Assembly (NCBI GenBank): GCA_003565775.1
Contig: PXAT01000100.1
Location: forward strand, 1 to 37,581
Origin: Ectothiorhodospiraceae bacterium
Lineage (GTDB): Bacteria; Pseudomonadota; Gammaproteobacteria; Nitrococcales; Aquisalimonadaceae
Length of the DNA stretch: 37,581 bases
Reading direction: 5' to 3'
Position numbers and translations under genes: made by a program. Below the pieces are notes generated by a model. It worked only from the letters and a program-made list of their open reading frames with translations. It did not search any database and had not been told where the DNA came from. Positions 1-37,581 of the stretch are shown piece by piece. The first letter of the stretch is position 1; every line of letters begins with the position of its first letter.

Positions 1-551
1 AGGGCGTCGCGAACCAGCAGTCGGCCGTCGGCGCCGTGCACCTCCACCGTGTTCGTGAAACGCAGCGGTGCGCGACCGTTCCGCGAAGGGTCATACGGAT
101 AGAAGGCATCCACAACCACGGCACCGGCGTCCGGTTCCAGCATGACCCGGGTGCGGTTCACGGAATGGCTGTCCGGGAAAAGAATCAGCGGACGCGGCAG
201 GTATTCGAGCCAGCCGCCGGCGGCGACCGAAAGACTGGCATGCTGGACGGCGCGGCCCCCGCGCATGCTGTGAATCTTGTTGGACGATTGCGTGGTCAGT
301 CGCGCTCTGGCCGCGGGGCCGAGAGCAACCGCGAGGCGGATATTGTCGCCTTCCACCAGCCCGCCACCGAGAGCCTGCAGGCAGAGATCCGCCCGTTCAG
401 CCCGGGCAACTGCCCGATGCACGCGCGTGATGTGATAAGGAAAGCGCAGCAGTTGTTCGGCGAGATAGGTTTCGCCGTCGGGGCTACGGGCGAAACGCAG
501 CGTCGACTGCGATGGCGTTTCCTGCGGGCGCGGATCGAACGCGACGTTCAC
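1..551 (-). CDS. ureD: Urease accessory protein UreD (C-terminus cut by window edge)
   Basis: UreD binds the urease apoenzyme with UreF and UreG and helps load nickel into the active site. Reading the minus strand from a GTG at 551 gives about 183 residues that look like UreD: an N-terminal stretch FPYHITR, then [29 protein letters not shown] and [13 protein letters not shown], all typical of the family. UreD proteins are usually about 270-290 residues, so roughly the last third lies outside the window. The GTG overlaps the ureG stop codon (GTGA), which argues for translational coupling and for this start. It is the last urease gene visible in the operon; in many bacteria ureD comes first, so the order here is unusual. 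Confidence 0.9.
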
Positions 552-1198
552 CGGAACAGGGTCTCATTCACGAGCAGGTCGATCAGCTCGTCCACCCCGG
601 TACCGCGGTGGCAATCGGTCAGGACCACCGGTCTCCCGTCGCGCACCGTGCGGGCGTCGGTCATCATACGATCCAGGTCCACGCGGACATGCGGCGCCAG
701 ATCGGCCTTGTTGACCACCAGCAGGTTGGACCGCAGCACGCCGGGACCGCGCTTGCGGGGGATATCGTCACCACCGGCGACATCGATGACGAACATCCAG
801 TAATCCACCAGGTCGAAGGAAAACGTGGACGCCAGGTTGTCGCCACCGCTTTCGACCAGAATGAGATCCAGCTCCGGAAACTCGGCCTCGAGGCGTTCGG
901 CGGCCTCGATATTGAGGGTGGGATCCTCCCGGATCACGGTATGGGGGCAGGCGCCGGTTTCCACGGCCAGCACCCGTTCCGCCGGCAGCAGCCCGCTGTT
1001 GCGAATGCGATCCGCGTCCTCCCTGGTCACCAGATCGTTGGTGATGACAGCGACCTGGTAGCCGCGCTCCTGCAGCCGGGGCAGAAGCACTTCGATCAGA
1101 GACGTCTTGCCGGAGCCCACGGGGCCGCCGATGCCCACCCGGGCCGGGCCGGATACGGCCTCGGGCTGTTCGTTGTCGGCGAGTACACTGGCCATCAT
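548..1198 (-). CDS. ureG: Urease accessory GTPase UreG
   Basis: UreG is the SIMIBI-class GTPase that delivers nickel to urease. The 216-residue product has the P-loop GGPVGSGKT near residue 25, the metal-binding Cys-Pro-His motif in [14 protein letters not shown], the ESGGDNL motif, and the guanine-specificity motif NKADL. Its length is normal for the family. The start overlaps the ureC stop (TAATG); a second ATG follows at once (1195) and has the better spacing to the TGAGG upstream, so the true start could be either. It overlaps ureD downstream. The assignment is secure; which ATG is used is not. Confidence 0.97.
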
Positions 1199-2907
1199 TA
1201 CCTCAGCATGTAGCGCTGGCTCAGCGGCACTTCGGCCGCCGGCTCACAGGTGGCGAGTTCGCCATCGGCGTAGACGTTGAAGGTTTCCGGATCCACACGG
1301 ATCTCGGGACAGGCCGTGTTGTGCAGCATGTCCGCCTTGCCGATGGTGCGGGTGTTGCGCACCCCCACCAGGCGCTTTTCCAGACCCAGCCGGCCGCGAA
1401 CATCCGCATCCAGGGCGGCCTGTGCGACGAAATTCACCCCCAGCGTGCCGGGGTTCTTGCCGAAGGCGCCCCACTGCGGCCGCTGGATCAGCGGCTCGCA
1501 GGTCATCAGCGACGCGGCGCTGTCACCCATGGCACCCCAGGCGATGAAGCCGCCCTTGACGATCAGTTGCGGCTTGATGCCGAAGAACGCCGGATCCCAG
1601 AGCACGATATCGGCCAGTTTCCCCGGTTCCAGCGAACCGACCTCATGGTCCAGGCCGAAGGCCCTGGCCGGATTGATCGTGTACTTCGCGATATAGCGTT
1701 TGATGCGTTCGTTGTCGCCACGGGCCGTGCTTTCCCCGGGCAGGCGGCCCCGCTGCTCGCGCATCTTGCTGGCCAGCTGCCAGGTGCGGCAGATCACCTC
1801 GTTGATGCGGCCCATGCCCTGGCTGTCCGAGCCCAGCATGGAAATCGCCCCCAGATCGTGCAGCACGTCTTCGGCGGCGATGGTTCCGGCACGCACCCGG
1901 GACTCGGCAAAGGCCACGTCCTCCGGCACCGCCGGGTTGAGGTGGTGACACACCATGATCATGTCCAGGTGTTCGTCGAAGGTATTCACCGTGTAGGGAT
2001 TGGTGGGGTTGGTGGATGACGGCAGGCAGTGGGATTCGCCCACGATGCGGATGATGTCCGGCGCATGGCCGCCACCCGCCCCCTCCACGTGATACATGTG
2101 GATGGTGCGGCCCTTGATGGCACCCAGCGAGTCTTCCACGAAGCCGCTTTCATTGAGGGTGTCGGTGTGCAGCGCGACCTGGAAGTCCATGGCATCGGCC
2201 ACGCTCAGACAGCAATCGATGGCGGCGGGCATGGCGCCCCAGTCCTCGTGGATCTTCAGGCCCATGCAGCCGGCCTCGATCTGATCCTCCAGCGAGCGAG
2301 GCTGCGACGAGTTGCCGCGGCCGAGAAACCCGAAATTCATCGGCCATTGCTCGGCGGCCTGCAGCATGCGCGCCACATTCCACGGTCCACCGCTGTCGAT
2401 GCCGACCGTGATCGGCCCCAGTGAGCCGCCCAGCATCGTGGTAATGCCGGAGGCAAAGGCATGCTCCACCAACTGCGCACTGTCGAAATGCACGTGGCAG
2501 TCGATGCCGCCGGGCGTGGCAATCATGCCCTCGGCGTCGCGCACCGTGGTGGAGGCACCGCAGATCAGGTTGGGGTCAACACCGTCCATGATCGCCGGGT
2601 TGCCGGCCTTGCCGATGCCGACGATACGGCCGTTCTTGATGCCGATGTCCCCCTTTACGATCCCCAGCACGGGGTCGATCACCAGAGCGTTGCACAGCAG
2701 CATGTCGAGGGAGCCATCCTCGCTGCTGAAGCCGGACATCAGCCCCAGACCGTCACGCAGCGTCTTGCCGCCGCCATGCAGGCATTCGTCACCCGGAAAG
2801 GCGTGGTCATGTTCCACCTCGGCCAGCAGTTCGGTGTCCCCCAGGCGTACGCAGTCGCCGGTGGTGGGACCGAACATGGCCGCATAATCGCGCCGTGACA
2901 TCTTCAT
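1198..2907 (-). CDS. ureC: Urease catalytic (alpha) subunit UreC
   Basis: UreC hydrolyses urea to ammonia and carbamate at a di-nickel centre. From the ATG at 2907 it is 569 residues, the usual size. All key residues are visible: nickel-binding His138 and His140 (DCHVHFD), the carbamylated bridging Lys218 (GLKIHEDWG), His247 ([12 protein letters not shown]), His273 before [10 protein letters not shown], the flap Cys320-His321 (MVCHHL), and the Asp ligand in GSDSQGMGR. It should therefore be active. An in-frame ATG lies 12 codons upstream at 2943, inside ureAB; 2907 is preferred because it follows the ureAB stop by a few bases and gives the family N-terminus ([15 protein letters not shown]). 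It is co-transcribed with the flanking urease genes. Confidence 0.97.
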
Positions 2908-2911
2908 CCGA

Positions 2912-3607
2912 TCAGGCCCCCTTGAATCCGGCAGCGCGGGCACGTTCCAGTGCCACCCGCTTGACTTCGTCCGAACGGGTCGACCCTTCGGTCAGCCCGT
3001 TCAGACCACGTATTTCCGCATCCCCGCCGAACGCCACCAGTTCCACCTCGATGGCATCGCCGGGCTCGAAGCGCACCGCGGTCCCGGCGGCAATATCGAG
3101 GTGCATGCCGAAGGCGCCGGCGCGATCAAAGTCCAGTTCCCTGTTCGCTTCGAAAAAGTGGAAGTGGCTGCCCACCTGAATCGGCCGATCGCCGGTGTTA
3201 CGGACCGTCAGACGTGTGCGGGCGCGACCGGCGTTGAGCTCGATTTCGCCATCGGCGGGCAGGATGGCACCCGGCTCCACCGCTTGCTCGATTTTCCTCT
3301 CGCCCGGGCGAATGGGCTCATGCACGGTGATCAGCTTGGTGCCGTCAGGAAAGGTGCCCTCCACCTGCAGCATCGGCATCATCTCGGCCACACCGGGCAT
3401 GACGTCGTCGGTGGTGAGAACGCGGGACCCTGCGCCGATCAGTTCGGCGACGCTGCGGCCTTCCCGGGCGCCCTCGATCATCTCGTCCGAGATCAGCGCC
3501 ACGGCCTCCGGGTAATTCAGCAAAAGGCCCTTGGCGCGACGCTTGCGGGCAATCTCCGCCGCCGTGTAAATCGTGAGCCGTTCAAGTTCGGTGGGGGTGA
3601 GGAGCAT
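2912..3607 (-). CDS. ureAB: Fused urease gamma-beta subunit (UreA-UreB)
   Basis: The 231-residue product carries two structural subunits in one chain. Residues 1-100 are UreA-like ([47 protein letters not shown]). Residues 101-231 are UreB-like ([53 protein letters not shown]). Separate UreA and UreB are each about 100 residues in most proteobacteria; the fusion resembles the UreA of Helicobacter and the bifunctional gamma/beta chains of some other bacteria. No frameshift or stop is seen at the join. A GGAG lies 9 bases before the ATG. It sits 15 bases after ureF and just before ureC. Confidence 0.96.
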
Positions 3608-3622
3608 GACAAGGGTCTCCGA

Positions 3623-4303
3623 TCAATTTGAGAACAGCCGCTCATGCTGGGACTCGTGGCATATGGCAGCGAGGTCATGCATCGGCGTGAAACTGGTGGC
3701 ATCAGCTGCTGGCGCCGGCGGCGAGGCGGTGAGTTCGGCAATGAGGGGACCGGCGCGGGCCAGAATGCGCTGGGACTCCACATGCCCCACCAGCCCGAGG
3801 CGGACGGCTGCGCCCAGCAATCCGGAGCAACCGGTATAGGCAGAGAGCACCTCGGCCTCCCCGGCGCTTAGGCCCAGGCCGGCGCAAAGCATGCCGTGCA
3901 CGACGGCCAGATGGCCGGGGACCTCGCCGCTGCGCTGGCGGCGGCGGTAGTCCACAGCACCGCGGGTCGCAAGCTTCTCGTGGGCCAGCAACAAGGCTCC
4001 GCCGGCGCGCCGCGAGCCGATGCGCTGCTCTTCCGGCAACGTCATGGCCTCCAGCATGTGATCAAGTTCGGCGATCGCGTCCGGATGAGCAGCCTGGGCG
4101 TGGGCCACCTGCACGAAGTTGCGATCGGTGGTGGCCCAGCGATTGCGCAGCTGCGTTTCCAGGAATTCGGCCAGGTCGGTCTTCGACACCACCCAGCCGG
4201 CATTGAACGCACCCTCCAGCCCCCAGGAGAAAGACACCGCTCCTGACGGAAAGAAGGTGTCACCGTGCTGCAGCAGCAGAAAAAGACGCGCCGATACGTT
4301 CAT
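3623..4303 (-). CDS. ureF: Urease accessory protein UreF
   Basis: UreF links UreD to UreG and gates the GTPase during nickel insertion. The 226-residue all-helical product begins with LFLLLQHGDTFFPSGAVSFSWGLE, matching the family motif in which a short Asp/Ser-rich loop is followed by a long helix, and contains HGMLCAGLGLSAGEAEVLSAY and LGLVGHVESQRIL, both typical. Length is normal. Its ATG overlaps the ureE stop (ATGA), so the two are translationally coupled. Confidence 0.94.
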   Translation of the reverse strand: MNVSARLFLLLQHGDTFFPSGAVSFSWGLEGAFNAGWVVSKTDLAEFLETQLRNRWATTDRNFVQVAHAQAAHPDAIAELDHMLEAMTLPEEQRIGSRRAGGALLLAHEKLATRGAVDYRRRQRSGEVPGHLAVVHGMLCAGLGLSAGEAEVLSAYTGCSGLLGAAVRLGLVGHVESQRILARAGPLIAELTASPPAPAADATSFTPMHDLAAICHESQHERLFSN

Positions 4304-4764
4304 GGGTGAATCCGGGTGATGGTGCCGCCATCCAGCAGCGGTTCCAGGCGCTCGAGCATGGCGTCCAGTTCACCGGTGGCGGCAATGTGCAGCACCGCGC
4401 CGTCGAAACGCACCCGCCAGTGCATGTTGCCGGCAAAATAACCCAGCTCCAGTGCCGACGGCGTGTCCGCGGCCTGCAGACTCAGCCAGGTTTCCGCCTC
4501 CTGCCGCACCACCACGGCCCGCCCGTCCTCCAGCAACAGAACGGCGCCGTCAAAGAGGCGCTGCTCACGCGGCAGAGCGATTCGGCATTCGGTGCCTTGA
4601 TCGGTGCCGGCACGCAGACGACGACGCGACATGTCCTCCCGGTCCAGAAACACGGTTTCCAGCCGGCCGTCGTGCTCCAGGGCATGAAGCCGGTCTGCCA
4701 CAGCCCTGTCCTGCGCGTCAGCCGCGATCGTGGTGACCGTGATCGCCGATGCATCAACCGCCAT
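4300..4764 (-). CDS. ureE: Urease nickel metallochaperone UreE
   Basis: UreE binds nickel and passes it to UreG. The 154-residue protein has the N-terminal beta domain (residues about 1-75, with SRRRLRAGTDQGTECRIALP) and the C-terminal metal-binding domain containing LELGYFAGNMHWRV, whose His corresponds to the conserved dimer-interface His. Unlike Klebsiella UreE it has no His-rich tail; it ends GGTITRIHP. The ATG at 4764 is chosen because AGGGGG precedes it at good spacing and the family starts here; an in-frame ATG at 4863 would add 33 residues of non-conserved, Arg-rich sequence. It is the first gene of the operon, an unusual position for ureE. Confidence 0.92.
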   Translation of the reverse strand: MAVDASAITVTTIAADAQDRAVADRLHALEHDGRLETVFLDREDMSRRRLRAGTDQGTECRIALPREQRLFDGAVLLLEDGRAVVVRQEAETWLSLQAADTPSALELGYFAGNMHWRVRFDGAVLHIAATGELDAMLERLEPLLDGGTITRIHP

Positions 4765-4830
4765 GCACGCCCCCCTGCCTGAACGGGCGCGAACGGCACC
4801 CTGGACCTGTCGATTCCTGGGGGTAAACAA

Positions 4831-4846
4831 AGCAAGCATCGCGCCA
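4831..4846 (-). promoter_or_regulatory. Predicted sigma-54 promoter of the urease operon
   Basis: On the minus strand the sequence is TGGCGCGATGCTTGCT. It has the -24 GG and -12 GC with exactly ten bases between them and matches the sigma-54 consensus TGGCAC(G)-N4-TTGC(A/T) at all but one core position. Initiation about 12 bases downstream would give a leader of roughly 55 bases before the ureE ATG. Sigma-54 with NtrC is a known way of tying urease to nitrogen limitation. I found no clean NtrC site (GCAC-N7-GTGC) upstream; the nearby 4956-4977 hairpin has GGTGC and GCACC half-sites in the wrong arrangement. Confidence 0.7.
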
Positions 4847-4955
4847 CACCGCCCGAGCGGCATGATTCGACGCGTCTGATTTCCGGAAAGGCGTCAGTGC
4901 CGACCGCTCTTGCAGCCTGTTGGCCGCAGGGAACGGGACCACGAAACGCCCTGTT

Positions 4956-4977
4956 CCGGTGCGTTCCGGCGCACCGG
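4956..4977. repeat. Hairpin linked to dispersed repeat copy E
   Basis: The sequence is an inverted repeat with a perfect CCGGTGCG/CGCACCGG stem and a short loop. It lies about 60 bases from repeat copy E, the same side and similar distance as the hairpins beside copies F and G, so it may be part of one composite element. Confidence 0.6.
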
Positions 4978-5035
4978 GTGCACTCTGACGGCGCAGAATC
5001 GGGGCCGGCGCCGCCTTTCGATCACGGCAGTAACC

Positions 5036-5072
5036 GGGCGCAGACGCGTGAACAGGTCAGCGCTTGCTTGAG
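5036..5072 (+). repeat. Dispersed intergenic repeat, copy E
   Basis: The unit reads GCAGACGCGTGAACAGGTCA followed by GCGCTTGC, matching the family core in which a GCAGRCGYG block is followed by GAAYAARTCAGCGYTT. It is closest to copy F at 18022-18056. It lies between ureE and rnhA. Confidence 0.75.
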
Positions 5073-5162
5073 AGAGAGGTGCGGCGGGATGCCGGATTGT
5101 TTCGCCAGACTGCCTTGGCGAGGTGGACCTGATGGCAGTCGAAAACTGCCGATCGGAACGGA

Positions 5163-5618
5163 TCAGGCGCGCTCCTTTCTGGCAGCCAGCATGTCATCCA
5201 GCCCCTGATTGGCGAGGACATCGGCGCGCTCGTTTTCCGGGTGGCCACTGTGACCGCGAACCCAGTGCCACTCGACCTCGTGGCGCTGGACCAGAGCATC
5301 CAGCTCCTGCCACAGGTCCTGATTGCGCACCGGCTTTTTCGCCGCGGTTTTCCAGTTGCGCGCCTTCCAGCCGTCGAGCCACTCGGTCATACCCTTGCGT
5401 ACATACTGCGAGTCGGTGGTGATGACCACGCGACAGGGCCGTTTCAGGGCCTCCAGAGCGCGGATCGCCGCCATCAGTTCCATGCGGTTGTTGGTGGTGT
5501 CGGGCTCACCGCCAAAGAGCTCCTTCTCGGTGTCATTGAAGCGCAGCAGGGCGCCCCAGCCGCCCGGGCCCGGATTGCCGCGACACGCGCCGTCACTGAA
5601 TACTTCCACCGTCTGCAT
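5163..5618 (-). CDS. rnhA: Ribonuclease HI
   Basis: RNase HI cuts the RNA strand of RNA-DNA hybrids in the cytoplasm. The 151-residue product matches the family along its length: [19 protein letters not shown] (first catalytic Asp), [16 protein letters not shown] (Glu), [20 protein letters not shown] (Asp) and [17 protein letters not shown] (His and last Asp). The ATG at 5618 has GGAG at good spacing; upstream in-frame codons run into a dispersed repeat and are not used. It follows a yafS-like methyltransferase on the same strand, as in enterobacteria, but the usual dnaQ neighbour is replaced by the urease operon. Confidence 0.97.
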
Positions 5619-5641
5619 GCTGTCTCCAGAATTGGCCTTGA

Positions 5642-5710
5642 GGAAGCGCTGGTCTATCGAGAAAATGCGGACGTCAACGCAGGCGTGCGAATATTTCAGC
5701 GCTTCCTTGA
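5642..5710 (+). repeat. Dispersed intergenic repeat, copy A, inside an inverted repeat
   Basis: The unit at 5661-5710 contains AACGCAGGCGTGCGAATATT and then TCAGCGCTTCC. Here its last ten bases (5697-5706) pair perfectly with 5642-5651 (GGAAGCGCTG), so the copy is the loop and one arm of a hairpin. It lies between rnhA and the upstream methyltransferase gene and supplies the last eleven or so codons and the stop of the latter. Confidence 0.8.
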
Positions 5711-6474
5711 TTCCTGTCCGGGTCGCGCGATTGCGCCGTGGTTTCGCGGCTCGCCGCGGCGGCAGGTCTCGCCGGCAGCAGGCGCGACGCCACTTTCGAG
5801 CCGCCGGGATTGTGCGGCCGCGGTATCCGCTTGCGCAGGAGCATGATACGGACTCCGCCAAGGGATGGCAGCCGCCGCTGGCAGAATCCGGCCAGCCGAT
5901 CGTTGACCGGGCCGGGCAGGCGTAGCCCGAGCGGTGCGCCAAACGCGGTGGCACGCGTGCAGATCGGCTCCAGCTCCAGCAGACGATACCAGTCACGCAG
6001 GCGACGGCCACCGTAGTAATGACCGGACCAGGGTACCTGCCCGCGCCAGCTCCCCAGCAGCGCCCGGTTCAGTCCGAGCAGACTGGTGGGGTTGAAACTG
6101 ACCACCAGCAAATGCCCTTCCGGAGACAACACCCGCACCGCTTCCCGCAGAACCGCGTGCGGCGCATCGGCGAACTCCAGCGCATGCAGCAGCAGAATGG
6201 TCTGCATGCTGTTTTCGGTGAACGGCAGGTGCTCGGGGTCACCGCGCAGCTGGGCCCGGGGATCGGTTCCGGGCGTAAGCAGCCAACGCATGGCCATGTC
6301 GGGACCGACGTCCTGACCATCGTCCCCGTGGCTGCCGATCTGCAGCATGCGGGCGCCGACGTAGCGCCGTAAAAGCGGGTCCAGAACCTCCCGCTCGCAG
6401 CGGGCGACTCGCTGCCCGGCCGGTGACTGGAACCATGTCTGCAGAGCCTGGCCGATCTCTGGCTGCTCGCTCAT
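5674..6474 (-). CDS. YafS-like SAM-dependent methyltransferase
   Basis: This is a class I methyltransferase of unknown substrate. The N-terminal half has a degenerate SAM loop ([13 protein letters not shown]), then [10 protein letters not shown] (acidic motif II region), [41 protein letters not shown] (methyltransferase motif III and beyond) and a C-terminal [17 protein letters not shown] block seen in YafS proteins. The ATG at 6474 is preferred to one ten codons upstream because the conserved part starts after it. It sits beside rnhA and divergent from gloB, as in E. coli. The last 40 or so residues are Arg/Ala/Pro-rich and unconserved in appearance, and the final eleven codons come from repeat copy A. 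The substrate cannot be told from sequence. Confidence 0.85.
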
Positions 6475-6545
6475 CGGGGCTTCCCTCCAGCCATCGGATC
6501 TCATAGAATGCTGCGTTGCAACACGCGCTGCGTCGCGCGGTCCCT

Positions 6546-6565
6546 GGAAGACGTCGGAAGACGTC
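6546..6565. repeat. Tandem decamer in the gloB/methyltransferase divergent region
   Basis: GGAAGACGTC occurs twice in direct tandem. It lies about 55 bases upstream of the gloB ATG and 70 bases upstream of the divergent methyltransferase start, a position where a regulator could bind. No protein can be named for it. Confidence 0.5.
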
Positions 6566-6618
6566 GCCGAACCCCAACGGTTCGCGTACCGGGAATTGTA
6601 CAGGTAGCCTATAGCCGC

Positions 6619-7389
6619 ATGATCAATGTGTTAGCGATTCCCGCACTGGTCGACAACTATATCTGGATGCTGATCCGCGAACAGTCGCGAGACTGCGTCG
6701 TGGTCGATCCAGGTGAAGCCGAGCCGGTGCTTGCCATGCTTGCCGAACAGGGCCTGCAGCTTACTGCGATCCTGCTGACGCACCACCATGGTGACCATGT
6801 CGGGGGCGTTGAGGCCTTGCTGCAGCATCGATCGGTACCGGTCTACGGTCCGGCGCGCGAGCGCATCGCTCACTGCTCGCATGGCCTCAATGGTGGTGAC
6901 CGGATCGACCTTGAGGCGGCAGGCCTGCAGTTCGACGTGCTCGATGTTCCCGGACATACCGCCGGCCACATCGCCTATTCGGGTCACGGGCTGCTGTTCG
7001 CCGGCGACTGCCTGTTCGCCGGCGGCTGCGGCCGCCTGTTCGAGGGCACACCGTCGCAGATGCTGGAGTCACTTGACACGCTCGCGGCATTGCCACCGGA
7101 CACCCTGGTCTACTGCGGCCATGAATACACCGAAGCGAACCTGCGGTTTGCGAGCGGAGTCGACCCGCACAATCGCGCACTGAAGGATCGACTGCGTCAG
7201 GTCATCCAGCAGCGCGGGCAGGAACAGTGCACGCTGCCGTCGCGACTGGCGACGGAACTCGCGACCAATCCCTTCCTTCGCGCCGACAACCCGGGGGTGC
7301 GCCAGGCAACCGAAGCCCTGAGTGGGCAGCCCTTACCATCGCGCCTGGACGTGTTCACCGCGATCCGCCGGTTGAAGGACGCGGCCTGA
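6619..7389 (+). CDS. gloB: Hydroxyacylglutathione hydrolase (glyoxalase II)
   Basis: Glyoxalase II hydrolyses S-lactoylglutathione to D-lactate and glutathione, finishing methylglyoxal detoxification. The 256-residue protein starts INVLAIPALVDNYIWML and has the metallo-beta-lactamase motif THHHGDHVGG, the GHTAGHIAY His, GDCLFAGGCGRLFEG with the bridging Asp, and CGHEYTEANLRFA; the C-terminal glutathione-binding helical part ends TNPFLR...RRLKDAA. The ATG at 6619 begins the conserved region; the 37 upstream in-frame residues are unconserved. No good Shine-Dalgarno precedes it. It is followed 65 bases later by mltD, an order shared with enterobacteria. Confidence 0.96.
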   Translation: MINVLAIPALVDNYIWMLIREQSRDCVVVDPGEAEPVLAMLAEQGLQLTAILLTHHHGDHVGGVEALLQHRSVPVYGPARERIAHCSHGLNGGDRIDLEAAGLQFDVLDVPGHTAGHIAYSGHGLLFAGDCLFAGGCGRLFEGTPSQMLESLDTLAALPPDTLVYCGHEYTEANLRFASGVDPHNRALKDRLRQVIQQRGQEQCTLPSRLATELATNPFLRADNPGVRQATEALSGQPLPSRLDVFTAIRRLKDAA

Positions 7390-7454
7390 CAGGCCCGCAA
7401 CAGCGTAACCGGCGCCGGATTATCACGAATTGCTTTTCAGGAAGCTGAGTCATT

Positions 7455-8816
7455 ATGTCCCGCAAAACAGCGTATGTACTCGCCACCATGCTGACCCTGT
7501 CGGCCTGTGCCGTGTTCGACCAGGAGCAGACTCCCGACGGAAGCGCTGTCACCGGGTCTCCGGATCGGCCCGCGCGATCGGATCATCCGGTCCTGAGGAC
7601 CAACACCGGCCTCAGCGACGCCGCCGGGCAGCAGGCCGAGGCCGAGGCACCGGATGACCTCTGGGAGCGTGTGCGCGCCGGTTTTGCCTATGGCGATGTT
7701 CGACATGAGCGGATCGACGCGGCCACTGCCATGTACGCCCGCTCCCACGGCTACCTGGACAAGATCTCCGCCGGCGCCGAACCCTATCTGCACTACATCG
7801 TCGAGCAGGTCGAGGCCCGCAACATGCCGCTGGAGATCGCACTGATCCCGGCGGTGGAAAGCGGCTTTCAGCCGGACGCGCAATCCGCCATGCAGGCATC
7901 CGGAATCTGGCAGTTCATGCCCGCCACCGCGGAATCCCGCGGTCTGCGCACCAACTGGTGGTACGACGGTCGCAAGGACGTGGTCGCTTCCACCGAAGCC
8001 GCACTCGACTATCTGGAAATGCTGCACGGCATGTTCGACGACTGGTTCCTGGCCCTTGCCGCCTATAACGCCGGCAAGGGCACCGTGCAGCGCGCGATTC
8101 GCGAAAACGCCGGTGCCGGACGGCCGACCGATTACTGGAGCCTGAACCTGCCGGCGGAAACACAACGATACGTGCCGCGCATTCTTGCGGTCGCAGAACT
8201 GATCCGGGATCCGGAACATTACCAGTTGACTCTGAAGCCGCTGCCCAATGAACCGGTACTGGCCGTGGTGGAAACCGGCGGCCAGATCGACCTGAACCGT
8301 GCGGCGGAGATCGCCGGTGTCGATGCCGAAACACTGCGGGTGCTGAATCCGGGCCTGAACCAGTCTGCGACGGACCCCAACGGACCGCATCAGATCGCCG
8401 TGCCGGCGGACAAGGCCGATGTTTTCGTGACGCAACTGGACAGCGTGGCCGCCGGCGATCGTGTTGCCTTCCAGCAGCACGAGGTCCGCAGCGGTGACAG
8501 TCTTGGTGCCATCGCCAGTCGGTACGGCACCACCGTCGCCGCAATCCGCAGCGCCAACAGCCTGAACGGTGACGTGATTCACGTCGGCCAGCAGTTGAAG
8601 GTTCCGGCCGGCGCCGATAGCGCCCCTGTCGCGGAAGCAGGTGGTGACACGGAGTACACGGTGCGCTCGGGAGATTCACTATCGGCGATCGCAAGCCGCT
8701 TTGGCGTCAGCATGGCCGAGTTGCGTGACTGGAACGACCTGGACCAGGATTCGATGCTGCACCCGGGACAGACCCTCACCATGCGCAGCAACAACGGCCG
8801 GTCGGCCCGGCGCTGA
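7455..8816 (+). CDS. mltD: Membrane-bound lytic murein transglycosylase D, lipoprotein with two LysM domains
   Basis: MltD cleaves peptidoglycan glycan strands, leaving 1,6-anhydro ends, from the inner face of the outer membrane. The 453-residue precursor has a lipobox LSAC (Cys18). The SLT domain includes PAVESGF with catalytic Glu135, ASGIWQFMPATA and ALAAYNAGKG. Two LysM domains follow at about 341-386 and 400-444, each with a SGDSLxAIASR start and a GQxLxx end. AGGAAG lies about nine bases before the ATG. It stands downstream of gloB, as in E. coli. A strong hairpin follows the stop at 8825-8855. Confidence 0.95.
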   Translation: MSRKTAYVLATMLTLSACAVFDQEQTPDGSAVTGSPDRPARSDHPVLRTNTGLSDAAGQQAEAEAPDDLWERVRAGFAYGDVRHERIDAATAMYARSHGYLDKISAGAEPYLHYIVEQVEARNMPLEIALIPAVESGFQPDAQSAMQASGIWQFMPATAESRGLRTNWWYDGRKDVVASTEAALDYLEMLHGMFDDWFLALAAYNAGKGTVQRAIRENAGAGRPTDYWSLNLPAETQRYVPRILAVAELIRDPEHYQLTLKPLPNEPVLAVVETGGQIDLNRAAEIAGVDAETLRVLNPGLNQSATDPNGPHQIAVPADKADVFVTQLDSVAAGDRVAFQQHEVRSGDSLGAIASRYGTTVAAIRSANSLNGDVIHVGQQLKVPAGADSAPVAEAGGDTEYTVRSGDSLSAIASRFGVSMAELRDWNDLDQDSMLHPGQTLTMRSNNGRSARR

Positions 8817-8824
8817 CCCGACAG

Positions 8825-8855
8825 CGGACGGACCGGGGCATGTGCGGTCCGTCCG
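8825..8855. repeat. Strong hairpin after mltD, next to repeat copy B
   Basis: A perfect 11-bp stem (CGGACGGACCG with its complement) encloses a nine-base loop, nine bases past the mltD stop. There is no T-run, so it is not a classic intrinsic terminator, but it could stop or protect the mRNA. Repeat copy B starts about 20 bases further on. Confidence 0.7.
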
Positions 8856-8875
8856 GCAGTGCGCCTTGCCTCTCG

Positions 8876-8925
8876 GAGAAAACGCGGACTCCAACGCAGG
8901 CGCGGGATTACTTCAGCGTATGGCT
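8876..8925 (+). repeat. Dispersed intergenic repeat, copy B
   Basis: The unit contains GCGGACTCCAACGCAGGCGC followed by GGGATTACTTCAGCGTA. It shares the AACGCAGGCG block with copies A and C and the TTCAGCG block with all copies. It lies between the convergent mltD and the small unknown gene, whose stop codon falls at its edge. Confidence 0.75.
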
Positions 8926-9286
8926 AACGGTGCCCCGGCACCCGGCCGGTACGCCAAGGCCGATAATCGAAGCCCTCGAACGCCTCCGGCCGAAAACGCT
9001 CCGGCAGTTCCGCAATCAGCAGCGCGCATTCCTCATAGGGCAGCCAGCGCCCGTGGGAGGCGCGCTCGCCCATGTGCGGGATCTCCACCCAGAATCGGTC
9101 GCCCAGTTCGTCATAGATGAACTGGAGGACGTCGCCCTGGTCGTCGATCAGGCCGATGAAATCACCATCCCCCTCAAGCGCCGCCAGCAGGTCCTGACGA
9201 ATGTCGAGGGGGTCCATCGACACCGGCTTGTCGGAGGAGACGAACTGCTGACGGTCGTGAAACGAGTAGAAAACGCGGTAGGCCAT
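8924..9286 (-). CDS. Small acidic cytoplasmic protein of unknown function
   Basis: The 120-residue product has no signal peptide or membrane segment. It is acidic and aromatic, with alternating beta-like segments (FIGLIDDQGDVLQFIYDE, RFWVEIP) followed by a helix (YEECALLIAELPERF). Codon use looks like that of real genes here and the reading frame is fully open, so I take it as coding. I do not recognise the family; the pattern loosely recalls small immunity-type proteins, but there is no toxin gene next to it. The stop falls at the edge of repeat copy B. Confidence 0.65.
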   Translation of the reverse strand: MAYRVFYSFHDRQQFVSSDKPVSMDPLDIRQDLLAALEGDGDFIGLIDDQGDVLQFIYDELGDRFWVEIPHMGERASHGRWLPYEECALLIAELPERFRPEAFEGFDYRPWRTGRVPGHR

Positions 9287-9514
9287 GATTCCGTTCGCCT
9301 GATCACCACTGCAGAAGATTAGTCATCGGTATCGCTCTGTCACCGATCAGGGCAATCGACAAGCGCCTTGCCCCCGGCACGCCGCCACCGGGCGGCAATA
9401 ACCTGTGCCGTTATGTAATCATCCACAGTGACCGTGCCAACGGCAAGTCCCGCATCGATCCGCAACCCCGATCGATGCTGACACGGGGATCTGCGCCAGC
9501 ATCGCCGAGGTCAT
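9287..9514. other. Intergenic region with a 9-bp-stem hairpin
   Basis: No gene is seen. The one clear structure is a perfect inverted repeat GCATCGATC/GATCGATGC at 9452-9478 with a nine-base loop, about 40 bases past the ybiO-type gene's stop on the minus strand. It lacks a U-tract but may help end that transcript. Confidence 0.5.
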
Positions 9515-11830
9515 TCAGTCCTCGGCATCGTCAAAGTCGCCCTTGAACTCCGGGTTCTCCTCGACCGACTGCTGACTGGCCGACGCAGCCCGGTCGCGAT
9601 CACTCTTCTGCTTGTCGCGCTCCGGCTCTTCCAGCTTGCGATGCAGCAGGGGCGGCGCACTGCCGTCCTTGTCCTGACCGAAGTAGATCGTGGTATGCGG
9701 GAACGGAATCTCGATGTCCGCCGCATCGAAGTGGCGTTTCACCAGGCGGTTGTACTGGCGCCCGATGGCCCACTGCGACCCCGGCAACGTCTTGATACGC
9801 ACGCGCACGTTGACCGAACTGTCGGCCAGCGCGGTGACACCATGAACTTCCAGCTCACCGATGATCACGCCCTGGGCCTCTTCGCTCTCCAGCAGCTCGT
9901 CGAAAGCCGCGCGCAGGTGCTGGATCACGTTGTCGGTGTCCTCGCGATAGGCGACGCCGTATTCGCCGACGTGATAGCCGAACTCGCGCATGTAGTTGGA
10001 TACGGTATCCACCGCCGAGAACGGCACGATGTGCAGGGTGCCGGACAGATCGCGGATACCGACCGAACGGACCGAGAGCTTCTCGGCGGTGCCGGTAATG
10101 CCGGCGGCCGTGACCACGTCGCCGGCATTGATGGCGTTTTCCAGCTGGATGAACACGCCGGTGATGATGTCCTGCACAAGTTTCTGGGCACCGAAACCGA
10201 TCGCCAGACCCAGCACACCGGCGCCGGCAATCAGCGGGCCGATATTGATGCCCAGTTCCGCCAGCGAAATCATGATGGTCATCGTGAGAATCACGATGGC
10301 GATGGCATTGCGGAAAATCGTCAGCAGGGTCTTTTCCCGCGAGGTCGGTTCCCCGCCGCCGGTTTCGGGGTTCAGGCGATGCTCGATCCAGCTTGCGATC
10401 CCGATCCAGAGCAAGGTCGCCACCGTGACGATCAGCGCCACGGTCACCAGTCGTGCAATGGTCGTGAGACCGGCATCCGACGCGATCCAGGCCCCCAGGC
10501 TGAACAGCGACCAGGCATCCATGACCACCAGGATCACGGCAATCAGGACCACGGCCTGCACCACCTTCACCGCCTTCGGGATGTAGCTGTTGAGGCGCTG
10601 CTCGAGCATCGGGAACTTGAGATGGGTCTCGGCCGGGATCACCAGCGGTCGGCTGACCAGATTGGTCAGCAGCAGCTCCAGCACGAAACCGACCGCCACG
10701 GCGACCAGCGTCTGCACCGTCGCCTTGGCCATGAACGGCAGCGCGGTCTCGGGATTCAGTACCGTGACCACGAACAGCGCCAGGAAATAGGCGATGGCCA
10801 GCAGGTGCCAGCTCTTAGCCAGCATGCCGGTCAGCACGCGCGTGACCGAGAACTCCGCCTCCGCGGCCATGCCCTCCAGCCGGCCGCGGACATCGTCGCG
10901 GTTCTGGGTGATCACGAGCACCGCATAGAGGAACGCCAGCAGCATGATCACCAGACCGACCGCCTGTCCGACCACCGGCGAGATCTGGAAGTTGATGATC
11001 GGCACCACAACCATCAGACCGTAGCCGATGAAGCCGGCCAGCCGCGCCAGCCAGGCGTTCCAGTAGGCCGCGCTCTCGTGTCCCATCGGCAGCAGGCGCA
11101 GCGCATCGTTGCGCGACGCGAAGATCATGCGGATACCGGCCTTGAACACCTCGATCAGCAGGAAGGCGTTCAGGAACAGGGTCTGCTGCGAATCCATCGC
11201 CCCGGTCTCGCCGAAGACGAACAGGGCCACCACATAACCGGCCACCCAGGCCAGCACCACCACGAGAATGTCCAGCACCGCCGAGTAGACGATCGCCACG
11301 CTGCGACGGAACAGGGCGGCACTGCCCTCGGCGCCGGCCGCCCAGATGCCCGAGCGATCGAACAGCGGCTTTGCCAGACGGCGCAGGACAAGAAACACGC
11401 CGACGGTGATCAGAATCACGCCGCCGAGATTGAGAGCGGCCCAGGCAAGCGTGACCATGCTTGCCGCATCCAGCGCCACTTCGCTGGAACGCACTGTCTC
11501 GACGGCCTCGGTGAACTGGGTGACGACCTGCTCGGCAAATGTCTGAGTCACCATCGCGACCCGTCGTGGCAAGGACACCGCGTCCTCGTCCTGTCCGCTC
11601 GGTGACGCTTCGTCCTCGAGCGCCTCGGGAGGCTGCGCCAGCACTCGCAGCTCGGTGATCAGTCGCTCCCTCTGGGTGTCATCCTCGAGGATGTCCGCCA
11701 GTGCTGCGTAGCCGCGCCCGTCGCCCTCGGCAGCCGCCTCCTCGGCCATCGCCGAGGGCAGCGTCAGTGCAGCCAGACCGAGCAGCAGAAAGAGGGACAG
11801 AATGATTCGGCTGAAGCGTGTGGCAACCAC
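9515..11830 (-). CDS. ybiO: YbiO/MscM-type mechanosensitive channel of the MscS family
   Basis: The protein should be an inner-membrane channel that opens under turgor stress on osmotic downshift. From a GTG at 11830 it is 771 residues, close to E. coli YbiO (741). It has a signal peptide (LSLFLLLGLAALTLPSAMA), then YAALADILEDDTQRERLITELR, which closely matches the YbiO periplasmic start, about ten membrane helices, and a C-terminal MscS core with LIAGAGVLGLAIGFGAQKLVQDIITGVFI as the pore helix and QLENAINAGDVV at the start of the beta domain. The tail is highly charged. The GTG is chosen because AAAGGAGAAC lies eight bases before it and gives the signal peptide; the frame is open upstream to 12118 but unconserved. 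Confidence 0.9.
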   Translation of the reverse strand: MVATRFSRIILSLFLLLGLAALTLPSAMAEEAAAEGDGRGYAALADILEDDTQRERLITELRVLAQPPEALEDEASPSGQDEDAVSLPRRVAMVTQTFAEQVVTQFTEAVETVRSSEVALDAASMVTLAWAALNLGGVILITVGVFLVLRRLAKPLFDRSGIWAAGAEGSAALFRRSVAIVYSAVLDILVVVLAWVAGYVVALFVFGETGAMDSQQTLFLNAFLLIEVFKAGIRMIFASRNDALRLLPMGHESAAYWNAWLARLAGFIGYGLMVVVPIINFQISPVVGQAVGLVIMLLAFLYAVLVITQNRDDVRGRLEGMAAEAEFSVTRVLTGMLAKSWHLLAIAYFLALFVVTVLNPETALPFMAKATVQTLVAVAVGFVLELLLTNLVSRPLVIPAETHLKFPMLEQRLNSYIPKAVKVVQAVVLIAVILVVMDAWSLFSLGAWIASDAGLTTIARLVTVALIVTVATLLWIGIASWIEHRLNPETGGGEPTSREKTLLTIFRNAIAIVILTMTIMISLAELGINIGPLIAGAGVLGLAIGFGAQKLVQDIITGVFIQLENAINAGDVVTAAGITGTAEKLSVRSVGIRDLSGTLHIVPFSAVDTVSNYMREFGYHVGEYGVAYREDTDNVIQHLRAAFDELLESEEAQGVIIGELEVHGVTALADSSVNVRVRIKTLPGSQWAIGRQYNRLVKRHFDAADIEIPFPHTTIYFGQDKDGSAPPLLHRKLEEPERDKQKSDRDRAASASQQSVEENPEFKGDFDDAED

Positions 11831-12023
11831 GAAGCGTTCTCCTTTCCGTATCGAGGTGCTGACCGGCGCACAGGTCAACCGGGCCCACCGTGGGCCGCTG
11901 ACGCGAGTGTTTGCGGGACTCACGCCGCGCGAAAAGGTCGAAAGCCTAACAAATCCGGCCGGCGTTTTCCGCCCGGCGGCCTGCGAAAGCCGAAGGCAGG
12001 CACGGGAACAGATTGGTGTTCCC

Positions 12024-12998
12024 CTACTGCAACGCCTCCAGTGCGCCTCGGTAATGGGACTGCTCCGGCTGTGCCAACGCCGCTGCCTGCTCGGCATGGG
12101 GACGCGCCGCATCGGCACGTCCCTGCTGAATCAGCGACCAGGCCAGATTGTGATGCACGGCCGGCGATTCCGGGTGCCGCACCAGCGCTTCCCGGTACTG
12201 CGCCTCGGCATCCGCATAGGCGCCCAGCTGATAGCGACTGTTACCCAGACCGAGCCGGGCCACCAGACTCTCAGGCCACAGGTCGACGGCCTGCCGATAA
12301 GCCGTTTCGGCCTCCGTCCAACGTTCCACCTGTTCCAATGCAGCGATTGCGCGCAGGGCGTTCTCCTGCTGCGGGTTCTCCGGCAACTCTCCCGGGGGGT
12401 GAAGCGTGATGGCCCAGTAATCACCAAGCTGCCAGGTCCGCTCGAAGCGACGCAGGCTCATGCTTTCGCGCTCGGTCGTGCCTGAGCGCAGCAGCATGTG
12501 CCCGGCATCCAGATCGAAGCCGACCACGACGGCGTAATGCCACACCGGGATTCTCGGCAGGGCGAGATTCTGCAAAATCAGCACCGGATGACCGGCGCGC
12601 ACCTGTGCGAGCAGATCCGGCAACTCGGGATCATGCACATAGGCGACGAAGCCCTGGCGACGAGCGGCGGTCAGAAGTTCCAATTGCAGACTGCCCCGCC
12701 GGCCGGGCAGGTAGACCTGCGGGGTCAGGTCGTCCGGTGCGATCTCCAGCCCGCGATGGTTCATCACCGTCGCCATCGCCGCCGGGCCGCACTGATAGGC
12801 TTCCTGCGGAAAGAAGGGGACGTCCTCGAGTTCAACGGCCCGCGGGCTGCCGAAATCGTCCGTATCCAGCGCATCGATCTGCAGCGGTGTCCGGGCGCAG
12901 CCGACCAGCAGAACAATCAGCAGACCGATCACGACCCGACCGGACCGGAAGCCTCCTCCGGCGCAACCAGTGGCGAGTGGTACCGACGCGGTCTGCAT
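12024..12998 (-). CDS. PA2778-type C39-like cysteine peptidase lipoprotein with TPR repeats
   Basis: The 324-residue protein is a predicted periplasm-facing lipoprotein (lipobox LVGC, Cys34). Residues about 55-205 form a C39-like papain-fold domain: Gln65 and Cys70 (FFPQEAYQCGPAAMATVMN) and His154 (VWHYAVVVGFD). The Asp of the usual C39 Asp-Pro motif after the His strand is not seen; the strand ends LLRSG, so the third catalytic residue must come from elsewhere (perhaps Asp162). Residues about 210-310 hold TPR-like helices. It follows the 13005-13472 lipoprotein gene by six bases. The pairing with a PA2779-like gene is known from Pseudomonas, where NCBI names the family after PA2778; its function is not established. 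Confidence 0.85.
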   Translation of the reverse strand: MQTASVPLATGCAGGGFRSGRVVIGLLIVLLVGCARTPLQIDALDTDDFGSPRAVELEDVPFFPQEAYQCGPAAMATVMNHRGLEIAPDDLTPQVYLPGRRGSLQLELLTAARRQGFVAYVHDPELPDLLAQVRAGHPVLILQNLALPRIPVWHYAVVVGFDLDAGHMLLRSGTTERESMSLRRFERTWQLGDYWAITLHPPGELPENPQQENALRAIAALEQVERWTEAETAYRQAVDLWPESLVARLGLGNSRYQLGAYADAEAQYREALVRHPESPAVHHNLAWSLIQQGRADAARPHAEQAAALAQPEQSHYRGALEALQ

Positions 12999-13004
12999 GT
13001 GCTG

Positions 13005-13472
13005 CTACTGCCGCTGAAGCTCGAACAGAACGCCATCCCAGGGCGTCATGACCCGATCCTCGCTGATCCACAGCAGCGTGCCGCCCAGCGCATCGGCAGA
13101 CCGGCCCTCGCAGATCACATCGGTCACCTGCAAGAGGCCGTCACTGCGCCGCAAACGCTGCCTGTCCGCGGTCGACAACCGGTAGTTTTCGCCGAGATAG
13201 GCATCCGGCTCCACCAGACGATGCTCATACAGGGGTTGTTCGCAGTTCCGATCCGCCAGCTGCGCACTGCCACTGCGGAACTCGAGCGCACGACCATGCC
13301 AGGCTTCGGCGTCGGATTCCCGCATCGCCGACACCGGGCCGATCCGATGATCGACGATCTGCCAGCGTCCCTCGGGCGCGTGCAGCCCGCTTGCCGGCCC
13401 CGAAGCGGCGCATCCGGTCAGCGCCAGCACCATGGCCAGGCACGCACAGAATCCTGCATGACCCCGGGTCAT
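13005..13472 (-). CDS. Small lipoprotein of unknown function
   Basis: The product is about 155 residues with a lipoprotein signal (LALTGC). The mature part is rich in short beta-like stretches: EGRWQIVDHRIGP, LEFRSGSAQLADRNCEQP, LLQVTDVICEG and DGVLFELQRQ; Cys residues in DRNCEQP and DVICEG might form a disulfide. The overall shape suggests a small beta-barrel or lipocalin-like periplasmic domain, but I do not recognise the family. The ATG at 13472 overlaps the stop of the PA2779-like gene (TGATG); a GTG one codon earlier is possible. It is sandwiched between the PA2779-like and PA2778-like genes and is probably co-translated with them. Confidence 0.8.
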   Translation of the reverse strand: MTRGHAGFCACLAMVLALTGCAASGPASGLHAPEGRWQIVDHRIGPVSAMRESDAEAWHGRALEFRSGSAQLADRNCEQPLYEHRLVEPDAYLGENYRLSTADRQRLRRSDGLLQVTDVICEGRSADALGGTLLWISEDRVMTPWDGVLFELQRQ

Positions 13473-13831
13473 CACCGAACCAGGAGAATGATCAGAATGA
13501 CGAGCACGAGCACCAGGACAATACCGCCGGCACCGGCCGGCATGTCGTCGATGTTCTGGGCAAGCTCGGCCAGCTCCGACTCGGTCATGCTGGCCACACG
13601 CTCCTGTGCTTCCTGCGGCGAGACGCCGTAATCGACCAGTTTCTGACGAACATCATCACGATCCAGCATTGCCATGACCTCGGCACGCTTGTCGGCGCTG
13701 GCAGACTCGCTCATGACGGTGTCGGTACCGACGATGCCGGCAACCGCTGTCTGGGAAACGAAGCCCATGAGCAGGAACAGAAGAACGAATGGATAAACCA
13801 GATGCCGGGCCCCGCGTGCCAATGTCTGCAT
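13472..13831 (-). CDS. PA2779-family membrane protein with GlyGly-transmembrane-Arg tail
   Basis: The 119-residue product has an N-terminal signal/anchor (about 10-32), a helical domain about 33-97 (KRAEVMAMLDRDDVRQKLVDYGVSPQEAQERVASM), and a C-terminal tail made of PAGAGG (98-103), a single strongly hydrophobic helix (104-118) and a final Arg. GGGAGAAG precedes the ATG at good spacing. The family is named after P. aeruginosa PA2779 and travels with the PA2778 peptidase, here two genes downstream. Its role is unknown. The tail looks like a protein-sorting signal of the motif-helix-basic type. It heads the three-gene cluster. Confidence 0.85.
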   Translation of the reverse strand: MQTLARGARHLVYPFVLLFLLMGFVSQTAVAGIVGTDTVMSESASADKRAEVMAMLDRDDVRQKLVDYGVSPQEAQERVASMTESELAELAQNIDDMPAGAGGIVLVLVLVILIILLVR

Positions 13832-13858
13832 GTTTCTTCTCCCGATTGTTTTCCTTAA

Positions 13859-13890
13859 AGAAAGTGCTGATCTTTTACCGCGCCTGCTCC
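13859..13890 (-). repeat. Dispersed intergenic repeat, copy G (diverged)
   Basis: On the minus strand the unit reads GCAGGCGCGGTAAAAGATCA followed by GCACTTTCTTTAA. It keeps the GCAGGCGCG block and the RATCAGC block at the family spacing, but its 3' part is AT-rich and changed. It lies just upstream of the PA2779-like start. Confidence 0.5.
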
Positions 13891-13920
13891 CTGACTCGGC
13901 AGGGCCGGCCGGGCGCGTCG

Positions 13921-13949
13921 CCGGCCCGGCACTGGTTCTGCCGGGCCAG
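13921..13949. repeat. Hairpin linked to repeat copy G
   Basis: CCGGCCCGGCA pairs with TGCCGGGCCAG (10 of 11 positions) around a short loop. The hairpin and the bases after it closely resemble 18090-18135, where another hairpin lies at a similar distance from copy F, so both appear to be the same composite element. Confidence 0.65.
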
Positions 13950-14155
13950 TGGGGAACCGCCCACAGAGTCCGACCGCCTGCCGGTGACGCGTATCCTCAT
14001 GGTACCCAGCCATGAGACGATCCGCCGCCATGGAGGACGCCGATACTGTACTCACAAATCCGGGGGCAGTGCATAACTGTCGCCGCTGCCCGACCACCGG
14101 GCCCACAGTGATGGATTCGCGCGCCCGGCAGCGCATGACGAGAGGGGGTTGTTTC

Positions 14156-15883
14156 GTGTTCCGCCGACTGATTCTTTGTTGCCTGCTGGCCACTGCGCTG
14201 GCGGCCTGCCGAGCCGCCGACATCGACCACGACGTCCCGGCACCGAGCCAATCCCCCGAGGCGCGCCAGGCGGACAACTACATGGTTGTCTCGGCGAATC
14301 CGCACGCCAGCAGAATCGGACGGGAGATTCTGCGCGAGGGCGGTCATGCGGTGGATGCGGCGATCGCGATGCAGATCGCTCTGACCTTCGTCGAACCCCC
14401 GGAAAGCGGTATCGGCGGCGGTGCCTTCATGCTCTATCGGCCGGCGGACGGCGGCCAGGTGACGATGTTCGATGGCCGGGAAACAGCTCCGGGCACGGCA
14501 ACGCCCGAACGGTTCATGCTGCTCGGGAGGCGCCTGCCGCTCTGGTCGGCGATTCCCTCGGGACGCGCCGTCGGCGTTCCCGGCACCGTCGCCCTGCTGC
14601 ACAAGGCGCACGAGGCCCATGGACGCCTGCCCTGGGCAGACCTGTTTGCACCGACCATTGCGCTGGCCGACAACGGCATCGACATGCCGGCCCGGCTGCA
14701 ATACCAGGTGGAACGCGACCTGTCGCTGCGGTTTTTCGGCGACACGCGGCGCTATTTCCGCGAGCAGCTGAAGCAGGATCCGCCAAGGCTGCATAATCCC
14801 GAGCTTGCCGAAACGCTACGGCAGCTCGCCGAGCATGGACCCGAAGCCTTCTATCACGGGGAACTGGCGCAGCAGATGGTCGACAAGGTCCGCTCACGCT
14901 GGCCCGGGCGCGGGGATCTCAGTCTCGACGATCTGGGCGGCTATGAAGCCGTGACTCGAGACGCGGTCTGCGGTGAGTACCGCCAGTGGCGACTGTGCGG
15001 CCCGCCACCACCCTCCTCCGGCGGCATCGCGGTCCTGCAGATCCTTGGCATGCTGGAGCATTTCGATCTGCCGTCGATGTCGCCGGATTCGCTGGATGCC
15101 GCGCACCTGATCACCGAAGCCAGTCGACTCGCCTTCGCCGATCGCTTCCGCTATGTCGGTGATCCGGATTTCGTCGACGTGCCGACCGAGGCGCTGGTGG
15201 AACGGGAGTATCTGGCACAGCGCGCTGCACTGATCGACCCGGCCCGGGCGAAGGACCAGCCCCTGCCGGGTGAACCCGGCGTCCGCGATGAAATCCCGGA
15301 TGCACCGCTACCGGTGGATGAAGAGACCGCCGATGACACCTCGCATTTCGCCGTGGTCGACGGTGACGGCAACGTGGTCTCGATGACCAGTTCCATCGAG
15401 GCGCCGTTCGGCAGCCGGATGATGGTGGGCGGCTTCCTGTTGAACAATCAGCTTACCGATTTCACCTTTCAGGCGGTGCAGAACGGTTTCGAGGTGCCCA
15501 ATGCCGTGGCCGCCGGCAAACGCCCGCGCAGCTCGATGTCACCGTTCGTGGTGATGGACGAGGACGACAATGTGCGCCTGATCATCGGTTCCCGCGGCGG
15601 TAGCCGGATCATCGGCTACGTGGTCAAGGCCCTGATCGGCGTTCTCGACTGGGATCTGCCGGTGCAGGACGCGATTTCGCTGCCGAACCTGGTGCATCGG
15701 GGCGAAGGGCTGGAACTGGAACGCGGCACGGCCCTCGAAGATCTCGCCGGACCGCTCCGCGCCATGGGTCACAGCGTGACCATCACGCCGATGCGCAGCG
15801 GTATCCACGGCATCGAACGCGTCGATGGCATCTGGCGAGGTGGTGCCGACCCGCGCCTGGACGGCACGGCCGAAGGTGACTGA
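14156..15883 (+). CDS. ggt: Gamma-glutamyltransferase, lipoprotein form
   Basis: GGT cleaves the gamma-glutamyl bond of glutathione and related compounds in the periplasm. From the GTG at 14156 it is 575 residues, the normal size. It has a lipobox (ALAACRA), the large-subunit motif AVDAAIAMQIALTFVEPPESGIGGGAFML, and the autoprocessing/nucleophile Thr395 in DDTSHFAVVDGDGNVVSMTSSIE, which starts the small subunit. RPRSSMSPFVV and IIGSRGGSRIIGYV follow; the latter is usually GSPGG, so Pro is replaced by Arg near the oxyanion region. GTG is chosen because GAGGGGG lies about eight bases upstream; an ATG seven codons earlier overlaps that site. It is monocistronic and convergent with msrA. Confidence 0.92.
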   Translation: MFRRLILCCLLATALAACRAADIDHDVPAPSQSPEARQADNYMVVSANPHASRIGREILREGGHAVDAAIAMQIALTFVEPPESGIGGGAFMLYRPADGGQVTMFDGRETAPGTATPERFMLLGRRLPLWSAIPSGRAVGVPGTVALLHKAHEAHGRLPWADLFAPTIALADNGIDMPARLQYQVERDLSLRFFGDTRRYFREQLKQDPPRLHNPELAETLRQLAEHGPEAFYHGELAQQMVDKVRSRWPGRGDLSLDDLGGYEAVTRDAVCGEYRQWRLCGPPPPSSGGIAVLQILGMLEHFDLPSMSPDSLDAAHLITEASRLAFADRFRYVGDPDFVDVPTEALVEREYLAQRAALIDPARAKDQPLPGEPGVRDEIPDAPLPVDEETADDTSHFAVVDGDGNVVSMTSSIEAPFGSRMMVGGFLLNNQLTDFTFQAVQNGFEVPNAVAAGKRPRSSMSPFVVMDEDDNVRLIIGSRGGSRIIGYVVKALIGVLDWDLPVQDAISLPNLVHRGEGLELERGTALEDLAGPLRAMGHSVTITPMRSGIHGIERVDGIWRGGADPRLDGTAEGD

Positions 15884-16033
15884 GGCAGGCAGGCGGGCGG
15901 TTCGGTTCGGTTACCAGGCTCAGCGAACGCTCGAGGGATTGCTTCTGACGGTCGACACCGCGTGCTATCGCCGTCGGCGAACACACCCTGCAGGCCTTCG
16001 ATGCCGGGCGGCCGGATGCCGGCTCGGAAGCCA

Positions 16034-16648
16034 TCAGCCGCCGGCTTCGGCGCCCCAGAGTTCTTCCAGGCGGGAGTCGCGGCCACAACGACTGCGATAA
16101 AAGCGGTAGCGCAGCGGATTTTCCTGATAGTAATTCTGGTGATAGTCCTCGGCATCGTAGAAGGTGTCAGCCGGCAGTATTTCCGTCACAACCTCGTCGC
16201 CGAGTTGTTCCGCAACGGCGTCGCGACTCTCCTCGGCAAGCACCCGTTCCTCGTCATTGCGGTAGAAGATCGCGGCCCGGTAGGAGTCGCCGCGGTCGCA
16301 GAACTGGCCGCCGGCATCCAGTGGATCAATGTTGCGCCAGAGGACGTAAAGCAGTTCCTCGTAACTGACTCGATCCGGGTCATAGACGATGCGCACCGCC
16401 TCATAGTGGCCGGTGTCTTCACCGGTCACCTGCTCGTAGGTCGGATTCTTGAGATGGCCACCGGTATAACCTGAGGTGGTGGACTGCACCCCGTCGACGG
16501 CATCGAACGGTGGCTCCATGCACCAGAAGCAACCGCCGGCAAACACCGCAACCGCCTCACCGGATTCACCCTCGCCCCCATGGGTCGCGGTCGACAGCGA
16601 CACCAGCAGGCCGATGGCGACCAGCAGTCGAAACATTCGCTTTATCAT
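16034..16648 (-). CDS. msrA: Exported peptide methionine sulfoxide reductase MsrA
   Basis: MsrA reduces methionine-S-sulfoxide in damaged proteins. The 204-residue precursor has a signal peptide (LLVAIGLLVSLSTATHG), so it should act in the periplasm. The catalytic motif is VFAGGCFWCMEPPFD (Cys40), followed by SGYTGGHLKNPTYEQVTGEDTGHYEAVRI and YHQNYYQ, all diagnostic. A Cys in SRCGRD near the C-terminus could be the resolving residue. The gene is 19 bases downstream of a membrane-protein gene on the same strand and convergent with ggt. Confidence 0.95.
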   Translation of the reverse strand: MIKRMFRLLVAIGLLVSLSTATHGGEGESGEAVAVFAGGCFWCMEPPFDAVDGVQSTTSGYTGGHLKNPTYEQVTGEDTGHYEAVRIVYDPDRVSYEELLYVLWRNIDPLDAGGQFCDRGDSYRAAIFYRNDEERVLAEESRDAVAEQLGDEVVTEILPADTFYDAEDYHQNYYQENPLRYRFYRSRCGRDSRLEELWGAEAGG

Positions 16649-16667
16649 GATCCGTTTTCCGTCCGTT

Positions 16668-17216
16668 TCAGCCGTGGTGAGTAATCACGTCGATCAGGCG
16701 CATGACCAGTTCGCCCACGAACAGTGACAGGAACAGTCCGCCGAGGCACAGCGCCCAGAGCAGCGCCGCCACCTCGGCAGTGCCGGTGGTCAGCACGCGC
16801 TCGGCCGCGAGAAGAAAGACAAGCGCCAGAATCAGGGTGCAGACGACCACGCTCAAGGCCCCGAGGAGGCCGGTTCGCATTTCCTTCATCGCGGAAGCGT
16901 CAATCCCGCCGCGCCGCTCGGCATGCTCGAGGCAGGCCCGGCCCGTGGCAATAACAACGCGCCCCAGATAAACGCCGGCAAGCAGCAGAGCGAGACTGCC
17001 GACCCAGGGCGTCAGGACGACCCCCCAGCGATCCGGAGCGATGAACCAGACCACCGGGCTGAGAATCAGCAGCAGCGGAATGAGGCGCGGCACCTGACGA
17101 TGCGCGCCACGGTGATCACCGAACCGCTCCAGCAACCAGATCTCCGGTCGGCTGAGATGTCTGGCAGCCTCCGGCAGGCGTCGCAGGGTGGCTGAACGTT
17201 GCTCGGGCTGGCTCAT
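16668..17216 (-). CDS. Four-helix inner-membrane protein of unknown function
   Basis: The 182-residue product has a basic, soluble N-terminus of about 40 residues (RRLPEAARHLSRPEIWLLERFGDHR) and four predicted membrane helices at about 43-60, 68-92, 114-138 and 147-176, with a cytosolic-looking loop HAERRGGIDASAMKEMRTG between helices 2 and 3. No family is recognised. The ATG at 17216 is chosen over one 11 codons upstream because GGAA precedes it at acceptable spacing, but either is possible. It lies just upstream of msrA and is probably co-transcribed with it. Confidence 0.8.
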   Translation of the reverse strand: MSQPEQRSATLRRLPEAARHLSRPEIWLLERFGDHRGAHRQVPRLIPLLLILSPVVWFIAPDRWGVVLTPWVGSLALLLAGVYLGRVVIATGRACLEHAERRGGIDASAMKEMRTGLLGALSVVVCTLILALVFLLAAERVLTTGTAEVAALLWALCLGGLFLSLFVGELVMRLIDVITHHG

Positions 17217-17335
17217 TCTCTCGCGGGTTCCTGTTCCTTGACGGACCATGGCAGCCGGTCACTGCCGCCTGCGTTCCGCCATGCTTGGTAGACCACGATC
17301 GGACAGCGTGATCCGGCTCAAGGTTGCAGCGCGGC

Positions 17336-17363
17336 AAAAAAAACGGCGCCCGAAGGCGCCGTT
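17336..17363 (-). terminator. Intrinsic terminator after the SRPBCC gene
   Basis: On the minus strand AACGGCGCC pairs with GGCGCCGTT around a TTCG tetraloop, followed by eight T residues. It starts about 23 bases past the SRPBCC stop and is a textbook rho-independent terminator. It separates that gene from the membrane-protein/msrA unit. Confidence 0.95.
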
Positions 17364-17385
17364 CCGCTGTTTGATCAGGCTCCGC

Positions 17386-17922
17386 TTACCTGGCGCCCTC
17401 GATCTGTTCCTTGAGACCTGCAAGGCCCTCTTCATAAAGCGCGTTGATCGCAGCGTGGGCAGCGTCCTCGTTCAGGTGTTCCGGCGGATCGTTCTGCTGC
17501 TCGGCGCGGGTGAAGGCGGCACGCCAGAGCACCGTCGACGTCCCGTCATCGTTCTCCGTGACGGTAATATTGCCGGTGTAGTTGCTCACCGGCAGAACAT
17601 CCCACTCGAACTCGGTAGCGCGGTACGCGTAGGTCATTCGCTCATCGTCATGGCGGCGGATCTCCTCGACGATGGTGTCCCCGCTTTCCAGCACCAGGGT
17701 CCGCACCGCATCATCGGTGCCGGCGCCCTCGATCCGGGTCTCGACAACGGACGGATGCCAGTCCATGTTGCCGAAATCACCGACCACGGCCCACACCTTG
17801 TCGGCCGGTGCATTGATCTCGACGGTGGCTTCCGCTCGCTGGCGCGTCGGACCGTGCGCATCCACAGCGCTGACGAAAAACACGGCGACAGCCGCGGCAG
17901 CCAATACTCCTCGCAATTTCAT
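17386..17922 (-). CDS. Exported SRPBCC-fold (MxaD-like) protein
   Basis: The 178-residue precursor has a signal peptide (LAAAAVAVFFVSAVDAHG) and a START/Bet v 1-type domain: AEATVEINAPADKVWAVVGDFGNMDWHPSVV is the typical SRPBCC start, followed by TRIEGAGTDDAVRTLVLESGDTIVEEI and a long C-terminal helix ending GLAGLKEQIEGAR. Such domains bind hydrophobic ligands; the closest named relatives are periplasmic MxaD-type proteins. There are no methanol dehydrogenase genes nearby, so that function should not be assumed. It is monocistronic, with a strong terminator downstream. Confidence 0.88.
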   Translation of the reverse strand: MKLRGVLAAAAVAVFFVSAVDAHGPTRQRAEATVEINAPADKVWAVVGDFGNMDWHPSVVETRIEGAGTDDAVRTLVLESGDTIVEEIRRHDDERMTYAYRATEFEWDVLPVSNYTGNITVTENDDGTSTVLWRAAFTRAEQQNDPPEHLNEDAAHAAINALYEEGLAGLKEQIEGAR

Positions 17923-18021
17923 GATCGAGTCACCTCTGAATAGTCATTATTCGGGGGTCTGCGCCCACCCTGCAACGCGTCACCCGTTTGTCAGGCACTT
18001 CGGGACATGGTTCAACCCCGT

Positions 18022-18056
18022 AGGGAAACGCTGACTTGTTCCCGCGTCTGCGCCCG
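18022..18056 (-). repeat. Dispersed intergenic repeat, copy F
   Basis: On the minus strand the unit reads GCAGACGCGGGAACAAGTCA followed by GCGTTTCCCTA. It is the closest relative of copy E at 5036-5072 and points away from copy C, with a hairpin between them. Confidence 0.8.
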
Positions 18057-18089
18057 AGACCGGTTTTGGTCATCTGGCAAGGCGTCATG

Positions 18090-18118
18090 CCGGTCCGGTA
18101 GTGATTCTACCGGGCCGG
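18090..18118. repeat. Hairpin between repeat copies F and C
   Basis: CCGGTCCGGTAG pairs with CTACCGGGCCGG (11 of 12) around a five-base loop. The hairpin and following sequence align with 13921-13965 near copy G. Confidence 0.7.
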
Positions 18119-18176
18119 TGGCGCAACGCCGCCAGGAGCCGAAACCGGCCCTGCCCTTCGGGTTGGGCCGCATTCG

Positions 18177-18228
18177 GGGAAAATGCGACTCCAACGCAGG
18201 CGTGCGAATAAATCAGCGCTTCCGTAAG
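18177..18228 (+). repeat. Dispersed intergenic repeat, copy C
   Basis: This is the copy closest to a consensus: AACGCAGGCGT then GCGAATAAATCAGCGCTTCC. It matches copy A at 27 of the 29 bases that begin at CGCAGG. It is followed about 63 bases later by copy D. Confidence 0.85.
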
Positions 18229-18243
18229 AAGGAGACCAGGCGG

Positions 18244-18292
18244 TTTGCGACTCAAAGCGCGAACGCGGAAATAAATCAGCGTCTCCCTGGCA
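18244..18292 (+). repeat. Dispersed intergenic repeat, copy D
   Basis: The unit begins TTGCGACTCAAAGCGCGAAC and then has GCGGAAATAAATCAGCGTCT. It is a diverged tandem copy of C with a period of about 63 bases. Confidence 0.7.
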
Positions 18293-18473
18293 ATATCGCC
18301 CCGGCCATCGATCCCGGATCGTGTCACGATTCCGCTCACCGCGGCCGATTCGCCGCGAAGAGAGGCGAAATCTATCGGCGCCCGCAGACAGGTGTCAAAT
18401 CGGCGCGAAGAAACCGGTGCATGCGGCAGAATGCCGTATTGCTGCGGATCGTTAACGGCAGCAGGATAACTCC

Positions 18474-18494
18474 TCAGGCTCCACGGGCCTGAGA
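18474..18494. repeat. Inverted repeat over the predicted -35
   Basis: CTCAGGC and GCCTGAG form a perfect seven-bp inverted repeat around a seven-base centre. Its right arm overlaps the predicted -35 of the ATP-grasp operon, so it could be an operator. Confidence 0.45.
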
Positions 18495-18517
18495 TCCGTT
18501 GTCATTTCCGGTATAGT
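18489..18517 (+). promoter_or_regulatory. Predicted sigma-70-type promoter of the ATP-grasp operon
   Basis: CTGAGA (18489-18494) and TATAGT (18512-18517) match -35 and -10 hexamers at four and five of six positions and are 17 bases apart. Transcription would start near 18524, about 68 bases before the ATG of the ATP-grasp gene. This is a reading of consensus matches only. Confidence 0.5.
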
Positions 18518-18530
18518 GCCGGGTCACCTC

Positions 18531-18551
18531 GCATCTGAAGTCTTCGGATGC
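18531..18551. promoter_or_regulatory. Palindrome in the leader of the ATP-grasp operon
   Basis: GCATCTGAAG and CTTCGGATGC are complementary except for one position and are separated by a single base, so the 21 bases form a near-perfect palindrome. It begins some seven bases after the predicted transcription start and ends 40 bases before the ATG. It may be a repressor operator or an mRNA hairpin. Confidence 0.5.
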
Positions 18552-18591
18552 CGCTTTATCATTTTCCCTCATCCGAACAGGAGACTGGCAC

Positions 18592-19815
18592 ATGGAAAAG
18601 AATCCATCCAAGGGCTATGTGGCGCTTCTCGGCTGGAGTCTTAATGCCGTCGAGGCTGCGGAGAAATTCGACCGCCGATACATTGTCGTCGCACCCGAAT
18701 GGGCCGAAGACTACTGCAAAGAGCACAACATTCCGCATGTGCCTTGGGACTTCGAGCGACTGAACGATCGTTCCATGGAGATTGCCCAGACGCTGCAGGA
18801 CATGGGCGTCGACGTCGCTGTCCCGCTTTTCGAGGAGACCGTCGAATGGGCGGGTGCCATCAACTCTGTGCTGATGGACAATCCGCGCCTGCTCGGCCAG
18901 TCCATGCTGATGCGCGACAAGTCGCTGATGAAGCGCCGCGCGCAGCTTGGCGGCATACGGGTCGGCATCTTCGAGGAAGCGCATGACCGCGAGGACGTGA
19001 TCCGCTTCCTCAAGCGCGTGAATCAGACGCTGCTGAAACTGGACGGCGACCCCAATGACCCGATCCACTTCAAGGCCTTCGACAAGGCGGGCTGCCTCGG
19101 CCACCGCGTGATCCGGACGCCGGACGACGTCGACGCCATCCCGGAAGAAGAATTTCCGGCTCTGATGGAATCCCATCTGGACGGCTGGGAGTTTGCGGTC
19201 GAAGCGTGGATCCATAACGGCAAGATCCGCTTCCTGAACATCTCCGAGTACGTCACGCTGGGCTATTCCGTGTTCGTGCCGGCCAGCCCGGAGCTGGAAC
19301 ACTATCGCCCGCAGATCAAGCAGCAGATCGAGAAGCTCATCAGGACCTTCGACATCGAATTCGGCTTCATCCACCCGGAGTACTTCGTCACGAGCGACGA
19401 TGAAATGTACTTCGGCGAGGTCGCGTTCCGGCCGCCGGGGTTCAAGGTCTTCGAACTGCTCGAGAGGGTCTACGGCTTCAATGCCTATCAGGCGATGATC
19501 CTGTGTTTCGATCCGAAGGCAACCGAAGAGGAAGTCGCGGCCTTCTTCCCGAAGGAAATCGAGGACGCCAAGGGCCATGCCGGTTGTTTCGGCGTCTATC
19601 CGCGCCGCCGGGTGGTCAGTCGCCTGGAGATTCCGGAAGAGACCGAAGATCACCCTTACTTCGAGTCACACGAACTGACGCCGCCTCCGGAGGAGACCGT
19701 GACCAAGCGCACGGCCTTTGGCACGCACTGGGGTCTGGTTTACTTTACCGGGGAAGATCCGCATCAGCTGAAGGATCTGCTCAAGAAACAGGAGGATCTG
19801 GACTTTTACGTCTAG
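18592..19815 (+). CDS. ATP-grasp ligase of unknown substrate
   Basis: The 407-residue protein has the ATP-grasp fold, whose members join a carboxylate to an amine or thiol through an acyl-phosphate. The N-terminal part (about 1-110) resembles the pre-ATP-grasp domain (KGYVALLGWSLNAVEAAEKF). The core shows LMESHLDGWEFAVEAW (Glu193, Glu200) and the metal-binding EVAFRPPG with Glu276 and Arg280, as in amino-acid ligases of the carbamoyl-phosphate-synthase-like group. AGGAG lies eight bases before the ATG. Its stop is immediately followed by the ATG of the 681-residue gene, so the two are almost surely co-translated. No substrate-specific motif is recognised; soluble and cytoplasmic. Confidence 0.85.
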   Translation: MEKNPSKGYVALLGWSLNAVEAAEKFDRRYIVVAPEWAEDYCKEHNIPHVPWDFERLNDRSMEIAQTLQDMGVDVAVPLFEETVEWAGAINSVLMDNPRLLGQSMLMRDKSLMKRRAQLGGIRVGIFEEAHDREDVIRFLKRVNQTLLKLDGDPNDPIHFKAFDKAGCLGHRVIRTPDDVDAIPEEEFPALMESHLDGWEFAVEAWIHNGKIRFLNISEYVTLGYSVFVPASPELEHYRPQIKQQIEKLIRTFDIEFGFIHPEYFVTSDDEMYFGEVAFRPPGFKVFELLERVYGFNAYQAMILCFDPKATEEEVAAFFPKEIEDAKGHAGCFGVYPRRRVVSRLEIPEETEDHPYFESHELTPPPEETVTKRTAFGTHWGLVYFTGEDPHQLKDLLKKQEDLDFYV

Positions 19816-21861
19816 ATGGTTGAACCGGTGGCAAACGAGACCGCAAATGACAACCCGGCAGACAGTCGTCTGCCGGGTTTGCTCGAGAAACTGGATGACG
19901 GCATCCGCTCGTTGCGTGATGCAGCGGCGTTCAACAAGCCTGCCAGACTGCCGCGTGTCCTGGACACCGCCAAACGGGTGCTGCTTCAGGACGGGGGGTG
20001 TGCCGCCGTCGAGGAACGCGCCGAGCAACTGGAAGAAGCGGGTGTCTTCCTCGGCTCGGACTGGGCCACGCCCCAGATTCTGGTGCCCTCACTGACCACG
20101 CACTCCTTGAAGAGTCCGGAACCGACCACGGTCGTGATCGAGGCGCTCAGCGAGCTGCGACTGCTGGCGGTGGCCCGCGGGCAGTTTCTGCATCCGTTGA
20201 TCTCCGAGGAACAGGCGCACCACTACCTGACCCAGGTGCTGGCGATCAATCTGGCGTTGCTGTTCACCGGACCGTCGGAAGCGGAACGGGAAACCCAGGG
20301 CCGGCTGGCAAAAGTGCCGCGCTCGCTGCTCCAGCATCTGGCTGACCGGATCGGCTACGAGCACGTCATCGACCGACTGATCGATGAAATCTGGCGCATT
20401 CTGCAGCAACGGCCGATCCAGGTGGATCCGGTCAAGCAGATGATTACCCAGATCGCTATCTGCCAGGCCAATCCGGAAATCGACCTGGGCATCAGCGGCC
20501 AGGGGGCCGACCGCCTGGTCAGTAGCCTGTACGGGCCGACCCAGGCCTGCCGGGAGGATCCCGGCATCGAGGTGTTCGGCGAACGCCTGCGCAGCATGGA
20601 CGCGCAGGCCTTGCAGACGGAGGCCACCGGCTTCGCCCGCGCCATGCATGATACCGGGCTGGTATCGCCCTACCATGCAGTGCTGCTGCGTCACCTGATG
20701 GACCAGGGTGATCACCTGCTGGCCGAAGCGCTGGGCCTGTCCTCCACCGGACGCGACTGCCTGCTGTGTTACCGGGAACTGGTCAAGGCCCTGATACGGG
20801 AAGCTGTTCACCCCACCACTCCGCAGGCGATCTACGGCCTGGGACTGATGCTGGAACGCGGCATCATGTACCAGCCCGCGGTGGCTCCAAGCCTCTGGCG
20901 ACAGATTGCGCTACCGCTCTCGGCCTGGGCGCAGGAACGCCTCTACATGGCGCATGGCAATCTGGCAACGCCACGGGCACTGCTGCTTGAAGGGGTGCTG
21001 TGCATGCTCGGGCAGCCGCTTGGCGTCGGTCAGGGCAACAACCCGACCTGCCAGTCGGCACGCGCCCTGTCCATGTGGGCCTTCAATGACCCCGACTATC
21101 TGTTGCAGATGGTGGCCTGGGCGGCACGCGATGACGAGATCATCATGCACTTCGAAGGCCAGCGAATTTCGTCGCGGGAGAGCCTCATCGGTGTCGCCAG
21201 CGAACTGCCGATGGATCTCGATGCGGTATCCCTCCTGGTGGTACCCCATCTCGACCGGATCTACGCCGAGATGGGTCGCCGTTGCGTCGACCGCCCGGGC
21301 GATCCGCATCGCTGGGTCAACCCGGAATTCCACGGCTGGTGGTCCGGGCGGGGCTTCCGCATCAACGTCGACGTGGAAACCGGCCGGCTGGTGGAGCTGG
21401 AAGATTTTCTGCGCCACTTCTATGCCAGCTATCACCCCTATTACAACGGCAACCAGCCGCTGATCCACCCGCAACCCGCCGGCGTCGCGGTCACCGACAG
21501 CGCGGCACGCTTCATCGGCTGGCATGCGATCACGATTCTGCGGGTGGCAATGGACCCGGATGACACGATCCGTGTCTATTTCTTCAACCCCAACAATGAC
21601 AGCGGCCAGGACTGGGGCGACGGCGTGGTCGTCAGCACGTCCGGCAACGGCGAGCGCTTCGGCGAGGGCTCATTGCCGTTCGAACAGTTCGCCTCACGCC
21701 TCTACATCTTCCATCATGACCCGCTCGAGCGTGGCGAACTGGCCGATGTGGGCGACGACGAACTGAAACGCGTGATCGCCTACATCCGGAACAGCTGGGG
21801 GGCGGAACGCCTGCCTGCGGAACAGCTTCAGGCCGACCCGGGAGCAGCCGCCAGACACTAG
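19816..21861 (+). CDS. Large protein with a C-terminal papain-like domain, partner of the ATP-grasp ligase
   Basis: The 681-residue product has no signal peptide. Residues about 1-390 are helical with no recognised domain. In the C-terminal half three motifs stand in papain-clan order: Cys412 at the start of a helix (GNNPTCQSARALSMW), His570 in a strand (FIGWHAITILRV) and Asn591 in the next strand (VYFFNPNNDSGQDWG). This suggests a cysteine peptidase, amidase or transglutaminase-like fold; catalysis is inferred. The ATG directly follows the stop of the ATP-grasp gene with no gap. I do not know a named family. A ligase next to a thiol hydrolase or transferase recalls glutathionylspermidine synthetase/amidase in logic only, not in sequence. 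Confidence 0.8.
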   Translation: MVEPVANETANDNPADSRLPGLLEKLDDGIRSLRDAAAFNKPARLPRVLDTAKRVLLQDGGCAAVEERAEQLEEAGVFLGSDWATPQILVPSLTTHSLKSPEPTTVVIEALSELRLLAVARGQFLHPLISEEQAHHYLTQVLAINLALLFTGPSEAERETQGRLAKVPRSLLQHLADRIGYEHVIDRLIDEIWRILQQRPIQVDPVKQMITQIAICQANPEIDLGISGQGADRLVSSLYGPTQACREDPGIEVFGERLRSMDAQALQTEATGFARAMHDTGLVSPYHAVLLRHLMDQGDHLLAEALGLSSTGRDCLLCYRELVKALIREAVHPTTPQAIYGLGLMLERGIMYQPAVAPSLWRQIALPLSAWAQERLYMAHGNLATPRALLLEGVLCMLGQPLGVGQGNNPTCQSARALSMWAFNDPDYLLQMVAWAARDDEIIMHFEGQRISSRESLIGVASELPMDLDAVSLLVVPHLDRIYAEMGRRCVDRPGDPHRWVNPEFHGWWSGRGFRINVDVETGRLVELEDFLRHFYASYHPYYNGNQPLIHPQPAGVAVTDSAARFIGWHAITILRVAMDPDDTIRVYFFNPNNDSGQDWGDGVVVSTSGNGERFGEGSLPFEQFASRLYIFHHDPLERGELADVGDDELKRVIAYIRNSWGAERLPAEQLQADPGAAARH

Positions 21862-21965
21862 GGCAAGACACTCGGGAATGCGAACTCGCACACGCCGCGC
21901 GGCCGCCAAACCGTCGTATCGTGTTGACCAGCAATGATTCCCGATCGGCAACCGGCGACAACACC

Positions 21966-23684
21966 ATGCCGCTTGAGCACGGCCACCTGACAGATGAGAC
22001 ACCGCGCCGGGAGCCCGCGCGGCACCTTGAACCCCGGCTCCTGTCGTCTTACCGCTACATTGGCGATATTGCCGAAGACGGTATCGACAGTGTGTTTCTC
22101 GCCTGCAGCGATGCCCTGAGGCAGGCGCTGCAGTGCGATGCGCTGTCCCTCAATGACGACCTCGCCGCATGGCACTCCCTGCGTGAGAGCGAAACCCGGC
22201 AGAGCCTGGTCATTCAGCAATACTGCCCGCTGGATTCGCGACGACGACAGACGCTGCTGCAGTGGCAGATGCAGCTCCCCTGGGGTTGTGCGACGCTGCT
22301 CGAACTGCGAATTCCCGGCGCTGCTGCCATCAGTGATCATCAGCTTGCCCTGATCTCGGCCAATCTGCGCCTGCTGGCCCAGAGCCTGGCGACCGGTCAG
22401 GCTCTGGATCAGGCGCGCAAGTTAGCCGATACCGATTCGCTGACCGGACTCCTGAACCGGCGCGGCTTCCGTCAGGCCTCTCGCGGTCTGCTCGACCGGA
22501 CCCGCCGGGCTTCACTTCTGATCATGGATGTCGACCGCTTCAAACAGATCAATGACGCGCTGGGGCACGCCATGGGCGATACCTACCTGCGCGGTATCGC
22601 CGGGCGGCTGATCGAACTCATGCCACAGGACGCCATACTCGCACGCATGGGGGGTGACGAGTTCGCCATGCTGATACCGTCCGGGGCAGCCGGTGCCGAA
22701 CGTCTGGCCGCGGAGGTGCATAAATCCCTGCAGCGTCCGCTGCGACTGACCGGCGAAGCGGTACGTCCCCGCATGACCATCGGCATCTGTTCGCTGCCCG
22801 AGCACGTGAGCTCGCTGCACGAACTTCTGCGCTGTGCGGATCTGGCCATGTTCGACGCCAAGCGCTCGACCCGCCGGAGCCAGACCTACAGCCAGGAGTG
22901 CCATCGCTGTTCCAGTGCCACGCTGCGAATCGAGTCGCGCCTCGAAGCGGCGTTGGCCGACAATCGCATGCAGCTGGCCGTGCAGCCCATCGTCTGCCTC
23001 AAAACCGGGCGCACGGCGGAGGTCGAGGTCCTGCTGCGCTGGAACGATCCGGAACTCGGCGCCGTCTCGCCGGCGGAGTTCATTCCGCTGGCCGAATCCA
23101 TCGGCCTGATCAATGAACTGGATCACTACGTCGTGCAGAAGGCCTTGCAGGAAACCCGTCATCTGCAGGAAGCCATCGCGATCAACGTCTCGGCGCCGAC
23201 ACTCTACGATCCGGGGTTCGCCGACTTCGTGCTGCAGGGGCTGCAGCAGGCGGGACGACCGCCGGCCACGCTCACCATCGAGATCACCGAGCGGGTGCTC
23301 GCCGATGCGCCGAGGGCCGCCGATGCACTGTTGCGCCTGACGCGCAAAGGCGTGCGCATCGCGGTGGATGATTTCGGCGCCGGCTATTCGTCACTGGGCT
23401 TGCTGGCAAGCCTGCCATTGAGTCGGCTGAAGGTGGACAAGAGCTTCATGATCGGAAGCCACCGCAACCCGCGCTATCTCGAGGTCACGATGGGTGTCCT
23501 GAAACTGAGCGCAGCGCTGGGCCTGGAATCGCTGGTCGAGGGCCTCGAGGATCCTGCCGACATTCCCTGGCTGCAGCAGGCAGGCTGCGATTTTGCGCAG
23601 GGTTTCGGCCTGGCGCGGCCGCGGCCGGTTGACCGGTACCTGCAGGGAATCGCATACGGTTCCCTGTTGTCGGACAAGCCATGA
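21966..23684 (+). CDS. GGDEF-EAL cyclic-di-GMP protein
   Basis: The 572-residue protein makes and/or breaks cyclic di-GMP. Residues about 1-150 look like a GAF-type sensor. A GGDEF domain follows with an intact active motif at 229-233 (MGGDEFAML) and substrate-binding DVDRFKQINDALGH, but no RxxD inhibitory site before it. The EAL domain has EVL (354-356) for EAL with the key Glu kept, then EITERV, AVDDFGAGYSSLGLL, LKVDKSFM and LVEGLED, so its catalytic residues appear present. Both activities are therefore plausible. The ATG at 21966 is uncertain; a GTG at 21921 would add 15 residues. Its end overlaps the next gene (ATGA). It follows the papain-like gene by about 100 bases. Confidence 0.92.
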   Translation: MPLEHGHLTDETPRREPARHLEPRLLSSYRYIGDIAEDGIDSVFLACSDALRQALQCDALSLNDDLAAWHSLRESETRQSLVIQQYCPLDSRRRQTLLQWQMQLPWGCATLLELRIPGAAAISDHQLALISANLRLLAQSLATGQALDQARKLADTDSLTGLLNRRGFRQASRGLLDRTRRASLLIMDVDRFKQINDALGHAMGDTYLRGIAGRLIELMPQDAILARMGGDEFAMLIPSGAAGAERLAAEVHKSLQRPLRLTGEAVRPRMTIGICSLPEHVSSLHELLRCADLAMFDAKRSTRRSQTYSQECHRCSSATLRIESRLEAALADNRMQLAVQPIVCLKTGRTAEVEVLLRWNDPELGAVSPAEFIPLAESIGLINELDHYVVQKALQETRHLQEAIAINVSAPTLYDPGFADFVLQGLQQAGRPPATLTIEITERVLADAPRAADALLRLTRKGVRIAVDDFGAGYSSLGLLASLPLSRLKVDKSFMIGSHRNPRYLEVTMGVLKLSAALGLESLVEGLEDPADIPWLQQAGCDFAQGFGLARPRPVDRYLQGIAYGSLLSDKP

Positions 23685-25492
23685 TCAGTCCACCGCACTT
23701 CGAACAGTCGCAGGACGACGAACGGCATCGTGAAGCGGAGCTGGCAGCGTTGGCTTTGGACTCGACGTGCGCCCCCATGCGGGAACGGGCCCTGCTGGAT
23801 CGAATTGCGGCATTGGCCAGGTGCCGCCTGGGGGCCGATGCCGGCATCGTCAGCATCGTCGGCCACGAGCAGATCTGGACGCTCGGTAGCGCCGGCGTTG
23901 ATATGGCGCCGCAAACGCGGCAGAACAGCCTCGCTGACCGGGTCATCCGGGGGCCGGAGATCACGATTATCGATGACGCCGCAGAAGACCGGACGGCGAC
24001 AGGTGACGGCATCCGGTTCTGTGCCGGCGCGCCGATCACGACCGCGAGTGGCGCCCGCATCGGAGCCGTCTGCGTGTGGCATGGACAACCCCGCTCCCGC
24101 GCAGATGCCGGCGACTGTGCCAGCCTGGGCGATCTCGCCGAAATGGCAATGGACATTCTGGAGCTGCGGCGCCCGGCCAATCCGGCAGATCAACCGTCGC
24201 TGCCGACCGGACCCGATGCCGACGCAAGTCGGGCGATTCTTCAATCGCTCGGTCTCTGCTGCGTTGTGTTCGACCGGCGCCGTCGGATTCGTCTCGCCTC
24301 GCCGGCTTTCGCCGTTCTGATCGGGCGACCGGACCATGCTCTGATCGGCCTGTCGCTGGACAGCCTCGTGCAATCGGGGGTCGACCGCGATCAGTTGCGG
24401 GCACTGGCGAACCATCAGGGCGCAAGCACCGGCATCTGGCACCTGCGAACCCGTGGTCGCCGGTTGCAGGAGATGGAGTGCGAACTGAGTCTGGATACCG
24501 GCCGCGAGCCCTTGTTCGTCGCCCGACTCCGGCATCACCGGGGGCGAACCATGACGCGCCAGCCGGGACCACACACGCTGCGCATCCTCGATCAGTTGGT
24601 GCGGAATGGCGACCCGGAGGCCGTGGTCGTCGATCTGCTGGGCGCCAGCTGTCGCGAACTGAGTGGTCACAATGCCATTGCGTCACTGGTGAGTGGCCCG
24701 GAGCGGCGCGTGGTGATCGGTCTGCCGGGGCAGGATGCCTTCTGCGAGGCGCTGCAACGGCACCACCGCTTCATCGCCGAACACAGCATCTGTGCCACGA
24801 CCTGTACGACCGGACACAGCACGATCAGCCCGGACACCCGTGAAGAAGAGCGCTGGCCCAACTATGCCTGGCTGGACCTCGCTTATGGTATCCGCGCGGT
24901 CTGGTCAGTGCCGATTCCAAGCAACGGTGACAGACCGGCCGGCGCTCTCACCCTCTTCCGGGACGTGTCCGGCGCGCCGACACCCGCGCAGATGGCAATT
25001 CTGCGCGAGGCCGCGGCGATGGCGGCACTGGCCATTCGCGAACTGGATGTGCCGGCACTGGCTCAGCGCACCGACAGCAATACCTGGTCGGTCAATCGAC
25101 TGATGCGGGATTTCCGGCAGCTGCCGGATTATCTCAGCACATGCCACCGGCTCGGCGCACATGCGATACAGATCACGCAGGAGCAACATGAACTCGGCCT
25201 GAGCGGAGACTGGGCCCGACAACAGGGTCGTGATGCCCTCGGTGGGGCCTGCATCCTGGTGACTCTGGACGACAGCCGGATTCTCGTCATTGCCGGAACC
25301 GACAGTCCGGACGACCTGGCCGCGCAGCATCAGGCCCTGTGCCGCCAGTTGCAGATCGACGCGGTCGGCAATGGTCGCAGTCGCAGGGTGCAAAGCAGGA
25401 TCGCCAGCCTGCCTGTCGAGCCGGACACGGACGTGACCGCCCTGCTATCGGCACTCGCGAAATCACTCACTGCACGGGGTACCGACGCATGA
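23681..25492 (+). CDS. GAF-PAS-GAF sensor protein with a decayed GGDEF-like C-terminus
   Basis: The 603-residue soluble protein starts with a GAF domain (about 20-160; LLDRIAALARCRLGADAGIVSIV, FCAGAPITTASGARIGAVCVW), then a PAS-like domain (about 185-275), a second GAF (about 285-440; IRAVWSVPIPSNGDRPAGALTLF) and a C-terminal region (about 455-600). That last part has the strand and helix order of a GGDEF domain, but the motif position reads LDDSR, so it should not make cyclic di-GMP. There is no histidine-kinase or helix-turn-helix domain. The ATG overlaps the stop of the GGDEF-EAL gene and its own stop overlaps the next ATG, so it probably regulates the GGDEF-EAL partner. No cofactor can be named. 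Confidence 0.85.
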   Translation: MISPPHFEQSQDDERHREAELAALALDSTCAPMRERALLDRIAALARCRLGADAGIVSIVGHEQIWTLGSAGVDMAPQTRQNSLADRVIRGPEITIIDDAAEDRTATGDGIRFCAGAPITTASGARIGAVCVWHGQPRSRADAGDCASLGDLAEMAMDILELRRPANPADQPSLPTGPDADASRAILQSLGLCCVVFDRRRRIRLASPAFAVLIGRPDHALIGLSLDSLVQSGVDRDQLRALANHQGASTGIWHLRTRGRRLQEMECELSLDTGREPLFVARLRHHRGRTMTRQPGPHTLRILDQLVRNGDPEAVVVDLLGASCRELSGHNAIASLVSGPERRVVIGLPGQDAFCEALQRHHRFIAEHSICATTCTTGHSTISPDTREEERWPNYAWLDLAYGIRAVWSVPIPSNGDRPAGALTLFRDVSGAPTPAQMAILREAAAMAALAIRELDVPALAQRTDSNTWSVNRLMRDFRQLPDYLSTCHRLGAHAIQITQEQHELGLSGDWARQQGRDALGGACILVTLDDSRILVIAGTDSPDDLAAQHQALCRQLQIDAVGNGRSRRVQSRIASLPVEPDTDVTALLSALAKSLTARGTDA

Positions 25493-25758
25493 GACACATG
25501 AAACACATCGGTATCCTGCTGCTCCTGGCAATCGGCCCGTGCATCGCACAGGCGGCGGAAGAACGACAGCAGACGGAGGCAGAGGAACGGGAGCAATCCG
25601 AGGCCGAGGAACGGAGCACAGGCGATGCCGACTCGCGTGATACCGGCGAAGCTCGGGAACGCGGCGAGCGCGGCCCGGAACAACGGCCGCCGCGCCGGCC
25701 TCCCCCGGATTCGGATGCCGGCCAGGAAGGCGGCGTGCCGACGCCGCCTGCCAACTAG
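25489..25758 (+). CDS. Small exported protein with charged octapeptide repeats
   Basis: The 89-residue precursor has a clear signal peptide (IGILLLLAIGPCIAQA). The mature chain is very hydrophilic and shows an eight-residue period: EERQQTEA, EEREQSEA, EERSTGDA, DSRDTGEA, RERGERGP, then a Pro-rich tail (PPRRPPPDSD). No Cys remains after cleavage and no fold is expected; it is probably disordered. The family is not recognised. The ATG overlaps the stop of the GAF-PAS-GAF gene (ATGA), which supports it being real and co-expressed with the cyclic-di-GMP proteins. Confidence 0.7.
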   Translation: MRHMKHIGILLLLAIGPCIAQAAEERQQTEAEEREQSEAEERSTGDADSRDTGEARERGERGPEQRPPRRPPPDSDAGQEGGVPTPPAN

Positions 25759-26046
25759 TTGACAGATCAGGGCCGGGCAAGCCCTGCTTTACTCGCAGAT
25801 CGGCGTCGGATTCGGCGTTTTTCCGGGAGCAGAGCGCGCCGCACAGCGCTGTCACCGAGAGAGCTCGGCGAGCCTGCGGAGCGCGTACACCTTGAATCGC
25901 CGGCAATTCGCCCTCACCTATCCTTTTGGTGCAAAAACCGGCCAGCCCGGCTGACCGACTGATCCTCTACACTGACGATCAGGGAACTGCGTCACTTTTC
26001 GTACTCCCATGACCCCGATTCCCCATCACAACCAAGGAGTGGCTTC
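25759..26046. other. Intergenic region before the sugar dehydrogenase
   Basis: There is no gene here. Near the left end lies repeat copy H (25777-25820). The right end has the Shine-Dalgarno AAGGAG seven bases before the ATG at 26047. Nothing else is clear. Confidence 0.5.
25777..25820 (-). repeat. Dispersed intergenic repeat, copy H (diverged)
   Basis: On the minus strand the unit reads AACGCCGAATCCGACGCCGA, then TCTGCGAGTAAAGCAGGGCT. Aligned with copy C it keeps TCC-ACGC-G, TGCGA-TAAA and CAG-GCTT with no gaps. It lies just after the octapeptide-repeat gene. Confidence 0.6.
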
Positions 26047-27291
26047 ATGGCTAGTGTCCCAAGCTCCGTTCGTTCCTTCCGCTTCGGTCCGGCAGCTCCC
26101 GGTCTCGCTCTGGCCCTGTTCGCCGGTGGCCCGGCCATCGCCGATGTCTCGGTGGTGGATGAAGAAGTCCTGTCTTCCGTCGATAGCGAGGAAACCAGTT
26201 TCCGCGTGGTCAAGACCGTGGATGGTCTGGATTTCCCCTGGTCGGTGGACTGGCTGCCCGATGGCCGCATGCTGATTACCGAGCGTGGCGGCTACATCAA
26301 CCTGGTGGATGGTGACGATGTCACCCGGCTGGACAACGTGCCGGAGGTCCATGCCGACGACGAGCAGAAATCACCGCTGTTCGGTGGCAGCCAGGGCGGC
26401 ATGCTCGACGTCGTGGTGCATCCCGATTACGAGAACAACGGCTGGATCTACATCAGCTATTCCAGTCCGGGTGATCCGGACGCAGTGACCGACGATTCCG
26501 AGTACGGCTCGGCAACGGCAGTCGCCCGCGCCCGACTCAGCGAAGACGGTACCGCGCTCGAGGATCTGGAGACCCTTTACACGCAGACCCCGCTGCATAA
26601 TCCCGGACGGCATTACGCCGGACGCATGATTCTGCCCGGCGACGGCACGCTGTTCCTGTCCATCGGCGATCGGGGTCTGCGGTATCCGTCCCAGGATCTG
26701 ACCGACCCCACCGGCTCCATCATCCGGTTGCAGGAAGACGGTGGCGCGGTCGAGGACAACCCGTTTGTCGGCATGGCTCCGGGGAATCTGCGCCCCGAAA
26801 TCTGGTCCTTCGGCCATCGCAACAATCAGGGCATGGCACTGCATCCGGAGACCGGTGCACTCTGGGCCAGCGAACACGGCCCGTCCGGCGGCGACATGCT
26901 GCGGCAGGTCAATGCCGGCGAAAACCATGGCTGGCCGCAGGTGGCGTTTGCCGGGGATTACAGCACCGGCAACATGACCGGCATCGGCCATGAAGCGCCC
27001 GGCGTCGTGCCGCCGGTTTACTGGTGGGAGGAGTCACGGGCACCGTCCGGCCTGGCTTTCTACACCGGTGACGACGTCGCCGCATGGCAGGGCAATCTGT
27101 TCATGGGCTCGCTGTCACGCCAGCAGCTGCACCGCCTAGTGCTGGATGGCGACGAGGTCGTGCACGAGGAGGTGCTGCTGACCAACGATCTGGGGCGCAT
27201 CCGCGATGTCCGTCAGGGACCCGATGGCATGCTTTATCTGCTGACCGAAGATGGCGAGGACGGCCTGTACCGGATCGAACCGACCGACTGA
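26047..27291 (+). CDS. Exported PQQ-dependent aldose sugar dehydrogenase (YliI/GdhB family)
   Basis: This periplasmic enzyme oxidises aldoses with pyrroloquinoline quinone and passes electrons to the respiratory chain. The 414-residue precursor has a signal peptide (ALALFAGGPAIADV), followed by the six-bladed propeller of the soluble glucose dehydrogenase family: LDFPWSVDWLPDGRMLITERGG, GGMLDVVVHPDYENNGWIYISYS, HYAGRMILPGDGTLFLSIGDRG (catalytic His in HYAGR), EIWSFGHRNNQGMALHPETGALWASEHGPSGGD and SGLAFYTGDD. Such enzymes often have broad sugar range, so glucose should not be assumed. No pqq synthesis gene is in the window. AAGGAG lies seven bases before the ATG and a terminator follows. Confidence 0.92.
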   Translation: MASVPSSVRSFRFGPAAPGLALALFAGGPAIADVSVVDEEVLSSVDSEETSFRVVKTVDGLDFPWSVDWLPDGRMLITERGGYINLVDGDDVTRLDNVPEVHADDEQKSPLFGGSQGGMLDVVVHPDYENNGWIYISYSSPGDPDAVTDDSEYGSATAVARARLSEDGTALEDLETLYTQTPLHNPGRHYAGRMILPGDGTLFLSIGDRGLRYPSQDLTDPTGSIIRLQEDGGAVEDNPFVGMAPGNLRPEIWSFGHRNNQGMALHPETGALWASEHGPSGGDMLRQVNAGENHGWPQVAFAGDYSTGNMTGIGHEAPGVVPPVYWWEESRAPSGLAFYTGDDVAAWQGNLFMGSLSRQQLHRLVLDGDEVVHEEVLLTNDLGRIRDVRQGPDGMLYLLTEDGEDGLYRIEPTD

Positions 27292-27319
27292 GCAAGACGT
27301 TCCACGATCCGGAAACTGG

Positions 27320-27347
27320 CGGCCGCGTTCATCGCGGCCGTTTTTTT
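27320..27347 (+). terminator. Intrinsic terminator after the sugar dehydrogenase
   Basis: CGGCCGCG and CGCGGCCG form a perfect eight-bp stem around TTCAT, directly followed by seven T residues. It begins 28 bases after the sugar-dehydrogenase stop and separates it from the convergent ppk2. Confidence 0.95.
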
Positions 27348-27361
27348 GCCCGATCCGCGGG

Positions 27362-28135
27362 TCAGTCGAAGTGCGGGCGAACCAGCTTCGGCGACAGTCC
27401 TCCGGCCCGGATCAGTGCCTCACGCATGGCATTGACCACCGCGCGCAGTGCCACCAGTCGCGCATAGTGCTTGTTGTTGGAGGCGATCACGGTCCAGGGC
27501 GCGTGCCCGGTGTCCGTCTTCTCGAACATGTCCTCGGCCGCGGCGACGTAATCATCCCAGCGCTCGCGATTGCGCCAGTCCTCGTCGGTCAGTTTCCAGG
27601 ATTTGAACGGATCCTCGCGCCTGGCCTGGAAGCGACGCAGCTGCTCGTCAGGGTCGACGTGAAACCAGAGCTTCACCAGCACCACGCCATCATCAGCCAG
27701 GGTCTGCTCGAAGGCATTGATTTCGGCATAAGCCTCGCGCCAGCGCTTGGCTGGAACCAGTTCTTCGACCCGCTCCACCAGCACCCGACCGAACCAGGAG
27801 CGATCGAAGATCACCAGTTCGCCCGGCCCCGGCAAACGCGTCCAGAAGCGGTACAGATAATGCCGTGACTGTTCCCACGTCGCCGGTGCACCGATGGGAT
27901 AGACCTTGTAGCCGCGCGGATCGATGCGCTGGACCAGACGACGGATGGCACCGCCCTTGCCGGCCGCGTCCATGCCTTCCACATTCACCACGACTCGACC
28001 GCCACCACGCCGCATGCTCTGCTGCAGGGTCAGGAGATCCAGCTGCCAGGCTTTGAGCAGGGGCTTGTAATCCGCCTTGGACATTGCCCGCTCCTGATCC
28101 AGGTTCCGCAGTCGACCGGTGTTGCGCTTTGCCAC
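27362..28135 (-). CDS. ppk2: Polyphosphate kinase 2
   Basis: PPK2 transfers phosphate between polyphosphate and nucleotides, usually driving nucleotide phosphorylation. The 257-residue protein has Walker A VEGMDAAGKGGAIRRL, Walker B LVIFDRSWFGRVLVERV, the lid-region Arg-rich RRFQARREDPFKSWKLTDEDW and the C-terminal PWTVIASNNKHYARL. The GTG at 28135 is preferred because AAGGAG sits five bases before it; ATGs at 28084 and 28228 are in frame, and the latter would put a 5 x 9-bp tandem repeat inside the coding region. The subclass (AMP- or ADP-using) cannot be told safely. It is divergent from the phosphorylase gene. Confidence 0.93.
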   Translation of the reverse strand: MAKRNTGRLRNLDQERAMSKADYKPLLKAWQLDLLTLQQSMRRGGGRVVVNVEGMDAAGKGGAIRRLVQRIDPRGYKVYPIGAPATWEQSRHYLYRFWTRLPGPGELVIFDRSWFGRVLVERVEELVPAKRWREAYAEINAFEQTLADDGVVLVKLWFHVDPDEQLRRFQARREDPFKSWKLTDEDWRNRERWDDYVAAAEDMFEKTDTGHAPWTVIASNNKHYARLVALRAVVNAMREALIRAGGLSPKLVRPHFD

Positions 28136-28152
28136 GGTGTCTCCTTGCTCGG

Positions 28153-28197
28153 TTTGTCGGCTTTGTCGGCTTTGTCGGCTTTGTCGGCTTTGTCGGC
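28153..28197. repeat. Five perfect 9-bp tandem repeats in the ppk2 leader
   Basis: TTTGTCGGC is repeated five times without change (minus strand GCCGACAAA). The array begins seven bases upstream of the ppk2 Shine-Dalgarno and lies in the region shared with the divergent phosphorylase. Nine-base steps keep the frame but would alter promoter or leader spacing. Confidence 0.95.
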
Positions 28198-28310
28198 AAG
28201 CATGACGGACCGGCGGCGCGCCTGCCATCGTTCTGATCGGCCGGCATGGCCCCGGATTTGCATCGCCAAGGCACGGCTTTCACGACGCTCACCGACAAGA
28301 GGATGAAGCT

Positions 28311-29750
28311 TTGGCGCTGCGTAATCAGATCCAGTTGATCACCTATGCCAACCGTCTGGGACGCAATCTCGACGAGTTGTATCAGGCCCTGGAACAGATC
28401 GGTGATGCAATCGGCGGCGTGCCCCTGCTGCCGTTCTATCCGTCCAATGCGGATGCCGGCTTCTCGCCACTGACGCACAAGGAGGTGGACCCGCAGTTCG
28501 GCGACTGGTCGGACGTGGAACAGATCGCGCAACGCTACGACCTGTGCGTTGACCTGACGGTCAATCATATCGCCGACGAATCGGTGCCGTTCCGCGACTT
28601 TCTGGAGAACGGCTTTGCCTCGGAGTACGCCGATTTGTTCGTGCACGTGGATCAGATGGGCGAGATCACGTCCGATGATCTGGCCAAGATTCATATCCGC
28701 AAGGAGAAGGAACCGTTCCGCCAGGTGGAGTGCGCCAATGGCGACCGGAGTCGGGTCTGGTGCACCTTCACGGAACGGCAGATCGATCTGAACTGGCAGT
28801 CCGAGCAAACCTACGAATTGATGGAAGACTACATCCGCTTCCTCACGGAGCGCGGGGTGAAGCTGTTTCGTCTGGACGCGTTCGGCTACACCACCAAACG
28901 CATCGGGACAAGTTGCTTCCTGGTGGAACCGGACGTCTACAGCATGCTCGGCTGGGTCCGTGACAAGGCTGCCGAGCACGGCGCCGCAGTGCTGCCCGAG
29001 GTGCACGATCACAGCAGCTACCAGTACGCCATCGGCAAGCGCGACATGCACCCCTACGGCTTTGCGCTGCCGCCGCTGCTGCTGTATTCGCTACTCGACG
29101 CCACCAGTGTCCATCTCAAGCACTGGCTGCGGAACTGCCCGCTGAACATGATCACCGTGCTCGACACCCATGACGGCATCTGCATCCCGGATGTCGAGGG
29201 GGTGCTGCCCGAGAGTTGCATCTCGGCACTGATCGACAACATCTCGGCGCGCAGTGCCGATCCGATTCTGCGCCGATCGGCGGCCAATGTGCACAGCGTT
29301 GGTGCAATCTACCAGTTGACCTGCACCTTCTATGACGCCCTGATGCGCAGCGACGATGCCTACATCGCCGCCCGCGCCATCCAGTTCTTCACGCCCGGCA
29401 TTCCACAGGTCTATTACGTCGGCCTGCTTGCCGGCTGCAATGACGACGAACTGCTGGAGCAGACCGGCGAGGCGCGTGACATCAACCGTCACTTCTACGA
29501 TCTGCCGGAATTCGAAGACGCCCTGAAACAACCGGTGGTACAGCGGCTGCTGACCCTGATGCGCTTCCGCAACACCCACCCGGCCTTCGATGGCGACTTC
29601 GAGCTGAACTACTCCAATGACTTCTCGGTGGACATGGCCTGGCGCAACGGTGAGCACTACTGCCGACTGTTCGTCGACCTGAACTTCAAGACCGCCGATA
29701 TCGGCTACCACGATCCGGAGACCGGCGAACTGAAGCATTTCCGTTGCTGA
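28311..29750 (+). CDS. GH13 subfamily 18 glucoside phosphorylase (sucrose phosphorylase-like)
   Basis: These enzymes split an alpha-glucoside with phosphate to alpha-glucose 1-phosphate. The 479-residue protein matches sucrose phosphorylases: LLPFYPSNADAGFSPLTHKEVDPQFGDW, DLTVNHI, the nucleophile Asp in LFRLDAFGYTTK, the acid/base Glu in VLPEVHDH, TVLDTHDGI, and FFTPGIPQVYYVGLLAG. The segment after THDGI (CIPDVEGVLPE) is shorter than in Bifidobacterium sucrose phosphorylase, and this loop helps shape the acceptor site. The substrate may therefore be sucrose, glucosylglycerol or glucosylglycerate. The start is TTG at 28311, with AGAGG seven bases upstream; no ATG fits the frame. No signal peptide. 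Confidence 0.88.
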   Translation: MALRNQIQLITYANRLGRNLDELYQALEQIGDAIGGVPLLPFYPSNADAGFSPLTHKEVDPQFGDWSDVEQIAQRYDLCVDLTVNHIADESVPFRDFLENGFASEYADLFVHVDQMGEITSDDLAKIHIRKEKEPFRQVECANGDRSRVWCTFTERQIDLNWQSEQTYELMEDYIRFLTERGVKLFRLDAFGYTTKRIGTSCFLVEPDVYSMLGWVRDKAAEHGAAVLPEVHDHSSYQYAIGKRDMHPYGFALPPLLLYSLLDATSVHLKHWLRNCPLNMITVLDTHDGICIPDVEGVLPESCISALIDNISARSADPILRRSAANVHSVGAIYQLTCTFYDALMRSDDAYIAARAIQFFTPGIPQVYYVGLLAGCNDDELLEQTGEARDINRHFYDLPEFEDALKQPVVQRLLTLMRFRNTHPAFDGDFELNYSNDFSVDMAWRNGEHYCRLFVDLNFKTADIGYHDPETGELKHFRC

Positions 29751-29855
29751 GGCGCCGGCATTGCCGGGTGATTCCCGGTCGTGAAACGGGCTGGCATCGG
29801 TCCGGGCCCTGGCCTATGCTCCGCGGCTTGTGCCAGCAACCGAAGGACGCCGCCC

Positions 29856-30266
29856 ATGAGCGATGCCACCCGCGAACTCCTGCAGCAGTACTACAAGGCC
29901 TTCAACCTGACCGACATGGATACCTTCCTCGACCTGCTCACCGAGGACGTGGTGCACGATGTAAACCAGGGCGGACGTGAAATCGGGCGCGATGCGTTCG
30001 CTGCCTTCATGCAGCGGATGAACACCAGCTACAGCGAGGAAATCGCCGATCTGGTCATCCTGACCGAGCCGTCCGGAACCCGGGCCGCGGCCGAGTTCAC
30101 GGTCCTCGGCAAGTACCTGAAAACCGACGAAGGCCTGCCCGAAGCCAGGGGCCAGACCTATCGACTGCCGGCCGGCGCCTTCTTCGAAATTCGCGACGGC
30201 AAGGTGGCGCGCGTCAGCAATTTCTACAATATGGAAGACTGGCTGCGCCAGGTCGGCGGAGACTGA
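29856..30266 (+). CDS. NTF2/SnoaL-fold protein (ketosteroid-isomerase-related)
   Basis: The 136-residue cytoplasmic protein has the cone-shaped NTF2-like fold: TRELLQQYYKAFNLTDMDTFLDLLTEDVVHDVNQGGREIGRDAFAAFM, then GTRAAAEFTVLGKY and FFEIRDGKVARVSNFYNMEDWLRQVGG. Such proteins are enzymes or ligand carriers of varied substrate; none can be named here. GAAGGA lies eight bases before the ATG at 29856. Its stop is three bases before the next gene, so the two are co-transcribed. Confidence 0.85.
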   Translation: MSDATRELLQQYYKAFNLTDMDTFLDLLTEDVVHDVNQGGREIGRDAFAAFMQRMNTSYSEEIADLVILTEPSGTRAAAEFTVLGKYLKTDEGLPEARGQTYRLPAGAFFEIRDGKVARVSNFYNMEDWLRQVGGD

Positions 30267-30269
30267 GTC

Positions 30270-31556
30270 ATGGGTCGGCGCGGCAAATGTTCCTGGGCGG
30301 TCTTCGCCCTGCTGGTCCTGACCGCGGCGACTGTCCTCTCCGTGCTGGCGGCCAATGCCACGCCGAAAGCCTTCCGTCTGACACAATCGGTCAGCGTCGA
30401 TTACAGCGTCGATGACCCGCGGTTTCGGCAGACACTGGAACGGGGCCTGCAAGCCCCGATCCTCGATGGCAATCGGGCCGATATGCTGGAAAACGGCGAG
30501 GCGATTTATCCGGCAAAGCTGGATGCCATCGCCGCCGCCGAGACCAGCATCAGTTTCGAGGTCTACGAGTTCTGGGGGGAAACCGCCGGCGCGGAATTCG
30601 CCGAGGCATTGCGAGACGCCGCCGAGCGCGGCGTTACGGTACGGGTGTTGCTGGATTTTGTCGGCTCGACTGGCGCTGATGCCGATTCCCTGGCCGCGAT
30701 CGAGGATGCCGGTGGTCAGGTCGTCCGCTGGCGGCAACCATCCTGGTACCAGGCGGCCCGTTTCAACCACCGTACCCATCGCAAACTCCTGATCGTGGAT
30801 GGCCGGACCGGCTTCACCGGCGGCGCCAATATCGGCGACGACTGGCTTGGCAATCCGCAGAGCGGGGGCAAGCGCGACCTGCATTACCGGTTGGAAGGCC
30901 CGATCGTCGGCGCCCTGCAGGGCGCCTTCGCGGAACACTGGCTGAACGCCACCGGCGAATTACTGCATGGCGAGGCAATCTACCCGGCGCTCGAGCCGAT
31001 CGGGAATCTGGCCATGCAGGTGGTGGACAGCGCGCCCCGGGAAGGCCGCCACCGGATTCGCTGGATGCTGCTGTTTGCACTGGCGGCGGCGCAGGAGCGT
31101 GTCGATATCGGCACCGCGTATTTCTATCCGGACCGGGCCGTCCTGGACGCCCTCGAGGCGGCCGCGGAGCGTGGCGTCCGGGTGCGCATCCTGGTTCCAG
31201 GTGACAGTATCGACAAGGGCTTTGTCCGTCACGCTTCGGTCAACCAGTGGCAACCGCTGCTCGAGGCAGGTGTCGAAATCCACGAGTTCGAACCCACCAT
31301 GTACCACGCCAAGCTCCTGGTGGTGGACGACCGGTGGGTCAGCGTCGGCTCGGCGAACATGGACAACCGCTCCTTCCGCATCAACGACGAGGTCAACGTC
31401 AACGTGTTCGACGCCGACTTTGCGCGAGGCATACGCGAGACCCTGGACAGGGACCTGGATCAGGCGGCACGGTATGATCTCGAACGCTGGCAGGCGCGAG
31501 CCTGGCACAAGCGCCTGTTCGGCTGGATCAGCGTGACCCTGGGCAGTCATTTTTAG
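30270..31556 (+). CDS. Phospholipase D-family protein, ClsB-like cardiolipin synthase
   Basis: The 428-residue protein has an N-terminal membrane anchor or signal (AVFALLVLTAATVLSVLAANA) and two HxK(x)4D phospholipase D motifs, at His170 (THRKLLIVDGRTGFTGGANIGDDW) and His346 (YHAKLLVVDDRWVSVGSANMDNRSF). ClsB-type enzymes make cardiolipin from phosphatidylglycerol or similar lipids at the inner membrane. Both motifs are intact, so it should be active. GGAG lies eight bases before the ATG. The cluster NTF2-like, PLD, DUF6164-like, deacetylase-fold is closely spaced and probably one operon. The exact substrate is inferred. Confidence 0.87.
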   Translation: MGRRGKCSWAVFALLVLTAATVLSVLAANATPKAFRLTQSVSVDYSVDDPRFRQTLERGLQAPILDGNRADMLENGEAIYPAKLDAIAAAETSISFEVYEFWGETAGAEFAEALRDAAERGVTVRVLLDFVGSTGADADSLAAIEDAGGQVVRWRQPSWYQAARFNHRTHRKLLIVDGRTGFTGGANIGDDWLGNPQSGGKRDLHYRLEGPIVGALQGAFAEHWLNATGELLHGEAIYPALEPIGNLAMQVVDSAPREGRHRIRWMLLFALAAAQERVDIGTAYFYPDRAVLDALEAAAERGVRVRILVPGDSIDKGFVRHASVNQWQPLLEAGVEIHEFEPTMYHAKLLVVDDRWVSVGSANMDNRSFRINDEVNVNVFDADFARGIRETLDRDLDQAARYDLERWQARAWHKRLFGWISVTLGSHF

Positions 31557-31589
31557 TCCGACACCAAAGCCGCAGGAACGGGAACCCGC

Positions 31590-31955
31590 ATGGCGAAACT
31601 GCTGCTGAATCTCCGTGGTGTACCCGAGGACGAAGCCGATGATGTTCGCGGCTTTCTCCGCGAGCACGACATCGATTTCTACGAAACCGAAGCCAACCGC
31701 TGGGGCCTGACCGCCGGCGGTATCTGGCTGCGGCATGACGAGGACAAGCCGCGCGCCAAGGAATTGATGGCCGATTATCAGGCCCGCCGTTTCCATGAGG
31801 CGCGGGCGGAACACGACCGCCAGAAACGCGAGGGCACGGCACCGAGCACCTGGGATTTACTGCGCCAGGATCCGGCAAAATACCTGCTGTATCTCGCGCT
31901 CGTCGGCGTAATTGTCTATTTCTCGGTCATGCCGTTCATCAATCTGGCGCGATGA
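31590..31955 (+). CDS. DUF6164-like membrane-anchored protein
   Basis: The 121-residue protein starts MAKLLLNLRGVPEDEADDVR, followed by FLREHDIDFYETEANRWGLTAGGIWLRHDED, a small alpha-beta domain resembling the signal-transducing PII-type 'putative signal transducing' folds, then a charged helix (AKELMADYQARRFHEARAEHDRQKREG) and one C-terminal membrane helix (LLYLALVGVIVYFSVMPF). I take it for the DUF6164 family; no function is established. The last bases overlap the next start (ATGA). Confidence 0.8.
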   Translation: MAKLLLNLRGVPEDEADDVRGFLREHDIDFYETEANRWGLTAGGIWLRHDEDKPRAKELMADYQARRFHEARAEHDRQKREGTAPSTWDLLRQDPAKYLLYLALVGVIVYFSVMPFINLAR

Positions 31956-32947
31956 GACGGCGACGCCTTCTGCGGGGCATCGGATCCGCCGGCCTGTTGC
32001 TGGGACTGCCCGGCGCGCTCTGGAGTGGTGCCGGCAATCAGGAGAGCAAGACCGGACTGGTGCTGGATCGCCGGTTTCTCGATCACATGATCCGGCCGGA
32101 TCATCCGGAATCCCCTGATCGGCTGCGCGCCATGCGGGCGCTGTTCGAGGCGCGGGGGCTCCTCGGTGACTGCCGACGCATCACCCCCGCGGACCATCCG
32201 GGCGACAGCCTGTATGCCGTGCACGAGGAGAGGCATATCGAGCGTATCGCCGCCCGCTATCCCGGGACACATCCGGTGGCCCTGCTTGCCAGCGGCGGCG
32301 CCGTTGCCGCGGCCGAAGCCGTCATGGCGGGCGAGGTTCGGCACGCCTTCTGCGCGAGCCGCCCGCCCGGTCACCACGCGCAGAACACCGGCGAGGAAAA
32401 AGGCTTCTGCTACTACAACCATATCGCCATCGTCGCCCGCCATCTGCAGCGACAGCACGGCCTGAAGCGCATCCTGATCGCCGACTGGGATTACCATCAT
32501 GGCGACGCCACCGAGGCCATGTTCTACGACGACCCGAGCGTGCTGTTCTTCTCCACCCATGATGTCAGTGCCTATCCGGGCACCGGCCATGCATCACGCC
32601 GCGGCGAGGGTGACGGCGAAGGGTTCAACATCAATGTGCCGTTGGTATGCGAAGACGGTGACAGCGAGATCATGGCGGCCTTCGAGAACCGGATGCTGAC
32701 AGCGGCCGACGACTTCAAACCGGACTTCGTCCTGATTTCAGCGGGTTTCGACAGCCGCAAGGACGATCCGCTGGGCTGCTTCAAGGTCAGCGACAGCGGC
32801 TTCGCGGAGCTCACCGCGCTGATGCTGGACGTCGCCAGACGCCATTGCGACGGCCGGCTGCTGTCGATTCTGGAGGGGGGGTACAATCTGGACGGCAACG
32901 CCCGGGCCGCGGCAGCGCATCTGGAGACGTTGGTGGAGCACGCTTGA
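31952..32947 (+). CDS. Tat-exported histone-deacetylase-fold zinc amidohydrolase
   Basis: The 331-residue precursor has the arginase/HDAC fold. Active-site parts are present: RPDHPESPDRLRAM, SRPPGHHAQ (general-base His pair), GFCYYNHIAI, IADWDYHHGD (zinc Asp and His), FFSTHDVSAYPGTG, SAGFDSRKDDPLG (zinc Asp) and LEGGYNL. The N-terminus RRRRLLRG followed by a hydrophobic run and a small-residue site (GLPGALWSGAG) looks like a Tat signal, so the enzyme would act folded in the periplasm, which is unusual as most relatives are cytoplasmic. Substrates of the fold include acetylpolyamines. The ATG overlaps the previous stop. Confidence 0.87.
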   Translation: MRRRRLLRGIGSAGLLLGLPGALWSGAGNQESKTGLVLDRRFLDHMIRPDHPESPDRLRAMRALFEARGLLGDCRRITPADHPGDSLYAVHEERHIERIAARYPGTHPVALLASGGAVAAAEAVMAGEVRHAFCASRPPGHHAQNTGEEKGFCYYNHIAIVARHLQRQHGLKRILIADWDYHHGDATEAMFYDDPSVLFFSTHDVSAYPGTGHASRRGEGDGEGFNINVPLVCEDGDSEIMAAFENRMLTAADDFKPDFVLISAGFDSRKDDPLGCFKVSDSGFAELTALMLDVARRHCDGRLLSILEGGYNLDGNARAAAAHLETLVEHA

Positions 32948-33244
32948 GGGGGGTACCGAACGTACGCCTGGCTGAGGGCGAGGTGGCCTTCACGATTTCC
33001 GGAGCGCCCCGCGCCCGGCGCCCGAAGGACCCTCACGGTCGAACGAAGGGGGTGCGGAAAGACCTTCAAGGAAGGCACTATCACGAAGGACGCGAAGACC
33101 ACGAAGAGAGAAATCTTCTGCTCGTCTCGTGATCCTTCCTTCGCGTGCTTCGTGCTCTTCGTGGTGAATCTTTCTTTACAAGCGCCAGCGACCGACAACC
33201 CCCCACGGTCAAAGCGGCTGGGCGCAGGGCGCCGGGCGCCAGTC
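32948..33244. repeat. Intergenic CACGAAG-type repeats forming a large inverted repeat
   Basis: No gene lies here. The left arm (33082-33108) is three nine-base units (CACGAAGGA, CGCGAAGAC, CACGAAGAG); similar units occur on the opposite strand at 33137-33172. ACCACGAAGAG (33098-33108) pairs perfectly with 33155-33165. Outside these, GC-rich blocks GCGCCCGGCGCC (near 33010) and its relative near 33229-33240 also face each other. The whole region could fold into one long hairpin between convergent genes. Confidence 0.75.
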
Positions 33245-33727
33245 CTATTCCGGCATCGCCGAAGAATGGTGGCTGGTGATCAGCCAGTCTTCACCATCCC
33301 AAGCATAGGTGTAACTGTAGCGGCCGCTGACGCTTTCGCCGGTCTCGGCAAAGGTGAACGTGTACAGCCCGGCATCAACGACCTTGTTGCAGCCGATGTG
33401 CACCCAGCGCTTGTCGATTTCGCCGGAGGGCCCATCCACCAGGAAATCATCGAAATAATCGACCCGTTCCTCGAACGTCATGCGCGGCGTGTTCGAGACC
33501 GTCGGCAGTAAAATGGAATCGTCCGCATAGTTGGCGGCGACGGTCTCGGAGCTGCCGGTCTGCAGGGAATCGTTCCAGCGGTCGAACAGGCTCGCAACCT
33601 CGTCTTCGCTGATCTGCTGGCAGGTCGTCTCTGCGGCCAGCGCCTGCGAACTCGCGACCATCAGGCCGGCGGACAACAGAATGACCGTGCAGTGCGTGTG
33701 CTTGCTGATCATTGAGTGCATCTCCAT
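33245..33727 (-). CDS. Exported NTF2-fold protein of the SgcJ/EcaC (CaMKII-association-like) type
   Basis: The 160-residue precursor has a signal peptide (TVILLSAGLMVASSQALA). The mature chain has the SgcJ/EcaC-like pattern: LFDRWNDSLQTGSSETVAANYADDSILLPTVSNTPRM, VDYFDDFLVDGPSGEIDKRWVHIG, YTFTFAETGESVSGRYSYTYAWDGEDWLITSHHSSAMPE, where the final HHSSxMPE is characteristic. Function is unknown; 'oxidoreductase' in the family name is not supported by known chemistry. The start could also be the ATG five codons downstream, which has GGAG at better spacing. Confidence 0.88.
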   Translation of the reverse strand: MEMHSMISKHTHCTVILLSAGLMVASSQALAAETTCQQISEDEVASLFDRWNDSLQTGSSETVAANYADDSILLPTVSNTPRMTFEERVDYFDDFLVDGPSGEIDKRWVHIGCNKVVDAGLYTFTFAETGESVSGRYSYTYAWDGEDWLITSHHSSAMPE

Positions 33728-33810
33728 CGAATCCTTGAGGAATCGTGCCGGCCCGGGGACGAATCATGGCCCCTTCAACCTTTTGCCGGCACAACTACGC
33801 ACGGGTCAGA

Positions 33811-36800
33811 CTACAGCAAAACCTTTTCGATCCCACCGCTGCGGGCCTGATCCACGAACCGGGTCTGCCAGTCCTTGCCTAGCAGGTGGTTGGCAATCTC
33901 GACCACGATGTAGTCGGCCTCGATCCCGGTATCATCCTCATAGCGACTGAGACCCTGCAGACAGGCCGGGCAGGAGGTGAGCATCTTCACCTTGCCCTTG
34001 TCCGTGGTCGGCTTGCCGGTGATCTCCGTCAGGCCGCTGTTGATCTCTTCTTCCTTGCGGAAACGGACCTGGGTCGCGATATCGGGCCGACTCACGGCAA
34101 AGGTGCCCGCCTCGCCGCAGCAGCGATCATTCAACGGCACGTCCCGACCCATCAGGCCGCTGACCACATCCTGGGGCTTGTGCGTCTTCATCGGCGTGTG
34201 GCAGGGATCGTGGTACATGTACTGCACCCCGTCGATGCCCTCGAGTTGATAGCCCTTCTCCAGCAGATATTCGTGGATATCCAGCAGGCGACAGCCGGGA
34301 AAGATCTGCTCGAACTCGTACTTCAGCAGCTGATCCATGCAGGTGCCGCAGGACACCACCACGGTCTTTATGTCCATGTAATTCAGGGTATTGGCGACGC
34401 GATGGAACAGCACCCGGTTCTCGGTGCTGATAGCCTTGCCCTTGTCGATGTCGCCATTGGAGGTCTGCGGATAACCGCAGCACAGATAACCCGGCGGCAA
34501 CACGGTCTGGGCGCCGGCATGATGCAGCATGGCCAGGGTCGCCAGGCCGACCTGCGAGAACAGGCGTTCGGAACCGCAGCCCGGGAAATAGAACACCGAG
34601 TCCGATTCCTCAGTGACCTTCTGCGGATCGCGGATGATCGGCACGATCTTGTTGTCTTCCAGCCCGAGCAGGGCGCGCGTGGTCTTGCTCGGCAGACCAC
34701 CCGGCATAGGCTTGCGCACGAAGTGCACCACCTGGGCCGGAATCGACTGCTTCTCGGTGGTGCTGGCCGGCCGTGCCGCCGGACTCGCGTCCGGCTTGCC
34801 GTCGGTGTTGGGCACGATACCGACCTTCTTGGCCAGCTTGGCCGCCATGCGCTGGGCACCGAAACCGGCCTGCACCAGCCCCTTGCGCATGATGTTGATG
34901 GTGCGCGGATCCTGCGCGTTGAGGAACGCCATGGACGCCATCGTCGCCGGCTTGCTCTTGCGTTTGCCCTGATCCTTGAGCGCGCCACGCATCTTGATCG
35001 TGACCTCGCCGAAATCAATGTTCACCGGACAGGGCGTGACGCAGCGATGGCAGATCGTGCAGTGATCCGCGACGTCGTTCATTTCGTCCCAGTGGTGCAG
35101 CGAGATACCGCGTCTGGTCTGCTCCTCGTAGAGGAAGGCCTCTACCAGCAGGTTGGTGCCCAGGATCTTGTCCCGCGGCGAATAGCGCAGATTGGCCCGC
35201 GGCACATGGGTGGTGCAGACCGGCTTGCACTTGCCGCAGCGCAGGCAGTCCTTGATGTCGTTGTTGAGCTCGCCGAGCTCCGACTGCTCCAGGATCAGAG
35301 CCTCCTGCTGGACCAGGCGCAGGGACGGCGTGTAGGCGTTCTGCAGCCCCGACCCCGCCAGCAGCTTGCCCCGGTTGAACCAGCCCTGGGGATCGACCTT
35401 TTCCTTGTAGGCACGGAAAGTCTCGACCGTCTCAGGATTCAGATACTGCATCTTGGTCAGGCCGATGCCGTGCTCGCCGGAGATCACGCCATTGAGCTTC
35501 CGCGCCAGATCCATGACCTGATCCACGATGCGATCGGCCTCCTGCATCATGGCGTAGTCGCTGGAGTTCACGGGGATGTTGGTGTGAATATTGCCGTCGC
35601 CGGCATGCATGTGCAGGGCCACGAACAGGCGGCTCGACAGCACCTGTTCGTGAATGGCATCGATGCGCTTGCGCACCGGCTCCAGATCACGCCCGTCGAA
35701 GATCTCCTTCAGCGGCTGCTCCACCTCGTCGCGATAGGAGATGCGCAGGCTGCGGCGCAGCAACAGCTGGATCAGCCGGTCCCCGGGCTGTCGATCGGCG
35801 CGGGCGGTGTCGTTGAGCCAGGCATCATAGGTCTTTGCGTCGCCTTCGAGATTGTCGAGGATGCCCTGCCAGCGGGATTCCACCGCTTCCAGATGGGCCA
35901 CCGCGCGCGACCGCTTGCGGCCGAGGATGGAGCCGCCCTCTTCCGAGGCCTCCAGATCCTCGCGTTCCAGATAATCCGGGCGAGCCCTGAGTTCCGGCAA
36001 TTCACCGCGGAAGTGGGCGCGCAGTTCGCGCACCAGCCGCAGCTTGTTGTGCAGCGACTGATGGATATTGACGCGCTCGATCCCTTCGCTGTACTCGGCC
36101 AGCCGGTCCAGCGGGATCACCACGTCCTCGTTGATCTTGAAGGCGTTGGTGTGGGAGGCGATGGCCGCCGTGCGCGAGCGATCGGCCCAGAAGGTCTTGC
36201 GCGCCTCGGCGCTGACCGCGACGAAGCCGTCGGCATTGCGCTTGCCCGCCAGGCGGATCATGCGCGAGGCGGCGGCGGCGCAGGCGTCCTCGTCCTCGGC
36301 GGCCAGATCCGCCAACAGCACCATCTTGGGCCGCTCGCCACGGGCACCCTTCGGTGCGTAGCCCACGGCGCGCACGTAGCGCTCGTCGAGGTGCTCGAGG
36401 CCGGCCAGCTTCACCGCCTGATCGTTCTTGAGATCGTCGACGATCTCGACGATGGCCGGCACGGCTTCCTGCAGATCCTGGCCGTAGAACTCCAGACAGA
36501 CCGTGCGCTTGTGCTGCGGCATCACGTGCAGCACGAAAGTGGCCGAGGTGATCAGACCGTCGCAGCCCTCCTTCTGGACGCCCGGCAGACCGTTGAGGAA
36601 CTTGTCGGTGACGTCCTTGCCGAGACCGACGGTGCGGAAGCTGGCGCCGGGGAAGCGGATGATCTCGGGCTCGGCCTTCGACGTCTTGCCATCAGCCTCG
36701 AAGCGATGCACCCGAAATACCGCCTCGTCCTGGTCATGGATCTTGCCCAGGTTGTGGTTCAGCCGTTCCACCAGAATCCAGTCGGCATCCGGTGTGACCA

Positions 36801-37581
36801 TGCGCCAGGACACGAGATTGTCCAGCGTCGTGCCCCACAGCACGGCCTTCTTGCCGCCGGCATTCATCGCCACGTTGCCACCGATGGTAGAGGCGTCCTG
36901 AGACGTCGGATCGACCGCGAAGACATAGCCGTGCATGCCCGCAAGATCGGAAACCCGGCGCGTGACGACACCCGCCTCGCAGCGCACCGTCGGGACCTTG
37001 CGGGGCACGCCCGGCAACTCGGTCATTTCGACCCGGCCGAGTCCCTCCAGCTTCTCGGTGTTGATGACCGCGCAATCCTCGTGCATCGGAATCGCGCCGC
37101 CGGTGTAGCCGGTACCGCCGCCCCGTGGGATCACGGTGAGGCCCAGTTCGATGGCGGTCTTCACCAGACCGGCCATTTCCTCCTCGGTATCCGGCGTCAG
37201 CACCACGAACGGTACTTCCACGCGCCAGTCGGTGGCGTCGGTCTGATGGGCCACCCGGGACAAACCGTCGAAGCGGATATTGTCCTTGCGCGTGAACTTG
37301 CGGAAGGCCCGGCTGGCGCGCTCGCGCTGCTCGCGCATGCGCGGGAACCAGTCCTCGAACTCGGAGACCGCCCGGCGCGCGCTATCGGCCAGCGCCAGCG
37401 CCTGGGCATTGCTGCCGGCTCGTTCGACAATCTGATCCAGCCGGTGGTGCATGGCCTGAATCAGGTTGTCGCGGCGCTTGCGACTGTTCAGCAGGTCATC
37501 CTGGATATAGGGATTGCGACGCACGACCCACAGATCGCCCAGCACCTCGAACAGCATGCGCGCGGAAATCCCGGTCCGCCG
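33811..37581 (-). CDS. Large DUF3683-type FAD-linked dehydrogenase with Fe-S and CCG domains (5' end outside window)
   Basis: At least 1256 residues are visible, and the frame stays open to the window edge with RRTGISAR before the first internal Met, so the true start is outside. Domains in order: N-terminal DUF3683-like helices; FAD-binding domain ([39 protein letters not shown]); FAD-oxidase C domain ([29 protein letters not shown]); two 4Fe-4S motifs ([16 protein letters not shown] and [14 protein letters not shown]); two CCG domains ([33 protein letters not shown]). This is a membrane-associated 2-hydroxyacid (for example D-lactate or glycolate) dehydrogenase joined to its GlcF-like electron-transfer part. 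The substrate cannot be assigned. Confidence 0.92.

Follow-up and report, generated by a model that had tools for sequence, protein, structure and literature searches.

Several described systems come close to the gene pair reported here. Glutathionylspermidine synthetase/amidase couples an ATP-grasp ligase to a thiol amidase, an arrangement similar in concept to this pair, and the L-amino acid ligases yield dipeptides as products. Comparative genomics by Iyer, Aravind, and co-workers reportedly predicted amidoligase systems in which ATP-grasp genes are paired with peptidase-like genes. In the parts available to us of the literature on ATP-grasp gene neighborhoods, we found no pair like this one named, and no prior description of it was found in the available parts of the other literature searched. 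A further point of reference is ectoine synthase (EctC), whose function as an orphan (solitary) gene is stated to be unresolved in the parts seen of two reports (PMC5924519; PMC6344544), with a substrate related to N-gamma-acetyl-diaminobutyrate suggested in one of them (PMC6344544).

The window (the whole 37,581-nt stretch of DNA analyzed) carries the two genes on the forward strand. P1 (positions 18592-19815) is a 407-residue predicted ATP-grasp carboxylate-amine ligase, and P2 (19816-21861) is a large candidate thiol enzyme of 681 residues that matches no known family. The first-pass annotation described two open reading frames abutting with zero gap, and the coordinates, strand, and junction are confirmed: the P1 stop codon TAG occupies 19813-19815 and the ATG of P2 follows directly at 19816. 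Among relatives the gap varies, with an 8-nt overlap in one locus (L264) and a 54-nt spacing in another (L267), taking starts as gene-called. Orientation varies too, and the genes are found in tandem with either P1 or P2 first, tail to tail, and divergent, such that adjacency outlives rearrangement.

Conserved sequence features support the assignment of P1 as a carboxylate-amine ATP-grasp ligase. Within the segment at 19189-19431 (forward strand), the residues named at first pass as those of an ATP-grasp ligase, Glu200 (19189-19191), Glu276 (19417-19419), and Arg280 (19429-19431), are unchanged in all 110 distinct near-full-length P1 sequences, which are 64 to 100% identical to the window; Lys161, Glu193, and Glu204 are likewise invariant in 110/110, as are 157 alignment columns altogether. 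The conserved catalytic Glu/Arg and ATP-binding residues of the ATP-grasp group are therefore present. Pfam ATP-grasp_4 scores 22.8 bits on P1, below its cut-off of 27, and LAL_C2 scores 17.4 bits against a cut-off of 29.4, so that the L-amino acid ligase domain is not assigned. The nearest solved structures in a PDB profile search are L-amino acid ligases (4wd3, E=0.0029; 3vot, E=0.022). AlphaFold2 models of both proteins are poor, with mean pLDDT values of 54.0 for P1 (28 alignment rows, 83-91% identical to the window) and 57.5 for P2 (39 rows, 73-85% identical); the alignments consisted of the window and related loci only, and in our opinion their small diversity is probably the reason.

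For P2, the motif evidence supports a papain-type thiol enzyme. Cys412, His570 (21523-21525), and Asn591 (21586-21588), proposed at first pass as a triad in papain-clan order, are unchanged in 111/111 distinct P2 sequences, the most distant being 42% identical. So is Gln406, fixed six residues before the cysteine in the segment Gln406-Gly-Asn-Asn-Pro-Thr-Cys412 (21031-21051), a spacing that we take to be that of papain's oxyanion glutamine; Gln406 is thus the candidate oxyanion residue, Cys412 the candidate nucleophile, His570 the candidate catalytic histidine, and Asn591 the candidate third member. The putative papain-like catalytic region (residues 390-660; 20983-21795) is the best-conserved part of the protein, above all around Cys412: averaged over 28 relatives, identity to the window is 74.5% in residues 390-520 and 67.9% in 521-660, against 52-59% in earlier parts. 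Searches with P2 gave no match in Pfam or NCBIfam, and 29 diverse members gave no credible Pfam match either. Against PDB sequences, the best values were E=1.2 for P2 alone, from choloylglycine hydrolase, its only match and not accepted, and E=0.41 for a profile. The N-terminal region of some 390 residues (residues 14-389; 19855-20982), earlier called helical, is indeed helical as modeled by AlphaFold2, although the only long confident stretch runs from about residue 14 to 188, and confidence in the catalytic part is mostly under 60. Foldseek on the low-confidence P2 model returned mainly helical-repeat matches (best E 0.008), as did VIA-align (best Z 6.3, rows spanning mainly residues 23-400); both are therefore silent on the catalytic part, for which a papain fold is putative.

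Pairing of P1 with P2 is close to obligate. The two proteins mark the same genomes in sample 1 (8 and 8 of 274) and in sample 2 (11 and 11 of 398), and in sample 3 the P1/P2 genomes are 24 within 26 of 40. At six named loci P2 stands without an intact P1 beside it, and all six of those genomes have another P1; P1 remnants at these loci are clear in three and doubtful in a fourth. In two genomes (G006 and G022) P1 and P2 lie at least 70 kb apart. P2 is missing from the fetched stretches of six other-sample genomes that have P1 (G923, G924, G960, and G761-G763), so P1 may sometimes act alone. Occurrence of one gene without the other is not widespread in the three samples, and the neighborhood and co-occurrence survey bears out the view that ligase and thiol enzyme form one system. 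The pair occurs in many bacteria, salt-loving ones included, the latter judged from the organism names of the best 80 of at least 580 P2 matches. A single plasmid record of 72,556 contains P2, a 1.8-Mb Halomonas replicon.

In part of the lineages the pair has further partner genes, which are new in this analysis. A stand-alone EctC adjoins P1 or P2 in four loci (L264, L267, L176, and L279) and lies three genes from P1 in a fifth (L269), with Pfam scores of 171-196 bits. L264 is a tight P1-P2-EctC row in which EctC starts 1 nt after P2. Of 234 genomes, 17 encode P3, a histone-deacetylase-like amidohydrolase, and every one of them belongs to the 32 that encode P1. P3 proper reaches 494 bits or more in these 17 genomes, two of which (G442 and G497) contributed rows to the P3 profile, and no other HDAC exceeds 268 bits. 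P3 adjoins P1 or P2 in L176, L178, L248, L074, and L269, and in 6 of 22 P3 loci an acetyltransferase of the GNAT type comes before it. The context analysis covered 169 P1/P2 loci, and just 5 of them have EctC; of the 32 P1 genomes, 17 have P3. Both are therefore optional partners of a core whose reaction may be a different one. When loci were grouped by context, P3 recurs in four and EctC in two of 53 contexts under the looser grouping, and in five and four of 68 under the stricter one; seven named loci were kept as P3 proper, L005 was excluded, the truncated P3 of L074 was uncounted, and the EctC genes of L264 and L267, missed by the gene caller and found by tblastn, were added by hand. Ectoine synthase beside the pair is a feature of relatives only, and the window contains no EctC, GNAT, or P3 proper. 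HDAC-like genes also occur at 31952-32947 of the window and, in seven Halomonas loci (L052, L056, L071, L073, L082, L092, and L096), upstream of P1. They are 33-40% identical to the P3 of L178 and are not P3 proper; neither they nor the HDAC-like genes of L021 and L158 enter the P3 counts. MsrA is found near the pair in the window and in L174, L237, L240, and L244, and was set aside as a partner because the last three have one gene order in common.

Our preferred reading, at a probability of roughly 0.4, is an undescribed pathway of amide formation with P1 and P2 at its core. It would build, and also trim, an amide of an N-acyl diamino acid of the ectoine type; this substrate is the most likely one because EctC, P3, and GNAT accompany the core in some lineages. 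P1 would activate a carboxylate with ATP and couple it to an amine, and the Cys-His-Asn site of P2 would cleave or transfer the resulting amide. Where stand-alone EctC, HDAC-like P3, and GNAT join this core, GNAT may acetylate the diamino acid on an amine, EctC may close the acetyl-amide to a cyclic amidine, and P3 may take off acyl groups; P1 would then conjugate the diamino acid, in cyclized or open form, by an amide bond, and P2 would recycle or transfer the conjugate. Co-occurrence, linkage, conserved residues, and partner genes are observed, from which the P2 fold, the substrates, the order of the steps, and the product are inferred. A more specific version, which we hold to be doubtful, is an unknown branch of ectoine metabolism in which P1 would amidate the carboxylate of ectoine or N-gamma-acetyl-diaminobutyrate to give ectoinyl amides or peptides, orphan EctC would close the ring on the conjugate, P3 and GNAT would set its acetylation, and P2, as the founding member of a new papain-like family, would release the solute on demand.

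The same genes could instead serve protein modification, with P1 adding an amino acid to a protein that P2 removes, and GNAT and P3 acetylating and deacetylating the same target. The best matches of GNAT are RimI-type protein acetyltransferases, although at scores under the cut-offs; P3 is related to class II HDACs and matches HDAC6 best; the likeness of the P2 N terminus to helical-repeat folds points weakly the same way; and a zinc peptidase (PF15887) is the neighbor of the second P1 copy at two loci and of P3 at one. We nonetheless judge protein modification rather unlikely, as EctC, a small-molecule cyclase, sits in the same gene rows and, of the families that recur beside the pair in at least three contexts, none is a candidate for the target protein.

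The glutathionylspermidine metabolism that the first-pass annotation offered as a parallel would have P1 join a polyamine to a carboxylate and P2 act as the amidase. Ligase and thiol enzyme do form one unit, and a GNAT with an HDAC-type partner suits acetylation and deacetylation of amines, P3 also matching HDAC10, a polyamine deacetylase (E=6e-46), though much less well than HDAC6. However, Pfam searches at E values up to 0.1 found no glutathionylspermidine synthetase or CHAP amidase domain in P1 or P2, which leaves this reading unsupported, and one would not expect EctC in the metabolism of polyamines; polyamine or thiol conjugation is accordingly unlikely. What stands of the earlier interpretation is the ligase, the thiol-enzyme motif, and their union in one system, and the neighbors in relatives point to ectoine-type diamino-acid chemistry instead.

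It is quite improbable that the pair makes a secreted peptide-like natural product, with P1 as peptide ligase and P2 as transferase or releasing enzyme. The distribution is patchy (in an order of another class, 3 of 61 genomes have P1), and an ABC-ATPase family occurs near the pair in four contexts, but the Halomonas ABC genes near the pair accompany a binding protein like those of amino-acid importers, not an exporter, genes for a carrier protein or a precursor do not recur, and P1 is very conserved, as its 157 invariant columns illustrate. Anti-phage defense or a toxin-antitoxin pair, suggested by two adjoining genes that are patchy between lineages, is dismissed as highly improbable, given that five proteins including P2 lack a PADLOC match, that none of 50,697 phage records contains P2, and that some genomes have the two genes at least 70 kb apart.

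The preferred pathway, centered on an ectoine-type diamino acid, would give orphan EctC a testable context: its presence in one row with P1 and P2, which otherwise go together, supplies definite partners and narrows the substrates to a short list. Also defined here are P2 as a large protein family without a name, with at least 580 matching stretches, and an HDAC-type P3 seen only in P1 genomes (17/17). Halomonas elongata strain 153B has the P1-P2 pair, and since an H. elongata ectC mutant is mentioned in the part seen of one report (PMC5924519), deletion in H. elongata should be practical.

Compared with known systems, P1 resembles the L-amino acid ligases (4wd3; BL00235, 3vot) in its ATP-grasp residues and overall length, but unlike them it falls below the Pfam cut-offs for ATP-grasp_4 and LAL_C2, and we know of no tie of those ligases to a P2, EctC, or P3. 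Glutathionylspermidine synthetase/amidase is one fused protein, whereas P1 and P2 are two genes in which neither of its domain families was detected. P2 differs from papain-like enzymes in its large helical N terminus and its lack of a credible Pfam match, but has the same order of Gln-x5-Cys, His, and Asn (111/111). As for EctABC, EctB was not recognized among the P1/P2 neighbors scanned, and GNAT matches RimI-type models, with no model for an ectoine acetyltransferase among its NCBIfam hits; GNAT belongs to the EctA superfamily, according to the part seen of one report (PMC5924519), and EctC lies near the pair in five loci.

In three samples of genomes, neither member of the pair was seen to be widespread without the other: P1, the ATP-grasp carboxylate-amine ligase gene (open frame at 18592-19815), and P2, which encodes a large putative papain-like thiol enzyme (19816-21861), occur together across genomes. 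Of the 274 genomes sampled from the class, eight have P2 and 20 have P1 (E up to 0.001); of these 20, the eight with full-length P1 matches (at least 78% identity) are the same eight genomes, and the other 12 have partial matches of 22 to 39% identity. Among 398 genomes of the phylum, 11 have P2 (after dropping three further matches with E values of 0.05 to 0.09 that span 31 to 72 positions) and the identical 11, one belonging to another class, have P1 (E up to 1e-10). P2 is found in 26 of 40 relatives, 24 of which have P1; the two genomes lacking it are 81 to 82% complete. The hypergeometric probabilities of these overlaps are 1e-15, 1e-21, and 5e-9, respectively, when kinship and the genomes common to more than one sample are disregarded. 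At the level of orders, P1 occurs in 32 of 234 genomes in one, with P2 in 29 of the 32 (nine by the scan of the phylum sample, and 20 adjoining P1 in fetched stretches) and no P2 within the stretches fetched for genomes G923, G924, and G960. It occurs in five of 19 genomes in another, with no P2 within the fetched 19 kb of G761, G762, and G763, and in three of 61 genomes in the order of G329, all with P2 adjoining.

The two genes, both open reading frames, abut with zero gap in the window, as the first-pass annotation stated, within a draft genome of 3.2 Mb in 215 contigs. As a single sequence P1 matches ATP-grasp models only weakly; its profile has L-amino acid ligases as the two best solved relatives (E = 0.0029 and 0.022). 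The ATP-grasp residues assigned to it earlier, Glu200, Glu276, and Arg280, are unchanged in 110 distinct sequences from the loci then in hand, many of them from Halomonadaceae. P2 has no match in Pfam, NCBIfam, or PADLOC; when 29 diverse rows were compared with Pfam at E values up to 10, the window row was without a match and the best scattered match in any row had E = 0.006. In 111 distinct P2 sequences from the same Halomonadaceae-rich loci, with identities as low as 42%, Gln406, Cys412, His570, and Asn591 are unchanged, and conservation is maximal around Cys412. The six-residue spacing from Gln to Cys and the His-Ala and Asn-Pro contexts are similar to those of papain. The papain order proposed for Cys412, His570, and Asn591 is supported by their invariance. 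The single long confident stretch of the AlphaFold2 model is the first helical part, and the papain-like fold of the catalytic part is therefore putative.

A scan confirmed at least 580 stretches with P2 relatives in named genomes. The best 80 of these loci, mostly from Halomonadaceae with others from Methylonatrum, Ectothiorhodospiraceae, Alcanivorax, Saccharospirillum, and Marinimicrobium, were chosen by identity, and they are therefore no measure of habitat range. The pair is arranged as P1>P2>, as P2>P1> (loci L192, L196, and L266), tail to tail (e.g., L156 and L163), or divergently (L239, L246, L248, and L284), and the genes can lie far apart within one genome (e.g., G006 and G022). Six of the best 80 loci (L027, L061, L065, L069, L077, and L094) lack an intact P1 beside P2, and all six genomes hold another P1 of 76 to 78% identity. 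C-terminal P1 remnants are clear in L061, L069, and L077 and doubtful in L065, with P2 still open; none was found beside P2 in L027 and L094. The second P1 copy forms a separate clade (nine rows in the tree, support 100) and adjoins a second P2 in two of the six genomes (L192 and L196). The genome containing the window also carries one outside it (G000 C185:247-1461, 76% identical), which falls in this clade with copies from Halomonadaceae and has no P2 within the fetched 12 kb.

To compare neighbors, 169 loci were merged into 68 contexts, loci with at least three common neighbor families counting as one, with hand edits (the orphan ectoine synthase gene EctC of L264 and L267 was added, and seven named loci were kept as P3 proper, the high-scoring family of HDAC-like amidohydrolases). 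Of the 468 families found no more than three genes away from P1 or P2, P3 proper recurs most, in five contexts; EctC and a broad ABC-ATPase family are in four each, and the remainder reach three at most. Looser grouping gives 53 contexts, of which four contain P3, four the ABC-ATPase family, and two EctC. Upstream of P1, several Halomonas loci carry ABC transporter genes together with a binding protein of the polar amino-acid type (e.g., L026:233-1036).

P3, a class II HDAC-like protein whose best solved match is HDAC6, adjoins P2 in L176, L178, L248, and L074 and P1 in L269. In L279 and L242 it is two and three genes away from P1, respectively, and L005 has a fragment of it roughly 1 kb past P2. 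A profile built from five such proteins, run on the same 234 genomes as P1, scored at least 494 bits at 19 places, belonging to 17 genomes, with nothing scoring between 494 and 268 bits. All 17 genomes, spread over nine families, fall within the 32 with P1 (hypergeometric 2e-17, kinship ignored; two of them, G442 and G497, gave rows to the profile). Among the genomes listed, same-family members without P1, such as G795 (f278) and G934 (f186), lack P3 proper. Another HDAC-like gene, about 40% identical to P3 and not P3 proper, lies near the pair in the window (31952-32947), and HDAC-like genes are also near P1 in seven Halomonas loci. An acetyltransferase (GNAT) gene directly precedes P3 at six of 22 P3 loci (L269, L279, L294, L296, L299, and, by tblastn, L300).

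EctC adjoins P1 or P2 in L264, L267, L176, and L279 and is three genes from P1 in L269, with Pfam scores of 171 to 196 bits. In L264, P1, P2, and EctC run in the same direction, spaced by -8 and +1 nt, and the contig stops within EctC; L176 reads P2>P3>P1>EctC>, with a 4-nt overlap between P2 and P3. Inspected by eye, the alignment of the L176 EctC with solved ectoine synthases shows that it keeps the iron ligands and most of the substrate residues named in PMC6344544, and has His in place of Asn38, as in the 5bxx enzyme. PMC5924519 and PMC6344544 describe what orphan EctC proteins do as unresolved.

A putative zinc metallopeptidase (PF15887) is possibly a further partner: it sits alongside the second P1 copy in L165 and L172 and alongside P3 in L298, and in L196 it is five genes away from the pair, the copies being 79 to 88% identical to that of L298. 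Other genes near the pair in the window include, upstream, a gamma-glutamyltranspeptidase (14012-15883) and the peptide methionine sulfoxide reductase MsrA (16034-16648), the latter also near the pair in L174, L237, L240, and L244. Just downstream of P2 are a GGDEF-EAL protein and, after it, a PAS/GAF protein that overlaps it by 4 nt (21921-25492); the GGDEF-EAL gene is not next after P2 in the same-genus locus L021. Farther away are genes for urease (the alpha subunit, a fused gamma-beta subunit, and UreF; 1198-4303), a large mechanosensitive-channel protein with MscS domains (867-codon frame, 9515-12118), and an FAD/iron-sulfur oxidoreductase of 1248 aa that contains DUF3683 and DUF3400 domains (33811-37557).

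Judging from what is known of these families, P1 would form an amide at the expense of ATP, and P2 would break it or pass it on through its Cys. The optional genes would work on acylated diamines: GNAT could add an acetyl group, P3 could remove one, and EctC could close the ring of an N-acetyl-diamino acid. The simplest common substrate would be ectoine itself or a closely related compound, and the simplest product would be an amide or a short peptide of this substrate, which may be stored and then released in salt-stressed cells. That the system modifies proteins instead of small molecules seems to us unlikely, and small-molecule chemistry of the kind outlined for P1, P2, GNAT, P3, and EctC is the likeliest of the readings considered.

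Literature searches turned up no mention of the P1-P2 pair or of its link to EctC. Pfam shows neither the synthetase nor the amidase domain of glutathionylspermidine enzymes in P1 or P2, and the earlier suggestion of a glutathionylspermidine-like metabolism is not supported. What P1 and P2 have in common with those enzymes is the concept, already known, of a ligase combined with a thiol amidase.
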